Source: Paraburkholderia phenazinium
GTDB taxonomy: Bacteria; Pseudomonadota; Gammaproteobacteria; Burkholderiales; Burkholderiaceae
DNA length: 64,000 nucleotides
NCBI RefSeq assembly: GCF_900142845.1
Contig: NZ_FSRU01000001.1
Span: 2,480,001-2,544,000, forward strand
Reading direction: 5' to 3'
Within the stretch, counting starts at the first letter, position 1. Every line of letters starts with the position of its first letter. The notes under the pieces were generated by a model. It was not told the origin of the DNA. It was given only the letters and a program-made list of their open reading frames with translations, and did no database searches. The position numbers were made by a program, and so were the translations under genes. Below are positions 1 to 64,000 of the stretch, one piece after another.

Positions 1-169
1 GGACTCGACGCGTTGATTGGCGGGACACTGCAACGCCGGAAAGTGTAACAAGGGCTCGGCGAGCATGCTGGCGGCCGCTCCGCCCCCTGCGAGGCACGTT
101 ATTGCCCCCTTCTGCCTCGCCCGACCCAACTCGTCTTAAAATAGCGGCACTATCGACTTCGGACTCGTC

Positions 170-1663
170 ATGCTGGATACCCCAAGTGCAGGAGAGAGGC
201 CGCGCGATGAAGCGACGGCCAGCGACGACTCGGAGATGTTCGAGCTCGCCCCCGTTTCGCTCTGGCTCGAAGACTTCAGCGGCGTGCGCACGCTGTTCGA
301 CGCCTGGCGCGCCGAGGGCGTGACCGACCTGCGCGCGCATTTCGGCGCGCATCCCGAGCGGGTCGCGCAATGCGCGCACAGCATCCGCGTCATCAAGGTC
401 AACCGCAAGACCCTGGACCTGTTCGAAGCGGACAGTCTCGACACGCTGACCGCCAATCTCGGCGCGGTGTTTCGCGACGACATGCTGAAGACTCACCTCG
501 AAGAGCTGTGCCAGTTATGGGCAGGTCAGCAGAGTTTCATGAGCCAGACCGTCAATTACACGCTCGGCGGCCGGCGGGTGGATGTACTGCTCAAGGGCGC
601 CGTGCTGCCCGGACACGAAGGGTGCTGGGACCGCGTGCTGGTCTCGCTGGAAGATGTGAGCGAACTGGAAGGCGCGCGCCATCGCTTCATGCACGCCGAG
701 CAATACGCGCGCGGCCTCTTTGAAGATTCGCCGGTGTCGCTGTGGGTCGAGGATTTCAGCGCGGTCAAACGGCTGCTCAATGAGGCGCGGGCCGCCGGCA
801 TCTCCGATTTCCGCGTGTTCACGGACGTGCACCCGGAGTTCGTCGAACGCTGCATGCAGGAAATTCACGTGCTGGACGTCAACCGGCACACGCTCGCCAT
901 GTTTGCGGCGCCGGACAAGCCGACCTTGCTGGCCCGTCTGCCGCAGGTGTTCCGCGACGACATGCGGCCGCATTTCCGCGAGCAGCTTGTCGATCTGTGG
1001 GACGGCAAGCTGTTCCAGCAACGCGAAGTCCTCAACTACTCGCTGGACGGCAGCGAGGTGCATGTGCATCTGCAATTCTCGGTGCTGCCGGGGCACGAGC
1101 AGGATTGGGACCTCGTGCTGGTGGCGCTCACCGACATCACCGCGCGCAAGAAAGCCGAGGCCTATCTGGAGTTTCTCGGCAAGCACGACGTGCTGACCAA
1201 GCTGCGCAACCGCTCGTTCTATGTTGACGAGTTGAACCGGCTCGAACGCAAGGGGCCGTTCCCGGTGACCGTGATCATGGCCGACCTGAACGGCCTGAAG
1301 CGGATCAACGACCAGCTCGGCCACGCGGCCGGCGATGCGCTATTGCGGCGCGCCGGCGAGGTGCTGGCGAAAGCGATGGAGACGCCCTATCAGGCGGCAC
1401 GCATCGGCGGCGACGAATTCGCGGTGCTGATGCCCAGCACCGATGAGCACGGCGGCGCGGCGATGATCGACACGATCCGGCAACTGGTCGAGCTGAACAA
1501 TCAGTTCTACCCCGGTTCGCTGCTGAGCTTTTCGATGGGCGCAGCAACCTGTCAGCACGGCGAACGGCTCGAAACCGTGGTACAGCGGGCGGATTTGCTG
1601 ATGTATGAAGAGAAGCGCGCACACTACGCGAACCCGAGAGCCAGTGAATCGAATGACGAATGA
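170..1663 (+). CDS. Diguanylate cyclase with two tandem PAS-like sensory modules
   Basis: The C-terminal third is a GGDEF domain with the intact signature RIGGDEFAVL (GGDEF at residues 413-417) and the upstream substrate motif DLNGLKRINDQLGH, so it should make cyclic di-GMP from two GTP. No RxxD inhibitory site stands nine residues before GGDEF (ETPY is there), so classic product inhibition is unlikely. Residues about 23-170 and 184-330 are two copies of one sensory unit: each begins with PVSLW(L/V)EDFS and contains VFRDDM and VLPGHE. No membrane segment or signal peptide is visible, so the protein is probably cytoplasmic. The ATG at 170 has only a weak ribosome site; a later ATG at residue 23 is possible. 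The ligand is unknown. Confidence 0.9.
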   Translation: MLDTPSAGERPRDEATASDDSEMFELAPVSLWLEDFSGVRTLFDAWRAEGVTDLRAHFGAHPERVAQCAHSIRVIKVNRKTLDLFEADSLDTLTANLGAVFRDDMLKTHLEELCQLWAGQQSFMSQTVNYTLGGRRVDVLLKGAVLPGHEGCWDRVLVSLEDVSELEGARHRFMHAEQYARGLFEDSPVSLWVEDFSAVKRLLNEARAAGISDFRVFTDVHPEFVERCMQEIHVLDVNRHTLAMFAAPDKPTLLARLPQVFRDDMRPHFREQLVDLWDGKLFQQREVLNYSLDGSEVHVHLQFSVLPGHEQDWDLVLVALTDITARKKAEAYLEFLGKHDVLTKLRNRSFYVDELNRLERKGPFPVTVIMADLNGLKRINDQLGHAAGDALLRRAGEVLAKAMETPYQAARIGGDEFAVLMPSTDEHGGAAMIDTIRQLVELNNQFYPGSLLSFSMGAATCQHGERLETVVQRADLLMYEEKRAHYANPRASESNDE

Positions 1664-1718
1664 GGCAGCGCCTGCCCCGGCTTGAAACCGTGCAACCCTT
1701 CACGCAAGGAGATTTGCC

Positions 1719-2438
1719 ATGTACAACGCCGTTCTGCCGTCTGTATCACGCCGCCAGTTGCTGTTCGCAGGCGCCGCATCGTTGACTCTGACGGGTCTCG
1801 CACCTGGAGAAACCCAGGCCGCCGCGCCGGCGGACGCCGACGCACCCAACGCGATCACCCCGTCCGAGGCGCTCGCGCGTCTCATGGACGGCAACGCGCG
1901 CTACGCCGCCAATACACCCTCCAACAAGGACTACTCGGCTGGCCGCGCGAGCCGGGTCGCCGCGCAATATCCGATTGCGGCGATCGTCGGTTGCGCGGAC
2001 TCACGCGTCGCCCCGGAATTGGCCTTCGATCAGGGGCCAGGCGATATTTTTGTGGTGCGGGTGGCCGGAAACTTCGTCAATGAGGACGGGCTCGCCAGTC
2101 TCGAGTACGGGGTGAAATTCTTGCAGGTGCCGCTTATCATGGTGCTCGGCCATACCCATTGCGGCGCGGTGAGCGCAACCGTCGACACGATTCAGAAAGG
2201 CATCGCGCTGCCGGGCCACCTTCCCGATCTGGTGCGTTCGCTCAAACCGGCCGTGGCGATCGCCCAATTGCACGGCCACGCCGATCTGAAAGCCCGCGCG
2301 ACCGTCGAGAACGTGCGGCTCGGCGCCAACCGCTTGAGCGTGTCGAAACCCATCATCGGCCGCTACGTCAGTGAGGGTAAAGTGAAGGTGGTCGGCGCAA
2401 TCTACGATCTCGCCACCGGCAAAGTCAGCCTGTTGTGA
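1719..2438 (+). CDS. Beta-class carbonic anhydrase, exported by a Tat-like signal
   Basis: Interconverts CO2 and bicarbonate with a zinc ion. The beta-class ligands are present: Cys92 with Asp94 and Arg96 in GCADSRV, and His145 with Cys148 in GHTHCGA. The N-terminus has SRRQLLFAG followed by a hydrophobic stretch ending in ALA/TQA-like residues around 30, which resembles a twin-arginine signal, so the enzyme probably works in the periplasm. The length (239 residues) suits the family with a leader. An AGGAG-type ribosome site (caaggagatttgcc) precedes the ATG. It stands alone, 55 bases after the diguanylate cyclase gene. Confidence 0.92.
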   Translation: MYNAVLPSVSRRQLLFAGAASLTLTGLAPGETQAAAPADADAPNAITPSEALARLMDGNARYAANTPSNKDYSAGRASRVAAQYPIAAIVGCADSRVAPELAFDQGPGDIFVVRVAGNFVNEDGLASLEYGVKFLQVPLIMVLGHTHCGAVSATVDTIQKGIALPGHLPDLVRSLKPAVAIAQLHGHADLKARATVENVRLGANRLSVSKPIIGRYVSEGKVKVVGAIYDLATGKVSLL

Positions 2439-2726
2439 GCGCAACGAATTAGAATCGGCCGGTCTATGAATGGGACCGGCTACTCGCAGTGAAATAATAA
2501 GTAATCCATAGCGTTAGCGTCATCCAGGCATCCGGCGCACCGGCTGTTGCGTTGCACAAAAGTTGACTCCTGGGCCCTTACGGACTAACCCGAATGCAAG
2601 AAAGTATCGGTTTGCGGTCGTATTTTCAGTGGTGAGATGTCTGCAACAGGGCTAATTTTCGGTCATGGCGAGGCGCACGGCGATGCAAGCGACCCGCCCG
2701 AAAATATCGGCTCAGGAGGAAGACAG
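2439..2726. other. Intergenic region upstream of the AraC regulator
   Basis: This 288-base stretch has no convincing gene. GCCGGTC at 2458-2464 and GACCGGC at 2474-2480 form a 7-bp inverted repeat 18 bases after the carbonic anhydrase stop; it lacks a T tract, so its role as a terminator is doubtful. TTGACT at 2563-2568 is the best -35-like hexamer, but the sequence 17 bases downstream (TAACCC) is a poor -10. Confidence 0.4.
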
Positions 2727-3695
2727 ATGCACACCACGCGGGGTGCCACGGCGCGTCAGGAAGCCCGTAGCGCCAACATCGTTCAACCGGATCTGGAACT
2801 GGTCGCCGTCGCGAGCGACGAGTCGTTCAAGGTCTGGTCGCACGGGTACCCCTATCGCACGGTGCGCTGGCACTTCCATCCCGAGTACGAAATTCATCTG
2901 ATCACCGCGACGACTGGTAAATACTTCGTCGGCGATTACATCGGCAACTTCGCGCCCGGCAATCTCGTGATGGCCGGATCGAATCTGCCGCACAACTGGG
3001 TGAGCCATGTGCCGCAGGGCGGCCAGGTGGATGAACGCGGCCTGGTGCTGCAGTTCGATGCCGGGTTCGTCGAGCGCGCCACCCGCGCCTTCCCCGAACT
3101 CAAGCGCGTGGAAGGCTTGCTCGATGCCTCGCGCTGGGGTGTGCTGTTCGCCCAGAAAACCGGTCTGACCGCCGAGCCGATCATGCGCGAGATGATGGGC
3201 GCGCAAGGCATACGCCGCATCACCCTGTTCATTACCCTGCTCGACCTGCTCCTGCAAAGCGTCGAACCGGTGAAGCTGGCGAGCGCCGCTTATCGTGCGG
3301 AGCCGGCCCGCTATGCCGGGACGCGGATCGATCACGTGCTGGCGTATATCGGCAAGAACCTCTCGCAGGAGTTGCGCGAAACGGAGTTGGCCGAACTGTC
3401 GGGACAGAGCGTGAGCGCCTTCTCGCGCTACTTCCGACGCCATACCGGGGTGCCCTTCGTCCAGTACGTCAACCGGCTGCGCATTAATCTGGCCTGCCAA
3501 TTATTGATGGCGGGCGAACTGAGCGTGACCGATATCTGCTATCAGGTCGGCTTCAACAACCTCTCGAATTTCAACCGCCAGTTCCTGTTGCTGAAGGCGA
3601 TGTCGCCTTCGCGCTGGCGCGCCTGGCAACAGCTTAACGCCGCCAGCGCAAGCGAATCGCCCGACGCCGCACACGCCTCGCAAGCGTTCGGCTAG
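2727..3695 (+). CDS. AraC-family regulator of the ribitol operon
   Basis: A 322-residue regulator with an N-terminal cupin-type sensing domain (HFHPEYEIHLI near residue 50) and a C-terminal double helix-turn-helix (LSGQSVSAFSRYFRRHTG and VTDICYQVGFNNLSNFNRQF). I chose the ATG at 2727 because GGAGGA stands 7 bases before it; the longer frame opening at 2637 adds a poor, uncharacteristic extension. It lies 94 bases before the sugar-binding protein gene on the same strand, so it very likely controls that operon in response to a polyol. The inducer is inferred from context only. Confidence 0.88.
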   Translation: MHTTRGATARQEARSANIVQPDLELVAVASDESFKVWSHGYPYRTVRWHFHPEYEIHLITATTGKYFVGDYIGNFAPGNLVMAGSNLPHNWVSHVPQGGQVDERGLVLQFDAGFVERATRAFPELKRVEGLLDASRWGVLFAQKTGLTAEPIMREMMGAQGIRRITLFITLLDLLLQSVEPVKLASAAYRAEPARYAGTRIDHVLAYIGKNLSQELRETELAELSGQSVSAFSRYFRRHTGVPFVQYVNRLRINLACQLLMAGELSVTDICYQVGFNNLSNFNRQFLLLKAMSPSRWRAWQQLNAASASESPDAAHASQAFG

Positions 3696-3748
3696 CGCCT
3701 GCTTTACCGAAGCCGCAAAGCGAAGCTCACCCGCAGTTCAACCACGGC

Positions 3749-3769
3749 ACCCCATACGCCGGGGTTTTT
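3749..3769 (+). terminator. Short hairpin with T tract before the transporter operon
   Basis: ACCCC (3749-3753) pairs with GGGGT (3761-3765), and TTTTTC follows. The stem is only 5 bp, so termination may be partial. It sits between the AraC gene and the binding-protein gene and could separate regulator and structural transcripts. Confidence 0.45.
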
Positions 3770-3789
3770 CTAATAAACGGAGACACTCG

Positions 3790-4848
3790 ATGACCAGACT
3801 ATCGAAACACCTGATCGGCGCCAGCGCGCTGACCCTGAGCCTGATGGGCAGCACGGCGGCCTTTGCGGCGCCGAGCGGCACCGTCGCCTTCCTGATGCCC
3901 GACGAGGGCTCGACGCGCTACGAGCAGCACGACTTCCCCGGCTTCAAGGCCGAAATGGGCAAGCTCTGCCCGGACTGCAAGGTGCTCTATCAGAACGCCA
4001 ACGGCGACGTCTCGCAGCAACAGCAGCAGTTCAACTCGGTGATCGCGCAAGGCGCCAAGGTGATCGTGCTCGATCCGGTGGACTCGACGGCCGCCGCGTC
4101 GCTGGTGCATATGGCGCAGGGTCAGGGTATCAAGGTGATCGCCTATGACCGGCCGGTGCCTTCGACGCCGGCCAATTACTACGTGTCGTTCGATAACGAG
4201 GACATCGGCAAATCCATCGCGCAGTCGCTGGTCCAGCACCTCAAGGAGATGGGCGTGCCGACCGGCAAGGGCGGACTGCTCGAAGTCAACGGCTCGCCCG
4301 TCGATGCGGCCGCGGGGCTGATCAAGAAGGGCAGCCACGAAGGCATCGAGGGTAGCGGTTACAAAACGCTGGCCGAGTACGATACGCCGGACTGGGCGCC
4401 GCCGAAGGCCCAGCAGTGGGTCAGCGGACAGATCACCCGCTTCGGCTCGCAGATTGTCGGCGTGGTGGCCGCCAACGACGGCACCGGCGGCGGCGCGGTC
4501 GCGGCCTTCAAGGCAGCCGGCGTCAATCCGGTGCCGCCCGTGACGGGCAACGACGCGACGCTCGCCGGGCTGCAGTTGATCATCTCGGGCGACCAGTACA
4601 ACACGATCCTGAAGCCGAGCGAGATCGTCGCCGCAGCAGCGGCGAAGGTGGCCGTCGGCTTCCTGTCCGGCCAGACCCCGAAGGGCCAGACGACGCTCTT
4701 CAACACGCCGTCGCAACTCTTCAAGCCGGCCGTCATCACGTCGAAGAACATCAAGGCGGAGGTGGTCGACAAGGGCTTCGCGAGCGCCAAGGACCTGTGC
4801 ACCGACCGCTATGCGGATGGCTGCAAGAAACTTGGCATCACGAACTGA
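3790..4848 (+). CDS. Sugar/polyol ABC transporter, periplasmic binding protein
   Basis: A 352-residue periplasmic binding protein of the XylF/RbsB type (Peripla_BP_4 fold). It has a Sec signal peptide (LIGASALTLSLMGSTAAFAA, cleaved near residue 27) and family motifs such as GAKVIVLDPVDS and NDGTGGGAVAAFKAAG. It should capture the substrate and deliver it to the permease encoded two genes later. A dehydrogenase closely like Klebsiella ribitol dehydrogenase follows in the same operon, so ribitol or a related pentitol is the likely ligand. That specificity is inference. The ribosome site is AACGGAGACACTCG. Confidence 0.92.
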   Translation: MTRLSKHLIGASALTLSLMGSTAAFAAPSGTVAFLMPDEGSTRYEQHDFPGFKAEMGKLCPDCKVLYQNANGDVSQQQQQFNSVIAQGAKVIVLDPVDSTAAASLVHMAQGQGIKVIAYDRPVPSTPANYYVSFDNEDIGKSIAQSLVQHLKEMGVPTGKGGLLEVNGSPVDAAAGLIKKGSHEGIEGSGYKTLAEYDTPDWAPPKAQQWVSGQITRFGSQIVGVVAANDGTGGGAVAAFKAAGVNPVPPVTGNDATLAGLQLIISGDQYNTILKPSEIVAAAAAKVAVGFLSGQTPKGQTTLFNTPSQLFKPAVITSKNIKAEVVDKGFASAKDLCTDRYADGCKKLGITN

Positions 4849-4916
4849 TCCGTTGGGGTGCCGAACGGGATCCGGCGCGTGCCGGGTCCCTCTTCCGATC
4901 AATGAGGTATCCGTCC

Positions 4917-5729
4917 ATGACTGACAACTCCCATACACGGTCCGGGCCAGGCGAACTGGTGCTGAGCCTGCGCGGCGTCTCGAAGCACTTCGGAGCGGTC
5001 TCTGCCCTGACGGACATCGAGCTCGACGTGCATGCCGGCGAAGTGGTCGCCCTGGTGGGCGACAACGGCGCCGGGAAGTCCACGCTGGTGAAAGTGCTCG
5101 CCGGCGTCCATCAACCCACCACCGGCACGATCACCTTCGGCGGCAAGGAGGTCACGCTGCCCAACCCGGCCGCGGCGCTCGATCTCGGCATCGCCACCGT
5201 GTTCCAGGATCTCGCGCTATGCGAAAACCTCGACGTCGTCGCCAACATCTATCTCGGCCGCGAGCTGAATCCGCTGCGCCTCGATGAAGTCGCGATGGAG
5301 GTCAAGGCCTGGACGCTGCTGAACGAACTCTCGGCGCGCATTCCCAGCGTGCGCGACGTGGTCGCCTCGCTCTCGGGCGGCCAGCGTCAGACGGTGGCGA
5401 TTGCCCGCTCGCTGCTGCTGGACCCGAAGCTGATCATGCTCGACGAGCCGACCGCCGCGCTCGGCGTGGCGCAGACGGCCGAGGTGCTGAACCTGATCGA
5501 GCGGGTGCGCGACCGCGGCCACGCGGTCATCATGATCAGCCACAACATGGAGGACGTTCGCGCCGTGGCGGACCGGATCGTGGTGCTGCGTCTCGGCCGC
5601 AACAACGGCGTGTTCTATCCCGACTCGTCGAATCAGGAGCTGGTGGCCGCGATCACCGGCGCCACCGAGAACGCTGTCTCGCGTCGCGCCGGCCGACGTC
5701 AGGCCGAACAGGGCGCACCGAGCGCCTGA
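4917..5729 (+). CDS. Sugar/polyol ABC transporter, ATP-binding protein (single domain)
   Basis: A 270-residue ATPase with Walker A GDNGAGKST (residues 48-56), signature LSGGQ (152-156), Walker B LIMLDEPTAAL and a switch His in MISHNMEDV. It powers import by the neighbouring permease. Ribose-type transporters usually have a fused double ATPase of about 500 residues; this one carries one domain, as in FrcA-type fructose/polyol systems, and would act as a homodimer. I chose ATG 4917 (MTDNSH), with TGAGGT upstream; ATG 4902 is in frame and adds five residues. It follows the binding-protein gene by 68 bases. Confidence 0.92.
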   Translation: MTDNSHTRSGPGELVLSLRGVSKHFGAVSALTDIELDVHAGEVVALVGDNGAGKSTLVKVLAGVHQPTTGTITFGGKEVTLPNPAAALDLGIATVFQDLALCENLDVVANIYLGRELNPLRLDEVAMEVKAWTLLNELSARIPSVRDVVASLSGGQRQTVAIARSLLLDPKLIMLDEPTAALGVAQTAEVLNLIERVRDRGHAVIMISHNMEDVRAVADRIVVLRLGRNNGVFYPDSSNQELVAAITGATENAVSRRAGRRQAEQGAPSA

Positions 5730-5743
5730 ACCAAGGAACCATC

Positions 5744-7027
5744 ATGAGCAACAAAATGCAAGGCGCCCCGCAGCCTGAGACGCACGGGACGGCAACGCCG
5801 TCCACGCTGCTCGACCGCAGCGACGTGCGCGTCAAGCACGCGGCCGGAGTCGGCGGCACCGTGTCGGCCTTCGTCGAGCGGGTGCGCTCGGGCGATCTGG
5901 GCTCGCTGCCGGTCATTGCGGGACTCGTCATCATCTGGACCGTGTTCACCGCGCTGAACCCGGTGTTCCTCTCCGCCGACAATATGGTGAACCTGCTGTT
6001 CGACTGCTCGACGGTCGGCGTGATCTCGCTCGGCATTGTCTGCGTGCTGATGGTGGGCCAGATCGACCTGTCGGTGGGTTCGATGAGCGGCTTCGCTTCG
6101 GCCCTCCTCGGCACGCTCTGGGTCAATCACGGCTGGCCGGTGCTGCTCGCCATCGTCGCGGCCGTCGTGGTCGGCGCGGTGGTCGGCGCCGTGTATGCGC
6201 TGCTGCTCAACCGCTTAGGCATGCCAAGCTTCGTCGCGACGCTGGCCGGATTGCTCGCTATCCTCGGGATGCAGCTCTACGTGCTGGGCTCGAGCGGTTC
6301 GATCAACCTGCCCTACGACTCGGCAATGGTCAACCTCGGGCAGCTCATCATCATCCCCGCGGTCGTGTCGTACCTGCTTGCGCTGGTGCCGGGCGCCGCG
6401 CTGCTCCTGCTTGGACTGCGCACCCGCGAGCGCCGCCATGCGTCCAATCTCTCCGCGCCCTCGGTAGGCAGCCTGCTGGTGCGCAGTCTCGCCATCACCG
6501 TGCTGCTGGAGATCGTGGTGGTCTACCTCAACCAGGGACGCGGCGTGCCGCTGATGTTCGGCATTTTCCTCGGCCTTGCCATCGCCATGGACTATGCGCT
6601 GAAGAGGACGCGCTGGGGCCGCTCGATGCATGCGGTGGGCGGCAATCACGAAGCCGCGCGGCGCTCCGGCATCAATGTCGGCGCCATCTATATGAGTGCC
6701 TTTGTGCTGTGCGCGAGTTTCGCCGCGCTCGGCGGCGTGCTGACGGCGGCACGGCTCGCCTCGGCCAGTCAACAGGCCGGCACCGGCGACGTCAACCTGA
6801 ACGCCATCGCCGCGGCGGTGATTGGCGGCACGAGTCTGTTCGGCGGGCGCGGCAGTGCATTTTCCGCAGTGCTGGGCATTATCGTGATCCAGTCGATTGC
6901 CAGCGGTCTCACGCTGCTGAACCTGTCGTCGTCGCTGCGCTTCATGATCACCGGCGCGGTGCTGGCGATCGCGGTGATCGTCGACTCGCTCGCCCGGCAG
7001 TCCCGCGTCTCGCATGGCCGCGCCTAA
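5744..7027 (+). CDS. Sugar/polyol ABC transporter, permease
   Basis: A 427-residue inner-membrane permease of the RbsC/XylH family (BPD_transp_2). It has about ten hydrophobic segments and the family motifs [16 protein letters not shown] and [18 protein letters not shown]. The first 50 residues are hydrophilic and cytoplasmic. It forms the channel for the binding protein and ATPase encoded just upstream; the gap to the ATPase gene is 14 bases, which supports one transcript. Confidence 0.92.
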
Positions 7028-7065
7028 TTGCATCAATTCGCAACCCAGTTGCAGGAGAGCATTGC

Positions 7066-7794
7066 ATGTCTGAATCAATCAAGGGAAAAATCGCCGCCAT
7101 CACCGGTGCGGCATCCGGTATCGGCCTCGAATGCGCGCGCGTGCTGATCGAAGAAGGCGCCAGGGTCGTGCTGATCGATCGGGCACAGGAGAAGCTCGAG
7201 ACACTGTGCGCGGAGTTGGGCGAGAACGCGTTTCCGCTGGTCGTGGATCTGCTGCAGCCTGCCGAGGTGTCCGGGATTCTGCCGAAAATCCTGGCGCTTG
7301 CCGGCGGGCTCGACATCTTCCACGCCAATGCCGGCGCTTATGTGGGCGGCGAAGTGGTGGACGGCAATCCCGACGAGTGGGACCGCATGCTGAACCTGAA
7401 CATCAACGCCGCGTTCCGCTCGGTCCACGCCGTGCTGCCGCATCTGGTGGCGCAGAAGTCGGGCGACATCATCTTCACCAGCTCGGTGGCGGGCTTCGTC
7501 CCGGTCGTCTGGGAGCCGATCTACACCGCCTCGAAGTTCGCGGTGCAGGCCTTCGTCCACACGACGCGGCGCCAGCTTGCCAAACACGGCGTACGGGTCG
7601 GCGCGGTGGCGCCGGGCCCGGTCGTCACCGCCCTGCTCGACGACTGGCCGAAGGCGAAGATGGACGAGGCGCTCGCCGCCGGCAGCCTGATGCAGCCCAG
7701 AGAAGTCGCCGAAGCGGTACTCTTCATGCTGACGCGGCCCCGCAATGTGACGATCCGCGATATTGTGATCCTTCCGAACAGTGTCGATCTATGA
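7066..7794 (+). CDS. rbtD: Ribitol 2-dehydrogenase (short-chain dehydrogenase)
   Basis: Oxidises ribitol to D-ribulose with NAD+. A 242-residue short-chain dehydrogenase with the nucleotide motif TGAASGIG near the start, an FTSS catalytic Ser region and the catalytic Tyr153 and Lys157 in YTASK. Several stretches ([29 protein letters not shown], and the C-terminal [12 protein letters not shown]) match what I remember of Klebsiella RbtD almost residue for residue, which sets it apart from generic family members. CAGGAGAGC precedes the ATG at 7066. It follows the transporter genes and overlaps the kinase gene by four bases. Confidence 0.88.
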
Positions 7795-9452
7795 CTTCAG
7801 ATAACCCGACCTCCCCTGCGTCGGAGAGCACGCGCGACGTCCGCGACGCGCGCTATGTGATCGGCGTGGACGTGGGCACGGGCAGCGCCCGCGCCGGCAT
7901 CTTCGACCTTGCCGGCCGCATGGTGGCGTCGGCCAAACGTGATATCACGCTGTTCCATGCGAGCGGCTCCATCGTCGAGCAGTCGAGCGGCGAGATCTGG
8001 CGCGCCGTCTGCGCTTCCGTGAAGGATGCGCTGGCGCACGGCAAGGTGACGCCCGCGCAGGTGGCCGGTATCGGCTTCGACGCCACCTGTTCGCTCGTCG
8101 TGCTGGGCCCGGGCGGGCGGCCCTTGCCGGTAGGCCCCTCGGAGCAGGCCGAGCGCGACATCATCGTCTGGATGGACCACCGCGCCGTGGAGCAGGCGGA
8201 GCGCATCAACGCGACGGGCCATGAGGTGCTGAAGTTCGTCGGCGGCAAGATCTCGCCGGAGATGGAAACGCCGAAGCTGTTGTGGCTGCTCGAGAACCGG
8301 CCGGCCGTGTTCGAGGCCGCATGGCAGTTCTTCGACCTGACCGACTTCCTGACCTGGCGCGCAACCGGCGATCTGTCGCGCTCCACCTGCACGGTCACCT
8401 GCAAATGGACCTATCTGGCACACGAGCGGCGCTGGGACGAGAGCTACTTCCGCACCGTCGGCCTCGGCGTACTCGCGGATGAGGGCTTTGCGCGCATCGG
8501 CCAGACGGTCGTCGACGGCGGAACGCCGCTCGGCAGCGGACTGACGGCAACAGCCGCGGCCGAACTTGGACTCCTCAGCGGAACGCCGGTCGCCACCGGC
8601 GTGATCGATGCGCACGCCGGCGGAATCGGCACAGTCGGCGCCGACGGCGATCCCGAGGCCTGTCTCGGCTACGTCTTCGGCACCTCGTCGTGCACGATGA
8701 CCACGACCCGGGAGCCGGTCTTCGTGCCGGGCGTATGGGGCCCCTACTTTTCGGCGATGGTGCCCGACACGTGGCTCAACGAAGGCGGACAATCGGTCGC
8801 CGGCGCGGCGATCGAACGCTTGCTTTCGATGCACCCCGCGACGCCCGACGCGCGGCAACAGGCCGAGCAAGCGGGCCAGTCCCTGCCCGTGCTGCTCGCC
8901 ACCCTCGCCGTGCAATCGGCGCAGGCCGCGGACGGTCTGTCCGGCGCGGCGCGGCTGGCCCACGGGCTGCACGTCGTACCGGAGTTCCTCGGCAACCGCG
9001 CGCCGCTGGCCGACCCGCACGCCCGTGCCGTGATTGCAGGCCTTGGCATGGAAGACGACCTGGATAGTCTGGTCGCGCTCTACATTGCCGGCATTTGCAG
9101 TATCGGTTATGGTCTGCGCCAGATCATCGAGACCCAGGCGAGCGCCGGTGCGCCGATCGAGCGCGTGGTGATCAGCGGCGGTGCAGGACGGCTCGATCTG
9201 GTCAGGCAGCTACTCGCCGATGCGACCGGCAAACCCGTCCTCGCCACGCAAGCGGAAGAACCGGTGCTGCTGGGTGCCGCGATGCTGGGCGGCGTGGCGG
9301 GCGGGTGCTTCGACGACGTACGCGCGGCGATGGCCGGCATGTCGCAGATCAGCAGGACCTACGCGCCGGATCGAGGCGACCTCGCAGCCCTGCACGATGC
9401 GCGCTTTCGCGCCTTCACGCAGTTGCAGAACGTAGCCAGGGAGATTCGCTAA
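7791..9452 (+). CDS. FGGY pentulose kinase, probable D-ribulokinase
   Basis: A 553-residue FGGY-family kinase. The N-terminal half opens with [18 protein letters not shown] (phosphate-binding loop) and the C-terminal half contains [19 protein letters not shown]. It would phosphorylate D-ribulose made by the preceding dehydrogenase to D-ribulose 5-phosphate, which feeds the pentose phosphate pathway. The start overlaps the dehydrogenase stop as ATGA, which implies translational coupling. The family also includes L-ribulose and xylulose kinases, so the ribulokinase assignment rests on context and overall type. Confidence 0.88.
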
Positions 9453-9504
9453 ACTCATACCGGCCCACGTCACAGCGACCCGTTACAGGAAAGGAACGAG
9501 CGAG

Positions 9505-9897
9505 ATGCTATCCCACGTTTTCGTCGGCATTACCGATTTCGAACGCGCCTTCGGCTTCTACGCCCCGCTGCTGGACACACTGGACCTCAAGCTCAAATTC
9601 CGCGACGAGCAGACCGGCTGGGCCGGCTGGACGGCGGCAGACCAGCCCCGTCCGCTGTTTGTGATCAGCCGGCCCTACGACGGCAAGCCGGCTAGCGTCG
9701 GCAATGGCCAGATGCTCGCGCTGCTGGCGCGGGACCGCGCCGGCGTCGACCGCGCGCATGCCGTTGCGCTCGCACAGGGCGGTTCATGCGAAGGGCCGCC
9801 GGGTTTGCGGCCGCAGTATCACGAGCATTACTACGGCGCCTACTTCCGCGATCCGGACGGCAACAAACTCTGCGTGTGCTGCCACGCTGCGGACTGA
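9505..9897 (+). CDS. VOC (glyoxalase/dioxygenase-fold) family protein
   Basis: A 130-residue protein with the vicinal oxygen chelate pattern: an N-terminal MLSHVFVGITDFERAFGFY strand-helix and a C-terminal GAYFRDPDGNKLCVCCH strand. Metal ligands are plausible (His4, Glu/His near HEHYYGAYF), but the substrate cannot be read from sequence. It follows the kinase gene by 52 bases with its own ribosome site (GGAAAGGAACGAGCGAG), so it may be the last gene of the ribitol operon. Its role there is unknown. Confidence 0.8.
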   Translation: MLSHVFVGITDFERAFGFYAPLLDTLDLKLKFRDEQTGWAGWTAADQPRPLFVISRPYDGKPASVGNGQMLALLARDRAGVDRAHAVALAQGGSCEGPPGLRPQYHEHYYGAYFRDPDGNKLCVCCHAAD

Positions 9898-9929
9898 ACT
9901 CGCGCAGCGCCTGCCTTGGGCAACCCCGC

Positions 9930-10916
9930 TCACACAGCGGTCACATACTTCTCGGCCGGCGGCACGACCCGTGCCTGAGGCGCCACGCGCGGCGGCGGCG
10001 AATCGAACACCGCGCGCATGCGCTTCACTTCGTCCACGGGACTCAGGCCGAACAGCCGCTTGAACTCGCGGCTGAACTGCGAGGCGCTTTCATACCCCAC
10101 CCGCGCCGCGGCGGCGCCCGCGTTCAGACCATCCTGCACCATCAGGAGCCGCGCATGATGCAGCCGCGTGGTCTTCACGTACTGCATGGGTGAAGTGGAC
10201 GTCACGCCCTTGAACTGCGCGTGAAACACCGCGAGACTCATGCCGGCCTCGCGCGCCAGCGTGTCGACGTCGAGCTCGCCTTGATAATCCGCGTGAATGC
10301 GCCGCAGCGCCTTGGCGATGCGGCCAAAGTGATGCTGGTGCGTGAGCGCGGCGCGGATCGCATCGCCCTGCTCGCCGGTCAGCACGCGATAGCAGATCTC
10401 GCGCATGATGGCGGGCGCGAGAATACGCGTATCGAGCGGCGAAGCCAGCGCTTCGAGCAGACGTTGCACGGCATTGCTCATGACCGGGTCGAGCGAGGTC
10501 GAATAGATGCCGCGCGGCTCGCTCACCGTCGTGCCGTGCGTTTCGTTCAGCGCCATCAGCAACTCCGCGACCACCGTCAGGTCGACCCGCACCGAGATGC
10601 CCAGAAACGGCTCTTCCACGCTCGCCTCGGTTTCGCATTCGAACGGCAGCGGCACCGACAGCACCAGGTACTGCTGGGCGTCGTACAGATAGGTCTGCTC
10701 GCCAAGGTAGCCGCGTTTGCGGCCCTGGCACACGACCACGATACTCGGCTCGTAGAGCACCGGCATGCGCGGCATGGGCCGGTTGGAACGCATGAACTTG
10801 ACACCGTCCAGACTTGAGGGCGTGAAGCCCTCGCACGGCGCCAGCACGTCGAAGAGTTCGACCATGCGTTGCTGGGCGGGACTGATGGCCGCGCGGGGCG
10901 TTTGAGTCGTTTGCAT
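9930..10916 (-). CDS. AraC-family regulator, divergent from alcohol dehydrogenase
   Basis: A 328-residue regulator of the AraC_N type: an N-terminal domain with VYEPSIVVVCQGRK-like family residues and a C-terminal double helix-turn-helix (EAGMSLAVFHAQFKGVT, then AARVGYESASQFSREFKRLFG). ATG 10916 (MQTTQTP) fits the family start; the frame runs further upstream without support. Regulators of this subgroup often lie divergent from the oxidoreductase gene they control, here the zinc alcohol dehydrogenase 392 bases away. It converges on the VOC gene with a 32-base gap. Confidence 0.88.
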   Translation of the reverse strand: MQTTQTPRAAISPAQQRMVELFDVLAPCEGFTPSSLDGVKFMRSNRPMPRMPVLYEPSIVVVCQGRKRGYLGEQTYLYDAQQYLVLSVPLPFECETEASVEEPFLGISVRVDLTVVAELLMALNETHGTTVSEPRGIYSTSLDPVMSNAVQRLLEALASPLDTRILAPAIMREICYRVLTGEQGDAIRAALTHQHHFGRIAKALRRIHADYQGELDVDTLAREAGMSLAVFHAQFKGVTSTSPMQYVKTTRLHHARLLMVQDGLNAGAAAARVGYESASQFSREFKRLFGLSPVDEVKRMRAVFDSPPPRVAPQARVVPPAEKYVTAV

Positions 10917-11308
10917 GACAATGCCTATTGATACAGCAGAGAATAAGGCTTGAAATTTAGCACCAAACGGCCTATAGCGCTCGCACTCAGGAGAAATAGG
11001 CAAGCCTTCGAGATATTCAGGTATTCCCGAGGTGGCCCTCGCCGCCTACGATGGGAACCCTGCCGGATCACCCATTCCCGCCGCTGCAGCCCGAGAGGAC
11101 TGCGGCCGGTAAGCCGGCCTTCCAGGGGCCGCCGTCCCGCCACGCACACTGTGGCGAATCCGATGGCCCGCCCGCAGAAGGCCGGTAGAGGGAGCCCACC
11201 CGCGATTCACTGCGGCGATCCCGGTCCCCGTCAAGGCAACGCCGCCCTCGCGACCCTGCGTCGCGACTGCCGGCACCTTGTGCAACCCATCTCATTGCAG
11301 GAGCACTC
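10917..11308. promoter_or_regulatory. Divergent regulatory region between araC-type gene and alcohol dehydrogenase
   Basis: No gene is convincing in these 392 bases. Near the regulator gene two pairs of perfect inverted repeats are nested: GCCTATT (10923-10929) with AATAGGC (10995-11001), and AAGGCTTG (10945-10952) with CAAGCCTT (11001-11008). The arms are 40-65 bases apart, more like paired half-sites than an RNA hairpin. The rest is GC-rich. CAGGAGCACTC is the ribosome site for the dehydrogenase gene. Confidence 0.45.
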
Positions 11309-12361
11309 ATGACCACGACTTATGCCTATGCCGCGAGCGACGCCAAAGCGAAGCTCGCCCCATTCGAATTCCAGCGCCGCGAACTGCGTGCCCATGACGT
11401 GCAGATGGAAGTGCTGTTTTGCGGTGTCTGCCACTCCGACCTGCATCAGGCGCGCAACGAGTGGAAGAACTCCATTTATCCGGTGGTGCCGGGTCACGAA
11501 ATCGTCGGCCGCGTGACGGCGGTCGGTCCTGACGTCACCAGGTACAAGGCCGGCGACCTGGTCGGCGTCGGTTGCCTCGTCGATTCCTGCCGTACCTGCC
11601 CGAGCTGCGCAGAAGGCCTCGAACAGTATTGCGAAAACGGTTTTGTCGGCACCTACAACGGCGCGGACCGCGAGACCGGCGCGATTACCTTCGGCGGTTA
11701 TTCGACCCAGCTGGTGGTCGACGAAGCCTTCACGCTGCGCGTGCCGCAGAACCTCGACCCGGCCGGCGTCGCGCCGCTGCTGTGCGCCGGCATCACCACC
11801 TACTCGCCGCTGCGCACGTGGGGTGCGGGTCCCGGCAAGAAGGTGGGGATTGTCGGCCTCGGCGGCCTCGGCCACATGGGCGTGAAGCTCGCGCATGCGA
11901 TGGGTGCGCATGTCGTGCTGTTCACGACCTCGCAGTCGAAGGTCGAAGATGCGAAACGCCTCGGCGCAGATGAAGTGGTGATTTCGAAGAACCCGCAGGA
12001 GATGGAAGCCCATGCGAACAGCTTCGACCTCATCGTCAACACGGTGGCGGCCCAGCACGACCTGAACCCGTTCCTGAATCTGCTGCGCCGCGACGGCACG
12101 ATGGCACTGGTCGGCGCACCCGAGCACGATCACCCGTCGCCGCAGGTGTTCAACCTGATCATGAAGCGCCGCCGTCTGGCGGGTTCGCTGATCGGCGGCA
12201 TTGCTGAAACCCAGGAAATGCTCGATTTCTGCGGCGAGCACGGCATTACATCGGACATCGAAATTATTCCGATGCAACAGATTAACGATGCGTATGAGCG
12301 GATGTTGAAGAGCGACGTGAAGTATCGCTTTGTGATCGACCTCGACTCGCTCCGGAAGTAA
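11309..12361 (+). CDS. Zinc-dependent NAD(P) alcohol dehydrogenase (YahK/CAD type)
   Basis: A 350-residue medium-chain dehydrogenase that interconverts aldehydes and alcohols. The catalytic zinc site is CGVCHSD followed by GHEIVG; the structural zinc site is CRTCPSCAEGLEQYC; the nucleotide fold carries GLGGLGHMGVKLAHAMG. The pattern is that of the cinnamyl-alcohol/YahK branch, which usually prefers NADPH and reduces a range of aldehydes. The divergent AraC regulator is its likely controller. The exact substrate is not readable. Confidence 0.92.
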   Translation: MTTTYAYAASDAKAKLAPFEFQRRELRAHDVQMEVLFCGVCHSDLHQARNEWKNSIYPVVPGHEIVGRVTAVGPDVTRYKAGDLVGVGCLVDSCRTCPSCAEGLEQYCENGFVGTYNGADRETGAITFGGYSTQLVVDEAFTLRVPQNLDPAGVAPLLCAGITTYSPLRTWGAGPGKKVGIVGLGGLGHMGVKLAHAMGAHVVLFTTSQSKVEDAKRLGADEVVISKNPQEMEAHANSFDLIVNTVAAQHDLNPFLNLLRRDGTMALVGAPEHDHPSPQVFNLIMKRRRLAGSLIGGIAETQEMLDFCGEHGITSDIEIIPMQQINDAYERMLKSDVKYRFVIDLDSLRK

Positions 12362-12592
12362 CTGCCGGTCGCTTTACCCCAAGGATTCATTCCGGTAGTT
12401 CCACAGGTCGTCACGCCGGCGGGCCAAGCGCCAGCCAGCCGTGATGCACAGGCCGCGCCCGTTGCGGCGGCCTGCCCTGCTCCCGCCTCGCATCGTCATG
12501 CCGACACGCCTCCCCAACGGGACGAGGTGCGTCGGCTGTACGTCCTTATTTCGGATTGTCCCGCGTATGTACTGTTTGACAGGAGATTGCCC

Positions 12593-13552
12593 GTGATTGA
12601 CCGTATTCAGGCGATGCGCACTTTTATCCGTATTGTCGATACCAATAGTTTCACACGCGCCGCGCAATCGCTGGATATGCCGCGCGCGACGGCGACGACG
12701 CTGGTTCAGAATCTCGAAGCGCTGCTCGGCACGGTCTTGCTGGTGCGCACAACGCGCAGGCTCAGCTTGACGGCAGAAGGTGCTGCGTACTACGAACGAT
12801 GCGCGCAGATCCTTGCCGACATCGACGAGATGGAGGCCAGCCTGCGCCATTCCACCGACCAGTTGAGCGGTCGCCTGCGCGTCGAAATGCCGGGCGCGGT
12901 AGCCACCGCGCTGGTGCTGCCGGCGCTTGACGATTTTCATGCGCGCTATCCGAACATCGACCTCGCGATCGGCGTCAGCAATCGCGCGGTGGATCTGGTC
13001 GGCGAAGCGGTAGATTGCAGCATCCAGCTCGGCGAGTTGCCCGACTCCGGCCTCGCGGCCCGGCGTCTCGGCATGCTCGAACTGGTGACCTGCGCGAGTC
13101 CCGATTATCTCGAGCGCCACGGCGTGCCCGCGGATCTCGAGGCGCTGGAGCATCACGTCGCCGTGCACTGCCTCTCGCCGCACAACGGGCGCGCGGTGGA
13201 CTTCGATTTCGAGGTCGGCGACACAGCGTTGAATGTGAAGGTGAACGGCTTCCTGAAGGTCAGCGACGAGCAGGCGTATCTCACCTGCGGGCTGGAGGGG
13301 CTTGGGCTGATTCAACCGGCACGGATTGCCGCGCAACCTTACCTGGATGCGGGGCAGCTACGCGAGGTGTTGCCGCAGTGGAAGCCGGCGCCGATCCCGG
13401 TCTCGGTGGCGTTTGTGAAGAGCCGGCGCGTGTCGCCGCGAGTGCGGGCTTTCGTCGACTGGCTCGCGGTGCTGTTCGAGCAGGCCGAAAGTGTCGATCA
13501 GGATCTGTCGCGCGTGCGGCAGTTGCTGCGCGGCGGGTTGCATACGGCTTGA
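12593..13552 (+). CDS. LysR-family transcriptional regulator
   Basis: A 319-residue regulator with an N-terminal winged helix (FIRIVDTNSFTRAAQSLDM and ATATTLVQNLEALLGTVLL) and a substrate-binding domain from about residue 90. I chose GTG 12593 because AGGAG stands 7 bases upstream and the product then begins as usual for the family (VIDRIQAMRTF); the frame is open further upstream to 12527. It lies 231 bases after the alcohol dehydrogenase gene on the same strand. The target genes are unclear. A hairpin without T tract (12449-12474, CAGGCCGC with GCGGCCTG) lies in the gap before it. Confidence 0.88.
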   Translation: MIDRIQAMRTFIRIVDTNSFTRAAQSLDMPRATATTLVQNLEALLGTVLLVRTTRRLSLTAEGAAYYERCAQILADIDEMEASLRHSTDQLSGRLRVEMPGAVATALVLPALDDFHARYPNIDLAIGVSNRAVDLVGEAVDCSIQLGELPDSGLAARRLGMLELVTCASPDYLERHGVPADLEALEHHVAVHCLSPHNGRAVDFDFEVGDTALNVKVNGFLKVSDEQAYLTCGLEGLGLIQPARIAAQPYLDAGQLREVLPQWKPAPIPVSVAFVKSRRVSPRVRAFVDWLAVLFEQAESVDQDLSRVRQLLRGGLHTA

Positions 13553-13559
13553 GGGGTTT

Positions 13560-13590
13560 CGGCCTCGGGCTCGAAGCGAGCCTGGGGCCG
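13560..13590. terminator. Inverted repeat between convergent genes (first of two)
   Basis: CGGCC and GGCTCG on the left pair with CGAGCC and GGCCG on the right around an AAG loop, just after the LysR stop. There is no T tract. It may end transcription from either convergent gene. Confidence 0.4.
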
Positions 13591-13619
13591 ACCTCGCCTC
13601 ATTCCTCAGGCATCTTCTT

Positions 13620-13649
13620 CAGGTGCCGCGTGTCGAGCAGCGGCACCTG
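13620..13649. terminator. Perfect 10-bp inverted repeat between convergent genes
   Basis: CAGGTGCCGC (13620-13629) pairs exactly with GCGGCACCTG (13640-13649) across a 10-base loop. It lies 18 bases beyond the stop of the minus-strand membrane protein gene and about 70 beyond the LysR stop. No run of T follows on either strand, so a bidirectional or factor-assisted terminator is a reasonable but unproved reading. Confidence 0.45.
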
Positions 13650-13667
13650 CTAGCCCTGGTCCTGGCG

Positions 13668-14633
13668 CTAAGGCTGCTTGGGCGGCGTCGCCGAACCCGG
13701 ACAGGAAGGATCCTTACCCCAGTGTCCGTCGCACACCCGCCAACGGCACAACTGATCCTCAAAGAAGCCACGCGTGCCGCACTCCTTCACGCGTTCGGCG
13801 AGCTTCGGATCGCCGCCGTTCGCCACGGCGCTCACCTTGGTGGTCGCGCCTTTCGCATCCGCGGGCTTGGTGCGCGCCACCAGCGCCGCGAGCAGATCGG
13901 CGTCCGGATCGTCCTTCGGTGCCGCAGCGCTATTGGCAGTGTGCGGCTTGTCCTTCTTCGCCTGTGCGAGCGCGGTTGGCGCGGCGTGACGATTCGCAGG
14001 CGGCGCTTCGTGCTTCGCATGCGCCGAGGCCGTTTCATGCTCGTGATGCGCATGATTCGAAGCCGCCGCCGGCGCAGCCGGCTTCACATTCTTCGCGGCG
14101 TCGGCGGGCGCCGCCGACGCCCCGCTCTCCTCCGCGCCATTCGCCAGCGCGCGTGACAGACGGTTGTCGTCCAGTCCACCAGGCGCCGATGCGGCCGCCT
14201 CGTCAGAAGGTTTGGAGTCCTTGTTTTCGCTATCGTCGGCGACGATGGTCGCTGCCTGCGGAGCAGACGCCGCCACCGCCGACGCGGCTTTGGCCAGCGC
14301 CTGAGCGGCACTGCCGCCCGCAGGCGCCGCGGCCGTCTGCGCCGCCGCGGTTGCAGGCGTTGCGGCTACTTCGGCGTGTCCGCCGGCGGCGCGCTGCTGC
14401 AGGTGCCATGCACCCCAGCCGCCCGCCGCGACGACCAGCAGCGCCACCAGCACGGCAGGTGCCTTCGAGCGGCGCGACCTGGCAGGCGGCGGTACGACGC
14501 GGCCTTCGAGGTCCGCGAGAATCCGCGAGCCATTGGCCTGCGCGCCTTTTGCCGCATTGGTTTGCGGGCCTTTTGCCGTATCGGCAAGCAGGCTAGGCGG
14601 GGCTTTGGAATTCGAGCTGTCCGGCGCACTCAT
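13668..14633 (-). CDS. Single-pass membrane protein with Ala/Pro-rich stalk and Cys-rich tail
   Basis: A 321-residue protein of unknown function. Residues 1-55 are cytoplasmic and basic (VVPPPARSRRSKA), one membrane helix lies at about 57-78 (AVLVALLVVAAGGWGAWHL), and the rest is a long Ala-rich, low-complexity periplasmic stalk. The last 45 residues form a compact tail with four Cys (KECGTRGFF, QLCRWRVC, DPSCPG) that could hold two disulfides. It is transcribed away from the tagX-like gene across a 125-base gap at the left edge of the T6SS locus, so it may be an envelope accessory of that system. This is inference from position. Confidence 0.75.
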   Translation of the reverse strand: MSAPDSSNSKAPPSLLADTAKGPQTNAAKGAQANGSRILADLEGRVVPPPARSRRSKAPAVLVALLVVAAGGWGAWHLQQRAAGGHAEVAATPATAAAQTAAAPAGGSAAQALAKAASAVAASAPQAATIVADDSENKDSKPSDEAAASAPGGLDDNRLSRALANGAEESGASAAPADAAKNVKPAAPAAASNHAHHEHETASAHAKHEAPPANRHAAPTALAQAKKDKPHTANSAAAPKDDPDADLLAALVARTKPADAKGATTKVSAVANGGDPKLAERVKECGTRGFFEDQLCRWRVCDGHWGKDPSCPGSATPPKQP

Positions 14634-14758
14634 TCACTGTCTCATTGAATCCTGGTTTATTTCGCCGTGATAATACGTTTCGGCTCGTCTTCGAGCAGGC
14701 CTGATTCTAAGAGCAAGCATTCCAAAATACAATTGTTTCCAATTTCCCGGGGTTACCT

Positions 14759-15601
14759 TTGATCGCCGTCGTACTCGTCGCTTATTTCGCCATCGCGGTG
14801 CTGATCGCAGCCATGCTGCTATTGCCGCCCGTGCGATCTTCAATATTGGCCATTGCGCGCGATTTACAAGGCCGTTTTATGCGCAATGCATCTTATGGCG
14901 CATCGCGTGCACGTGGTCAATTAAGTCGCTCGGCAAAAATTTCGCAATCAACTGTAGTTGATATGCAAAATTTACTGGTAAAGCGGCGCTTGCTGATTTT
15001 AACGACCGCAGGTATTCTTGCGACGCCTCCATTGGTCGCGATCGCATTGCGCGGTCGGCAGTTATTCCAATACGACGACACAGTCAGGGTACCCGACGAA
15101 AAAATCGCCGCGCTACTGAACGGCGAGCAGCTCGTGCCGCCACCCTCATTGCCGCCCGAGGTATTTGCAACGCAGGAAGTGGAGCAGGTTCGCCCCGCGC
15201 TACAGGATGCAAGCCGCGACTGGAATCTGCTCGACGCCGACTTCAGAACCCGTTTATTGCTCGTCTACAAAATCATGCACGAACAATACGGCTACGAAAT
15301 GGCCTTACTTGAAGGCTATCGCAGCCCGGAGCGGCAAAACCGGCTGGCGCAAATGGGCGGCAACGTCACCAATGCCGCAGCGTTTCAGAGCTATCACCAA
15401 TACGGGCTAGCGGCGGACAATGCGTTTTTGCGCGACGGCAAGCTGGTCATTTCAGAAAAAGATCCATGGGCCATGCGAGGCTACCAGTTATACGGACAGA
15501 CCGCCGAACAGGTCGGTCTGGTGTGGGGAGGCCGCTGGAAAATGATGGATCTGGGACACGTCGAATATCACAAGCCCGGCTTCGTACTCGGGCGGCATTA
15601 A
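14759..15601 (+). CDS. tagX: TagX-like M15 peptidase of the T6SS locus
   Basis: A 280-residue membrane-anchored zinc peptidase. Two hydrophobic segments (about 2-24 and 75-100) precede the M15/VanY catalytic domain. The zinc ligands are His213 and Asp220 in SYHQYGLAAD and His267 in DLGHVEYH. In Acinetobacter, TagX of this type is a peptidoglycan L,D-endopeptidase that opens the wall for T6SS assembly. I read a TTG start at 14759 because it keeps the whole first membrane segment; the first in-frame ATG is at residue 19. The 5' half of the gene looks more AT-rich than its neighbours. Confidence 0.82.
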   Translation: MIAVVLVAYFAIAVLIAAMLLLPPVRSSILAIARDLQGRFMRNASYGASRARGQLSRSAKISQSTVVDMQNLLVKRRLLILTTAGILATPPLVAIALRGRQLFQYDDTVRVPDEKIAALLNGEQLVPPPSLPPEVFATQEVEQVRPALQDASRDWNLLDADFRTRLLLVYKIMHEQYGYEMALLEGYRSPERQNRLAQMGGNVTNAAAFQSYHQYGLAADNAFLRDGKLVISEKDPWAMRGYQLYGQTAEQVGLVWGGRWKMMDLGHVEYHKPGFVLGRH

Positions 15602-15632
15602 GTGGCACAAAGCGGCAAATAATGGGGTTGAC

Positions 15633-15740
15633 ATGGGGCGTTCATTTATTCTTCTCGGCGACAAGACCGATCTGCACGGCTCGGTCATTAGCGCGCTTTC
15701 TCTCCAGCCTCAACCCCGTCCTTCCGCACGCAACCCATAA
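15633..15740 (+). pseudogene. Truncated PAAR-domain gene (first ~20 residues only)
   Basis: An ATG at 15633 opens a 35-codon frame that begins MGRSFILLGDKTDLHGSVIS. This matches the start of PAAR spike-tip proteins, which typically read xFILLGDKTxHGGxVI at the N-terminus. After VISA the frame changes into unrelated Leu/Pro/Arg-rich sequence and stops at 15738-15740, 20 bases before tssM. A working PAAR domain needs about 90 residues with repeated PAAR motifs and a zinc site, none of which is present here. It looks like the remnant left by a deletion that removed most of a PAAR gene. Confidence 0.7.
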
Positions 15741-15760
15741 CATTCAGACCTGAACGGCCT

Positions 15761-18700
15761 ATGCAACGCTTCCTCAACGGGTTGACCCACTCTCGCACGC
15801 TCTCGATCATCGGGGTGCTCGCGCTCGCAGCCGTGCTGTTCATCGCGGCGGACACCTTGCAGATCGACCCGATCTGGGCCGCCGCCGCGCTGGGCGCCGT
15901 GCTGGTCCTCTGGTTCCTCATCTGGCTGGTCCGCAGGCTGCTGGCGCGGCGCGCCAACCGCAAGCTCGGCGACATGCTCGAGCAGCAGGCCGAAAAGCAG
16001 ACCGAAGCAGGCGCCGCGGCCACCCCGGCGCGCCAGGCCGAACTCGACGCGCTGCGCACGCGCCTCGTCGACGCGGTCAAGACCATCAAGACCTCGAAGA
16101 TCGGCCAGGTTTCGGGCGGCGCGGCGCTCTATGAGCTGCCGTGGTACATCGTGATCGGCAATCCGGCGGCGGGCAAAAGCAGCGCCGTGCTGAACTCGGG
16201 CTTGCAGTTTCCGTTCGCGGACAAGAACAACGCGGTGATTCACGGCATTGGCGGCACGCGGAACTGCGACTGGTTCTTCACCACCGAAGGCATTCTGCTG
16301 GATACAGCCGGCCGTTACTCGGTGCACGAGGAAGACCGCACCGAATGGCTGGGCTTCCTCGGCCTGCTCAAGCGCCATCGCCCGAAAGCGCCGATCAACG
16401 GCATCATCGTGACGGCGAGCATTGCCGAGCTGACCGGCAGCCGCCCCGAGTTCGCCATCAACCTGGCGAAGAACCTGCGCCAGCGCGTGCAGGAGCTCAC
16501 CGAGAAGCTCGAAGTGTTCGCGCCGGTGTACGTGATGTTCACGAAGACCGACCTGATCACGGGCTTCACCGAATTCTTCAGCGGCAGCGAGCGCCACGAA
16601 TACGACCGCGTCTGGGGCGCCACCCTGCCCTACGAGCCGGACGAGAAGCGCGACATCGTCGCCCTGTTCGACGAGCGCTTCGAAGAGCTGTACGAAGGTC
16701 TCAAAGAGATCAGCGTGGCGCAGATGTCGATCAGCCGCGGCAATAAACTGTCGCCGGGGCAACTGAGTTTTCCGCTTGAATTCTCGACCATCAAGCCGGC
16801 CTTGCGCTCGTTCCTCGCCACGCTGTTCGAAACCAACCCGTTCCAGTACAAGCCGATTTTCCGCGGCTTTTACTTCACGAGCGCGCTGCAGGAAGGCGAA
16901 ACCAATAGCGCCGCCGCACACCGCATCGCCAACCGCTTCGGCCTCGACGCCGGCGGCATCGCCAAGCCGCAGAGCGCATTCTCGAAGAACGGCTTCTTCC
17001 TGCGCGACCTGTTCTCGAAGGTCATCTTCGCCGACCGGCAAACCGTCAAGCAGTTTGCGAGTCCCGCCAAAACGCGGATGCGTTATGGGACTTTCTTCGC
17101 TTTCGTCGCCGTGCTCGCGTTGGCGCTGGGGGGCTGGACCTGGTCGACGGTCAACAACCAGCAGCTCGCCTCGAACGTGCAGGCCGACCTCGACAACGTG
17201 GTGCGCCTGCAGCAGAACCGCAACGACCTGCAATCGCGCCTGCAGGCCATGGACATTCTCGAGGACCGCATCGACCAGCTCGAACAGTTCCGCCGCGACC
17301 GGCCGCTTGCCGTGTCGCTCGGGCTGTATCAGGGCGACCGTCTCGAACAGCATCTGCTGACCGAGTATTACAACGGCGTGAAGCAGATCATGCTCGACCC
17401 GGTGGCGCAGAATCTCGAAGGCTTCCTGAAAGACGTCAACGCCCATCCGGAGCAGCTCGCGCCGATGACGCGCGCACCGGACTCGGGCGCGGTTCCCGTG
17501 TCGGCGCACGGCTCGGCCATGGTGGCGACGAGCCAGGGCGGCCTGTATAGCGACGCCTCCCCCACCAACGTGGAAGACGCCTACAACGCGCTCAAGACCT
17601 ACCTGATGCTGGGCGACAAGCGCCACGTCGAAACGGCCCACCTGACCGATCAGGTGGCGCGCTTCTGGCGCGGCTGGCTCGAAACCAACCGGGGCAACAT
17701 GCAGCGCGACGAGATGATCCGCAGCGCCGAGCGCATGATCACCTTCTATCTGTCGCGGGTCTCGGACGACGACTGGCCGATGATCGACCAGAACCTCTCG
17801 CTCGTCGACCAGACGCGTGAAAACCTGCGCCGCGTGGTGCGCGGCATGCCGGCCCGTCAGCGCGTCTACGAAGAGATCAAGGCACGGGCGTCGACCCGCT
17901 TCGCGCCGATGACGATCGCGCGCATTGTCGGCGACAACAACACGTCGCTGGTGGCGGGCAGCTATGCGATCCCCGGCACCTTCACGCGCGACGCATGGTT
18001 CCAGTACGTGCAGCCGGCGATTCGCGATGCCGCCACCAAGGAACTGCAGGCCAAGGACTGGGTGCTCAACACCTCGGCGCATGACGACCTGACGCTCGAA
18101 GGCAGCCCGGAGCAGATCCAGAAGGCGCTGGTCTCGATGTACAAGACCGAGTATGCGATGCACTGGCAGAAGTTCATGCAAGGCATTGCGGTGCAGAACT
18201 TCGGCAGCTTCAATCAGGCCGTGGATGCCATGAACCGCCTCGGCGACCCGCAGGACTCGCCGATCCGCAAGGTGCTCGAAACCGCCTACGACCAGACCTC
18301 GTGGGACAACCCGTCGCTTGCCAGCGCCACCGCGAAGGGCGTGCAAAGCGGCGTGACCGGCTGGTTCAAGCAATGGTTCTCGCACACCGCGGCGGCCCCG
18401 GTCACGGCGAACATCGACATCAACGGCAACCCGGTCGACCTGCCGATGGGCCCGATCGGCCAGGAGTTCGCGGGCCTTGGGCGGATCGTCGCCAGGCAGG
18501 ACAACGGCTCGATGCTGCAAGGCTATATGGACACGCTGTCGAAGGTTCGCACGCGCTTTAACGTGATCAAGAACCAGGGCGACCCGGGACCGGGCGCGCG
18601 TCAGCTGATGCAACAGACGCTCGACGGCAACGGTTCGGAACTCGCGGATTCGCTGAAGTACGTCGACGAGCAGATGCTCACGGGTCTGACCGACTCGCAA

Positions 18701-19678
18701 CGCAAGGGTCTGCGTCCGCTGCTGGTGCGGCCGCTGATGCAGGCGTTCGCGGTGGTGATCCAGCCGGCCAGCGTCGAAGTCAACAAGGTGTGGAACGCCC
18801 AGGTGTATCAACCGTTCCAGACCTCGCTCGCCAACAAGTATCCGTTTGCGGGCGACGCCAAGGTCGAAGCCGGTGCGAATGAAATTGCCCAGGTGTTCGG
18901 TCCGGACGGCTCGGTCGCGAAGTTTGTCGGCACGACGCTTGGGCCGCTCGCCGTGCGCCGTGGCGATACGCTGACGGCACGCACGTGGGGCGACATGGGC
19001 CTCGCGCTCACACCTGACTTCACGACCGGCTTCGCGCGCTGGGTGGCCCCGCTCTCGGGCGGCGCCGCGGGTGGCGCACAGGGCGGTTCGTCGGAACCGC
19101 AGACCGTGTTCCAGATCCTGCCGCAACCGACCACCGGCACGACCGAGTACACGCTGGCAATCGACGGCCAGCAACTGCGTTACCGCAACACTCCGCCGCA
19201 GTGGACCAACTTCGTCTGGCCGAATCCGTCCGGCTCGCCGGGTGCGACGCTGTCCGCGACCACCTTCGACGGCCGCACGATCCAGCTCGTCAACGAGCCG
19301 GGACGCTACGGTCTCGAGAAGCTGATCAACTCGGCGCAGCGCAAGCGCGAACCGGATGGCACCTTCGACCTGTCGTGGACGCAGGGCGCCGTGACCGTCG
19401 CGGTGAGCATGCGCATCATCAGCACGTCGCAGCCTTCGAGCGGCGCTGGCGACGCGCCGCAGCAGCAGAGCCTGCGCGGCTTGCATCTGCCGTCGTCGGT
19501 GGCGGATGTGAGCGCGGCGGCGAATTCGGTTAACGCCACGCAGGCCGGCGCGTCCGGCCCGGCGGGTTCGGCAGGCGGCAGCTCGCCCGCCCCGGCCGCC
19601 GGCAACGGCTCGGCTTCGACCCAGGCGAACCCGGGTGCCGCCGCGACGGCGGACTCGAACACAGGGGGTGCGCAATGA
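15761..19678 (+). CDS. tssM: T6SS inner-membrane component TssM (IcmF)
   Basis: A 1305-residue T6SS membrane-complex protein. It has two N-terminal membrane helices (about 12-32 and 42-62), a cytoplasmic NTPase-like domain with Walker A GNPAAGKS (133-140), a third helix near 448-466 (FFAFVAVLALALGGWTW), then a large periplasmic part that binds TssJ. The C-terminus ends in a Gly/Ala/Ser-rich tail of about 60 residues. The ribosome site is weak. The stop overlaps the tagF start (ATGA, 19675-19678), so the two are translationally coupled. Confidence 0.96.
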   Translation: MQRFLNGLTHSRTLSIIGVLALAAVLFIAADTLQIDPIWAAAALGAVLVLWFLIWLVRRLLARRANRKLGDMLEQQAEKQTEAGAAATPARQAELDALRTRLVDAVKTIKTSKIGQVSGGAALYELPWYIVIGNPAAGKSSAVLNSGLQFPFADKNNAVIHGIGGTRNCDWFFTTEGILLDTAGRYSVHEEDRTEWLGFLGLLKRHRPKAPINGIIVTASIAELTGSRPEFAINLAKNLRQRVQELTEKLEVFAPVYVMFTKTDLITGFTEFFSGSERHEYDRVWGATLPYEPDEKRDIVALFDERFEELYEGLKEISVAQMSISRGNKLSPGQLSFPLEFSTIKPALRSFLATLFETNPFQYKPIFRGFYFTSALQEGETNSAAAHRIANRFGLDAGGIAKPQSAFSKNGFFLRDLFSKVIFADRQTVKQFASPAKTRMRYGTFFAFVAVLALALGGWTWSTVNNQQLASNVQADLDNVVRLQQNRNDLQSRLQAMDILEDRIDQLEQFRRDRPLAVSLGLYQGDRLEQHLLTEYYNGVKQIMLDPVAQNLEGFLKDVNAHPEQLAPMTRAPDSGAVPVSAHGSAMVATSQGGLYSDASPTNVEDAYNALKTYLMLGDKRHVETAHLTDQVARFWRGWLETNRGNMQRDEMIRSAERMITFYLSRVSDDDWPMIDQNLSLVDQTRENLRRVVRGMPARQRVYEEIKARASTRFAPMTIARIVGDNNTSLVAGSYAIPGTFTRDAWFQYVQPAIRDAATKELQAKDWVLNTSAHDDLTLEGSPEQIQKALVSMYKTEYAMHWQKFMQGIAVQNFGSFNQAVDAMNRLGDPQDSPIRKVLETAYDQTSWDNPSLASATAKGVQSGVTGWFKQWFSHTAAAPVTANIDINGNPVDLPMGPIGQEFAGLGRIVARQDNGSMLQGYMDTLSKVRTRFNVIKNQGDPGPGARQLMQQTLDGNGSELADSLKYVDEQMLTGLTDSQRKGLRPLLVRPLMQAFAVVIQPASVEVNKVWNAQVYQPFQTSLANKYPFAGDAKVEAGANEIAQVFGPDGSVAKFVGTTLGPLAVRRGDTLTARTWGDMGLALTPDFTTGFARWVAPLSGGAAGGAQGGSSEPQTVFQILPQPTTGTTEYTLAIDGQQLRYRNTPPQWTNFVWPNPSGSPGATLSATTFDGRTIQLVNEPGRYGLEKLINSAQRKREPDGTFDLSWTQGAVTVAVSMRIISTSQPSSGAGDAPQQQSLRGLHLPSSVADVSAAANSVNATQAGASGPAGSAGGSSPAPAAGNGSASTQANPGAAATADSNTGGAQ

Positions 19679-20667
19679 CGCAGACCGTACAGGCGCAAAT
19701 CGCCTACTTCGGCAAGATTCCGTCGCGCGGCGACTTCGTCAAAAGCGCGCATAACCCGCAGTTGCTGCAGACGCTCGACCGCTGGATCGCCGAAGCGATG
19801 GAACTGCTGACCGACGACCCGCGCTGGAAGATCGTCTACGAAAACGCCCGGCCGCTGCATTTCGCGTTCCTCGGGTCGCGCAGCAAGCTGGCGATTGCCG
19901 GTCATATGGTGGCGAGTCACGACCAGTCGTCGCGGCGCTTTCCGTTTCTGGCGGCCACCGCGCTCGAAGTCGAACGGCCGCTGACGTTTCTGGCCCGCAG
20001 CCCGCTCGCGTTTGCGCGGCTATGGTCGCGGGTGGCGGCGCAAATGCGGCCGCTGCTGGACGCAAGCGAGCCCGCCGGCGCGCTGCAGGCGCTCGGCGAC
20101 ACGCAGGTGCCGATCGAAGTCGGCGGCGGTCCCGGCAATCCGCACGACGGCACCTTCAACGATTTCGTCGAGCACCAGACGCTCGCCGGCCTCGAACAGA
20201 TGCTGCTGGCCAACGGCCACCCGGTACGGCTGCGCGGCGCGATGCTCGCGCTCGGTTCGCTACTGCGGCCGGTGATGACGAGCGGCTCGTCGCATCTCGA
20301 ACGCGGGCTCACCTTGCCGCTGCCGAACGACCCGTTCTATCGCAGCCTCGTCGCCGCGTTCTGGCTCGAACTGATCGCGCCGTTCGTGGCGCAGGCCGAT
20401 TTCGAACTGGCGATTTTCATCGGCACGATTGCGCAGCGCGAGCGGCTCGTGATCGGCTTTAACGGCGCCTCGGCGAAAACGCTGCATAGCGTGGTCGATC
20501 CGCAGGCCTACGCGGCACATAACATCGATATCGACGATCCCGAGTGGATCGACGAACATGCACAAAACGACCATGGGATCAGCAAGCTCGTCAGTTACCT
20601 CGATCAACCGCAACTGTCGCTGCGCGTCAGCATCGACACGTTCCGCGAAGCGTTTTCCGGGGAGTGA
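19675..20667 (+). CDS. tagF: T6SS-associated protein TagF
   Basis: A 330-residue protein with the typical TagF opening (IAYFGKIPSRGDFVKSAHNPQLLQTLDRWI) and the SRRFPFL-type motif. Where studied in other bacteria, TagF represses or tunes T6SS assembly after translation, often by acting on Fha or the membrane complex. Its coupling to tssM by a four-base overlap suits a role with the membrane complex. No kinase/phosphatase pair (PpkA/PppA) is seen in the window, so the mode of control here is open. Confidence 0.9.
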   Translation: MTQTVQAQIAYFGKIPSRGDFVKSAHNPQLLQTLDRWIAEAMELLTDDPRWKIVYENARPLHFAFLGSRSKLAIAGHMVASHDQSSRRFPFLAATALEVERPLTFLARSPLAFARLWSRVAAQMRPLLDASEPAGALQALGDTQVPIEVGGGPGNPHDGTFNDFVEHQTLAGLEQMLLANGHPVRLRGAMLALGSLLRPVMTSGSSHLERGLTLPLPNDPFYRSLVAAFWLELIAPFVAQADFELAIFIGTIAQRERLVIGFNGASAKTLHSVVDPQAYAAHNIDIDDPEWIDEHAQNDHGISKLVSYLDQPQLSLRVSIDTFREAFSGE

Positions 20668-20671
20668 GACG

Positions 20672-21673
20672 ATGCTGAGCCAAGCTGATCGTTCGATGGC
20701 GCTGCGGTTACGCCTGAAGCGTGCCGTGCCGGTGGCGTCGTTGCTGGGCGCGTTGTTAGGCAGTGTGCTGTTCAGCGGCCTGGCGCTGGCGGATAACGCC
20801 GGGCCGGCGAACGTCACGCCCGTCGACAATAGCGGCAACACGATTCGCACGACGGTCCTGCCGCCGGGGCCGTCGGCGAGCGGTACGGCGCCTGCTGCGG
20901 GGGGCGGAAGCACGGGCGGCGGCACGGGTACGGTCACGCAGATGCCTGCGCCGGCCAATGCCACGCCGGGCCAGGTGGTGGTGGGCGGCAAGGTGCCGGA
21001 CGAGGCCACCAAGGCGGCCGTGCTGCAACGTCTGCGCGACACGTATGGCGCCGGCAATGTGGTCGATCAGATCGAAGTGGGCGATGTGGCGACGCCGCCG
21101 AACTGGGCCACCAACGTGCAGAAGCTGATCGGGCCGCAGTTGAAGCAGATCAGCAAGGGGCAGTTGAAGATCGACGGCACCGAGGTGGACGTCAAGGGTG
21201 AAGTGAACAACGAAGCGCAGCGCCAGCAGTTGGCGAGCGATATGGCGAACGCGCTGAACCCCACCTATACGATCAAGAACGGCCTGCGTGTGAGCGCGTC
21301 GCAGCAGGGCCTGCTCGATCAGACGCTGGCCAACCGGACCATCGAATTCGAAACCGGCAGCGCCACGCTGACGCCGCAAGGCAAGGCGATTCTCGATCAG
21401 ATGGCGGCGGTGCTGGCGAAGATGACCAACAACACCGTCGCGATCATCGGGCACACCGACAACTCGGGCAATCGCACGTCGAATATCGCGCTGAGCCAGG
21501 CGCGTGCGGATGCGGTGAAGGGGTATCTGGTGTCGAGGGGCATCCCGTCGCAGCAGTTGTCGACGACGGGTGTTGGGCCGGACCAGCCGATTGCTTCCAA
21601 CGATACGAACGATGGCCGCGCGCGGAACCGGCGGATTGAATTCCGGGCGGGGTTGGGGGGCGGTGGGGCTTGA
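20672..21673 (+). CDS. OmpA-family protein of the T6SS locus
   Basis: A 333-residue exported protein. A basic start and hydrophobic core (VASLLGALLGSVLFSGLALA) form a signal peptide or anchor near residues 15-40. Then come a Gly/Thr-rich stretch, a BON-like region (VVGGKVPDEATKAAVLQRL) and a C-terminal OmpA domain (about 220-333) with the peptidoglycan-binding motif IGHTDNSGNRTSNIALSQARA and NRRIEF. It would tie the secretion apparatus to the cell wall. The ATG at 20672 follows GGGGAGTGAGACG, four bases after the tagF stop. In some T6SS loci TagL or TssL carries this domain; here TssL has none. Confidence 0.88.
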   Translation: MLSQADRSMALRLRLKRAVPVASLLGALLGSVLFSGLALADNAGPANVTPVDNSGNTIRTTVLPPGPSASGTAPAAGGGSTGGGTGTVTQMPAPANATPGQVVVGGKVPDEATKAAVLQRLRDTYGAGNVVDQIEVGDVATPPNWATNVQKLIGPQLKQISKGQLKIDGTEVDVKGEVNNEAQRQQLASDMANALNPTYTIKNGLRVSASQQGLLDQTLANRTIEFETGSATLTPQGKAILDQMAAVLAKMTNNTVAIIGHTDNSGNRTSNIALSQARADAVKGYLVSRGIPSQQLSTTGVGPDQPIASNDTNDGRARNRRIEFRAGLGGGGA

Positions 21674-21680
21674 GTGGGCC

Positions 21681-21710
21681 GCCTGGCCTGGCCTGGCCTG
21701 GCTTGGCTTG
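21681..21710. repeat. Pentamer tandem repeat (GCCTG x4, GCTTG x2)
   Basis: Six 5-base units in a row lie in the 41-base gap between the convergent OmpA-type and Fic genes. It is non-coding and may be a replication-slippage product. Confidence 0.6.
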
Positions 21711-21714
21711 TGGC

Positions 21715-22470
21715 CTAGCTGCGCAGTCCCAGGATGCCCAGGTAAGTGTCGAGCGAGCGCTGCACCGCGTTCGCCACTAACTGCGTGATGGCGCTGTAGT
21801 TGCCGCTCACGCACGCCTCGTCGAGAGCGTCGTAGTAGGCCAGCCGGTCCTCTTTCTGGATGATTGCCGGCGGGTAGCCGGCCTTCATCAACTCGAAGTT
21901 GAGAAGCAGCCGACCGGTGCGACCGTTGCCATCCACGAACGGGTGGATCTTGACGAAGCGGGTGTGAAGTTCAGCGGCGCGTTCGACTGGGTGCATCGCG
22001 CCGGCCTTGGCGTGCCATTCGAGCAGCGCCTGCATTTCCTCCGGGAGATGAAGGAAGTCAGGCGGCGTGGTGCTCGCGCCGGCGATCACGACGTTTTCCT
22101 GGCGGTAGCGGCCGGCTTCGTTGTGGTCGATGCCTTTTAGCACGAGGCTATGAATGTTCTTGATCTGCCATTCGCTGAGCGCCTCGTCTCCACCAACAAT
22201 CGATTCGACGTACAGGATGGCGTCGCGGTGATTCGTGGCCTCGAAATGCTCGCGCAACGATTTGCCGCCCACCGTAATGCCCTCGAGCACGACCTTCGTC
22301 TCGCGCAACGTGAGCGTGTTGCCTTCGATCGCATTCGAGTGATAGGTCCATTCCAGCATCAGCTTCTCGCGCAACGACGCAAGCGTGTGAGCCGGCAGCG
22401 GACGCGCAGCATCCAGTGTTGCCTTGTCGGCATCGATGACTTGCAGCAGCGCCGTCGTTGGGAGAGCCAT
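21715..22470 (-). CDS. Fic-domain protein with N-terminal auto-inhibitory motif
   Basis: A 251-residue Fic enzyme. The catalytic motif HPFVDGNGRTGR (His176) is complete, so it should transfer AMP or another phospho-moiety from a nucleotide to a hydroxyl side chain of a target protein. The inhibitory helix motif SNAIEGN (Ser45, Glu49, Gly50) is in the same chain, ahead of the Fic core, as in class II Fic proteins. No signal peptide or marker for secretion is visible. It sits between the two halves of the T6SS locus, transcribed towards the OmpA-type gene. Whether it is a housekeeping AMPylator or linked to secretion is unknown. Confidence 0.9.
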   Translation of the reverse strand: MALPTTALLQVIDADKATLDAARPLPAHTLASLREKLMLEWTYHSNAIEGNTLTLRETKVVLEGITVGGKSLREHFEATNHRDAILYVESIVGGDEALSEWQIKNIHSLVLKGIDHNEAGRYRQENVVIAGASTTPPDFLHLPEEMQALLEWHAKAGAMHPVERAAELHTRFVKIHPFVDGNGRTGRLLLNFELMKAGYPPAIIQKEDRLAYYDALDEACVSGNYSAITQLVANAVQRSLDTYLGILGLRS

Positions 22471-22622
22471 TACGTTTCTTTAAGGCCAGGTGTTGTCAGA
22501 TCAATGGAAAGCAGCCTCGCTAATCATAGCACTGCGATCACACCCTCAATTGCCGCCCCGTTCGACGGCACAACGCCCCTCTCCCCTGCGGCAACCAGCA
22601 AGCGCTCCCGTTGCATCCACAA

Positions 22623-23123
22623 CTACTTAAACACCAACGGTTCCGAAAACGGCGCCTTATCCGGCTCGGCGCGATACTTATCCTCGATCGCACTCACGCA
22701 GTTCGTGAGCTGGGTGCGAAACGCGACGGGGTTATCGCTCGGCGGCGAAAGGCCGTCGGACGTGACGTTCCAGCCATCGTCCGTGCGGATCGCATCGAGA
22801 TCGAAGGAGGCCTCGGTGCCGCTGTCCAGTATCACCGCCTCGCGCTTTTCGCCGCCCGGCAGACGGAGAATCGCCTCGCACCCCTGCTGGAGCCGCACTG
22901 GCCCATGAGGCGCGGCACTGCCGAAGGGCGCGGCGTTGTCGGGCGTCGTATGGTACATGCGCAGGGACTCGAACTGCGACGGCATCGCGGACACGACGAA
23001 TTGCACATCGGACGGGGAAATGCCGTCGCTGCAACCCGCCAGAGCACCGCTCAGCACCACCAGCTTCAGGCCGGCCAGCATACGCCGCGGCGAAGGATAA
23101 GGGTAAGGACGCAAGCGCTTCAT
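22623..23123 (-). CDS. Small lipoprotein of unknown function
   Basis: About 166 residues. A basic start (MKRLRPYPYPSPRR), a hydrophobic core and a lipobox ending in ALAGC near residue 30 mark it as a lipoprotein. The mature part has two further Cys (QQGCEAILRL and LTNCVSAIEDKY) that could form a disulfide. No known domain is recognised. The start is uncertain: ATG 23123 and ATG 23081 are both in frame and neither has a strong ribosome site. It lies between tssA and the fic gene, 152 bases from fic, and may be a T6SS-locus accessory or an immunity-like protein; there is no direct evidence for either. Confidence 0.68.
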   Translation of the reverse strand: MKRLRPYPYPSPRRMLAGLKLVVLSGALAGCSDGISPSDVQFVVSAMPSQFESLRMYHTTPDNAAPFGSAAPHGPVRLQQGCEAILRLPGGEKREAVILDSGTEASFDLDAIRTDDGWNVTSDGLSPPSDNPVAFRTQLTNCVSAIEDKYRAEPDKAPFSEPLVFK

Positions 23124-23361
23124 CGAGCCGACGCTCGCCGCGCGGCGTTTGCCGAATCCATCCGCGCGAACCCGAGCGGGTTCCGCACCTCGGCCGGAAC
23201 CCTCATCCGGCCGTTCGATGTCGCAGTTGCAATGGTCATCTCCCCGCATCTCTTTCTAATTCCTTTCTGGACCGCAAGGCATCAGTAAAGTGAGGCTCGT
23301 CGGCTACCTCGTATATCGGCAGGCCGGGGGATTTCTTTAGATTGGGGAGAGAGGAAACGCT

Positions 23362-23388
23362 GCGGGCCGCCTTTCAGAGCCGGCCCGC
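23362..23388 (-). terminator. Hairpin downstream of tssA
   Basis: GCGGGCCG (23362-23369) pairs perfectly with CGGCCCGC (23381-23388) around an 11-base loop, 14 bases beyond the tssA stop on the minus strand. The following minus-strand sequence AGCGTTTCC has only a short T run. It is a likely end of the tssB-to-tssA transcript. The rest of the gap up to 23123 shows no gene. Confidence 0.6.
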
Positions 23389-23402
23389 CTGAATCGAAAA
23401 CC

Positions 23403-24518
23403 TCATTTCGCCTCGTCGGGCTTCACGCCCAGCAACTCGCGAATATGAGCAAGCGACCCATCGTCTTTCACGACGGTCGACAACCATTGATGCAGCGGCA
23501 TCTCCGCCCACTCCGCCGCCTTGTCGGCCAGATACGCCGCCGGGCTATGCGGCTCCGTGCTGCGGAAGAACTTCGCCACCGCGCGCAATTGCGCCACCGC
23601 CTGAGCACGGTTCTGAATCCCTGCGATGCCCACCTGCGGGTGAGTCGATACGGTCGTCAACACGGGTTCCTCCCGTTGCGTTGAATTCTTGAAGCTGGGC
23701 TCGGCACGTTCGACAGCCTCCGGCTTCTGCACTTTAGGCGCCGCTTCGGCCGTGACCCCGAGTTCGCGCGCAAAGCGTTCGGCGAGCCGGTACACGCCTT
23801 CATACGCGTCCTTCGCCTGACGGAAACTCGGCGCCTGGTCTCCTGCGCGCCGGTCCAGTTCCTGTTCGAGCGCGAGCATGGCCGCTTCAAACGCCTTCAG
23901 ATCGGCCAGCAACGTCGAGTAGAACACCACCGGCGTCACCCGTTTGGAGGCCTCGATCTGGTCGATGGACGGCTTGCCGCGAGCGATATCGTCCGCGTGA
24001 TCGGGGTCGCGCTTGACCGCCTGGGCAACGTGGGTCGCCACCTCCCAATCCACGGTGCTGTAGAGATTGGCGGGCGCAGCCGTGAGCGGCATGGCGCGCA
24101 GCAGCTCGGCCGTGCGCCCGACCAGCCACGCGACATTGCCGAGGCGGTACTCCGCATCGTCGCCTTCGGGCAGCGGATGCAGATGGTCCCAATAGCGCTC
24201 GGAGAGCCCCGTGATCAGGCTATAGCCGTCGGTGAGGCCCACGAGGCCGTCCTCGATCGCCAGGCCTTCCGTGAGCCATACGGCAAGCCGCAAGTCCTTG
24301 GTTTGCGTCTTGAGCAGACTCGTGCTGCGCTCGACCACGAACGTCCAGTTGGCTTCCTTGATCTCGGTGACCCACTCGCCCTGATCGAGCGACGGGTCGT
24401 CGAAACGGCGCGCGTTCTGGATCGCGTCGAAATCGGCCGAGAACAACAGGTCGTCGCCGCAGGGCGAAACTTCGCTGATCGGGTCCAGCAGCGTGTTGAT
24501 GTTAGCGGGCATGAGCAT
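23403..24518 (-). CDS. tssA: T6SS cap/baseplate protein TssA
   Basis: A 371-residue TssA with the ImpA N-terminal domain (LLDPISEVSPCGDDLLFSADFDAI) and a C-terminal part with PHSPAAYLADKAAEWAEMPLHQWL, typical of the short TssA class. TssA coordinates baseplate and sheath assembly. ATGs at 24518 and 24512 are both possible starts (MLM or M). It is the last gene of the minus-strand T6SS operon, 69 bases after tssH. Confidence 0.93.
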   Translation of the reverse strand: MLMPANINTLLDPISEVSPCGDDLLFSADFDAIQNARRFDDPSLDQGEWVTEIKEANWTFVVERSTSLLKTQTKDLRLAVWLTEGLAIEDGLVGLTDGYSLITGLSERYWDHLHPLPEGDDAEYRLGNVAWLVGRTAELLRAMPLTAAPANLYSTVDWEVATHVAQAVKRDPDHADDIARGKPSIDQIEASKRVTPVVFYSTLLADLKAFEAAMLALEQELDRRAGDQAPSFRQAKDAYEGVYRLAERFARELGVTAEAAPKVQKPEAVERAEPSFKNSTQREEPVLTTVSTHPQVGIAGIQNRAQAVAQLRAVAKFFRSTEPHSPAAYLADKAAEWAEMPLHQWLSTVVKDDGSLAHIRELLGVKPDEAK

Positions 24519-24587
24519 GACAAAAATGCGGTAAGTGCCTGGCGTCAGGCGTTAAAACGGAAAAAGCCGCGCGCAAACCTGAACGTT

Positions 24588-27266
24588 TCAAACGACCGTG
24601 TATTCGAATTCACCGGCCTCGCTCGCGCGTACCGCAATGCGTTCGAGCGCCGTGCCGTCGGCGATCCGCTCCAGCACCTGTTGCGCCACTTCAGGCAACA
24701 AGGTGCCGTTGAGGATGTGATCCACATTGCGCGCGCCGGAATCCACCTCGGTACAACGCGCCAGCACGGCGTCCACCAGCGACTCGTCCCATTCGAACTT
24801 GGCCTTGTGATTCGCCTCGATACGACGGCGAATCCGCTCGAGCTTCAGTTCGATGATTTCCGCCAGGACGTCATCGGAAATCGGATAGTACGGCACCACC
24901 TTCATCCGGCCGAGAAACGCCGGCTTGAACGCCTTGTACAGTTGCGGCCGCAACGTTTCGGCCAGCTCGTCGGCGCTCGGCAATTCTTCTTCGGCCTTGT
25001 TCAGGCAGGCCTGCATCACCGCCTGCGAGCCGACGTTCGAGGTGAGAATGATCAAGGTATTGCGGAAGTCGATCTCGCGCCCTTCCGCATCGTCCATCGT
25101 GCCCTTGTCGAACACCTGGAAGAACATTTCGAGCACGTCGGGGTGGGCTTTCTCCACCTCGTCGAGCAGCACCACGGAATACGGATTGCGGCGCACGGCT
25201 TCGGTCAGCACGCCGCCTTCGCCATAACCGACGTAACCCGGCGGCGAGCCCTTCAGGCCCGACACGCTATGCGCTTCCTGATACTCGCTCATGTTGATGG
25301 TGACCATCTTGCGCTCGCCGCCATACAGGATGTCGGCCAGCGCCAGCGCCGTTTCCGTTTTGCCGACGCCCGATGGGCCGACAAACATGAACACGCCGCG
25401 CGGCTTGTTCGGGTCTTCGAGATTCGCGCTGGCGGTCCGCACGCGCTGGGCGATCGCATCGAGCGCGTGGTCCTGGCCGATCACACGCGCAGCGAGCAAC
25501 GGTTGCAGGTTCAACACGGTCTGAATTTCGTCCTTGACCATGCGGCCCAAGGGAATACCCGTCCACGACGCGACGATCTCGGCGACGACGTGCCCGTCCA
25601 CCTGCAACGGCACCATCGGCTGGCCGCCTTGCAGCGCGTGCAATTCGCTCACGCGCACAGCCAGCGTCTCGCGCGCACGCGCTGCGTTTTCCGCCTGCTC
25701 CGCGTCGGCCGTGCCGCCGCGCGCCGCATCGATCTGCGCGCGCAATTCGCCGATCTCCGACACCAGTGCGCGCTCCTTGTCGTAACGCGCTTCGTTGGTC
25801 GCGAGCGCAGCGACGTCCGCCTCGCGCAGGCTGCGCAGTTCGGCGAGACGCTCGTCGTGTACCGCACCGCTCGCCACCTCGCGCTCGAGCGCGGCCACTT
25901 CGGCGTCGATCCGTTCAAGCCGTTTTTTCGCATCGTCAATGGCTGCGGGTGTCGAGCTATGCGCCAGCGCCACTTTTGCGCAGGCCGTATCGAGCACGCT
26001 GATCGCCTTGTCCGGCAACTGACGTCCGCTGATATAGCGATGCGACAGGCGCACCGCTTCGGTGATGGCGCCGTCCAGCACGCGCACGTTGAAGTGCCGC
26101 TCCATCAGCGCCGCCATGCCGCGCAGCATGGACGCCGCCAGCGCCTCATTCGGCTCCTCGATCTTCACGACCTGAAAGCGCCGCGCAAGCGCCGCGTCTT
26201 TCTCGAAGTACTTCTTGTATTCGCTCCACGTGGTCGCGGCAATCGTGCGCAGTTCGCCGCGCGCCAACGCAGGCTTCAACAGATTGGCCGCATCGTTCTG
26301 CCCCGCCTGACCGCCCGCGCCGATGATCGTATGCGCTTCGTCGATGAATAGAATGATCGGATGCGCGCTCTTCTTGACCTCGTCGATCACACTCTTCAGG
26401 CGGTTTTCGAATTCGCCTTTGACGCTCGCGCCGGCCTGCAGCAGGCCCATGTCCAGCACGTGCAAGGCCACGCCTTTGAGTGGCGCGGGCACATCGTCAG
26501 CGGCAATCCGCAGCGCCAGTCCTTCGACGACAGCCGTTTTACCGACGCCCGCTTCGCCCGTCATGATCGGGTTGTTCTGGCGCCGGCGCATCAGGATGTC
26601 GATGGTCTGGCGAATCTCCGCCTCGCGGCCGATCACCGGATCGATATGGCCGTCGCGCGCGCGCTGCGTCAGGTTGGTGGTGTACGTATCGAGCGCAGGT
26701 GTCTTTGACGGGCCGCCGGCCTGTGTTGGGTTCAGATCATCCGCACGGTCGTCAACGGCATCGTCAGCGTTAGATGCACGGCTGCGCTCCACCTCGCACG
26801 ACCCTTCCGTCAGTTCATCGAACTTGTGCTTCAGATCGGTTAGCCGCACGTCGCGGAACAAGGGCGACATGCGCTGCGCAAACTGCGCCAGATCCGGCGC
26901 GCTCAGCAGGGCTAGCAGCAGATGCCCCGAGCGGATGCGGCCAATCTGCGAATCGAGCGACGCCACCAGCCACGCCTGCTCGAACAGCGCGATCAGATGC
27001 ACGGAAAACACCGGTGTGCGCGTGTTGCCGGTCTTCAGGCGCTGCAGTTCGCGTTCGAGGTCGGCGCGCAGCGCGTGCGCATCGATCCGGCTCGCGCGCA
27101 GCACGAGCGACGCATCGCTCGCCGGCTCGTCGAGCAGGGCGAGCAACAGATGCTCGAGGTCCACCTCGTAGTGACCGCGCGACAGGCATTGGCTCGCCGC
27201 CCGCTCAGTGGCCTGGCGGCAGGTCGGATTCAGTTTCGCGATCAGGGTCTTGAGAGGCGTGCTCAT
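24588..27266 (-). CDS. tssH: T6SS sheath-disassembly ATPase TssH (ClpV)
   Basis: An 892-residue AAA+ ATPase that recycles contracted TssB/TssC sheath. An N-terminal Clp repeat domain (to about 150) is followed by two ATPase modules: Walker A GEAGVGKT at 237-244 and GPSGVGKT at 630-637, with Walker B-like [11 protein letters not shown] and [11 protein letters not shown]. Length and order match ClpV rather than ClpB, and the genomic setting confirms it. It lies between tssG and tssA. Confidence 0.96.
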
Positions 27267-27311
27267 GTCGTGCGGTCCAGGTCCTGTGGGTATCGTGACG
27301 TCTTGTTGTGT

Positions 27312-28397
27312 TCAGTGAATGACGTGCAATTCGTAACGCGCATCGGCACGGTCGCGGTCGGCGTCGTGCGTGCAGAGAAACGCATCCCAGCCGAGCCGCG
27401 CGCCCTGCCCGAGCTGGATCGGGCCCACTTCCGTGCGGCGCAGCACCAGCGAGACTTCGTATTCGAGCGTCACGCCGGCGAGCAAGGTCAGCATCCGTTC
27501 CAGTGCAATTGCGCGCTCAGCGCCCGGCAGGAAAGCTTCATAGTCTTTCTTCGCCAGCGGGCCGATCACGAGCCGCGCCCGCATGTCGCGCTGCCAGACC
27601 CGTTCGCCCGCGAGCGCGGTGGCGCCGAGCGTGGCGTTGACGCTGCCGAGCACCGTCAGTTGATCGCGCGGCACGTCGTACCATTTGCCGACAAACTGGT
27701 CGACGCGCACCGGCACCTCGAAGTACTCCGACAGCGTACGCTGCAGATACGCCGCCGACACCGGCCGGTGTCGTGCCGCGAGCGCATAGCCGGCAATCGC
27801 TTCGTCGAACAGCGCGCCGTCGCCCTCCTGCAGACTGCCGCGCGTATCGCCGTCGGCCACGCCGGCCAGCGCCAGCAATAAGGGCAGATAACGTTCGTCG
27901 CGGTCGAGTTCGTAGTGGAACGGCAGGCGGTACTTCTTCCACGCCGAGTAGAACAGCGCGGTCGCACGATTCGAGAAGACGTCGAAGAATTCGCGCGCGG
28001 CGCGGTCACGCCGCAACTGTTCGCGCGCAATGATCTGCTCGGTGTAGTGCAGCGGCAACGCGCCCTGCCCTCCCAGCAGACCGAAAAACGCCGGCGTAAT
28101 GTCGACCCGGCCCAGCGTGCCGTCTTCAACCGCGGTATCGCGCTGGCTCTTGTCCTTGAGCGCCGCGCCCTGATCGTCGTAGGACTGCGCGCCTTGAATC
28201 TCGCTGGGCGGAAAGCCGAGCGACAGCGTGTTGCGAAACGCAATCCGCTGCGCCACGATTTCGCCGGGGCGCGTGGAGTTTTCCTTGGCGAACCACTTCT
28301 CGAGAATCCGCACCGCCTGAAAGAACTGGAAGCGGTGCGGCTCGTCGAGCAGTTGCTCGATTACGCCAGGATCGATTCGCCGCTGCGGGGTTTGCAT
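27312..28397 (-). CDS. tssG: T6SS baseplate protein TssG
   Basis: A 361-residue baseplate wedge protein. The start MQTPQRRIDPGVIEQLLDEPHRF is typical of TssG; ATG 28397 has GGCGAGGAG upstream, while the open frame before it is the antisense-free overlap with tssF. Its first 37 bases overlap the end of tssF, so the two are probably translated together, in line with their TssF2-TssG complex. Confidence 0.93.
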   Translation of the reverse strand: MQTPQRRIDPGVIEQLLDEPHRFQFFQAVRILEKWFAKENSTRPGEIVAQRIAFRNTLSLGFPPSEIQGAQSYDDQGAALKDKSQRDTAVEDGTLGRVDITPAFFGLLGGQGALPLHYTEQIIAREQLRRDRAAREFFDVFSNRATALFYSAWKKYRLPFHYELDRDERYLPLLLALAGVADGDTRGSLQEGDGALFDEAIAGYALAARHRPVSAAYLQRTLSEYFEVPVRVDQFVGKWYDVPRDQLTVLGSVNATLGATALAGERVWQRDMRARLVIGPLAKKDYEAFLPGAERAIALERMLTLLAGVTLEYEVSLVLRRTEVGPIQLGQGARLGWDAFLCTHDADRDRADARYELHVIH

Positions 28398-30199
28398 CGC
28401 AGGATCTCCTCGCCAGTGCGCTTCGACACGACGACCAGTTGCACAAAGCTGTTCAGATGCACGTACAGCCCAAAAAACGTGTCGATCACACGCACGAACG
28501 ACGCGAGGCTCGTGCCCACAAAATGGTCCTCGTCGATGGTCAGGCGAATCTCCATGCCGCGCACGAAGGTGGCAAACGGTTTGCCGGGCAGCCATTGCAC
28601 GGCCGCGCGCTGCTCGATGCCGACCAGCCCGTCGATATGCCGCGCCGACACCGCCGTGCGCCGCACGTCGTACAGCACCAGCATTTCCTTGAGCGCCGCG
28701 AGCCCGCTGCTCGCGAGCGACACGTGATTGAGCGCCAGATGCGAGATCAGGCGCCAATGCACGGCGCGGCCGCGCTCGAAGCGCACGCTCGGCGTGGGCC
28801 GGCGCAGCATCGAAATGTTGCTGGTCAACGAGCCGCCTTCGAGGTGCAGGTCGCCGCCTTCCAGGCCCATGGCGAGTCCCGCCGGCAGGTCGCGATTGGT
28901 GCAGGTCAGCTCGATGCTGAGCGTGTCGGTTTGCGGCGCCGCCGGTTCGAAGTCGATATCGACGATCGAGATTTCGGTTTCATAGCCCGGGCTTTTCTGC
29001 GCCACCCAGTCGTTGCGGCGCGCGAACCAGTAATGCCCGGCGCGCTGCTTTTCGCCGTGATGCAGCGAGTAAAACGGCCGGAATTCGATCACCGATTCTT
29101 CGTGCGCCTGCTGCCTGACGAGCTTCACCGAGTCGATCGAATACACGTCGTAGGCAAAGGCGCGGCGCGCCTCGGCGATCACCGGGTAGGCCACGGCCTG
29201 ATGGGTCAAACGGATCGGCTCGCCGTGCTGCTTGAACAGATTCACTACTGGCGTGCAGAACAGCCGGAAATGTTGCGCCGACAACGAATCGAGCAAGCGC
29301 GCCACATGCGAGTCGCTGCGCACGTCCTTGAGTACGACGTGCAGCGTCAGGCGGTTGCAGCGGCCGCTCGCGCGCGTCATCGCCGCCAGATCGAAGTCGA
29401 CGAAATTGAATTTGTCGGGGAAAGCAAAGTATTCGGTCAGCAGCCGGTAGGCCGGATGCGATTTGGCCGGGTAGTCGATCAGCGCGTCTTCTTCGTCGAA
29501 ACCCGCCTGCGCGAGCGGCGAGGTGCGCAGCGCGGTCCATTGACCGCGGCGGTCGGCCTCGACGTAGGTGGCGAGCGCATTGACGAACAGGCAATCGGTC
29601 AAACCCGCGATAAACGACTGCTCGCCATGCAAATGCGTGCGCAGATTGCCGAGCTTCAGCGCGCCCAGATCCAGTTGCGGTGCGGTCGACTCGAAGGTGA
29701 TCGACACGATTGCCGAGGCGTTGCCGGGCAGCACGGTCGCGCTCGGCGCCATCGCCACCGAGGTGTACTTCGCCTCCGAGATGCGGATCGGCGCAAGCGT
29801 CACGTCGTAAGCGGTGCGAAAGCGGCATTGCACGCCGCGGATGGCGCGCGATTTGAGTTCGGTGCCGCGCTCGATCGTGGCCGGCTCGGTCAGGTGACTG
29901 TACGCGCTGGAGGTCCCCAACTGCGCGATCGAACATGACGGAAACGGCCGCAGATAATGCGGATACAGCACTTCGAGCAGCGCTTCGGTGAATTCGGGGT
30001 AGTCGTCGTCGAGTTTCTTGTTGATGCGTGCGCCGAGCAGCGCGAACGATTCGATCATCCGCTCCACATGCGGATCTTCGCAATGCTCGCCGGACATCGC
30101 GAGGCGCGCGGCGATCTTCGGGTACCGATCCGCAAAATCGTTCGAGTAGCGCCGCAGGAATGCCAGTTCGCGCTCGTAATACGGCAGCAATTCTTCCAT
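28361..30199 (-). CDS. tssF: T6SS baseplate protein TssF
   Basis: A 612-residue baseplate wedge protein with the characteristic start MEELLPYYERELAFLRRYSN and GEHCEDPHVERMIESFALL. I start at ATG 30199; the codon just before is TTG and adds one residue if used. GGATAGG-like bases lie upstream. It partners TssG and TssK around the tail spike. It overlaps tssG by 37 bases. Confidence 0.95.
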   Translation of the reverse strand: MEELLPYYERELAFLRRYSNDFADRYPKIAARLAMSGEHCEDPHVERMIESFALLGARINKKLDDDYPEFTEALLEVLYPHYLRPFPSCSIAQLGTSSAYSHLTEPATIERGTELKSRAIRGVQCRFRTAYDVTLAPIRISEAKYTSVAMAPSATVLPGNASAIVSITFESTAPQLDLGALKLGNLRTHLHGEQSFIAGLTDCLFVNALATYVEADRRGQWTALRTSPLAQAGFDEEDALIDYPAKSHPAYRLLTEYFAFPDKFNFVDFDLAAMTRASGRCNRLTLHVVLKDVRSDSHVARLLDSLSAQHFRLFCTPVVNLFKQHGEPIRLTHQAVAYPVIAEARRAFAYDVYSIDSVKLVRQQAHEESVIEFRPFYSLHHGEKQRAGHYWFARRNDWVAQKSPGYETEISIVDIDFEPAAPQTDTLSIELTCTNRDLPAGLAMGLEGGDLHLEGGSLTSNISMLRRPTPSVRFERGRAVHWRLISHLALNHVSLASSGLAALKEMLVLYDVRRTAVSARHIDGLVGIEQRAAVQWLPGKPFATFVRGMEIRLTIDEDHFVGTSLASFVRVIDTFFGLYVHLNSFVQLVVVSKRTGEEILRCKPRSGESILA

Positions 30200-30264
30200 C
30201 AACCTATCCCCGGACCTGATACTTCCACACCGCCGTTGCGCGTGACGGCGGCCAGCATGCTGGT

Positions 30265-30744
30265 TTAAAGCTTGGCGCGTGCGCGCGATACGGAATACTG
30301 CAACGTCGAAGGCTGCAGCATCGCGTCGAAACTCACCGGTTCTTCCGCCGGATGTACGACCAGCAGCGCCTGAATGGCAAAATTCAGCGCGTTGGTCGAC
30401 TGTTCGTTCAGTTCGAGCGTGACAGCCACCTGCTTCAGGCGCGGCTCATGCCGCGCAATGGCCTGCTGAATCGATTTGCAGATGAACGTACGGTCGTAGT
30501 GGCTCGCCAGGCTCAGGCCCGCGAAGTCGTTCAGACCGTACGTCAAGACCGACTTCTGACATTCGGGCAACGCCGCCAGCTCGTGTTCGGTCAGGGCGAT
30601 CCGCGTATTCAGGATCGCCTCGACGTCACGGGCGACGGTGGCCTTCAGCTCGTCCAGCGACAATTGCCGCATCGCCGGAGAAGCCGGCAAATGCGGTTCG
30701 TCGTCGAACAGCTTGTCGAGGAAGCTCGGTTCGAATCGTTTCAT
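30265..30744 (-). CDS. tssE: T6SS baseplate protein TssE (gp25-like)
   Basis: A 159-residue protein of the phage gp25 lysozyme-like fold, which starts sheath polymerisation. Family signs are DVEAILNTRIAL, YGLNDFAGLSLAS and the acidic/basic C-terminal strand region (VTLELNEQSTNALNFAI). It lies 70 bases downstream of hcp, and the gap is filled by a strong hairpin. Confidence 0.93.
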   Translation of the reverse strand: MKRFEPSFLDKLFDDEPHLPASPAMRQLSLDELKATVARDVEAILNTRIALTEHELAALPECQKSVLTYGLNDFAGLSLASHYDRTFICKSIQQAIARHEPRLKQVAVTLELNEQSTNALNFAIQALLVVHPAEEPVSFDAMLQPSTLQYSVSRARAKL

Positions 30745-30774
30745 CAGATGCCGAAGAAGCGGTGCAAAACGGCG

Positions 30775-30807
30775 TGCGGCGTCCGCCGGTCAAGTGCGGA
30801 CGCCGCA
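30775..30807 (-). terminator. Perfect 12-bp hairpin just after hcp
   Basis: TGCGGCGTCCGC (30775-30786) pairs exactly with GCGGACGCCGCA (30796-30807) around a 9-base loop. It begins 8 bases after the hcp stop on the minus strand and is followed by CGCCGTTTTG, a short T run. It could act as a leaky terminator or as a 3' barrier that stabilises hcp mRNA, letting hcp exceed tssE and later genes. Confidence 0.65.
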
Positions 30808-30814
30808 ACCGTCA

Positions 30815-31354
30815 TCAGACTGCGTACGTCTTGTCGTTCTTCGTCAGACTCCACGCGCCTTGCGCGTTGCCGCCCTGATTGCCGCCAATCTTCTGCTGCG
30901 TGTACTTCCACTGCACGGCAGCGTACTTCAGCGAGAACTGCTCGTTCGGCAAGGACACGCCCGGCGCGTTGCTCGTACCCGTGGTCACGGTCGGCGAACC
31001 GACGCTCGGCGAAACGCTCGAGATGATCACGTACTTGAGCTTGACTTCCAGATACTTGATCCGGTTGCCTTCGCCATCCGAACGCATGAAATCGATCGTC
31101 ACTTCGTCGAAGGTCGTACCGCCCGACGCGTGTTGATAGATGAGCGGGCTGACCACATCGATGTCTTTGGTAAAGACCATGTCGCCGTGTTCGCAGCGCT
31201 CCGCCGTATGGCCGCCGGCCGTCGAAGCCGTTGCCGAACGCGGTTGCGTGATGGAGTGGCTCCACGAATCGATTTCGATCCAACCCTGGTGATCCTTATC
31301 GGCGGACTCGCCCTTGATCGCCGGATTGCCGAATTTTAAATAGAGGTCCTTCAT
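30815..31354 (-). CDS. hcp: T6SS inner-tube protein Hcp (TssD)
   Basis: A 179-residue Hcp that stacks as hexameric rings to form the inner tube. It opens with MKDLYLKFGNPAIKGES and has WIEIDSWSHSITQPR and YLEVKLKYVIISSVS, all typical of Burkholderia Hcp. It is a plain tube protein with no effector extension. GGGGAGTCGATGAGTT is the ribosome region. Inverted repeats flank the gene on both sides (31389-31421 and 30775-30807), which suggests its expression is tuned separately from the rest of the operon. Confidence 0.95.
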   Translation of the reverse strand: MKDLYLKFGNPAIKGESADKDHQGWIEIDSWSHSITQPRSATASTAGGHTAERCEHGDMVFTKDIDVVSPLIYQHASGGTTFDEVTIDFMRSDGEGNRIKYLEVKLKYVIISSVSPSVGSPTVTTGTSNAPGVSLPNEQFSLKYAAVQWKYTQQKIGGNQGGNAQGAWSLTKNDKTYAV

Positions 31355-31388
31355 AACTCATCGACTCCCCAAAGAGGTGGTTTTTACA

Positions 31389-31421
31389 GTCAGCCCGGGC
31401 GGCCAGCCCGGGCATTCTGAC
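31389..31421 (-). repeat. Strong inverted repeat between tssC and hcp
   Basis: GCCCGGGC (31393-31400) pairs with GCCCGGGC (31406-31413) around GGCCA, extended by GTCA/TGAC outer arms (31389-31392 and 31418-31421) with a 4-base bulge. It starts 6 bases after the tssC stop. On the minus strand it is followed by an A run, not a T run, so an mRNA stability or processing element for hcp is more likely than a terminator. Confidence 0.6.
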
Positions 31422-31426
31422 TTCAT

Positions 31427-32917
31427 TTATGAATTTGCCGGTTTCGGCAGGTCAGCAACAAGACGCAAAGAGATCGACAGCTCGTCCAGCTGGAAGTGCG
31501 GACGCAGGAACGCGACCGAACGATACGAGCCGGGTTTGCCCGGAATCTCCGAGACCTGTATGGATGCCTCGCGCAGCGGAAACTGCGCTTTCTGTTCCTG
31601 GGTGGCGTTGTCGTCGAGCAGGACGTACTGCGAGATCCAACGGTTCAGGAACACTTCGACGTTCTGTGCCGAAGCAAAGCTGCCGATCTTGTCGCGCATC
31701 ATCGCCTTCAGATAGTGCGCCACGCGCGACACCGAGAAGATGTACTGCAACTGCGCCGACAGCACGGCATTCGCGTTGGCGCTATCGGTGCTGTACTTCT
31801 TCGCCTTTTGCACCGACTGCGCAGCGAAGAACGCGGCGTAATCCGAGTTCTTGCAGTGCACGAGCGGAATGAAGCCGAGGTCGCTCAGTTCCTTTTCGCG
31901 GCGGTCCGTAATGGCGATTTCGGTCGGGCATTTCAGCGCGACTTCGCCGTCGTCGGTCTTGAAGGTGTGGGTGGGCAGGTCTTCCACCAGCCCGCCGCCT
32001 TCCACGCCGCGAATCGCCGCGCACCAGCCGAAGTCGTCGAAGGCTGCCGTGAGACGTGCCGCGAAGGCCCATGCCGCGTTACACCACAGATATTTGCTGT
32101 GATCCGTGCCGTCCACGTCTTCGACGAAGTTGAAGCCCTCAGCGGTGGCGCCGTCCTTCGGGTTGAACGGCAGGCGGCCGAGAAAGCGCGGCAGCGTCAA
32201 GCCGACATAGCGCGAGTCTTCCGAGTCGCGGAACGACTTCCACTTGGCGTATTCGACCGTGTCGAACACCTTGCCGAGGTCGCGCGGCTTGCCGAGGTCG
32301 GCAAACGATTCGAGGCCCACCAGTTCCGGCGAGGCCGAGGCGATGAACGGCGCATGCGCCGCCGCGGCGACGTGCGCCATCTGCTCGATGAAGTAGACGT
32401 CTTCCGGCTGACGCGTCACTTCGAAGTCGCCGATGATGGTGCCGAACGGCGCGCCGCCGAAGGTGCCGAACTCTTCTTCGTAGACCTTCTTGAAGAGCGC
32501 GCTCTGGTCGAATTCGATGGCGTTCTTGAAGTCGCGCACCAGGTCGCGCTTGGGCGCGTGCAGCGCCTTGATCTTGACGGTCGAGCCGGTGTTGCTTTCC
32601 TTGCACAGGTAGTCGAGGCCGCGCCAGGTGCCTTCCAGACGCTGGAATTCGGGCGCGTGCATCACCGCGCTCAGTTGCGCGGAGATCAGCCGGTCGAGCT
32701 CGGCTACGCGGGCGTCGATCGTAGCCGACAGGTTGTCGGACACGATCACCGTGCCGTCGAGCACCTGGTGTACGAGCTCGCCGATCAGGTCTTTCGCGCG
32801 CGCATGTTCCGAGTCGGACTTCGCCACCTTGCTCTTCTCGACGATCTCGTCGAGCAGCGAGGTCTCCGTGCCGCCTTGCGCACTGGCTAATTGGGCCGCT
32901 GCCGTTTGCTGGTTCAT
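31427..32917 (-). CDS. tssC: T6SS sheath large subunit TssC
   Basis: A 496-residue contractile sheath protein. Family signs include LDYLCKESNTGSTVKIKAL, FGGAPFGTIIGDFEV, GLTLPRFLGRLPFN and the C-terminal FNPKDG/IQVSEIPGKPGSYRSVAFLRPH region. It assembles with TssB around the Hcp tube and is pulled apart by TssH. It follows tssB by 14 bases. Confidence 0.97.
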   Translation of the reverse strand: MNQQTAAAQLASAQGGTETSLLDEIVEKSKVAKSDSEHARAKDLIGELVHQVLDGTVIVSDNLSATIDARVAELDRLISAQLSAVMHAPEFQRLEGTWRGLDYLCKESNTGSTVKIKALHAPKRDLVRDFKNAIEFDQSALFKKVYEEEFGTFGGAPFGTIIGDFEVTRQPEDVYFIEQMAHVAAAAHAPFIASASPELVGLESFADLGKPRDLGKVFDTVEYAKWKSFRDSEDSRYVGLTLPRFLGRLPFNPKDGATAEGFNFVEDVDGTDHSKYLWCNAAWAFAARLTAAFDDFGWCAAIRGVEGGGLVEDLPTHTFKTDDGEVALKCPTEIAITDRREKELSDLGFIPLVHCKNSDYAAFFAAQSVQKAKKYSTDSANANAVLSAQLQYIFSVSRVAHYLKAMMRDKIGSFASAQNVEVFLNRWISQYVLLDDNATQEQKAQFPLREASIQVSEIPGKPGSYRSVAFLRPHFQLDELSISLRLVADLPKPANS

Positions 32918-32931
32918 CTCACACCCCGTAC

Positions 32932-33480
32932 TTATTCGCCCTGCTGGTCTTTGTCCGGCGTGCTGCCGTGCTGTTCACCTGCATCGCCCTGGCCTTTCGC
33001 GAGGGCCTGCAACTGCTGGGTATTGGTGAGCACTTCGCTCAGCAGGTCTTCGAGCTTGTCGTTGCCCGCGAGCTTGTTGCGCAGGTCGGCGAGCTTCGAG
33101 CGCGCATCGAGCAGGCGCCGCAGCGGATCGATCTGCGCCACCACTTCGTCCGGGCTGAAGTCGGCCATTGAACGGAACCGCAGGTCCACCGCAAAGCGGC
33201 CGCCGGTTTCGCTCAGGCGGTTTTCCACCTGGAACGCAGCACGTGGTTCGATACCTTTCATCACATCGTCAAAATTGTCGCGGTCGATATTGACGAACTT
33301 GCGATCGCGCAGCTTCGGCTGTTCCACTTCGGATTGCCCCGCGAGATCGGCCACCACGCCGACGACGAACGGCAGTTCCTTGATTTCAATCGCATCGCCA
33401 CGTTCGACCTCATAGGTCAATTGAACGCGCGGCGGCCGCACTTTTTGCAAGCGCTTTTGAATACTTTCTTTCTTCGCCAT
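32932..33480 (-). CDS. tssB: T6SS sheath small subunit TssB
   Basis: A 182-residue sheath protein with the family core RPPRVQLTYEVE, LPFVVGVVADLAGQ and DRKFVNIDRDNFDDVM. It pairs with TssC. The C-terminal 30 residues are a hydrophilic Gln/Gly/Asp-rich tail. The gene follows the TPR lipoprotein gene by 36 bases. Confidence 0.96.
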   Translation of the reverse strand: MAKKESIQKRLQKVRPPRVQLTYEVERGDAIEIKELPFVVGVVADLAGQSEVEQPKLRDRKFVNIDRDNFDDVMKGIEPRAAFQVENRLSETGGRFAVDLRFRSMADFSPDEVVAQIDPLRRLLDARSKLADLRNKLAGNDKLEDLLSEVLTNTQQLQALAKGQGDAGEQHGSTPDKDQQGE

Positions 33481-33516
33481 CGTCGGCTCCCGGAGGCAGG
33501 TGGTCTTGCGTGTGAA

Positions 33517-34209
33517 TTAGCGAAGCGCGCTGAACGGATCCGATGCGCCGCCGCTTTGCGCTGCCTTGGCGGGTGCAGCCGGAGCGGCCGGCGGAGCAGC
33601 GGGCGCCGGCGTGGCCGGTGCTGCGCCTGCCGTCGTCGCAGCCGGGCTGCCGTTTGCGGCATCCGTGCTGTCAGGTTTCCTGGTGACGCGCTTCACGTAG
33701 CGCTTCTTCTTGACCACCGGCTTGTCCGAGTCGTCCGGCGGGAACAGGGTGGCTTCGCCTAGCGTGTCGCGCAGTTCCTTGGCGAGCGCCTGGGCGTCCG
33801 TCTTGGCATCGCCCGCGAGCGAGGCATCCTGGCGCAGTTCGCCAAGCGACTGCGTGGCGACGCGCAAGCCGGCGACCGCCAGCACACTCTTCGCCTGGCG
33901 ATCGGTCTGGTCGCGCTGCAGCGCTTCTTGCGCCGCCACGATGGCCTGACCGTAGTGCCCCTGGGTGAACTGGATCTGCGCAATGCGCGACCACGGTTCT
34001 TCACGCGTCGGATCGGTCTTGGCCAGCTCCTGATAAAGCCCGATGGCCTTATCCTGATCGCCGGCCTTGGCGACCGTATCCGCGTCCGCCAGCGACTTGT
34101 TGAAAGCCTCCGGCGTAGTCGCGACGTTGTTGCCCTGGGTTGCACATCCGGCCATCACGCCACATGCCAACACCACCCCTGATAGTTTTACAAAGAGACG
34201 CTCTTTCAT
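33517..34209 (-). CDS. TPR lipoprotein, first gene of the tssB operon
   Basis: A 230-residue lipoprotein. The signal peptide ends in the lipobox GVMAGC, so Cys22 is the lipid anchor. Residues about 40-125 form three TPR-like helical hairpins (DQDKAIGLYQELAKTDPTREEP, HYGQAIVAAQEALQRDQ). A basic stretch (KKKRYVKRVTRK) leads to an Ala/Pro-rich tail. Lipoproteins of this kind lead the tssB operon in related Burkholderia T6SS loci and are counted as accessory Tag proteins (TagM has been used); I leave the symbol open. A good promoter lies 75 bases upstream. Confidence 0.85.
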   Translation of the reverse strand: MKERLFVKLSGVVLACGVMAGCATQGNNVATTPEAFNKSLADADTVAKAGDQDKAIGLYQELAKTDPTREEPWSRIAQIQFTQGHYGQAIVAAQEALQRDQTDRQAKSVLAVAGLRVATQSLGELRQDASLAGDAKTDAQALAKELRDTLGEATLFPPDDSDKPVVKKKRYVKRVTRKPDSTDAANGSPAATTAGAAPATPAPAAPPAAPAAPAKAAQSGGASDPFSALR

Positions 34210-34283
34210 CGCTTTTTCACCGACGTGCGAGTTTTTTAATTCAAGGAGAAACCGGAGTTTTGCTTTGCTTCAAGTGCGCGGGT

Positions 34284-34312
34284 ATAGTACAGGTCAATTT
34301 TTGATAATTCAA
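34284..34312 (-). promoter_or_regulatory. Sigma-70 promoter for the tssB operon
   Basis: On the minus strand TTGAAT (34312-34307) and TACTAT (34289-34284) are separated by exactly 17 bases. Transcription would start near 34277 and give a leader of about 68 bases before the TPR lipoprotein ATG. Confidence 0.55.
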
Positions 34313-34524
34313 CTTTCGTGTGACAAAGCATTGCATGAAAAAACGATATTGGGAACACGTAAGGACCGAAATAAGAAAGAGTTTCCGGGCGTAATGTCCA
34401 GCATTGTCGAGTGCGGAAATTTTTTCCGCCCGTTCGGACGGGGTTGTGCCGCCAATCAATGCGTTTTGCATAGCAATGGCGTACCGCCCTGATAGCTTTG
34501 GCTTAATTGCGATTTGACCGGGGG

Positions 34525-34547
34525 GCGATCGGCATAGACCGATCGGT
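34525..34547. promoter_or_regulatory. Paired CGATCGG motifs abutting the tssJ start
   Basis: GCGATCGGC (34525-34533) and the perfect palindrome ACCGATCGGT (34538-34547) are 14 bases apart, centre to centre, and end four bases before the tssJ ATG. This is a possible operator or a translation-blocking RNA structure. No Shine-Dalgarno sequence is visible for tssJ, so the element may matter for its expression. Confidence 0.4.
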
Positions 34548-34551
34548 ATAA

Positions 34552-35166
34552 ATGAATTCGCGCCTTATTCGTTATGCATCGTTACTGGCTGCATGCGCGT
34601 CGCTTGCAGGCTGCGCGGCGGCTATACCGATGCTCGGCTCGGCTGCCTCCGCCGCCTTGCAGGCCACCGGCCTCGGCAAGCCGGACGTGCCGGACGCCCA
34701 GAAACCGCCGCGCAATATCGGTTTGACGCTGTATGCCGCGCAGAATCTGAATGCCGCCATGGACCAGCACCCGCTGGCGCTGGTGGTGCGCCTATATGTG
34801 CTGAAAGACCCCACCTCCTTCCAGCAGGCGCCATTCGATGCGTTCACCGACCCCGACAAGGAAAAAAGTACCTTGGGCGGCGATTTGCTGAATGTCCGCG
34901 AAGTGACTTTGATTCCGGGCCAGCACTATACGGTGACCGAGAAGGTCTCGCGCGAAGCGCAGGCATTCGGTATCGTCGCGCTATTCCGCGACCCGGCAAT
35001 GCAGCGTTGGAAATTCGCCTTCGACCCGGCGAAGTCCGAGAAATCCGGCATAATGATCGGCCTGCATAACTGTGCAATGACCGTGACCAACGGGACTGTG
35101 ATCCCGGCTCAACAGGGATTGCCGGTTCAATCGCTGAATATGCTGTCTTCGGTGAGTTGTGGCTAA
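34552..35166 (+). CDS. tssJ: T6SS outer-membrane lipoprotein TssJ
   Basis: A 204-residue lipoprotein with lipobox SLAGC (Cys21), then an Ala-rich linker and the TssJ beta-sandwich (PRNIGLTLYAAQNLNAAMDQHPLALVVRLYVLK, VTLIPGQHYTV). It anchors the TssJ-L-M complex at the outer membrane by binding periplasmic TssM. It begins the plus-strand operon tssJ-tssK-tssL. The ATG lacks a clear ribosome site (GGTATAA precedes it). Confidence 0.92.
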   Translation: MNSRLIRYASLLAACASLAGCAAAIPMLGSAASAALQATGLGKPDVPDAQKPPRNIGLTLYAAQNLNAAMDQHPLALVVRLYVLKDPTSFQQAPFDAFTDPDKEKSTLGGDLLNVREVTLIPGQHYTVTEKVSREAQAFGIVALFRDPAMQRWKFAFDPAKSEKSGIMIGLHNCAMTVTNGTVIPAQQGLPVQSLNMLSSVSCG

Positions 35167-35280
35167 AAATGCATTTGAATGGCGATTTAACCGTTTTTGA
35201 CGATTTAACAATTGCTGGGGCCGATTCGGTTATCGCCGGGCGCGCAACCCGCTTGACGCATATAACAGAACAGGTTTGAG

Positions 35281-36627
35281 ATGAGTTATTCCGCAAAGGT
35301 GCTCTGGGGGGAAGGCCTGTTTCTGAGGCCGCAGCATTTTCAGCGTCAGGACGCCTACCATGAGGCGCGCCTGTTCGAATCGATTCAGGCCATCCAGCCG
35401 TACAACTGGGGCGTGCGCTCGGTGAAGTTCGACCGCGACGCGCTCGGCAGCAATGTGCTGCGCGTGAGCGAGCTGTCGCTGGTGTTTCCGGACGGTGCGC
35501 TGTACTCCGCCCCGCAAGCCGACGACCTGCCGCCGCCCATCGCGCTCGACACGCTGCCCGACGGCATCACCGAATTCACTTTCTACCTGGCGCTGCATCC
35601 GCTGCGCGAGACCGGCGCGAACTATTCGCCCGACCGCAACTCGGGCTTCGTCTCGCGTTACGTCAGCGAGCAGTCGCCCGTCGCCGATCACTTCACGGAT
35701 GCGGCCGAAGCCGACATCACGTTCCTGAAGACCAGCGTCAAGCTGATCGCCCATAGCGAGCCGCGCGACCAGTTGCTTTCGGTGCCGCTCGCACGGGTGC
35801 GCCGCACCGCGACCTCCGGCTTCGAATTCGACGACACGTTCGTGCCGCCCTCGCTCGCTATCGACGCCTCGCCGATCCTGCATCAGCGCCTGCGTCAACT
35901 GATCGATGCGCTGCAGGCCAAGGTCAATGCGCTGTATGGCTTCCATCGCGAGCCGACCAAGAACATCATCGAATTCCGCTCCGGCGATATCGCCTCGTTC
36001 TGGCTGCTGCATACCGCGAGCGCGGCGTTCGCATCGCTCGCGCATCTGTATCAGCATGCGGCGCTGCATCCCGAGCGGCTGTTCCAGGAATTGCTGCGCC
36101 TCGCCGGCCAGTTGATGACCTTCTCGAAGGGCTATGCGCTCGCCGACCTGCCCGCCTATCGTCACGACGATCCGGGTCCCGGCTTCGCACGACTCGATAC
36201 GATTCTGCGCGACCTGCTCGAAACGGTGATCTCCACGCGTTACTTCGCCATTGCGCTGGACGAAGTGCGGCCGTCGTTCCACGTGGGCCGGCTCGACTCG
36301 GGCAAGATCGACGACAAGACCATGTTCTATATCGCCGTCTCGGCGGATATGCCCACCGCCGAGCTGGTCGAAGCGGTGCCGGCGCGCTTCAAGGTCGGCG
36401 CTCCGGACGACGTCGACAAGCTGGTGCTCTCGGCCATGCCGGGCGTGCGTCTGGTCTACACGCCGCAAGTGCCGCCCGCCATTCCGGTGCGTCCGGGTGC
36501 ATGCTATTTCTCATTCGAATCGCGCGGCGCGCTGTATGACCGCATGCTGCAGGCCCAGTCGGCGATGATCTACGCGCCGTCCGGTATCAACGATCTCAAA
36601 CTCGAACTGATCGCCGTCACATCATGA
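35281..36627 (+). CDS. tssK: T6SS baseplate-to-membrane connector TssK
   Basis: A 448-residue TssK with the diagnostic start SAKVLWGEGLFLRPQHFQRQD and LSKGYALADLPAYRHDDPG-type central region (here FSKGYALADLPAYRHDD). It connects the TssEFG baseplate to TssL and TssM. It follows tssJ by 114 bases and overlaps tssL by four bases (ATGA). Confidence 0.96.
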   Translation: MSYSAKVLWGEGLFLRPQHFQRQDAYHEARLFESIQAIQPYNWGVRSVKFDRDALGSNVLRVSELSLVFPDGALYSAPQADDLPPPIALDTLPDGITEFTFYLALHPLRETGANYSPDRNSGFVSRYVSEQSPVADHFTDAAEADITFLKTSVKLIAHSEPRDQLLSVPLARVRRTATSGFEFDDTFVPPSLAIDASPILHQRLRQLIDALQAKVNALYGFHREPTKNIIEFRSGDIASFWLLHTASAAFASLAHLYQHAALHPERLFQELLRLAGQLMTFSKGYALADLPAYRHDDPGPGFARLDTILRDLLETVISTRYFAIALDEVRPSFHVGRLDSGKIDDKTMFYIAVSADMPTAELVEAVPARFKVGAPDDVDKLVLSAMPGVRLVYTPQVPPAIPVRPGACYFSFESRGALYDRMLQAQSAMIYAPSGINDLKLELIAVTS

Positions 36628-37403
36628 GCTACGCGCCCTCCCTGTTTGGCGGCAGCACGCCGTCTGTTACGCCCGCTCCTACGGTCGAACCCACCTATCA
36701 GGTGCGCTCGCTGCTCGATCTGCTGTACGACGGGTTCTTCATGCTGTTCCTGCTGAAGAACGGCCGCGAACCTGGCGACGCCAATGAATTCAGCCAGCGC
36801 ATCCAGCAGTTTCTGGGCGATTTCGAGCGCGGCGCGAAGAAGCTGAACGCCTCCGCTGACGACGTCTATGCGTCGAAGTTTGCGTTCTGCGCGGCGGTGG
36901 ACGAATCGGTGCTGTCGTCGTCGTTCAAGATCCGCACGGAATGGGAGCGCCGGCCGCTGCAACTGATCCTGTTCGGCGAGCAACTGGCGGGCGAGAAGTT
37001 TTTCCACTACCTGGAAGAATGCCGCGCCCAGGGCGCGGCGCGTCTGCAGTCGCTGGAAGTGTTTCATATGTGCCTGCTGCTCGGCTTCCAGGGCAAGTAT
37101 CTGCTCGAAGGGCCCGAGAAGCTCGCCTATCTGACCGCGCGGATCGGCGATGAAATCGCCCACATGAAGGGCAAGCGCGCGCCGTTCGCGCCGCACTGGC
37201 CGCTGCCGGATCAGGTCGCGCACCGTCTGAAGCGTGAGGTGCCGCTGTGGAGTATCGGTGCGGTGTTCGCGCTGGTTGCGCTGCTGGCCTATCTCGGCCT
37301 GAACAGCTATCTGCGCGACAGCACGCTGCACACGCTCGCGCCGTACTCGCAGATCATCAAGCTCGGTCCTCAATCGGCCAATCTGACGATCTCGCTGCCT
37401 TAG
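36624..37403 (+). CDS. tssL: T6SS inner-membrane protein TssL (DotU)
   Basis: A 259-residue TssL: a cytoplasmic helical domain (VRSLLDLLYDGFFMLFLLKNG, KFAFCAAVDESVLSS, FFHYLEECR) and one C-terminal membrane helix near 207-230 (IGAVFALVALLAYLGL). It has no peptidoglycan-binding extension; that role probably falls to the OmpA-type protein at 20672. Its last 47 bases overlap the 3' end of a convergent small gene. Confidence 0.95.
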   Translation: MSYAPSLFGGSTPSVTPAPTVEPTYQVRSLLDLLYDGFFMLFLLKNGREPGDANEFSQRIQQFLGDFERGAKKLNASADDVYASKFAFCAAVDESVLSSSFKIRTEWERRPLQLILFGEQLAGEKFFHYLEECRAQGAARLQSLEVFHMCLLLGFQGKYLLEGPEKLAYLTARIGDEIAHMKGKRAPFAPHWPLPDQVAHRLKREVPLWSIGAVFALVALLAYLGLNSYLRDSTLHTLAPYSQIIKLGPQSANLTISLP

Positions 37404-37713
37404 GCTTGGCCTGGGTCTTGGCCTGGGTCTTGGTCTTGACGTCCGGGGCCGGCGTGCTGCGCGCCGCGCGCATGCGGGCCTCGCCCACCAGGCGCGTCAA
37501 CGTCGCCGGGCTCATGCGTGCCGCCACCTCGCGCACATAGTCGTGGTGACGCGTCTCCAGCGGCGCATGCAGATGCCGCGCCTGCAGATAGCGCAGCAAG
37601 GCGATCCGCCGATGCCCTAACGCCATGCTCTGCTCCAGCAAGGCAAGCGCCGCGTCGCGATCGCCCGCTTCGTAGGCCTGTTTGAGCAGTTCAGCGGTGC
37701 GCGCGCGTGGCAT
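37357..37713 (-). CDS. Small basic protein of unknown function, overlapping the tssL 3' end
   Basis: About 118 residues. Residues 1-85 look like a helical, TPR-like fold (RTAELLKQAYEAGDRDAALALLEQSMALGH), and the C-terminus is a basic Lys/Thr/Gln/Ala tail built on a 12-bp DNA repeat (TQAK repeated). I chose ATG 37713 because GAGAGG stands 7 bases upstream; an ATG two codons earlier is too close to that site. Its end overlaps tssL tail-to-tail by 47 bases. It could be the last gene after folB (63 bases away) or an independent gene. Confidence 0.6.
   Translation of the reverse strand: MPRARTAELLKQAYEAGDRDAALALLEQSMALGHRRIALLRYLQARHLHAPLETRHHDYVREVAARMSPATLTRLVGEARMRAARSTPAPDVKTKTQAKTQAKPKAARSSDWPIEDRA
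37405..37438. repeat. 12-bp tandem repeat after tssL
   Basis: CTTGGCCTGGGT occurs twice in a row (37405-37416 and 37417-37428) and is followed by a partial copy CTTGGTCTTG. It lies inside the small minus-strand gene, where it encodes the TQAK repeats. Confidence 0.6.
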
Positions 37714-37776
37714 CGTCATTCCTCTCGTGGCTCAATCAATGGGCTCAATCAACAGGCTCGCCGGACTTCAAGGCGC

Positions 37777-38241
37777 TCAACGCGCCCCGACCACAGCCTG
37801 CACGCTGGCTCGGGCACGCAGCGCGTCGTAGTCCGCCCGGGTCCAGTCCAGTTCGACGCCAATGCGGCGTGTGCCTGCGCGGATCTTCGGCTTGTAGAGC
37901 GCGAGCGTCAGCGCATCGAGCGCGGGCCACTCGCGAAACGACAGCTCCGCCACTTCGACGGCCAGGGTTTCCAGCATCCGCGTATGCGCTTTGTCCGCGA
38001 GAAACGCGCTCACGCATTCGCAATAGCGCTCGTAGTCGATCATCGCGTGCGCGCCCTCTTCCGACGGCTCGCCGCGATATAGCAGGCTCGCGTCGATCAC
38101 CACCGGTTGCGGCGCGGCATACTCGTGCGCATGCAGGCCGATCCGCGTCGCCACCTCGAGTTCGTCGATAAACACCCGCCAGCCGCGCCCTAAGCGCGGC
38201 GGCGCGGCGAACGAACCGATGCCCTCTTCGAACGGCTTCAC
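37777..38241 (-). CDS. folB: Dihydroneopterin aldolase (FolB type), in the sarcosine oxidase operon
   Basis: About 154 residues. The FolB fold is seen in VFIDELEVATRIGLHAHEYAAPQPVVID, with the catalytic Glu in HAHEY and the catalytic Lys in LYKPKI. FolB cleaves dihydroneopterin to the pterin precursor of folate. The GTG start at 38241 overlaps the soxG stop as GTGA, so it is coupled to soxG. Tetrahydrofolate accepts the one-carbon unit from sarcosine oxidase, so a pterin enzyme here makes metabolic sense. The protein has an N-terminal extension of about 22 residues compared with E. coli FolB. Confidence 0.85.
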   Translation of the reverse strand: MKPFEEGIGSFAAPPRLGRGWRVFIDELEVATRIGLHAHEYAAPQPVVIDASLLYRGEPSEEGAHAMIDYERYCECVSAFLADKAHTRMLETLAVEVAELSFREWPALDALTLALYKPKIRAGTRRIGVELDWTRADYDALRARASVQAVVGAR

Positions 38242-38888
38242 GACAGCAGCGGCGCAGCCGCGTCGAGCATGATGCGGCAGAAGTAATCGGCGAAGCTGCG
38301 GCGCACGACCAGTTCGAAGGTGTCGTCGCTGACCGGGATCAGCACGATCGACGCCTTGAAATAGTGGCTCTGCGCGCATTGGCCGGGAGCAAACACGCGC
38401 GGATGCAGATCGAGCGGACAACCGCGCGCCAGCACGTCGCGTACTTTTTCGCCGCTCACTTCGAGCAGCGTGTAGCCGCTGCCGATATCGACCGCCGACG
38501 CAAACTGTCCCGCCAGCGCCTGTGTCAGTTTTGCTTCGAGCGTCGCAGCCTGTTGCTGCTGCGAGCGCACCAGCCACTCGTCCGGGCCGAGCCACAGCAC
38601 GTCGTAGCCGTTGCCGCGCGCCACGGTGTTCGGTTTGGCGGGCGGCCGGCAGCCGGTGACGCTTTCCACGGCGGCGGCAAAAGCCGGATCGTCAGGATCG
38701 CCACGCAGATTGGCGAGATCGCGAAACGGCCGCTCGCTCAAGCTGAACTTCTTCGAGGCGCCAGCCTGATGCGCCTTCAGCAGATCGCCGACACCCACCA
38801 GCGGCGACTCCTGCCACACCTCGCCCGCTGCGCGCTGCACGATCGCCGAAGCCGTGCCCGGCGCATTGCTTCTTGCTTCATTCCACAT
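38238..38888 (-). CDS. soxG: Sarcosine oxidase gamma subunit
   Basis: A 216-residue subunit of the heterotetrameric enzyme that oxidatively demethylates sarcosine to glycine. Family signs are LWLGPDEWLV, GYTLLEVSG and VFAPGQCAQSHYFKASIVLIP. I start at ATG 38888, which has AAGGAG upstream and lies inside the last codons of soxA (11-base overlap). The stop overlaps the folB start. Confidence 0.92.
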   Translation of the reverse strand: MWNEARSNAPGTASAIVQRAAGEVWQESPLVGVGDLLKAHQAGASKKFSLSERPFRDLANLRGDPDDPAFAAAVESVTGCRPPAKPNTVARGNGYDVLWLGPDEWLVRSQQQQAATLEAKLTQALAGQFASAVDIGSGYTLLEVSGEKVRDVLARGCPLDLHPRVFAPGQCAQSHYFKASIVLIPVSDDTFELVVRRSFADYFCRIMLDAAAPLLS

Positions 38889-41877
38889 GTTGACGCACTC
38901 CTTCGGTGTCGTAGAAAACCGGGCTGGCAATCCTGGCTGCGATCTGCTTGCCGTTGGCGAGCGGGATCGTCACGTTCTCGCCCATCTTGCCGAGGCCGCC
39001 CTTGATGACGGCCAGCGCGATCGAGCGCTTCAGGATCGGGCTGTAGTAGCTCGACGTGACGTGACCGAGCATCGGCGCGGTGTCGCCGGAGAACGGACCG
39101 GCGACGATCTGGCTGCCTTCCGGAATCACATACGACGCATCGTCGGAGAGCAAGCCCACGAACTGCTTGCGGCCCTCCTTCGCGGTATCGGAGCGCGTCA
39201 AGGAACGCTTGCCGAGGAAGTCCTTCGACTTCGCCACGAGTCCGCCCATGCCGAGGTCGTACGGCGTGATCGAGCCGTCCGTATCCTGGCCGACGATGAT
39301 GTAGCCCTTCTCCGCACGCAGCACGTGCATCGTTTCCGTGCCGTACGGCGTGATCTCGAACTCGGCGCCCGCGGCCATCAACGCTTCCCACACGGCGCGG
39401 CCCATGTTGGCCGGCACGTTCACTTCGTAGGCCAGTTCGCCCGAGAAGCTGATGCGCATCACACGTGCGGCGACACCCGCGACCGTGCCTTCGCGATACG
39501 ACATGAACGGGAAAGCGGCGTTGGCGAAGTCGATATCGCCGCACACCTTCTGCAGTACCTTGCGGCTCTTCGGCCCGACGACGGCGAAGGTCGCCCAGTG
39601 GTCCGTCACCGACGCGAGCCGTACCTTCAGGTTCGGCCACTCGGTTTGCAGCCAGCGTTCGAGCCATGTCAGCACGCGCGCGGCGCCGCCCGTCGTGGTA
39701 GTCATCATGTAGTGCTGGTCGGACAGGCGCACCGTCACGCCGTCGTCGAACACCATGCCGTTCTCGTCGAGCATCAGACCATATCGGCACTTGCCGACTT
39801 CGAGCTTGCTCCACGGATTCGTGTAGACCCAGTTGAGCAACTGCGCCGCATCGGGGCCCTGAATGTCGATCTTGCCGAGTGTCGACGCATCGAGAATGCC
39901 CACGCTGTTACGCACCGCCAGGCATTCGCGCGCCACCGCGGCGTGCAGGTCTTCGCCCTTTTTCGGGTAGTACCACGGACGCTTCCAGTTGCCCACGTCC
40001 TCGAAGGCCGCGCCGTTCTCGACGTGCCATTCGTGAACGCAGGTCTTGCGGATCGGATCGAGCAGATCGCCCAGTTCGCGGCCCGCAAACGTCCCGAAAG
40101 TGACCGGCGTGTAGTTCGGCCGGAACGTCGTCGTGCCGGTTTCGGGAATCGTCTTGCCGAGCGCGTCGGCGAGGATCGCCATGCCGTTGATATTGCCGAG
40201 CTTGCCCTGATCGGTGCCGAAGCCCATCGCCGTATAGCGCTTCACGTGCTCGACGGATTCGAACCCTTCGCGAGCGGCGAGCAGGATATCCGCGGCGGAC
40301 ACGTCGTTCTGGAAATCGACGAACTGTTTCGGTCCACGCGCAGCCGCTTCGCGACTGCCTACCAGCCACAGCGGCAACAACGGCGCTTCAGCAATCTCCG
40401 CGACATGCGGCACCTGCGGACGCGTCACGTTGAAACCGAGCGATCTGGCGGCTTCGACACCGGCGTCCACCGCAAGGCGCAAACCGCGTGCGAGACTGAA
40501 TTCGCCCGCCGCCGCGCCGACGCTGGTTTCCGGTTGCATGGCCTTGCCCGGCACGAAGCACACCTTCTCGTCGTTCCAGTGCGCCTTGCCGCCCGACTGC
40601 GCGAACAGATGCAGCACGGGACTCCAGCCACCGGACATCGCGAGCAGATCGCAAGGCAGATCCGGCTGCTTCGCGCCCACTTTGCCGTTCGCGTACGCAG
40701 CGACTTCGACTGAGCCCACCCGCAACTTGCCTTGCGCGCTCGTGACCACCGCGTTGTTCAACACCTTCACGCCATGGCGGCGCGCCGCGGCCGGCAATGC
40801 GCCATTGCCTTGCGCGCGCGGATCGACCACCGTCACCTTCGCGCCGCACGTCTTCAGATCGAGCGCGCACTGATAGCCGTCGTCGTTATTGGTGAACACC
40901 ACGGCCTCGCGGCCCGGCAATACGCCATAACGGTGGATATAGGTCGACACCGCCGAAGCCAGCATCACGCCGGGCAGATCGTTGTTGCCGAAAACAATCG
41001 GACGTTCATGCGCACCGGTTGCGAGAATCACGCGTTTGGCGCGAACTTTCCACAGCAATTCCCGCGTGCCCTTCCTCATCGACACCGGCAGATGCTCGGT
41101 CAAACGCTGCGTCACGGTGACGAGGTTGTGGTCCTGATAGCCGAACGCCGTGCTGCGGCTCAGGATCGTCACCTCCGGCATCTGCCGCAGCTCGGCCTCG
41201 ATCTTCTCCACCCAGTGCGATGCGGCGCGGCCGTCGATTTCCGCGCGGCCCGACAGCAGGCTGCCGCCGAGTTCGCGCTGATCGTCGACCAGCATCACGC
41301 GTGCGCCCGACGACGCCGCCGCATGCGCCGCGGCCAGCCCGGTCGGGCCGCCGCCTACGATCAGCACGTCGCAATACGCAAAGCACTTGTCGTAACGGTC
41401 GGCGTCGAGCTCCTCGGGTGCCTTGCCGAGACCCGCGGCTTCGCGAATCTTGTCTTCGTACTTCGGCCACCATTTACGCGGCCACATAAAGGTCTTGTAG
41501 TAGAAACCGGCCGGCAGGAAGCGCGAAAACTTCTGATTGATCGCCATGCGGTCGTGCTCGAGACTCGGCTCGGCATTCACGCTGGTGGCCACGAGACCTT
41601 GATACAGTTCCACTTCCGTCGCACGCGCATTCGGCACGGTGTAGGCGCCGCGTTCCAGTTGCACGACGGCGTTCGGTTCTTCCACACCCGCCGTCACGAT
41701 GCCGCGCGGACGGTGATACTTGAAACTGCGCGCCACGAAGTGCACGCCGTTGGCGAGCAACGCCGAGGCCAGCGTGTCGCCCTGAAAGCCCTGATAGGTG
41801 CGGCCGTTGAACGTGAAGGTCAGCGGGATCGCGCGATTGATGCGCCCACCGGCGCCGAGGCGGTCTTTCTGGCTCAT
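38878..41877 (-). CDS. soxA: Sarcosine oxidase alpha subunit
   Basis: A 999-residue subunit. It has an N-terminal 2Fe-2S-like fold region (FTFNGRTYQGFQGDTLASALL), a nucleotide-binding fold with VLIVGGGPTGLAAAHAA near residue 170, and a C-terminal aminomethyltransferase-like domain (about 600-999) that binds tetrahydrofolate and forms 5,10-methylene-THF. It is the largest gene of the sdaA-soxBDAG-folB operon. Its start overlaps the soxD stop by four bases. Confidence 0.96.
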   Translation of the reverse strand: MSQKDRLGAGGRINRAIPLTFTFNGRTYQGFQGDTLASALLANGVHFVARSFKYHRPRGIVTAGVEEPNAVVQLERGAYTVPNARATEVELYQGLVATSVNAEPSLEHDRMAINQKFSRFLPAGFYYKTFMWPRKWWPKYEDKIREAAGLGKAPEELDADRYDKCFAYCDVLIVGGGPTGLAAAHAAASSGARVMLVDDQRELGGSLLSGRAEIDGRAASHWVEKIEAELRQMPEVTILSRSTAFGYQDHNLVTVTQRLTEHLPVSMRKGTRELLWKVRAKRVILATGAHERPIVFGNNDLPGVMLASAVSTYIHRYGVLPGREAVVFTNNDDGYQCALDLKTCGAKVTVVDPRAQGNGALPAAARRHGVKVLNNAVVTSAQGKLRVGSVEVAAYANGKVGAKQPDLPCDLLAMSGGWSPVLHLFAQSGGKAHWNDEKVCFVPGKAMQPETSVGAAAGEFSLARGLRLAVDAGVEAARSLGFNVTRPQVPHVAEIAEAPLLPLWLVGSREAAARGPKQFVDFQNDVSAADILLAAREGFESVEHVKRYTAMGFGTDQGKLGNINGMAILADALGKTIPETGTTTFRPNYTPVTFGTFAGRELGDLLDPIRKTCVHEWHVENGAAFEDVGNWKRPWYYPKKGEDLHAAVARECLAVRNSVGILDASTLGKIDIQGPDAAQLLNWVYTNPWSKLEVGKCRYGLMLDENGMVFDDGVTVRLSDQHYMMTTTTGGAARVLTWLERWLQTEWPNLKVRLASVTDHWATFAVVGPKSRKVLQKVCGDIDFANAAFPFMSYREGTVAGVAARVMRISFSGELAYEVNVPANMGRAVWEALMAAGAEFEITPYGTETMHVLRAEKGYIIVGQDTDGSITPYDLGMGGLVAKSKDFLGKRSLTRSDTAKEGRKQFVGLLSDDASYVIPEGSQIVAGPFSGDTAPMLGHVTSSYYSPILKRSIALAVIKGGLGKMGENVTIPLANGKQIAARIASPVFYDTEGVRQHVE

Positions 41878-42194
41878 GGCTTGTTGCCCTCGTGAGCGTC
41901 GTTGGTAGCGGGTTTAACACCTGACCCGGCGGTCGAGCCGCCGAAGGTCTCATAGCCGAGAAACTGATAGGACACCGTATCGCGCGTCGCCATGAACCAG
42001 CGGCGGCACCCCTGCGTATGCAACCATTGTTCGCGGTGCACACCGCGCGGGTTCTTGCGCATGAACAGGTAGTCGCCCCATTCCTTGTCGGTGAGTTTTT
42101 CGGTGTCGAGCGGACGGGCGATATCGGCTTCGCCGCCGCACGAGAATTCGGATTCGGCGCGCGGCCCGCACCACGGGCATTCGATCATCAACAT
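41874..42194 (-). CDS. soxD: Sarcosine oxidase delta subunit
   Basis: A 106-residue zinc-binding subunit. The ligand pattern is clear: two Cys in IECPWCG and a His and Cys in WLHTQGCRRW. ATG 42194 has CCGGAG upstream; the frame is open further but without support. It overlaps soxA by four bases and follows soxB by 23. Confidence 0.94.
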   Translation of the reverse strand: MLMIECPWCGPRAESEFSCGGEADIARPLDTEKLTDKEWGDYLFMRKNPRGVHREQWLHTQGCRRWFMATRDTVSYQFLGYETFGGSTAGSGVKPATNDAHEGNKP

Positions 42195-42217
42195 AGGTTT
42201 CTCCGGTGCGTTCAGCG

Positions 42218-43462
42218 TTAGTGGGCCACGGCGGCAGCGCCGTGTTCGTCGATCAGGTGTCCTGTATAGAACCGGTCCAGCGAGAACGGTGCGTTCAGCG
42301 GATGCGGTGCGTCGTTGGCAATCGTGTGGGCGAACACCCAGCCCGACCCCGGGGTCGCCTTGAAGCCGCCCGTGCCCCAGCCGCAGTTGAAATACAGCCC
42401 CTTCACGTCGGTCTTGCTGATGATCGGACACGCGTCCGGCGACACATCCACGATGCCGCCCCACTGCCGGTTCATGCGCACACGCGAGAACACCGGGAAC
42501 ATTTCGACAATCGCTTCAAGCGTGCCTTCGATGATGTTGAAACTGCCGCGCTGGCCGAAGCCGGTGTATTGATCGACACCCGCGCCAATCACCAGATCGC
42601 CCTTGTCGGACTGGCTGATATACGCATGCACCGCGTTCGACATGATCACGGTATTGACCACCGGCTTGATCGGCTCGGACACCAGCGCCTGCAGCGGATG
42701 GCTTTCCAGCGGCAGACGCACACCGGCCATATCGGCCAGCGTCGAGGTATTGCCCGCGGCCACCACGGCCACTTTCTTCGCCTTGATGAAACCCTTGACC
42801 GTATCGACACCGGTCACCGCGCCGCCTTCGCGGCGAATGCCGGTGACCTGGCAGTTCTGGATGATGTCGACGCCATGCTGATCCGCACCGCGCGCAAAAC
42901 CCCACGCCACCGCATCGTGACGCGCCACCCCGGCGCGACGCTGGATCGACGCGCCCAACACCGGATAGCGGCTGTTGAGGTTGATGGTCGGCTCGATTTC
43001 CTTGATCTGTTCGGGCGTGATGAATTCCGCATCCACCCCGTTCAGACGGTTTGCGTTCACACGACGCTCGGTATCGCGCACGTCCTGCAACGTGTGCGCC
43101 AGGTTCAACACGCCGCGCTGGCTGAACATCACGTTGTAGTTGAGGTCTTGCGACAGGCCTTCCCAGAGCTTCATGGCCTTCTCATACAGCGCGGCCGATT
43201 CGTCCCACAGGTAGTTCGAACGCACGATGGTCGTGTTGCGCGCGGTATTGCCGCCGCCAATCCAGCCTTTCTCGAGGATCGCGATGTTGCGCACACCGTG
43301 TTCTTTGGCGAGGTAATACGCTGTGGCGAGACCATGACCGCCGCCGCCGACGATCACCACGTCGTATTCGCGCTTCGGCTCCGGGCTTCTCCACTGCCGC
43401 TCCCAGTTCTCGTGATACGACAACCCGTTGCGGAACAAACTGAATATCGAATAGCGGCTCAT
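42218..43462 (-). CDS. soxB: Sarcosine oxidase beta subunit
   Basis: A 414-residue flavoprotein with the dinucleotide-binding motif [20 protein letters not shown] near residue 33. It carries the site where sarcosine is oxidised. Length and the order B-D-A-G match known soxBDAG operons. It follows sdaA by 16 bases. Confidence 0.96.
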
Positions 43463-43478
43463 GTCGCAGACCCTTTGG

Positions 43479-44864
43479 TTAGCATTCGATGACGTTCACG
43501 GCGAGACCACCGCGCGACGTCTCCTTGTATTTCGTCTTCATATCGGCGCCGGTTTCGCGCATCGTCTTGATCACGTTGTCGAGCGACACGTAGTGCACGC
43601 CGTCGCCCTTCAAGGCCATGCGCGAGGCGTTCAGCGCCTTGATCGCGCCCATTGCATTGCGCTCGATGCACGGAATCTGCACGAGGCCGCCGACCGGATC
43701 GCAGGTCATGCCCAGGTTGTGCTCCATACCGATCTCAGCCGCGTTCTCGACCTGGGTGGGCGTGCCGCCCATCACCGCAGCGAGCGCCGCGGCGGCCATC
43801 GAGCAGGCCACGCCCACTTCGCCCTGGCAGCCCACTTCCGCGCCGGAGATCGAGGCGGTTTCCTTGTAGATGATGCCGATGGCCGCCGCGGTCAGCAGGA
43901 AGGTGACGATGCCGTCGTCGTTCGAACCCGGCACGAACTTCACGTAGTAGTGCAGCACCGCCGGAATCACACCGGCCGCGCCGTTGGTCGGCGCCGTCAC
44001 GACCCGGCCACCGGCGGCGTTTTCTTCGTTGACGGCCATCGCGTACAGATTGACCCAGTCGAGCATCGACAGGGGATCGCGCAACGATTCTTCCGAGCGC
44101 AGGCGCAGGTTGCTCGACAGATCGGCGGCGCGGCGCTTCACGCGCATCGGGCCGGGCAACTCGCCGCGCACCTTGCAGCCGCGCTCGACGCAGGCGGCCA
44201 TGGTGCGCCAGATCGCCAGCAGGCCGTCGCGGACTTCCTGACGCGAGCGCGATGCGCACTCGTTCGCCATCGCCACCTCGGCGATCGACAGTCCGCTGTC
44301 GCGGCACACGCGCATCAGATCGTCGCCGGTGCGAAACGGAAACGGCACCTCGCCGCCTGCGCGCACGCCGTTGACCCGATCGCCTTCGCGATTCACCACG
44401 AAGCCGCCGCCGACCGAGTAATACTCTTTCTCCACCAGCAACTGACCGTTCTCGTCGAAGGCCTGAAAGCGCATCCCGTTCGGATGAGCCACGCCGGTGC
44501 CCGCCATCAGCTTGCGGAAGAACGACAGGTGTTCCTTCTCCTCGTACTGCACGCGATGCTTGCCGAGCAGCAGCAGCACCTTCTCCTGACGAATCTGCGC
44601 GAGGCGCGGCTCGATCAGGTCCGGGTCGATCGTATCGGGCAGATGGCCTTCGAGGCCGAGCAGTACCGCCTTGTCCGTGCCGTGGCCCTTGCCGGTGGCG
44701 CCGAGCGAGCCGTACAGCTCGATCTTGACGCGCCGCACGAAGGCGAGCAGGTTGGCGTCCTCGATATGCGACGCGAAGCGGCACGCCGCGATCATCGGGC
44801 CGACCGTGTGCGAACTCGACGGGCCGATGCCGATCTTGAACAGATCGAAGACGCTGACGTTCAT
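43479..44864 (-). CDS. sdaA: L-serine dehydratase (iron-sulfur, single chain)
   Basis: A 461-residue L-serine ammonia-lyase that converts serine to pyruvate and ammonia. It starts [24 protein letters not shown], the family hallmark, and carries the 4Fe-4S cysteines in the C-terminal half (GVACSM and [12 protein letters not shown]). It leads the soxBDAG-folB operon: glycine from sarcosine can be turned to serine with methylene-THF, and then to pyruvate here. The ATG at 44864 begins at the conserved start of the family. Confidence 0.95.
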
Positions 44865-45257
44865 GTGGGCTGCCTGGTCGTAATGGGGCGAAGGGTTCGA
44901 AGGGTTCGATGCGCCGGATCGGAGATCGCCGCCTGGATGGCGCAGACCGTTCGCTCCGGAGCATTCCACGTACTTTTCTGCATGGCGCAAGTACACCAAA
45001 GCGTAAAATCGGCTGATAGAACAAAAACGCCATCGACCTGGGACGGCAACGCCAACGCGGCACAAGGCGCGGCGGCCGTTCGTTTCTGCGATGGTTGATG
45101 GCGGAAAAGCGCAAGTCGGGGCGGCGCGGATCGGCGACGCTAGGGTCGTCGCGCGCATGCGCCCGCGCGTGTTGGCGGGTTGTTTCGCCGTGGTTGGCCC
45201 CGGCCGGCCCCTTGGAATCCCATTTGCCCCTATGACGCACCCTGGCGCCGTTGCACC
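44865..45257. promoter_or_regulatory. Divergent regulatory region of sdaA-sox and the GlxA-type regulator
   Basis: No convincing gene lies in these 393 bases. GTACTT (44970-44975) and AAGTAC (44989-44994) form an inverted repeat with a 13-base spacer, about 105 bases upstream of sdaA; it is a candidate binding site for the divergent regulator. A nine-base direct repeat GAAGGGTTC occurs twice at 44889-44906. The remainder is GC-rich. Confidence 0.45.
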
Positions 45258-46337
45258 ATGAAAACCGCAGATTCGTTACCGCTGACTTCCATCGACGGCG
45301 TCCCCAAGGAGCGCATCCGTTTCGGCATCGTGCTGCTGCCGAATTTCACGCTGACGGCGTTCTCCGGCTTCGTCGACATGCTGCGGCTGTCCGCCGACGA
45401 AGGCGATTACAGCAAGCCGGTGCGCTGCTCGTGGAGCGTGATCGGCGACACGCTGGCGCCCGTGCGAGCCAGTTGCGGCATCCAGATCACGCCATGGGAG
45501 ACCTTCGAGAACGCCGAGCCGTTCGATTACGTGGTGGTGGTGGGCGGCCTGCTGCACTCCGGCCCGCAGGCGAACGACGAGACGCTGCAGTTCATCCGCC
45601 AGGCCGCGCGCGGCAGTACCACGCTGGTCGGCATCTGCACCGGCGTGTTTGCGCTGATGCGCGCCGGCGTGCTGGACGAGCATCGCATCTGCGTAAGCTG
45701 GTTTCACTACTGGGATTTTGTCGAGCGCTTTCCGTCCGTGAATTCGGACGCGCTGATTGCCGACCGCCTGTTCGTGATCGACCGGCGGCGCATCACCTGC
45801 TCCGGCGGGCGGGCCTCCATCGACGTGGCCGCCGCGATCCTGCTGAGACATTTCGAACACGCGACGGTGCAGAAGGCGCTGCGCATCCTGCTGGTCGGCG
45901 AGATGCAGAAGGGCAATGCGCCGCAGCCGCATCCACCGGGCTTGGAGCCCGCCACGCATCCCAAGGTCAAGCGCGCGATCCTGCTGATGGAACAGCACGT
46001 CGGGCGCTCGCTACCGCTCGAAGAACTGGCCTGCAAGCTCGATATGTCGCCGCGGCAACTGGAGCGGCTCTTCAAGGCGGAGACCAGCAAGAGCCCGCAG
46101 GCCTTCGCCAAGCAGGTGCGTCTGCGGACCGCCGCATGGCTGCTGACGAGTTCGGATCGCACGGTGGCCGATATCGCGTCGAGCTGCGGCTTCTCGGACG
46201 CCTCGCACCTGGGACGCGAATTCCGCAAGCAGTTCGGCGTGCCGCCGGTGATGTTCCGCGAGCAACGCGGCGCCGTGCCGGCTGAAGATGCGGCGGTGTT
46301 CGACGAAACGTTTCCGGGGCGCGTGGATGTTTATTGA
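45258..46337 (+). CDS. GlxA-family AraC regulator, likely activator of sarcosine/serine genes
   Basis: A 359-residue regulator with a DJ-1/PfpI-like sensing domain ([27 protein letters not shown]) and a C-terminal double helix-turn-helix ([46 protein letters not shown]). This is the architecture of the GbdR and SouR regulators that control glycine betaine and sarcosine catabolism in Pseudomonas. The divergent sdaA-soxBDAG operon makes sarcosine or a related compound the likely inducer. ATG 45258 (MKTADSLP) is the best start; an upstream in-frame ATG adds an uncharacteristic stretch. Confidence 0.88.
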
Positions 46338-46382
46338 TCGATGCTCACGGCTCGCCACCCGAGGCGGCGGCCAGGGCTAGCG

Positions 46383-46712
46383 TCAATGACTGATCATCCA
46401 CGGCCTGCCCGCGGGATTGGTTTTTAGGCCGCCGGCTGTCGTCGAGCCAGAGGTCGCCTTCGCCCCACAACCGCAACCGGGTCCATGACGGTGCTGGTAC
46501 TGGCCCGAGCGCTGCGGCGCATGCGCCGCGCGCTCGTTGACCTGGTGAGCGGTGCGGGTAGTCGCCTGCATCAGCGACAAGGCCGGCAGGCTAAGGGTGC
46601 GCGGCGCCTCGCTGCCGCAGGTGGGGCACGTGCAGACCGTATCGCGGTCCGCAACGCGGCGCAGCGCCGCAAATGGGCCGCAGTGGTCGCAGCGGTAATC
46701 GTAAGTCGGCAT
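46383..46712 (-). CDS. fmdB: FmdB-family zinc ribbon protein
   Basis: A 109-residue protein starting MPTYDYRCDHCG with a second pair CPTCG, the zinc ribbon typical of FmdB. The C-terminal half is hydrophilic with a His/Gly/Cys stretch (HRHGPGCGCG). FmdB was first noted as a possible regulator beside formamidase in Methylophilus. Here it follows fmdA by 108 bases as the last gene of the amide operon. Its molecular role is not settled. Confidence 0.88.
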   Translation of the reverse strand: MPTYDYRCDHCGPFAALRRVADRDTVCTCPTCGSEAPRTLSLPALSLMQATTRTAHQVNERAAHAPQRSGQYQHRHGPGCGCGAKATSGSTTAGGLKTNPAGRPWMISH

Positions 46713-46750
46713 GGTGTTGTCCTCTCAGGTGCGCTGAATCGATGTGCCGC

Positions 46751-46785
46751 GCCGGAGTCCGTTCGCGAGGCAAACGCACTCCGGC
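46751..46785 (-). repeat. Inverted repeat between fmdA and fmdB
   Basis: GCCGGAGT (46751-46758) pairs with ACTCCGGC (46778-46785) around a 19-base loop. There is no T tract downstream on the minus strand. It may lower fmdB expression relative to fmdA. Confidence 0.35.
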
Positions 46786-46820
46786 TGCTACGCCTCAGAC
46801 CCTCTCAAACTCTCAAACCC

Positions 46821-48056
46821 TCAAACCCGATCCGGCGACAACGGCAAATCCACCCCGCCGGCCGCAATATGCCTGACCGGCCCGGCCGCCGTGGGCCGGA
46901 TATCGAAGTCGAAGATCTGGGTTGGCAACCACAAGGTCGCGCAGGCATTCGGCACGTCCACCACACCGCTGATATGCCCTTGCACCGGCGCGGTCCCCAG
47001 AATCGAATAGGCCTGCGCCCGCGAGTAGCCGAACTTCGTCAGATATTCGATCGCGTTCAGACAGGCTTGCCGGTAGGCGATGTGCACGTCGAGATAGTGC
47101 TGCTTGCCCTGCTCGTCCACCGAGATGCCTTCGAAGATCAGGTAGTCGTTGTAGTTCGGCGTAATCGGACTCGGTTTGAAAATCGGGTTCCTGATGCCGT
47201 ATTTGGCCATGCCGCCTTTGATCAGCTCGACCTTCATATGCACCCAGCCGGCCATCTCGATGGCGCCGCAGAAGGTGATTTCGCCGTCGCCCTGGCTGAA
47301 GTGCAGGTCACCCACCGACAACCCCGCGCCGTCGACGTACACCGGGAAATACACCTTCGAACCGCGCGACAGGTCCTTGATGTCGCAGTTGCCGCCGTGC
47401 TCGCGCGGCGGCACCGTGCGGGCGCCCTCGGCAGCGGCCCTGGCATGCGCGTCGCCGCTCAGCCGCCCCATATGCGCAGTCGAAGCGAACGGCGGATTGG
47501 CGAGGCCGGGCACGCGCTGCGGATCGGTGGCGATGAGGGCCGCTTCGCGCTCGTTCCACGTCGCGAGCATGGCCGGGTCAGGCAGGCAGCCGATCAGTCC
47601 CGGATGGATCAGGCCGGCAAAGTTGACGCCCGGAATGTGGCGCGAACTGGTGTACAGGCCATGAAAATCCCAGATCGATTTCTGCGCGAGCGGGAAATGA
47701 TCGGTCAGGAAGCCGCCGCCGTTTTTCTTCGAGAAGAAGCCGTTGAAGCCCCACTGACTCTCCTGCTTCGCGCCGATGTCGAGCAGATCGACCACCAGCA
47801 GGTCGCCCGGCTCCGCGCCCTTCACGCCCACCGGGCCGCTCAGGAAGTGCACGATCGACAGGTCGATGTCGCGCACGTCGTCGGCACTGTCGTTGTTCTT
47901 GATGAAGCCGCCGGTCCAGTCGTAGGTCTCGAGGATGAAGTCGTCGCCCGGATTGACCCAGCAGGCCATCGGAATGTCCGGATGCCAGCGGTTGTGGATG
48001 TTCTCGTTTTCGTAGGCCGACTGGTTCAGGTCGACCTTGATCAGCGTTTCAGCCAT
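46821..48056 (-). CDS. fmdA: Formamidase (acetamidase/formamidase family)
   Basis: A 411-residue amidohydrolase that splits formamide to formate and ammonia. The whole length matches FmdA: WHPDIPMACWVNPGDDFILE, GAEPGDLLVVDLLDIG, IPGVNFAGLIHPGLIGC, PPREHGGNCDIK. It lies directly after urtE (36 bases), so uptake of the amide by the Urt-type transporter and its hydrolysis are encoded together. Related amidases also act on acetamide; formamide is the best guess. Confidence 0.94.
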   Translation of the reverse strand: MAETLIKVDLNQSAYENENIHNRWHPDIPMACWVNPGDDFILETYDWTGGFIKNNDSADDVRDIDLSIVHFLSGPVGVKGAEPGDLLVVDLLDIGAKQESQWGFNGFFSKKNGGGFLTDHFPLAQKSIWDFHGLYTSSRHIPGVNFAGLIHPGLIGCLPDPAMLATWNEREAALIATDPQRVPGLANPPFASTAHMGRLSGDAHARAAAEGARTVPPREHGGNCDIKDLSRGSKVYFPVYVDGAGLSVGDLHFSQGDGEITFCGAIEMAGWVHMKVELIKGGMAKYGIRNPIFKPSPITPNYNDYLIFEGISVDEQGKQHYLDVHIAYRQACLNAIEYLTKFGYSRAQAYSILGTAPVQGHISGVVDVPNACATLWLPTQIFDFDIRPTAAGPVRHIAAGGVDLPLSPDRV

Positions 48057-48092
48057 TGCACACTCTCCTGTTGGAAATGACGGACGGTCGGC

Positions 48093-48782
48093 TTACACCG
48101 ACAGGTACTCGCGGATCTTCGCGGTGTCGGCGGCGCTGCGCGGACTCTCGTGCACCAGACGGCCGCCTTCGATGACGAACAGCCGGTCGGCCACATCGAG
48201 CGCGAAACTCAGCACCTGCTCCGAGACGACGATCGTGATGTCGCGCAGCTTGCGGATCTCGTTCAGCGCTTTGGCGATGTCCTTGATGATCGATGGCTGG
48301 ATGCCTTCGGTCGGCTCGTCGAGCAGCAGCACCTTCGGTTCGGTGACAAGCGCACGGGCAATCGCAAGCTGTTGCTGCTGGCCGCCGGACAGGTTGCCGC
48401 CCTTGCGGGCGCGCATTTCGTAGAGCACCGGAAAGAGCGCGTAGATCTCCTCGGGCACGCGCTTGTCGCGTGCGTTCTCGAGGCCGGTCTGGATGTTTTC
48501 CTCCACCGTGAGCGTGGCGAAAATCTGCCGGCCTTGCGGCACGTAGGCGATGCCTTTGGCAACGCGCCGGAAACTCTCGTCGCGCGACACATCCTCGCCG
48601 TCCACGCGCACCGCGCCGCCTTTGAGCGGCAAGATGCCGATCAGCGACTTGAACAGCGTGGTCTTGCCCATGCCGTTGCGCCCCATGATCGCCACGGTTT
48701 CGTTTCTGGCCGCCTGGAAGCTGATTCCATGCAGCGCCTCGCTCTGGCCATAACTGACGAATACGTCGTCGACATTCAACAT
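48093..48782 (-). CDS. urtE: Urea/amide ABC transporter ATPase UrtE
   Basis: A 229-residue ATPase. The Walker A reads GRNGMGKTTL, the Met variant typical of UrtE, with signature LSGGQQQQLAIARAL and Walker B VLLLDEPTEGIQPSI. ATG 48782 has AACGAGGAG upstream; the frame extends further without support. It pairs with UrtD under the permeases UrtB and UrtC. Confidence 0.92.
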   Translation of the reverse strand: MLNVDDVFVSYGQSEALHGISFQAARNETVAIMGRNGMGKTTLFKSLIGILPLKGGAVRVDGEDVSRDESFRRVAKGIAYVPQGRQIFATLTVEENIQTGLENARDKRVPEEIYALFPVLYEMRARKGGNLSGGQQQQLAIARALVTEPKVLLLDEPTEGIQPSIIKDIAKALNEIRKLRDITIVVSEQVLSFALDVADRLFVIEGGRLVHESPRSAADTAKIREYLSV

Positions 48783-48840
48783 GCTGGGCTCCTCGTTCGC
48801 GGGTTCCGCAACCCATTCAATGGCGGGTGAACTGGCCAAC

Positions 48841-49584
48841 TCAGTGGCCCAGATAGACATCGATCACCCGCGGATCCGCTTGCACCTGCTCCATCGCCCC
48901 TTCGGCGAGAATCTTTCCCTGGTGCATCACGGTGACCTTGTGAGCGATCTGCTCGACGAACGCCATGTCGTGTTCGATCACGATCATCGAGCGGTTCCGG
49001 CAGATCCGTTTGAGCAACTCGGCGGTCACCTCGCGCTCGCGCACGCTCATGCCGGCAATCGGTTCGTCGAGCATCAACAGCTCCGGCTCCTGCATCAGCA
49101 ACATGCCGATCTCGAGCCACTGCTTCTGCCCGTGCGAGAGCAGGCCGGCTTCGAGGTCGAGCTGGCCGGCGAGACCAATCTCGCCGGCCACGCTGCGCAC
49201 GCGGTCGAGCACGTCGCTGGTGCGGCGAAACGCCAGGGCGCCGAACACACCGCGCCCGCGCGGAAACGACACCTCCAGGTTCTGGAACACGGAGAGGTTT
49301 TCGTAGATCGACGGCGTCTGAAACTTGCGGCCAATCCCTTTGCGCACGCGGCGAAATTCCGGCAGCCGCGTCATCTCCTCGTTGCGGAACTTGATGCTGC
49401 CTTCGCTCGCCCGCGTCTTGCCGCAGATCAGATCGAGCAGCGTCGTCTTGCCCGCGCCGTTCGGGCCGATCACCACGCGCAGTTCACCACGGTCCACATA
49501 CAGGTTCAGCGAATCGATGGCCTTGAAGCCGTCGAACGAGACGCTCAGCCCTTCCACGGCCAGGACGAAATCGGTATTGCTCAT
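48841..49584 (-). CDS. urtD: Urea/amide ABC transporter ATPase UrtD
   Basis: A 247-residue ATPase with Walker A GPNGAGKTTLLDLICGKT, a LSHGQKQWLEIGMLL signature (His variant usual in UrtD) and Walker B LLMLDEPIAGM. ATG 49584 overlaps the urtC stop by four bases (ATGA). The long open frame upstream of it is the shadow of urtC. Confidence 0.92.
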   Translation of the reverse strand: MSNTDFVLAVEGLSVSFDGFKAIDSLNLYVDRGELRVVIGPNGAGKTTLLDLICGKTRASEGSIKFRNEEMTRLPEFRRVRKGIGRKFQTPSIYENLSVFQNLEVSFPRGRGVFGALAFRRTSDVLDRVRSVAGEIGLAGQLDLEAGLLSHGQKQWLEIGMLLMQEPELLMLDEPIAGMSVREREVTAELLKRICRNRSMIVIEHDMAFVEQIAHKVTVMHQGKILAEGAMEQVQADPRVIDVYLGH

Positions 49585-50753
49585 GGTGTGCTCCTCGCGC
49601 CGCGGCGCAGCAGCCACGGTTTCACATGACTGTCGTAGAGACCGGCGAGGCCGTTCGGAAACGCCATCACGACGCCGATAAAGAGCGCGGCCATCAGAAA
49701 CAGCCACAGGTTCGGGAAACTTTCGGAGAACCACGTCTTGCCCAGGTTGACGAGCACCGCGCCATAGACCGCGCCCACCAGCGACATGCGTCCGCCCACC
49801 GCCGCGTAGATCACCATCTCGATGGACGGCACGATCCCCACGAACGACGGCGACATGAAGCCGACCTGCAACGTGAACATCGCGCCGCCGATAGCGGCCA
49901 GCACGGCGGCGACGCAAAACGCGAAAACCTTGAACATGGCGACGTCGTAGCCCGAGAAGCGCACCCGGTCTTCCTTGTCGCGCATGGCGAGCAACAAGGT
50001 GCCAAGCTTGCTGCGCTGGATGCGCCGGCAGCAGAGGATCGCCACCAGCAGCAGGACCGCGTTGGCGAAGTACAGGACCAGCTTGGCGCCGTCGCCGCGA
50101 ATGTCCCAGCCGAGCAGCGTGCGCAGGTCGGTGATGCCGTTCACGCCGCCGGTATAGCCTTGCTGGCCGATGATGAGCACCGACAGGATCAGCGCCACCG
50201 CCTGGGTGATGATCGCGAAGTAAACGCCGCCCACGCGCCGCTTGAACATCGCAAAGCTGACCACGAAGGCCAGCGCGCAGGGCACCACCACCACCGCGGC
50301 GAGCGCGAACGGCAGCGAATGAAACGGCTTCCACCAGAACGGCAGCGCAGTGAGCTGATTCCAGTCCATGAAGTCAGGAATGCCAGGCGTCGACTGGATC
50401 TTCGTGCTGATCGGGTCCGACGCTTCGAGCTTCAGGAACATCGCCATGCAGTAACCGCCGAGGCCGAAGAACACGCCCTGCCCCAGGCTCAGCACGCCGC
50501 CGTAGCCCCACGCCATCACGAGGCCGACGGCGACAAACGCATAGGTCAGATACTTGCCCATCAGGTTGAGGCGGAACGCATCGAGCGCGAGCGGAAACAC
50601 CACCAGAATCAGCAGCGCCAGCACGACGATGCTGCCGTAGCCGTCGCTCGTCAGCCAGCGCAGCAGCGCGGGCCGCAGGCCGCCGCGAACGGCCTCGCCA
50701 TCGGTCTTGGGTGGCGCAGCAGCCGCGCCGGCGGAAGGGTTCAGCGGATCCAT
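49581..50753 (-). CDS. urtC: Urea/amide ABC transporter permease UrtC
   Basis: A 390-residue permease of the LivM/UrtC type with about ten membrane segments (VVLALLILVVFPLALDAF, AWGYGGVLSLGQGVFFGLGGY). GYGGVLSLGQ is the conserved loop that meets the ATPases. The N-terminal 30 residues are Ala/Pro-rich. It follows urtB by 96 bases and overlaps urtD by four. Confidence 0.93.
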   Translation of the reverse strand: MDPLNPSAGAAAAPPKTDGEAVRGGLRPALLRWLTSDGYGSIVVLALLILVVFPLALDAFRLNLMGKYLTYAFVAVGLVMAWGYGGVLSLGQGVFFGLGGYCMAMFLKLEASDPISTKIQSTPGIPDFMDWNQLTALPFWWKPFHSLPFALAAVVVVPCALAFVVSFAMFKRRVGGVYFAIITQAVALILSVLIIGQQGYTGGVNGITDLRTLLGWDIRGDGAKLVLYFANAVLLLVAILCCRRIQRSKLGTLLLAMRDKEDRVRFSGYDVAMFKVFAFCVAAVLAAIGGAMFTLQVGFMSPSFVGIVPSIEMVIYAAVGGRMSLVGAVYGAVLVNLGKTWFSESFPNLWLFLMAALFIGVVMAFPNGLAGLYDSHVKPWLLRRGARSTP

Positions 50754-50849
50754 ACGCGTTTCTCCGGGCTGAATCGATTAAAAGGACGGCTTGACGGCGC
50801 CGTCGAAAGACGGGGCTGCCGGACGCGCAAGCGGCCGTTGTCTGGAGCG

Positions 50850-51767
50850 TCAGGCACGGCGCACCTTCGAAGCGAAGAGACCTTGCGGCCGCAGCATCAG
50901 CACGATGACGATGGTGAGCAGCGTCACCACGCGCGCCGACGATCCGGTCATGAAGAACTCGCTGATCGACTGCATCTGGGCAATGCCGAATGCCGAGGCC
51001 ACCGTGCCGAGCAGGCTCGCCGCGCCGCCGAACGTCACCACCAGAAACGAATCGACGATATAGAGCGAACCGCTGGTCGGCCCCGTCGAGCCGATCGCGG
51101 TAAATGCCGCCCCGGCCACGCCCGCCATCCCGCAGCCGATGGCGAAAGTCAAGCGGTCGGTCTTGCGCGTGTCGATGCCGGCCGCGTTCGCCATCTGCCG
51201 GTTTGCGACGGTGGCGCGTACCCGCAGTCCCCAGCGCGAGCGGTACAGCGCCAGCAGCACGCCACCCGTCATCAACACCGCGAGGCTCATCACGAACAGG
51301 CCGTTGATCGGGATGTCGAGGCCCGGCTTCGGCGACCACGAACCCATCAGCCAGTCCGGCAGCGTCGGGCTGACCTCCTTCGGGCCGAACACCGAGCGGA
51401 ACACCTGCTGCATGCCGAGGCTCAGGCCCCAGGTCGCGAGCAGCGTGTCGAGCGGACGCCGGTACAGATGGCGGATCAACGCCCACTCCGCCACCCAGCC
51501 CGCCGCAAAGGCCAGCGCGAAAGCGGCGCAGATTGCCAGCGGAAAGTAGATCGGCGCGAACCCGTGCCAGTAGTTGTCGGCCACTTGCGAGAACATGTAG
51601 ATCGTGTACGCCCCGATCGTCATGAACTCGCCGTGGGCCATGTTGATGACGCCCATCTGGCCGAAAATCACCGCCAGCCCGAGCCCCATCAGCAGCAGCA
51701 CGCTGAACAGGCTCAAGCCGGCGAAGCCCTGCATCAGCGTGATGTTAAGAATGTCCGAAGCCGACAT
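50850..51767 (-). CDS. urtB: Urea/amide ABC transporter permease UrtB (short form)
   Basis: A 305-residue LivH/UrtB permease with the loop GQMGVINMAHGEFMTIGAY and about eight membrane segments. Many urea-type UrtB proteins are over 500 residues because of a periplasmic N-terminal extension; that extension is absent here. The short form resembles amide transporters found beside formamidase. The ATG at 51767 has GAGGAGAGACGC upstream. It follows urtA by 55 bases. Confidence 0.92.
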   Translation of the reverse strand: MSASDILNITLMQGFAGLSLFSVLLLMGLGLAVIFGQMGVINMAHGEFMTIGAYTIYMFSQVADNYWHGFAPIYFPLAICAAFALAFAAGWVAEWALIRHLYRRPLDTLLATWGLSLGMQQVFRSVFGPKEVSPTLPDWLMGSWSPKPGLDIPINGLFVMSLAVLMTGGVLLALYRSRWGLRVRATVANRQMANAAGIDTRKTDRLTFAIGCGMAGVAGAAFTAIGSTGPTSGSLYIVDSFLVVTFGGAASLLGTVASAFGIAQMQSISEFFMTGSSARVVTLLTIVIVLMLRPQGLFASKVRRA

Positions 51768-51822
51768 GCGTCTCTCCTCGAAATGACCGGCGCGCCGCTG
51801 TGGCGCGCCACGGATACCCGGC

Positions 51823-53088
51823 TTACTGGTAACCCTTGGGGAACGGATTCGGCTCGATCAGATTCGGCGACTCGGCCACCACCTTGAACTGGCCGTCCGC
51901 CTGCGCCTCGCCGATGCGCGTGCGGCTCCACAAGTGGTGATTCGCATGGATCTTCACGTAGCCTTCGGGCGCGGTCTTCAATTCGATGCCCGGCGACGCC
52001 GCCACGACCTTGTCCACGTCGAAGCTGCCGGCCTTCTCCACCGCCGCTTTCCACAACCATGGCCCGAGATACGCCGCCTGCGTGACGTCGCCGATCACCG
52101 ACCTGGGTCCGTACTTCGCCTTGAACGCCGCGACGAATTTCTTGTTGTTGTCGTTGTCGAGCGATTCGAAGTACTTCATGGCCGAGTAGAAGCCCGCCAC
52201 GTTTTCGCCGCCGATGCCCAGCACCTCGTCCTCGGTCACCGAGATGGTCAGCAGGAACTGCTTGTCCGCTGTGATGCCGGCCGCCTTGAGCTGCTTGTAG
52301 AACGCCACATTCGAACCGCCGACGATGATCGCGTAGATGCAATCGGGTTTGGCGATCTTGATCTTGTTGATGAGCGAGTTGAAGTTGGTGGTGCCGAGCG
52401 GGTAATACTCTTCGCCGACCACCTTGCAACCGGTCAGATGCTGTTCGATATGCTTGCGCGCAATCTTGCTCGAGGTGCGCGGCCAGATGTAATCGGAGCC
52501 GATCAGGAAGAAGCTCTTGGCGTTCTTCGTCTGGTTGGCCCAGTTCAACCCCCACAGAATCTGCTGGGTCGCTTCCTGGCCGGTATAGAACACGTTCTTC
52601 GATTGCTCGAGTCCTTCGTAGAACGTCGGGTAGTACAACAGGCCGTTGTCGCGTTCGAAGATCGGCAGCACTGCCTTGCGCGAGGCCGAGGTCCAGCAGC
52701 CGAACACGGCGGCCACGTGATCGTTCTCGAGCAGCTTCTTCGACTTTTCGGCGAACGTCGGCCAGTCGGAAGCGCCGTCTTCCTGAATGATCTTGATCTG
52801 GCGGCCGAGAATCCCGCCTGCCGCATTGATCTGCTCGATCGCGAGGCGCTCCGCCTGAATCGAGCCGGTTTCGGAGATCGCCATCGTGCCGGTCGCCGAG
52901 TGCAACTGGCCGACCGTCACTTCGGTGTCGGTCACGGCAAGGTGCGTGGTGTTGACCTTCGCGGTCGGAAACTGCTGGGCCCGTGCGATGCCGGACATGG
53001 CCAGGGCGGGCGCGGCAGCGAGACCCATCAGGAGTTTGCGCCGGAGCGCCGAAGGCATGCCTTGCTCGTTCTGATCGTCGTGTGACAT
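51823..53088 (-). CDS. urtA: Urea/short-amide ABC transporter binding protein UrtA
   Basis: A 421-residue periplasmic binding protein of the UrtA/AmiC-like type, with VTVGQLHSATGTMAISETGSI near the mature start and YYPTFYEGLEQSKNVFYTG, which are UrtA hallmarks. The signal peptide has paired Arg (ALRRKLLMGLAAAPALAMSGIARA), so export may be by Tat. ATG 53088 has CCAAGGAG upstream. It is the first gene of the urtABCDE-fmdAB operon. Ligand choice between urea and formamide cannot be read from sequence; fmdA next door favours short amides. Confidence 0.93.
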   Translation of the reverse strand: MSHDDQNEQGMPSALRRKLLMGLAAAPALAMSGIARAQQFPTAKVNTTHLAVTDTEVTVGQLHSATGTMAISETGSIQAERLAIEQINAAGGILGRQIKIIQEDGASDWPTFAEKSKKLLENDHVAAVFGCWTSASRKAVLPIFERDNGLLYYPTFYEGLEQSKNVFYTGQEATQQILWGLNWANQTKNAKSFFLIGSDYIWPRTSSKIARKHIEQHLTGCKVVGEEYYPLGTTNFNSLINKIKIAKPDCIYAIIVGGSNVAFYKQLKAAGITADKQFLLTISVTEDEVLGIGGENVAGFYSAMKYFESLDNDNNKKFVAAFKAKYGPRSVIGDVTQAAYLGPWLWKAAVEKAGSFDVDKVVAASPGIELKTAPEGYVKIHANHHLWSRTRIGEAQADGQFKVVAESPNLIEPNPFPKGYQ

Positions 53089-53192
53089 CGAATTCTCCTT
53101 GGTCGTGGTCGGGCGACCCGCGCCGGCATTCCAGGTAACCGGCTGGCGGGATCGACGCCACGAAAGGTAGGTAGCCAATTTGCGCAGCCAAA

Positions 53193-53208
53193 TACGTCAC
53201 TTGACGTA
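53193..53208. promoter_or_regulatory. Perfect dyad TACGTCA-CT-TGACGTA, candidate operator
   Basis: TACGTCA (53193-53199) and TGACGTA (53202-53208) are exact inverted repeats with a 2-bp centre, 105 bases upstream of the urtA ATG. A 16-bp symmetric site in the shared promoter region suits a dimeric LuxR-type regulator such as the one encoded at 56880. Binding is inference. Confidence 0.55.
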
Positions 53209-53231
53209 GGGCGCGGCGAAATTGCGCTTTT

Positions 53232-53237
53232 TATAAT
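53232..53237 (+). promoter_or_regulatory. TATAAT -10 element upstream of the sensor kinase
   Basis: An exact TATAAT lies 186 bases before the kinase ATG at 53423. No good -35 hexamer stands at 16-18 bases (TTGACG inside the dyad is 25 bases away), which suggests an activator-dependent promoter. Confidence 0.4.
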
Positions 53238-53320
53238 CGCGCCGACACAGCCCCCACAGCGCACCCACAGCGCCTCGACTCATGCCGCTGCGCGCTCGCC
53301 GGCCGCCCTTCGCACGTGAA

Positions 53321-53353
53321 CGGCAAAGGCCGGGCAAAGGCCAGGCAAAGGCC
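53321..53353. repeat. Three 11-bp tandem repeats in the sensor-kinase leader
   Basis: The unit (C/G/A)GGCAAAGGCC occurs three times in a row at 53321-53331, 53332-53342 and 53343-53353; only the first base varies. It lies 70-100 bases before the chosen kinase start. Confidence 0.7.
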
Positions 53354-53422
53354 GGGCCGCGAGTGGAATGCAATTTGCATGGCCGCACGGCTAGCCCCCG
53401 AACCGGTCGACGAAAGGCCCCG

Positions 53423-56400
53423 ATGCACCAAACGGAACCACAGACCCCGCGCTCCACCGGCCCGGCCACCCAAGCTGGGGCATCGCGCCCACCGGCCGGC
53501 GGTACCCAGCGCATCGTCAAGATTCGCCGCGACTACAACGCGTGGGTGGGCGACGAAACGCTCGAGGACTACGCGCTGCGCTTCACGCCGCGCACGTTCC
53601 GGCGCTGGTCCGAATTCCGCGTCGCCAACACGGCGATGGGCGCGGTGTCGTTCCTCGTGCTGGAGGCGATCGGCGGCGCGCTGGTGGTCAACTACGGGTT
53701 CACCAATGCGGTCTACGCGATCCTCGCCGTCTCGGTCCTGATCTTTTTGACCGGCATCCCGATCAGCTACTACGCGGCACGCTTCGGCGTCGACATGGAC
53801 CTGCTCACGCGCGGCGCGGGCTTCGGCTATATGGGCTCGACGCTGACCTCGCTGATCTACGCGATCTTCACCTTCGTGTTCTTCGCGCTCGAAGCGGCCA
53901 TCATGTCGCTCGCGCTGGAGCTGTATCTGAAGATCCCGCTATCGGTCGCCTACATCATCAGCGCGCTGGTGATCATTCCCGTGGTCACTTTCGGCATCAC
54001 CTTCATCAATCGCCTGCAGGGCTGGACCCAGCCGTTGTGGCTCGTGCTGCTAGTCGTGCCGTACGCCGTGGTGCTGTGGCGCGAGCCGCACGTGCTGGCT
54101 GAGTGGGTCACCTTCGGCGGCCTGTCGGGCGATGGCCACGAGTTCAACCTGGTCGCCTTCGGAGCCGGCTGCACGGTGGTGTTTTCGCTGATCGTGCAGA
54201 TCGGCGAACAGGTCGACTACCTGCGTTTCCTGCCGCCGCGCACGCACGCCAACCGGATTCGCTGGTGGGTCGCGCTGATCTCGGCGGGCCCCGGCTGGAT
54301 CGTGCCGGGTGCGATGAAGATGCTCGGCGGCGCGTTCCTCGCCTTCCTCGCGATCCAGCACGAGATCGATCCGGTCAAGGCCGTCGAGCCGACCCAGATG
54401 TATCTGGTGGCCTATCACTACGTATTCCGCTCGCCCGAAGGCGCGCTCGCCGCGATGACGCTGTTCGTGATCGTGTCGCAGTTGAAGATCAACGTCACCA
54501 ACGCGTACGCCGGCTCGCTCGCGTGGTCGAATTTCTTCGCGCGGCTCACGCACAGCCACCCGGGCCGCGTGGTCTGGCTCGTGTTCAACGTGCTGATCGC
54601 ACTGCTGCTGGTCGAAATGGGCGTGTTTGAGGCCATCAGCAAAGTGCTCGCGCTGTATGCGAATGTGGCGATTGCCTGGATCGGCGCGGTGGTCGGCGAC
54701 CTCGTGATCAACAAGCCGCTCGGCTATAGCCCGCGCTATGTGGAATTCAAGCGGGCGCATCTTTACGATGTCAATCCCGTTGGCGTGGGCGCCATGCTGA
54801 TCGCCTCGGCGATCGCCGGACTCTCCCATGCGGGTCTGTTCGGCGCGAGCGCCGAAGCGCTGTCGTCGTTTATCGCGCTGCTGGTGGCGTTTGTCTGTGC
54901 GCCCTTGCTCGCCATCGCCACGCGTGGGCGGTTCTATCTGGCCCGCGACGGTCACGACCTCGAACACGGCGCGGTGTTGCGCTGCGTGATCTGCGAAAAC
55001 ACCTTCGAGCGCGAAGACATGGCGCACTGTCCGGCCTACGCCGGTTCGATCTGCTCGCTGTGCTGCTCGCTCGACTCGCGCTGCAACGACTCCTGCAAGC
55101 CGCACGCGCGGCTGCCCGCCCAGTTCGGCCAGTCGATGCGTACGCTGTTTCCGCGCCTCAAACTGGGGCCGGCCGGTCTGCGGCTCGCGCAGTACGCCGG
55201 TCTGCTGATCGTCGTGCTGGCGCTGCTCGGCGGCGTGCTGGCCGCACAGTGGTACCAGAGCGTGCGGACCCTGCCCGAGCTCGACACCACGGTTCACGAC
55301 GTGCTGCTGCAGGGCTATCTGAAGGCGTTTTTTGCGCTGGCGCTGGTGGGCTGCATCGCCGCCTGGTGGCTGGTGCTCGCCAATGAAAACCGCAAGGTCA
55401 CCCAGGAAGAATCGCAGCGGCAGGCGGAGTTGCTGATGCAGGAAATCGAGGCCCACCGCAAGACCGACGCGGCACTCCAGGCCGCGAGCGCCGCCGCCGA
55501 ATCCGCGAACCGTGCGAAGAGCCGCTATGTGACGGGCCTGAGCCATGAACTACGCACGCCGCTCAACAGTATCCTCGGCTACGCTCAACTACTGCTGCAG
55601 GGCACCGACGAACTGCCGCCGGCCCGGCGCAATGCCGTGGCGACCATCTATCGCAGCGGCGAACATCTGCTGGCGCTTGTCGACGGGCTGCTCGACGTGG
55701 CCCGCATCGAGGCGGGCAAACTGCAGTTGAACGTGACGGAGAATTCACTGCCGGAGTTCGTCGCGCAGTTGTCTGCGATGCTCGAACCGCAGGCCACGGA
55801 CAAGGGACTGCAGTTCGATTTCCAGACCAGCGGCCGCATCCCGGACGTGGTGCGCATCGACGAAAAGCGGGTCCGGCAGATTCTCATCAACCTGATCGGC
55901 AACGCAATCCGCTTCACCTCGCGCGGCTCGGTCAAGGTGCGCGCCGGTTATGCCTGGGAGACCGTCACGTTTGAGATCGCCGACACCGGTCCCGGCATCC
56001 CGGCCGCGGAACTGGAGCGCCTGTTCCTGCCATTCGAGCGGGGCGCCGCCGCGCGCGAGCACGACCATGGCGCCGGACTCGGCCTGACGATCTGCCGTCT
56101 GCTGACGGAACTGATGGGCGGCAATCTGGAGGTGCAGAGCGAGGTCGGCAAAGGCACGCGCTTTATCGTCAAGCTGTTCGCTCCCGAGGTGCGTGCGCCG
56201 CAGGTGCTGGCGAGCAGCCCGCGTCATCTGAAGGGCTATAGCGGCGCGCGCCGCACCGTGCTGGTGGTGGACGATCTCGCGGAGCAGCGGCGCATCGTCA
56301 CGCAGACGCTCGCTCCGCTTGGCTTCACGGTGATCGAAGCCGCCAGCGGACCGGAGGCGCTGCAATGGCTCGGCACCGCCGCGGCCGATCTCATCGTGAT

Positions 56401-56887
56401 GGACGTTTCCATGCCGGCCATGGACGGCTTCGAGGCGAGCCGGCTGATTCGCGACAACCAGTTGTCGGGCGCGCCGATCCTGATCCTCTCGGCCAACGCC
56501 TTCGCCGACGATCGCGACAAAGGCGCTGCGGCCGGTTGCGACGACTATCTGGCCAAACCGCTGCATATCCCACTGCTGCTCGACAAAATGGCGGCCCTGT
56601 TGCAACTGCACTGGATTGCCGAGACTATCGACCCGGCGCCCCCCGCAACCGGCGCCCCCTTGAGCGACGTGCCCGCAAAGCTGCCCGCCAGCTTGAAAGA
56701 GAAATTGCACGCCCAACTGGAAATGGGCTACGTGCAAGGCTTCATCGAACAACTGGACGCCGCCGAACACGGCGCGCCCGAACTCGCTACGCTGCTCGAA
56801 CCGCTGCGTAGCCTCGCGAGCCGTTTCCGGCTGACTGAACTCGCGCAATTGCTCGCGCCTACCCAGCAGGTCAATCCCGATGCATGA
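53423..56887 (+). CDS. NCS1-type permease fused to histidine kinase and receiver domain
   Basis: A 1154-residue membrane sensor. Residues about 30-500 are an NCS1 (cytosine/purine/uracil-type) transporter with about 12 membrane helices (VANTAMGAVSFLVLEAIGGALVV, QIGEQVDYLRFLPP). A Cys-rich segment follows, with Cys521, 524, 536, 544, 547, 548, 554 and 558, possibly a metal site. Then come two more helices, a short coiled region, a kinase domain with His708 in SHELRTP, an ATP-binding domain (NLIGNAIRF, DTGPGIP, GAGLGLTICR) and a receiver with Asp994 in IVMDVSMPAMDG. I chose ATG 53423 (AAAGG upstream). It is divergent from urtABCDE-fmdAB, so a urea, amide or nucleobase-like compound may be the signal. 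Confidence 0.92.
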   Translation: MHQTEPQTPRSTGPATQAGASRPPAGGTQRIVKIRRDYNAWVGDETLEDYALRFTPRTFRRWSEFRVANTAMGAVSFLVLEAIGGALVVNYGFTNAVYAILAVSVLIFLTGIPISYYAARFGVDMDLLTRGAGFGYMGSTLTSLIYAIFTFVFFALEAAIMSLALELYLKIPLSVAYIISALVIIPVVTFGITFINRLQGWTQPLWLVLLVVPYAVVLWREPHVLAEWVTFGGLSGDGHEFNLVAFGAGCTVVFSLIVQIGEQVDYLRFLPPRTHANRIRWWVALISAGPGWIVPGAMKMLGGAFLAFLAIQHEIDPVKAVEPTQMYLVAYHYVFRSPEGALAAMTLFVIVSQLKINVTNAYAGSLAWSNFFARLTHSHPGRVVWLVFNVLIALLLVEMGVFEAISKVLALYANVAIAWIGAVVGDLVINKPLGYSPRYVEFKRAHLYDVNPVGVGAMLIASAIAGLSHAGLFGASAEALSSFIALLVAFVCAPLLAIATRGRFYLARDGHDLEHGAVLRCVICENTFEREDMAHCPAYAGSICSLCCSLDSRCNDSCKPHARLPAQFGQSMRTLFPRLKLGPAGLRLAQYAGLLIVVLALLGGVLAAQWYQSVRTLPELDTTVHDVLLQGYLKAFFALALVGCIAAWWLVLANENRKVTQEESQRQAELLMQEIEAHRKTDAALQAASAAAESANRAKSRYVTGLSHELRTPLNSILGYAQLLLQGTDELPPARRNAVATIYRSGEHLLALVDGLLDVARIEAGKLQLNVTENSLPEFVAQLSAMLEPQATDKGLQFDFQTSGRIPDVVRIDEKRVRQILINLIGNAIRFTSRGSVKVRAGYAWETVTFEIADTGPGIPAAELERLFLPFERGAAAREHDHGAGLGLTICRLLTELMGGNLEVQSEVGKGTRFIVKLFAPEVRAPQVLASSPRHLKGYSGARRTVLVVDDLAEQRRIVTQTLAPLGFTVIEAASGPEALQWLGTAAADLIVMDVSMPAMDGFEASRLIRDNQLSGAPILILSANAFADDRDKGAAAGCDDYLAKPLHIPLLLDKMAALLQLHWIAETIDPAPPATGAPLSDVPAKLPASLKEKLHAQLEMGYVQGFIEQLDAAEHGAPELATLLEPLRSLASRFRLTELAQLLAPTQQVNPDA

Positions 56888-57965
56888 CGAATCCCTGCTT
56901 CTGCCTCCCGAGACACAACCGGAGTTGCCCGACGGCAAGCCGGTGGTGCTGATCGTCGACGATACGCCGGATAATCTCGCGCTGCTGTCGGACACGCTGC
57001 AGGCGGCCGGCTACGCCGTGCTGGTTGCGCTCGACGGACAATCCGCGCTGCAGCGTCTCGCGCGCATCACGCCCGACGCCGTGCTGCTCGACGCGCTGAT
57101 GCCGGGTATGGACGGCTTCGAAACCTGCCTGCATATCAAGGCCGATCCGCGCAATCGCCATCTGCCGGTCATCTTCATGACCGCGTTGACGGACAGCGAG
57201 CATGTCGTACAAGGCTTCCGGGTGGGCGGCATCGACTATGTGACGAAGCCGGTGAAACCGAACGAGGTCAGCGCGCGCATTGCCGCGCACGTGCAGCGTT
57301 CGCGCCTGCAGCGCCAGGCCGACATGGTGCTCGAGATCGGCATGCGCGCCGCCCTCATCGCCGCGGCGAGCGGCGAGATCCAATGGCAGAGCGACCTCGC
57401 CCGCCAACGGCTCGCGCGCTACGCGGCGGGCGATGCGCATGGCGTGGCGAACGCGGACCGTGCGGACCGTGCGGATGATATGGATGGTGTAGGCGGTGTG
57501 GACGGTGCGATTGGCGCGCGCGGCGTGACGGGCGACACCCCTTGCTTGCCGGGTCCGCCGAGCGATTCCGGCTCACGCCTGCCGGCCGTGCTGGCTCAGT
57601 GGCTCACGCGCTGGATCGAAGCCGGCTGCGATCTGCAAACCGCGTTCGAGACGGCTGCGGGCGGCGTGCGCCGGGTCGCGCGCGTGCTGGGCCGTGCCAC
57701 GCGCGGCGACTGGGTGATCCTGCTGGAAGAGTTCGACGATGCCGCGCATACCACGGCGCTCGCGGCGCAATTCGGCCTGACGGCGCGCGAAGCGGAAGTC
57801 CTGCTGTGGCTATCGCGCGGCAAAACCAACCGCGATATCGGCGATATCCTGGGGATGGCGCCGCGCACCGTCAACAAGCACCTGGAACATGTGTTCGGCA
57901 AGCTGCATGTCGAGACGCGCGCGGCGGCCGCCGCCATCGCAGCAAAGGCGAGTACGCGGTACTGA
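56880..57965 (+). CDS. LuxR-type response regulator, partner of the permease-kinase
   Basis: A 361-residue regulator. The receiver (about 20-140) has the phospho-acceptor Asp71 in LLDALMPGMDG and Lys in YVTKPVKP. A middle linker follows with a low-complexity Asp/Gly/Ala repeat (near 195-225, ADRADRADDMDG). The C-terminal LuxR helix-turn-helix (about 300-355) reads LTAREAEVLLWLSRGKTNRDIG. The gene starts inside the last codons of the kinase gene (8-base overlap), so the two are made together. The divergent urt-fmd promoter is the likely target. Confidence 0.9.
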   Translation: MHDESLLLPPETQPELPDGKPVVLIVDDTPDNLALLSDTLQAAGYAVLVALDGQSALQRLARITPDAVLLDALMPGMDGFETCLHIKADPRNRHLPVIFMTALTDSEHVVQGFRVGGIDYVTKPVKPNEVSARIAAHVQRSRLQRQADMVLEIGMRAALIAAASGEIQWQSDLARQRLARYAAGDAHGVANADRADRADDMDGVGGVDGAIGARGVTGDTPCLPGPPSDSGSRLPAVLAQWLTRWIEAGCDLQTAFETAAGGVRRVARVLGRATRGDWVILLEEFDDAAHTTALAAQFGLTAREAEVLLWLSRGKTNRDIGDILGMAPRTVNKHLEHVFGKLHVETRAAAAAIAAKASTRY

Positions 57966-57994
57966 AGGGACTCGCTCTCTGCAAGCCGCCTGGC

Positions 57995-59476
<1,482 letters not shown>

Positions 59477-59610
59477 AGCGCGATGTCACCGTCGTAAAAG
59501 GCGTCGCGAAAGGCAACGCGAAAGGGCAAAAATGCCGTTGCCGACATTTTCTGACAAACGCCTATGGTGCAACGTTTTCGGATTGTTTGCACGCCGCACG
59601 CGGCCGACGG

Positions 59611-59625
59611 TGTAGAAAAACTACA
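59611..59625. promoter_or_regulatory. HexR-like palindrome upstream of zwf
   Basis: TGTAGAAAAACTACA is a perfect 5-5-5 palindrome. It matches the HexR operator consensus I recall from gammaproteobacteria (TGTARTWWWAYTACA) at all positions but one. It lies in the 152-base gap between the reductase gene and zwf, 135 bases before the zwf ATG. HexR (RpiR family) controls zwf in several proteobacteria. No hexR gene lies in the window. Confidence 0.55.
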
Positions 59626-59628
59626 GGT

Positions 59629-60576
59629 TCAGGCGCGTTGCAATGCCGCACGCGCGACCCGGCACGCGCCCAGATCCCACGCCGCGCAACCGACGCTCTT
59701 GAATAGCACGGGCGTGCTGGCCGCAAGCAGTGGCGCACGTCCCTCCAGCACCGTGGCGATGCCGGTGACGCCCGTCCAGTCCACGCCCGCCTGGATGAAA
59801 TCGCCGGCTTCGTGTTGCGCGCCGGCCAGATCGTCGACGTAGAGCGCGCTGCCGTGCACGGTGCGCGCGCCGATTTCCAGCATGGCCGGCGTGAACGCCC
59901 CGACGCCGATCACCAGCCGCTCCGCGCGCGGCGCTTCGTCGTAGACCGCCTGCTTGCTGGTGGTGAGGGCGATCACGACATCGACCGCATCCGGCACCTG
60001 GGCGCTAGCGAGCGGCCGCAGGTTGCGCGCCTTGTCGCGCTGCGCGGCGCAAAACGCTTCGGCCTTCGCCGGCGCGCTGCCCTTGACCCATACGACGGCA
60101 TCAGGGAACAGTTCGCCGATCGCCTCGGCATGGTTCGCCGCCTGCGTGCCGGTGCCGATCAGCAGAAACTCGCGCGCGGCCGGCCGGCCGGACGCGCCGC
60201 CTTTGAAGGTCTGCACGCCGAGCATCGACATCGCGGCGGTGCGCCGGCCGGTGACGGTCGGGCCGTCGAGGATGAACAGCGTCTCGCCGGTGTCCGCGTC
60301 GAACGCCATGACCTTGCCGTGGATCGTGGGCAGGCCGCGCGGACCGTTGGACGGACAGACGTTGACCAGCTTGTGGATGCCGAGGTCCGGCGCGGTGGCC
60401 GGCATCGACAGCATGATGCCGCCTTCGTTGAGCGGCACGACGAGGCGCTCCGGGCTCAGGATGCGCTGCTGGGCGTAATCGACGGACGCCGTTTTCAGGG
60501 CCTCCACGAGCGCCGCATAGGGTGTGAGCCGCGCGCTGGCGGCGGCGTCGAACATCTGCGTGGCCGGGTGTGTCAT
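59629..60576 (-). CDS. Delta-1-pyrroline-2-carboxylate reductase (ornithine cyclodeaminase family)
   Basis: A 315-residue protein of the ornithine cyclodeaminase/mu-crystallin family, with IHKLVNVCPSNGPRGLPTIHG, DGPTVTGRRTAAMSMLG and a nucleotide-binding LLIGTGTQAANHAEAI. Next to a trans-3-hydroxy-L-proline dehydratase gene, this family member is best read as the NAD(P)H-dependent enzyme that reduces delta-1-pyrroline-2-carboxylate to L-proline. Ornithine cyclodeaminase activity is the alternative but is less likely here. It follows the dehydratase gene by 30 bases. Confidence 0.85.
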   Translation of the reverse strand: MTHPATQMFDAAASARLTPYAALVEALKTASVDYAQQRILSPERLVVPLNEGGIMLSMPATAPDLGIHKLVNVCPSNGPRGLPTIHGKVMAFDADTGETLFILDGPTVTGRRTAAMSMLGVQTFKGGASGRPAAREFLLIGTGTQAANHAEAIGELFPDAVVWVKGSAPAKAEAFCAAQRDKARNLRPLASAQVPDAVDVVIALTTSKQAVYDEAPRAERLVIGVGAFTPAMLEIGARTVHGSALYVDDLAGAQHEAGDFIQAGVDWTGVTGIATVLEGRAPLLAASTPVLFKSVGCAAWDLGACRVARAALQRA

Positions 60577-60606
60577 AAGCGGGTTTTCTCCATCGGCGTG
60601 CGCCGC

Positions 60607-61614
60607 CTAGCGCACGAGAAAGCCATACGTTAGCGGATCGCGTTCGTCGACAATCCAGTTCGCGAAGCCGCAGATATGCGCATCGCCCGCGATTTCGGGA
60701 ATCACCGCATCGAAGCGCTCGAGCTTCGTCTCGGACAGCACCCGGCCGCGAAAAATCGTGCCGATCACCGATTCGTTGACGAGCGTCTCGTCGCGTCCCA
60801 GCTCGCCGCGCAGATACAGTTGCGCGACCCGTCCCGCGGTGCCCGAGCCGGTCGGCGAACGGTCCACCTCGCGATCGGCGAACACGCAGCAATTGGCCTG
60901 CGTCGAGCCTGGGTGACGCGGCGCGTTATCGATGATCGTGCCGTAAATATGGTTGATTTCGGGGATGTGCGGATGGACCACCTTGAACGCTTCATTGGCC
61001 GCGCGCTTCACTTCGGCGCCGAACTGGATCAGGCGATCCACCTCCGCTTCGCGCACGTTCAGATCGAACGGCTTGCCGGACGTGTAGAAATAAAACGCGC
61101 CGCCGAAGACGATATCGCCCTTCACCTCGCCGAAGCTCGGCGTGCTCACCGTGACGTCGCGCTGCCAGATGAACGAAGGCACGTTGACGAAGCGCACGCT
61201 GCCTACGTGATCGCCGTCCCACTTGACGAAGGCTTCGATGAAGCCGCACGGCGCGTCGATACCCACGCGCGTCTCCGGCTCGGTGCGCTCGACCCAGCCC
61301 AGCGACACGGCAGCGGTGGCGAGCGCGATCACGCCGTGGCCGCAATGGTCGCTGTAGCCTTCGTTGTGCACGAAGATGATGCCGAAGTCGGCGCCTTCGC
61401 TGACCGGCTCGGTCAGGTAGCCGCCGTACATGTCCGCATGGCCGCGCGGTTCGAGCATCAGCGCGCGGCGCAGGTGATCCTGATGTTCCTTGAGCCACGT
61501 GCGGCGCTCGACGATGGTCTTGCCTTGAAACTTCGGCAGCCCGCTCGTGACGAGCCGGAACGACTCGCCGCCGGTGTGCACTTCAACCGTGCTGATGACG
61601 CGATTCAATTTCAT
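60607..61614 (-). CDS. Trans-3-hydroxy-L-proline dehydratase (proline racemase family)
   Basis: A 335-residue proline-racemase-fold enzyme. Racemases and 4-hydroxyproline epimerases use two catalytic Cys. Here the first is Cys91 (DHCGHG) but the second position is Thr255 (SPTGSGT). That Cys/Thr pair is the mark of trans-3-hydroxy-L-proline dehydratase, which removes water to give delta-1-pyrroline-2-carboxylate. The next gene encodes the matching reductase. ATG 61614 gives the usual family start (MKLNRVISTVEVHTGGE). The divergent GntR gene is its likely regulator. Confidence 0.9.
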   Translation of the reverse strand: MKLNRVISTVEVHTGGESFRLVTSGLPKFQGKTIVERRTWLKEHQDHLRRALMLEPRGHADMYGGYLTEPVSEGADFGIIFVHNEGYSDHCGHGVIALATAAVSLGWVERTEPETRVGIDAPCGFIEAFVKWDGDHVGSVRFVNVPSFIWQRDVTVSTPSFGEVKGDIVFGGAFYFYTSGKPFDLNVREAEVDRLIQFGAEVKRAANEAFKVVHPHIPEINHIYGTIIDNAPRHPGSTQANCCVFADREVDRSPTGSGTAGRVAQLYLRGELGRDETLVNESVIGTIFRGRVLSETKLERFDAVIPEIAGDAHICGFANWIVDERDPLTYGFLVR

Positions 61615-61701
61615 GATGCGTGGCCACCCTCTTCCGCTTGCGGCCCGCCGGCCGAAAATACCTTCCTGCACCGCATTCCGAAGTCTCCATCCTGTTCTAT
61701 A

Positions 61702-61722
61702 CTGGATCAAAATGTAGACCAG
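61702..61722. promoter_or_regulatory. Candidate GntR-type operator
   Basis: CTGGATC (61702-61708) and GACCAG (61717-61722) form an imperfect inverted repeat in the 182-base gap between the divergent dehydratase and GntR genes. A further TTGGATCAG at 61777-61785 repeats the left arm. The gap is AT-richer than its surroundings. Confidence 0.35.
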
Positions 61723-61796
61723 CTTTGGTTTCACATCAACCAATTTCAAAATTATTGCGGCAATCTGGTTCGAATTTGGATCAGCCCGCCCTCGCT

Positions 61797-62513
61797 ATGG
61801 AAAGCACCTTTCGCCCCAAGCAGATTTACGAGCAGGTCTCCGAACGCATCCGCACCGAGATCCGCAGCGGGCAGTTCGCAGCGGATTCGCGTCTGCCCTC
61901 GGAGCGTGAATTGGCCGCGCGTTTTGGCGTGGGCCGCCCGGCGGTGCGCGAGGCGATCGGCGCGCTGCAGAACGAAGGGCTCGTAATCACGCGCCGCAAC
62001 TCGGGTACTTATGTCTGCGCGGATGCCTTGCAGCGTCTCGCGGCGGCGCCGCTGCAACCGGCGTCGTTGGCCGATCCCGACTTCAGCCCGACCTCGACGC
62101 TCGACGTGCGCCTGATCCTCGAACCGGCCATCGCCCGGCGCGCGGCGGCGCACGGCCAGCGCGACGAACTGGCGGAGCACTATCTCGCGCAGATGGATTC
62201 GATCGTCGACTTGACCGACCCCGAGCAGCGGGTGCTATGGAACAACAGCGACCGCCTGTTTCACCGGCAACTGGCGGTGATGAGCGGCGACGCGTTGCTG
62301 GTGAAGATCGCCGACGAAGTGGCGAAGACCATGGACCAGCCGCTCTGGAAGCGGCTCAAGGACGACGGCATTTACGATACCGGCCGGATTCGCCTCTACG
62401 TGTCCGAGCACCGGCTGATCTACGAGGCAATCGTAGGCGGCGACGCGGATGCGGCGGCGTTCTACGTCGAGCAGCACATCATGCGCGTGCGGCGCGACAT
62501 CGCGCCGAAGTGA
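61797..62513 (+). CDS. FadR/GntR-family transcriptional regulator
   Basis: A 238-residue GntR regulator. The N-terminal winged helix has LPSERELAARFGVGRPAVREAIGALQNEGL; the C-terminal FCD domain carries likely metal-binding residues (DVRLILEPAIARRAA, HRQLAVMSGD, EHRLIYEAI). I start at ATG 61797 (MESTFRPKQIYEQV), which is the usual family start; the frame is open further upstream. It is divergent from the trans-3-hydroxyproline genes and probably controls them. Its inducer is unknown. Confidence 0.9.
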   Translation: MESTFRPKQIYEQVSERIRTEIRSGQFAADSRLPSERELAARFGVGRPAVREAIGALQNEGLVITRRNSGTYVCADALQRLAAAPLQPASLADPDFSPTSTLDVRLILEPAIARRAAAHGQRDELAEHYLAQMDSIVDLTDPEQRVLWNNSDRLFHRQLAVMSGDALLVKIADEVAKTMDQPLWKRLKDDGIYDTGRIRLYVSEHRLIYEAIVGGDADAAAFYVEQHIMRVRRDIAPK

Positions 62514-62569
62514 GGGGAACGCGCGGCGACCAGGATCCGCCGCCGCGTCCCGAGCCGCGGCGCGCCGGC

Positions 62570-62851
62570 CTACTGCGCCGAGCCCTTGTTCGCGTCCGGG
62601 GCGTTGCCGGAAGAATGGCCGCCGTGTTTGAACATCGCCTGGCAGCCGGGGCTCAGTTCGCTCACGTGCTGCTTCATGCAGGCCGTGATCTTGTCCTTGT
62701 TGGGAATTTCCGCGCTGCAAAAATGGATCGCATCGCCACGGCAGGCCTTCTTCTGTTCATCGGGAGTGGCCGCCTGCGCCTCACTGACCGTGAGCAGCGC
62801 CAACAGCAATGCAAGTGCGCTAGCGGCATTCAGGGCGGGGTATCGGTTCAT
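62570..62851 (-). CDS. Small exported cysteine-rich repeat protein
   Basis: A 93-residue secreted or periplasmic protein. Residues 1-27 form a signal peptide (ASALALLLALLTVSEAQA). The mature part has four Cys in the cysteine-rich repeat pattern (KKACRGDAIHFC, ITACMKQHVSELSPGC), seen in small betaproteobacterial exported proteins. ATG 62851 has CCGGAG upstream. Function unknown; it converges on the GntR gene with a 56-base gap. Confidence 0.82.
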   Translation of the reverse strand: MNRYPALNAASALALLLALLTVSEAQAATPDEQKKACRGDAIHFCSAEIPNKDKITACMKQHVSELSPGCQAMFKHGGHSSGNAPDANKGSAQ

Positions 62852-63031
62852 ACGGGCTCCGGGTTGGCAAGTGGATCGAAGGCCGATACAGGGCATGGCA
62901 ACCATACCGCCGGACTACGCCGCGCCGACGTGAAAGAATTTTTGCTGCACCGCACACTGCGATTTTTGACACACCTACAATGGAAAACACTTAGGCATTT
63001 ACCCTTATTCACCCATTGAGCAGGTGCCGCG

Positions 63032-63241
63032 ATGTCCAGCCAATCCGTGTCGTCCCGCGTCGTTCCCGTCACCGCCGGCGTGAAGGGTTCATCGTTGCGC
63101 GCAACGATAAGCCGCCTCGCCCGCCTCGTGTGGCGTTCCTACGAGCGTCATAGCCTGTATCAGGTGATGCTGGCGGCCGGTCACGACGAAGCACTGCCGG
63201 ACACCCTCGTCCACGATCCCCGTCAAACCGGCCAGCACTGA
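63032..63241 (+). CDS. Small basic protein of unknown function
   Basis: A possible 69-residue protein (MSSQSVSSRVVP start). Residues about 23-50 form an amphipathic, basic helix (ISRLARLVWRSYERHSLYQVMLAAG). CAGGTG lies 7 bases before the ATG, and an AT-rich promoter-like stretch (62940-63010) precedes it. No known domain is recognised. The context supports a real gene more than its sequence does. Confidence 0.5.
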   Translation: MSSQSVSSRVVPVTAGVKGSSLRATISRLARLVWRSYERHSLYQVMLAAGHDEALPDTLVHDPRQTGQH

Positions 63242-63320
63242 TCAGCAGCGGATTGCCCCGCTGCCCATCTGCCGCTCAGCAGAATTCGGACCCGGCAGAC
63301 CGGCGCGACCGTCGCAGCGT

Positions 63321-63968
63321 TCAGCCGGCCGGACGGCCGCCAGGACGAGTCAGCGTCAAACCGCGGCCGGCATAAAAGCGCGCGACGGTCGAGAAAGGCA
63401 TGTAGACGTCGCTCTGGTACGGCGCGATACCGGACGGATTGTGAAACCAGACGCCGTCGGCATCGCGCCCGTGCAGCAGGATCAGATGACCGCCGCGCTG
63501 CGCGTTCGGCGCGTCCGGGCGGCGGATTTCCGGGCTCACCGAAATGATCGCCAGCGTCTCGCTATCGATGCGCGCGGCGATCTCCTCAAGCGTTGCCTCG
63601 GGCAACACCTCCACCTGCAGACCAAAGGCCTGCTCGGTCCAACTGGCGAACGGCCGGTAAATCAGGCCGTCGACGCCCCCGTCTTCGCGCATCCGGTACA
63701 CCTCATGGCGTAGCGCTTCGTCGAGCAGCGCGGCGCGCGGCGCATGCGCGATGCCCCAGAAGTCCAACGCGGATTCGAGACAGGTCAACCCGCACAGACG
63801 TTGCGCCCAGAAACGGTAACGCGCCTGCTCGGTGAAGCCGCTGCGTTGCCAGGCCGGGTCGTCGCACGGGTCGGCGTCCTCTTCGACGATCGGCTGTACC
63901 CATTCGGGGCTGCCCCATTGCGAGTAGTACGGCACACCGGTATGGCGAATCGCGGTCTTGTCTTTCAT
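63321..63968 (-). CDS. C39-like cysteine peptidase family protein
   Basis: A 215-residue protein of the C39-like papain fold. It has a Cys-containing LCGLTCLESALDFWG (catalytic Cys candidate), then GGHLILLHGRDADGVWFHNPSG with the catalytic His and following Asn/Asp, the order expected for the family. No signal peptide is visible, so it is probably cytoplasmic. Substrate unknown. It is complete in the window and converges on the small gene at 63032. Confidence 0.82.
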   Translation of the reverse strand: MKDKTAIRHTGVPYYSQWGSPEWVQPIVEEDADPCDDPAWQRSGFTEQARYRFWAQRLCGLTCLESALDFWGIAHAPRAALLDEALRHEVYRMREDGGVDGLIYRPFASWTEQAFGLQVEVLPEATLEEIAARIDSETLAIISVSPEIRRPDAPNAQRGGHLILLHGRDADGVWFHNPSGIAPYQSDVYMPFSTVARFYAGRGLTLTRPGGRPAG

Positions 63969-64000
63969 GGATGAGATAGGAGTGGTTGGAGCGTCATGGC

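Follow-up and report, generated by a model that had tools for sequence, protein, structure and literature searches.

What does a histidine kinase with a permease-like N-terminus sense, and which genes does it control? We addressed this question for a locus of Paraburkholderia phenazinium, analyzing a 64,000-nucleotide stretch of its DNA (the window). The reading that we favor, and consider reasonably probable, is that the protein is a kinase that acts as a receptor for urea and/or short-chain amides, is related to NCS1 permeases, and signals via the adjacent regulator and a palindromic DNA site.

Anatomy of the sensor kinase and its locus

The kinase reading frame is open from position 53282, and its ATG at 53423 gives a protein of 1154 residues. 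A first-pass annotation, made from the letters of the DNA, had described one chain comprising a permease, a Cys-rich linker, two extra membrane helices, a kinase core with His708, and a receiver with Asp994, and all of these parts were located within 53423-56887 (Table 1). Pfam found HisKA, HATPase_c, and receiver domains in this single chain, as in a hybrid histidine kinase, and a direct residue count placed H708 within HELRTPLN and D994 within VMDVSMP. The two extra helices appear in the AlphaFold2 model as a helix at 583-616 followed by a long one that starts at 622, the second continuing into the signaling helix. The domain order is that of a conserved family; in the genome scans by which homologues were gathered, 398 genomes of the phylum were sampled, and 52 of them had a match.

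The same annotation held that the next gene encodes a LuxR-type response regulator, overlapping by 8 bases, and that both genes are divergent from urtABCDE-fmdAB. The coordinates agree with the overlap (56880-56887, ATGCATGA), Pfam identified Response_reg and GerE domains in the regulator, as expected of the LuxR/NarL type, and the strands and curated family matches bear out the divergent arrangement. UrtA to UrtE all scored above their NCBIfam/TIGR cut-offs, identifying a Urt urea ABC importer.

Table 1. Features of the sensor locus, in window coordinates
Feature	Position	Strand	Basis
fmdB-type zinc-ribbon protein	46383..46718	-	PF09723 (Zn_ribbon_8)
fmdA, formamidase	46821..48056	-	NF045496, 772 bits
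urtE, ATPase	48093..48860	-	TIGR03410
urtD, ATPase	48841..49590	-	TIGR03411
urtC, permease	49581..50753	-	TIGR03408
urtB, permease	50850..51767	-	TIGR03409
urtA, substrate-binding protein of formamidase-linked type	51823..53088	-	TIGR03407
Predicted operator TACGTCACTTGACGTA, perfect palindrome upstream of urtA	53193..53208	.	Motif searches
NCS1-type transporter-fused hybrid histidine kinase, 1154 aa	53423..56887	+	ORF, Pfam, AlphaFold2, Foldseek
Permease-fold sensor region, residues 30-510	53510..54952	+	AlphaFold2, Foldseek, hhalign
8-cysteine module, residues 518-560	54974..55102	+	Conservation; fold only suggestive
Two further membrane helices, about residues 583-650	55169..55372	+	Model secondary structure; membrane assignment by inspection
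HisKA with His708, residues 698-765	55514..55717	+	Pfam
HATPase_c, residues 813-918	55859..56176	+	Pfam
Receiver domain (Response_reg) with Asp994, residues 946-1055	56258..56587	+	Pfam
Response regulator, receiver (Response_reg) and LuxR/GerE HTH	56880..57965	+	Pfam

The input region has an NCS1 fold

The AlphaFold2 model of the sensor had a mean pLDDT of 87.6 and a pTM of 0.87. When we compared it with the PDB by using Foldseek, the best five matches were Mhp1 and CodB (E values of 6e-10 to 4e-8; TM scores of 0.69 to 0.79 on the target), with SSS/SLC5 structures ranking below those of NCS1, and hhalign aligned the sensor with an NCS1 profile at 99.5% over 361 columns, as expected of a homologue of the NCS1 members. 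No Pfam family, including PF02133 (NCS1) and SSS, matched kinase residues 1-679 at E<=10, none of the six PF02133 matches in the organism's own genome lay at the sensor, and the NCBIfam cytosine-permease model matched weakly (24 bits versus a cut-off of 326). The nearly complete NCS1 permease of the first-pass annotation thus stood by fold but not by Pfam. Searches of the PDB with phmmer and profiles returned no NCS1 chain for the sensor or for the L171 permease, so Mhp1 was reached via a PF02133 permease of the same genus. No separate periplasmic domain was predicted in the sensor, and a STAC linker was not seen: the stretch between permease and kinase holds the 8-cysteine module and had no Pfam match (Pfam may have no STAC model).

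Sensor genes are linked to urea and amide genes

Urt, formamidase, amidase, or urease genes were present at 135 of 138 fetched sensor loci, most of them chosen by similarity or by the analyst, so that counts across loci are not independent. This bears on a check set by the first-pass annotation, that homologues should be linked to urt/fmd genes, and the link held. Genes for the urt importer occurred at 117 of the 138 loci and urease genes at 16; loci L362 and L365, which lacked annotation, were left out of the analysis. The annotation had also called such a sensor little studied, and we found no description of one in the literature searched; the accessible text of PMC13296017 names, without studying them, a kinase and a regulator of the LuxR family that adjoin a urtABCDE operon.

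We sorted the gene sets into type F (urtA at >=60% identity or fmdA), type U (urtA at 35-59% and/or urease), and type I (fmdA with AmiS/UreI). Gene-set type tracked the sensor tree, with 6 changes over 77 labeled tips versus a mean of 19.6 and a minimum of 17 in 500 shuffles, and by our reading, the U type arose about five times.

The nearest solved relatives of the sensor being Mhp1 and CodB, and relatives carrying annotation as allantoin or cytosine permeases, the module might instead sense one of the classical ligands of NCS1 proteins (allantoin, hydantoin, uracil, or cytosine), with the urea/amide genes serving as downstream catabolism. We regard this as improbable. Not only does the PF02133 model give no match to the sensor, but when open reading frames from 90 stretches were clustered, the 11 neighbor clusters with at least 20 members were urt, fmd, ami, FmdB, and regulator genes (smaller clusters were mostly unannotated).

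Sensors and stand-alone permeases share a predicted pocket but differ in TM1

The predicted pocket (E157, Q259, E262, Q263, D265, K355, N357, and N360), mapped by a profile alignment at 17% identity that is unsure in TM6, was invariant in all 79 sensors of a non-redundant set, whatever their neighbors, as would be expected if one ligand class serves all sensors. N360 aligns with Asn318 of Mhp1, whereas Mhp1 residues Q121 and S312, the latter part of the Na2 site, are replaced by E157 and K355, respectively. A loose search for residues common to U-type clades and rare in F-type sensors yielded 10 positions, and the key residues of the pocket were not among them.

The same pocket residues are found in all nine aligned stand-alone permeases of this branch. 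In the three pairs compared, stand-alone permeases were 45-51% identical to the window's sensor. The Klebsiella copy (45% identical) matches PF02133 at 37.7 bits (cut-off, 23.5); when it was used as a query against the same 398 genomes at E<=1e-100, the frames listed were all of kinase length, so that stand-alone copies must be uncommon among those genomes. Of the 11 stand-alone permeases examined, eight lie no more than about 9 kb from genes for urease, formamidase, or amidase, two copies have no urea/amide gene nearby, and at three twin loci, a stand-alone permease lies beside the sensor and there are no urt genes. A smaller tree placed the stand-alone copies outside the sensors, with a support of 0.13 for the 30-sequence sensor clade, such that a transporter-to-sensor direction is only suggested.

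The two groups separate in the TM1 region. All 79 sensors have F77, E81, A363, and L, M, or I at position 80, and all nine stand-alone copies have Y77, D80, F or Q at 81, and S363, the contrast being D80-F/Q81 in stand-alone permeases versus L80-E81 in sensors. Position 195 was discarded as a discriminator; it held against 13 sensors and failed against the 79, four of which have L.

A pocket identical to that of stand-alone permeases, in a complete and confidently modeled permease fold, could also mean that the module has kept its function as a urea/amide importer and that the kinase responds to turnover in transport and not to occupancy, much as CbrA transports histidine and also signals (accessible text of PMC7918813). 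This seems to us rather unlikely, given the clean TM1 distinction and the fact that most of the loci already encode the urt importer.

An invariant 8-cysteine module follows the permease fold

The Cys-rich linker contains eight cysteines (C521, C524, C536, C544, C547, C548, C554, and C558), each invariant in 63 aligned homologues and in the 79 non-redundant sensors. Foldseek of the module returned nothing at E<=0.001, the best matches being mostly zinc fingers (PHD, ZZ, RING, and FYVE) at E values of 0.45 or worse. The idea that the module is exclusive to kinases (28 of 28 matches; 26 of 200 genomes) was disproved by stand-alone permeases carrying the cysteines: two of nine have all eight, five have four or five, and two have one.

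Urease is a nickel enzyme, and with eight invariant cysteines, the protein might chiefly sense metal or redox state, with the permease as its membrane anchor. Against this, few of the loci show urease genes, cysteine tails, whether full or eroded, are also seen on stand-alone permeases that have no kinase, and the permease pocket is just as invariant as the cysteines. We think a metal or redox role of this kind very improbable.

A candidate operator accompanies the LuxR-type regulator

Ahead of urtA lies the palindrome TACGTCA-N2-TGACGTA. With two or fewer mismatches, it was present in 49 of 64 non-redundant urtA upstream regions, versus a mean of 0.05 and a maximum of 2 for about 300 shuffled-half-site palindromes. 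The urtA site is the sole exact copy in the 8.53-Mb genome, in which sites at 2 mismatches were dropped, their number (9) being equal to that of a reversed-pattern control (9). Across 16 chosen genomes, two of which had no site at <=1 mismatch, 16 of 19 such sites are next to a urea/amide gene or the gene for the kinase, and among these are one ahead of amiE, one ahead of fmdA, and one ahead of urtA-ureDABC; the remaining sites are G001:C1:875507 (none of the reference genes within 3 kb), G037:C12:223858, and G413:C14 (inside an unrelated reading frame).

At <=2 mismatches, the palindrome was found at 103 of 126 loci with a LuxR-type regulator versus 0 of 8 type-I loci, whose downstream regions yielded no LuxR-type regulator; both of the two type-I loci checked have an OmpR-type regulator. 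Twelve of 18 U-type loci had no palindrome at this threshold in the stretch fetched, and when three were extended, two gained a palindrome next to urtA and the third gained a 2-mismatch site 1.3 kb before fmdA. It is likewise lacking at 9 of 106 F-type loci having the regulator, four of which carry TACGCA-N4-TGCGTA exactly or nearly. In Burkholderia WAC0059, whose best urtA match is 37%, a perfect palindrome lies at the stand-alone permease copy, and the Methylovirgula twin locus has 3-mismatch sites only. We found no sigma-70-like promoter in 53050-53480, and Rfam at gathering scores gave nothing in 44000-60000.

The assignment of the palindrome to the LuxR-type protein is a prediction from sequence, and the site might belong to another regulator, such as a general nitrogen regulator. 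There is in our estimation only a small chance of this, considering the single exact site in the genome and the distribution of the palindrome with the regulator gene. An imperfect inverted repeat has, moreover, been reported for CrbR, the LuxR-type partner of a transporter-fused kinase (accessible text of PMC5715377).

Proposed mechanism

We propose that a divergent permease module of NCS1 fold forms the input and would bind urea or a short-chain amide, and that binding would alter whether the permease bundle faces inward or outward. By way of the 8-cysteine module, probably a zinc-stabilized coupling element, and then the final pair of membrane helices, this shift could reach the dimerization helix and alter autophosphorylation at His708. 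Phosphate would then move to the LuxR-type regulator encoded next door, which may bind the palindrome ahead of urtA and activate uptake and hydrolysis; elsewhere, its predicted targets would also lie ahead of fmdA, amiE, a stand-alone permease, or urtA-ureDABC.

The sensor module and the stand-alone permeases probably descend from a common ancestor, with the TM1 changes having probably biased the module from transport towards sensing. More broadly, with somewhat less than even confidence, we suggest a hitherto unrecognized NCS1-fold branch for urea and short-chain amides, in which the stand-alone members would be importers of urease/formamidase operons and the fused members receptors with the same pocket, the TM1 acid having moved from position 80 to 81, an invariant lysine replacing the Na2 site in both, and a zinc-bound 8-cysteine piece providing coupling. 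What the sensor controls would then be an ABC importer unrelated to it or, alternatively, its own transporter twin.

Comparison with known systems

In UhpC/UhpT and yeast Snf3/Rgt2, a transporter-like receptor governs a transporter from the family to which it belongs itself, as may occur at the twin loci; these systems have other folds, and UhpC signals via a separate kinase. Mhp1 and CodB have the fold of the sensor, which differs in its absent Pfam match. The stand-alone "allantoin/cytosine permeases" of urease, fmdA, or amiE clusters (e.g., the Klebsiella urease operon) have a predicted pocket like that of the sensor but no kinase, and our results suggest that some permeases so named in urease operons are urea importers. 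Such natural transporter/sensor pairs with a common pocket offer a means of testing how a transporter becomes a receptor.

The likeness to CbrA drawn in the first-pass annotation is fair as regards possible working, in that CbrA joins a transporter and a histidine kinase in one chain; its partner, CbrB, is NtrC-type. CbrA differs in its SLC5 domain and STAC linker, not seen here, and in having a PAS domain, no receiver, and histidine as a substrate; the accessible texts of PMC13022988 and PMC7918813 give SLC5 and STAC for both CbrA and CrbS. CrbS/CrbR (MxtR/ErdR) is like our system in its transporter-like N-terminus, hybrid kinase with a receiver, LuxR-type partner, inverted repeat (here a predicted operator), and control of the uptake and use of a small nutrient (here a probable role). 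It differs in having an SLC5 fold, STAC, PAS, and acetate, where the present system has an NCS1 fold, the 8-cysteine module, two extra helices, and urea/amide genes. The sensor kinase-MFS fusion family (TC 2.A.1.34) also joins a transporter fold, that of the MFS, to a sensor kinase and is listed with its function unknown in the accessible text of PMC3924187. Among these few transporter-fused kinases, of which, in the sources available, the studied ones are of the SLC5 kind and the MFS kind is listed without function, the NCS1-fold sensor represents another fold serving in this kind of role, and its ligand, regulator, DNA site, and target genes are all predicted.

Architecture of the sensor

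Pfam places a HisKA domain at residues 698 to 765 of the kinase, a HATPase_c domain at 813 to 918 and a receiver at 946 to 1055, and the next gene, which overlaps the kinase gene by 8 bases, encodes a receiver-GerE regulator. On the opposite strand lie urtABCDE and fmdA, every one above its curated family cut-off, together with a gene for an FmdB-type zinc ribbon. The locus described in the first-pass annotation, a fusion kinase with an overlapping regulator opposite urtABCDE-fmdAB, was upheld.

Features of the sensor locus and of other parts of the window
Feature	Coordinates	Strand	Remarks
Hybrid kinase gene	53423-56887	+	1154 residues encoded
Predicted operator TACGTCACTTGACGTA	53193-53208		urtA-kinase gap
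Proline-racemase-type and ornithine-cyclodeaminase-type genes	59629-62513		GntR/FCD regulator divergent; suggestive of hydroxyproline use
IcmF and ClpB-like double-AAA ATPase	15761-19678 and 24588-27266		suggestive of a type VI secretion cluster
Sarcosine-oxidase-alpha-type protein and DAO-family oxidase	38878-41877 and 42218-43462		

The N terminus had also been called an NCS1 permease, a claim that held by fold and profile but not by Pfam, which gave no match at E ≤ 10. An AlphaFold2 model made from alignment A1 (63 homologues; permease part pLDDT 87.6, pTM 0.87) had three entries of Mhp1 and two chains of CodB as its top Foldseek matches, at E values of 6e-10 to 4e-8, with other families starting only at 9e-7 or worse. 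Compared by hhalign with an alignment that combined Mhp1 and NCS1-type permeases of the fetched loci, it reached 99.5% across 361 columns. Since fold and profile agree despite the lack of a Pfam match, we name the N terminus a predicted divergent NCS1-related branch rather than a Pfam member. Among its stand-alone relatives (permeases without a kinase), the Klebsiella copy passed PF02133 and six others tested did not.

The eight cysteines of the linker module (C521, C524, C536, C544, C547, C548, C554 and C558) are invariant in all 79 non-redundant sensors. The module is modeled as short strands and one helix (mean pLDDT 70), and its Foldseek matches, none significant, are for the most part PHD-, ZZ-, RING- and FYVE-like zinc fingers; that it binds zinc is a guess.

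The hhalign alignment predicts the residues of the pocket: Mhp1 N318, Q121 and W117 correspond to sensor N360, E157 and F153, and Mhp1 A309, S312 and T313, which belong to the Na2 site, correspond to S352, K355 and I356. E157, K355, N357 and N360 are invariant in the 79 sensors. Because a lysine (K355) occupies a Na2 position, analogy with ApcT suggests that the permease part is Na+ independent.

Gene neighborhoods and distribution

We classified 138 loci over 4.5 kb, comprising 79 of the 80 best relatives (586 in all) and 59 hand-picked loci, 39 of them from scans of 59 and 398 genomes and a further 20; L241 overlaps L019, and L237 and L238 are near-copies from one assembly. Family models named the reference genes UrtA-E, FmdA, AmiE, UreC, UreG, UreE, UreD and AmiS/UreI, while UreA, UreF and AmiB were identified by our own reading (the UreF reference has no NCBIfam match and the AmiB reference matches Clp ATPases below the cut-off). 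Of these genes, urtA, fmdA, amiE, urease or AmiS/UreI, one or more occurred at 135 loci and none at L083, L173 (a 4.8-kb contig) and L240. A urtA at least 60% identical to that of the window occurs at 107 loci (3 also with urease) and one at 35 to 59% identity at 10 (five with urease); eight loci have urease only, eight have fmdA with AmiS/UreI, L019 has fmdA and amiE, and L241 has amiE. When the loci are typed as F (urtA at ≥60% identity or fmdA), U (urtA at 35 to 59% and/or urease) or I (fmdA with AmiS/UreI), the types switch 6 times on the sensor tree; 500 shuffles never gave fewer than 17 switches.

Several loci differ in layout. In L339, fmdA-fmdB-urtABCDE-ureD-ureA-ureC form a co-directional run that joins the formamidase-linked importer with urease in one genome. 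L160, L172, L228 to L231, L233 and L234 carry a sub-branch of kinases (frames of ~890 to 995 aa) adjoining fmdA and an AmiS/UreI channel; the L160 kinase has no receiver by Pfam, and next to the kinases of L160 and L172 lie genes for an OmpR-type regulator and a receiver-kinase. The Thiotrichaceae homologue at L083 (988 aa) adjoins other regulators, with no Pfam receiver and none of the reference urea/amide genes in the 16.6-kb stretch covered.

A match to the permease part was found in 12 of 59 genomes (that of the window and those of its relatives; 10 strong) and, at E ≤ 1e-20, in 52 of the 398 genomes sampled across the phylum, where the matches listed have frames of at least 894 aa except for one 552-aa permease (L171). 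Named hosts among the best 80 of the 586 relatives include Paraburkholderia, Burkholderia, Pandoraea, Pseudomonas, Stutzerimonas, Bordetella and Methyloversatilis, and plasmid-borne relatives occur in Sinorhizobium, Azospirillum and Klebsiella. At E ≤ 1e-40, 524 of 72,556 plasmid records carry a relative of the permease part (342 from Klebsiella; 306 called conjugative). In the one Klebsiella record examined (NZ_CP097412.1), urtABCDE and an amidase-like gene, annotated as a formamidase, diverge from the kinase, and the operator described below is present with 1 mismatch.

A predicted operator

The palindrome TACGTCA-N2-TGACGTA was present at ≤3 mismatches in 105 of 115 urtA-kinase gaps versus 1.3% of shuffled gaps, and at ≤2 mismatches in 49 of 64 non-redundant urtA upstream regions, where ~300 palindromes with shuffled half-sites averaged 0.05 (maximum, 2). 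The window's site is the sole exact one in its genome; at ≤2 mismatches that genome has 10 sites versus 9 for the control pattern. Across 16 chosen genomes there were 19 sites at ≤1 mismatch versus 6 for the control, 14 genomes having one, and 16 of the 19 adjoin the kinase gene or a urea/amide gene. Such sites lie 70 bases upstream of amiE (L334), ~90 bases upstream of fmdA (L336) and upstream of urtA-ureDABC (L338); outside the 16 genomes, an exact copy precedes urtA-ureDABC in genome G199. Where urtA is kilobases away from the kinase (L158, L176, L177 and L193), the site is at urtA.

The operator is absent from all eight type I loci, two of which, when checked, had an OmpR-type regulator and a receiver-kinase. 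Counting against the operator, a site at ≤2 mismatches was missing from the fetched stretch in 9 of the 106 loci of type F and 12 of the 18 of type U that have the regulator; extending three of the U type revealed a site adjoining urtA in two and, in the third, one with 2 mismatches lying 1.3 kb upstream of fmdA. Another palindrome, TACGCA-N4-TGCGTA, takes its place in five loci, as an exact copy in L156, L169 and L189 and as a copy with a single change in L157 and L165.

Stand-alone permeases and the likely ligand

In Burkholderia sp. WAC0059 (L019), a 598-aa stand-alone permease, 51% identical to the sensor and retaining all eight cysteines, adjoins the kinase and regulator, and the interval separating it from amiE contains a perfect operator; the best urtA match in that genome is 37%. 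An Acinetobacter copy (538 aa; L342) and the kinase are transcribed divergently from an intergenic stretch that has a site with 3 mismatches, and the 378,590-base record has no urtA match. That record (CAKLQF020000001.1), labeled Acinetobacter phage MD-2021a, contains catalase, amino acid transport and sensor kinase genes in the stretch examined and looks like a bacterial chromosome rather than a phage. Methylovirgula plasmid pHY1 brings together fmdB-fmdA, kinase-regulator, stand-alone permease and amidase; the annotation of 19.5 kb lists no urt gene, and operator sites occur only at 3 mismatches.

Other copies lie directly 3' of ureG in a Klebsiella urease operon (L345:8995-10602, annotated cytosine permease), before ureEFGJ-ureDABC on two Acinetobacter plasmids that are probably near-copies of each other, next to fmdA in both Moraxella and Tsukamurella, and before amiE in Arthrobacter U41; the Klebsiella permease may be a urea importer. 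No urease, formamidase or amidase genes are near the Streptomyces and Arthrobacter NicSoilB11 copies. Overall, 8 of 11 copies examined are near such genes, and the L342 copy adjoins only the sensor. The more distant L171 permease adjoins a CN-hydrolase, a binding protein and an AmiR-type regulator.

The predicted pocket residues are common to all nine aligned stand-alone copies, which differ from 13 sensors at positions 77, 80, 81 and 363; all 79 sensors have F at position 77, E at 81 and A at 363. Urea or a short-chain amide is the common denominator of the urease-, formamidase- and amidase-linked copies, among which the predicted pocket is unchanged, and we consider it reasonably likely that the sensor is a urea/amide receptor. 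The step from known NCS1 ligands would be small, since these include hydantoin and allantoin, which carry an amide or ureido group. Neither an NCS1-fused kinase nor a bacterial NCS1 urea permease appeared in the titles, opening parts of abstracts and passages of the open-access literature. As a comparable arrangement, a family of sensor kinase-MFS fusions is listed in PMC3924187.
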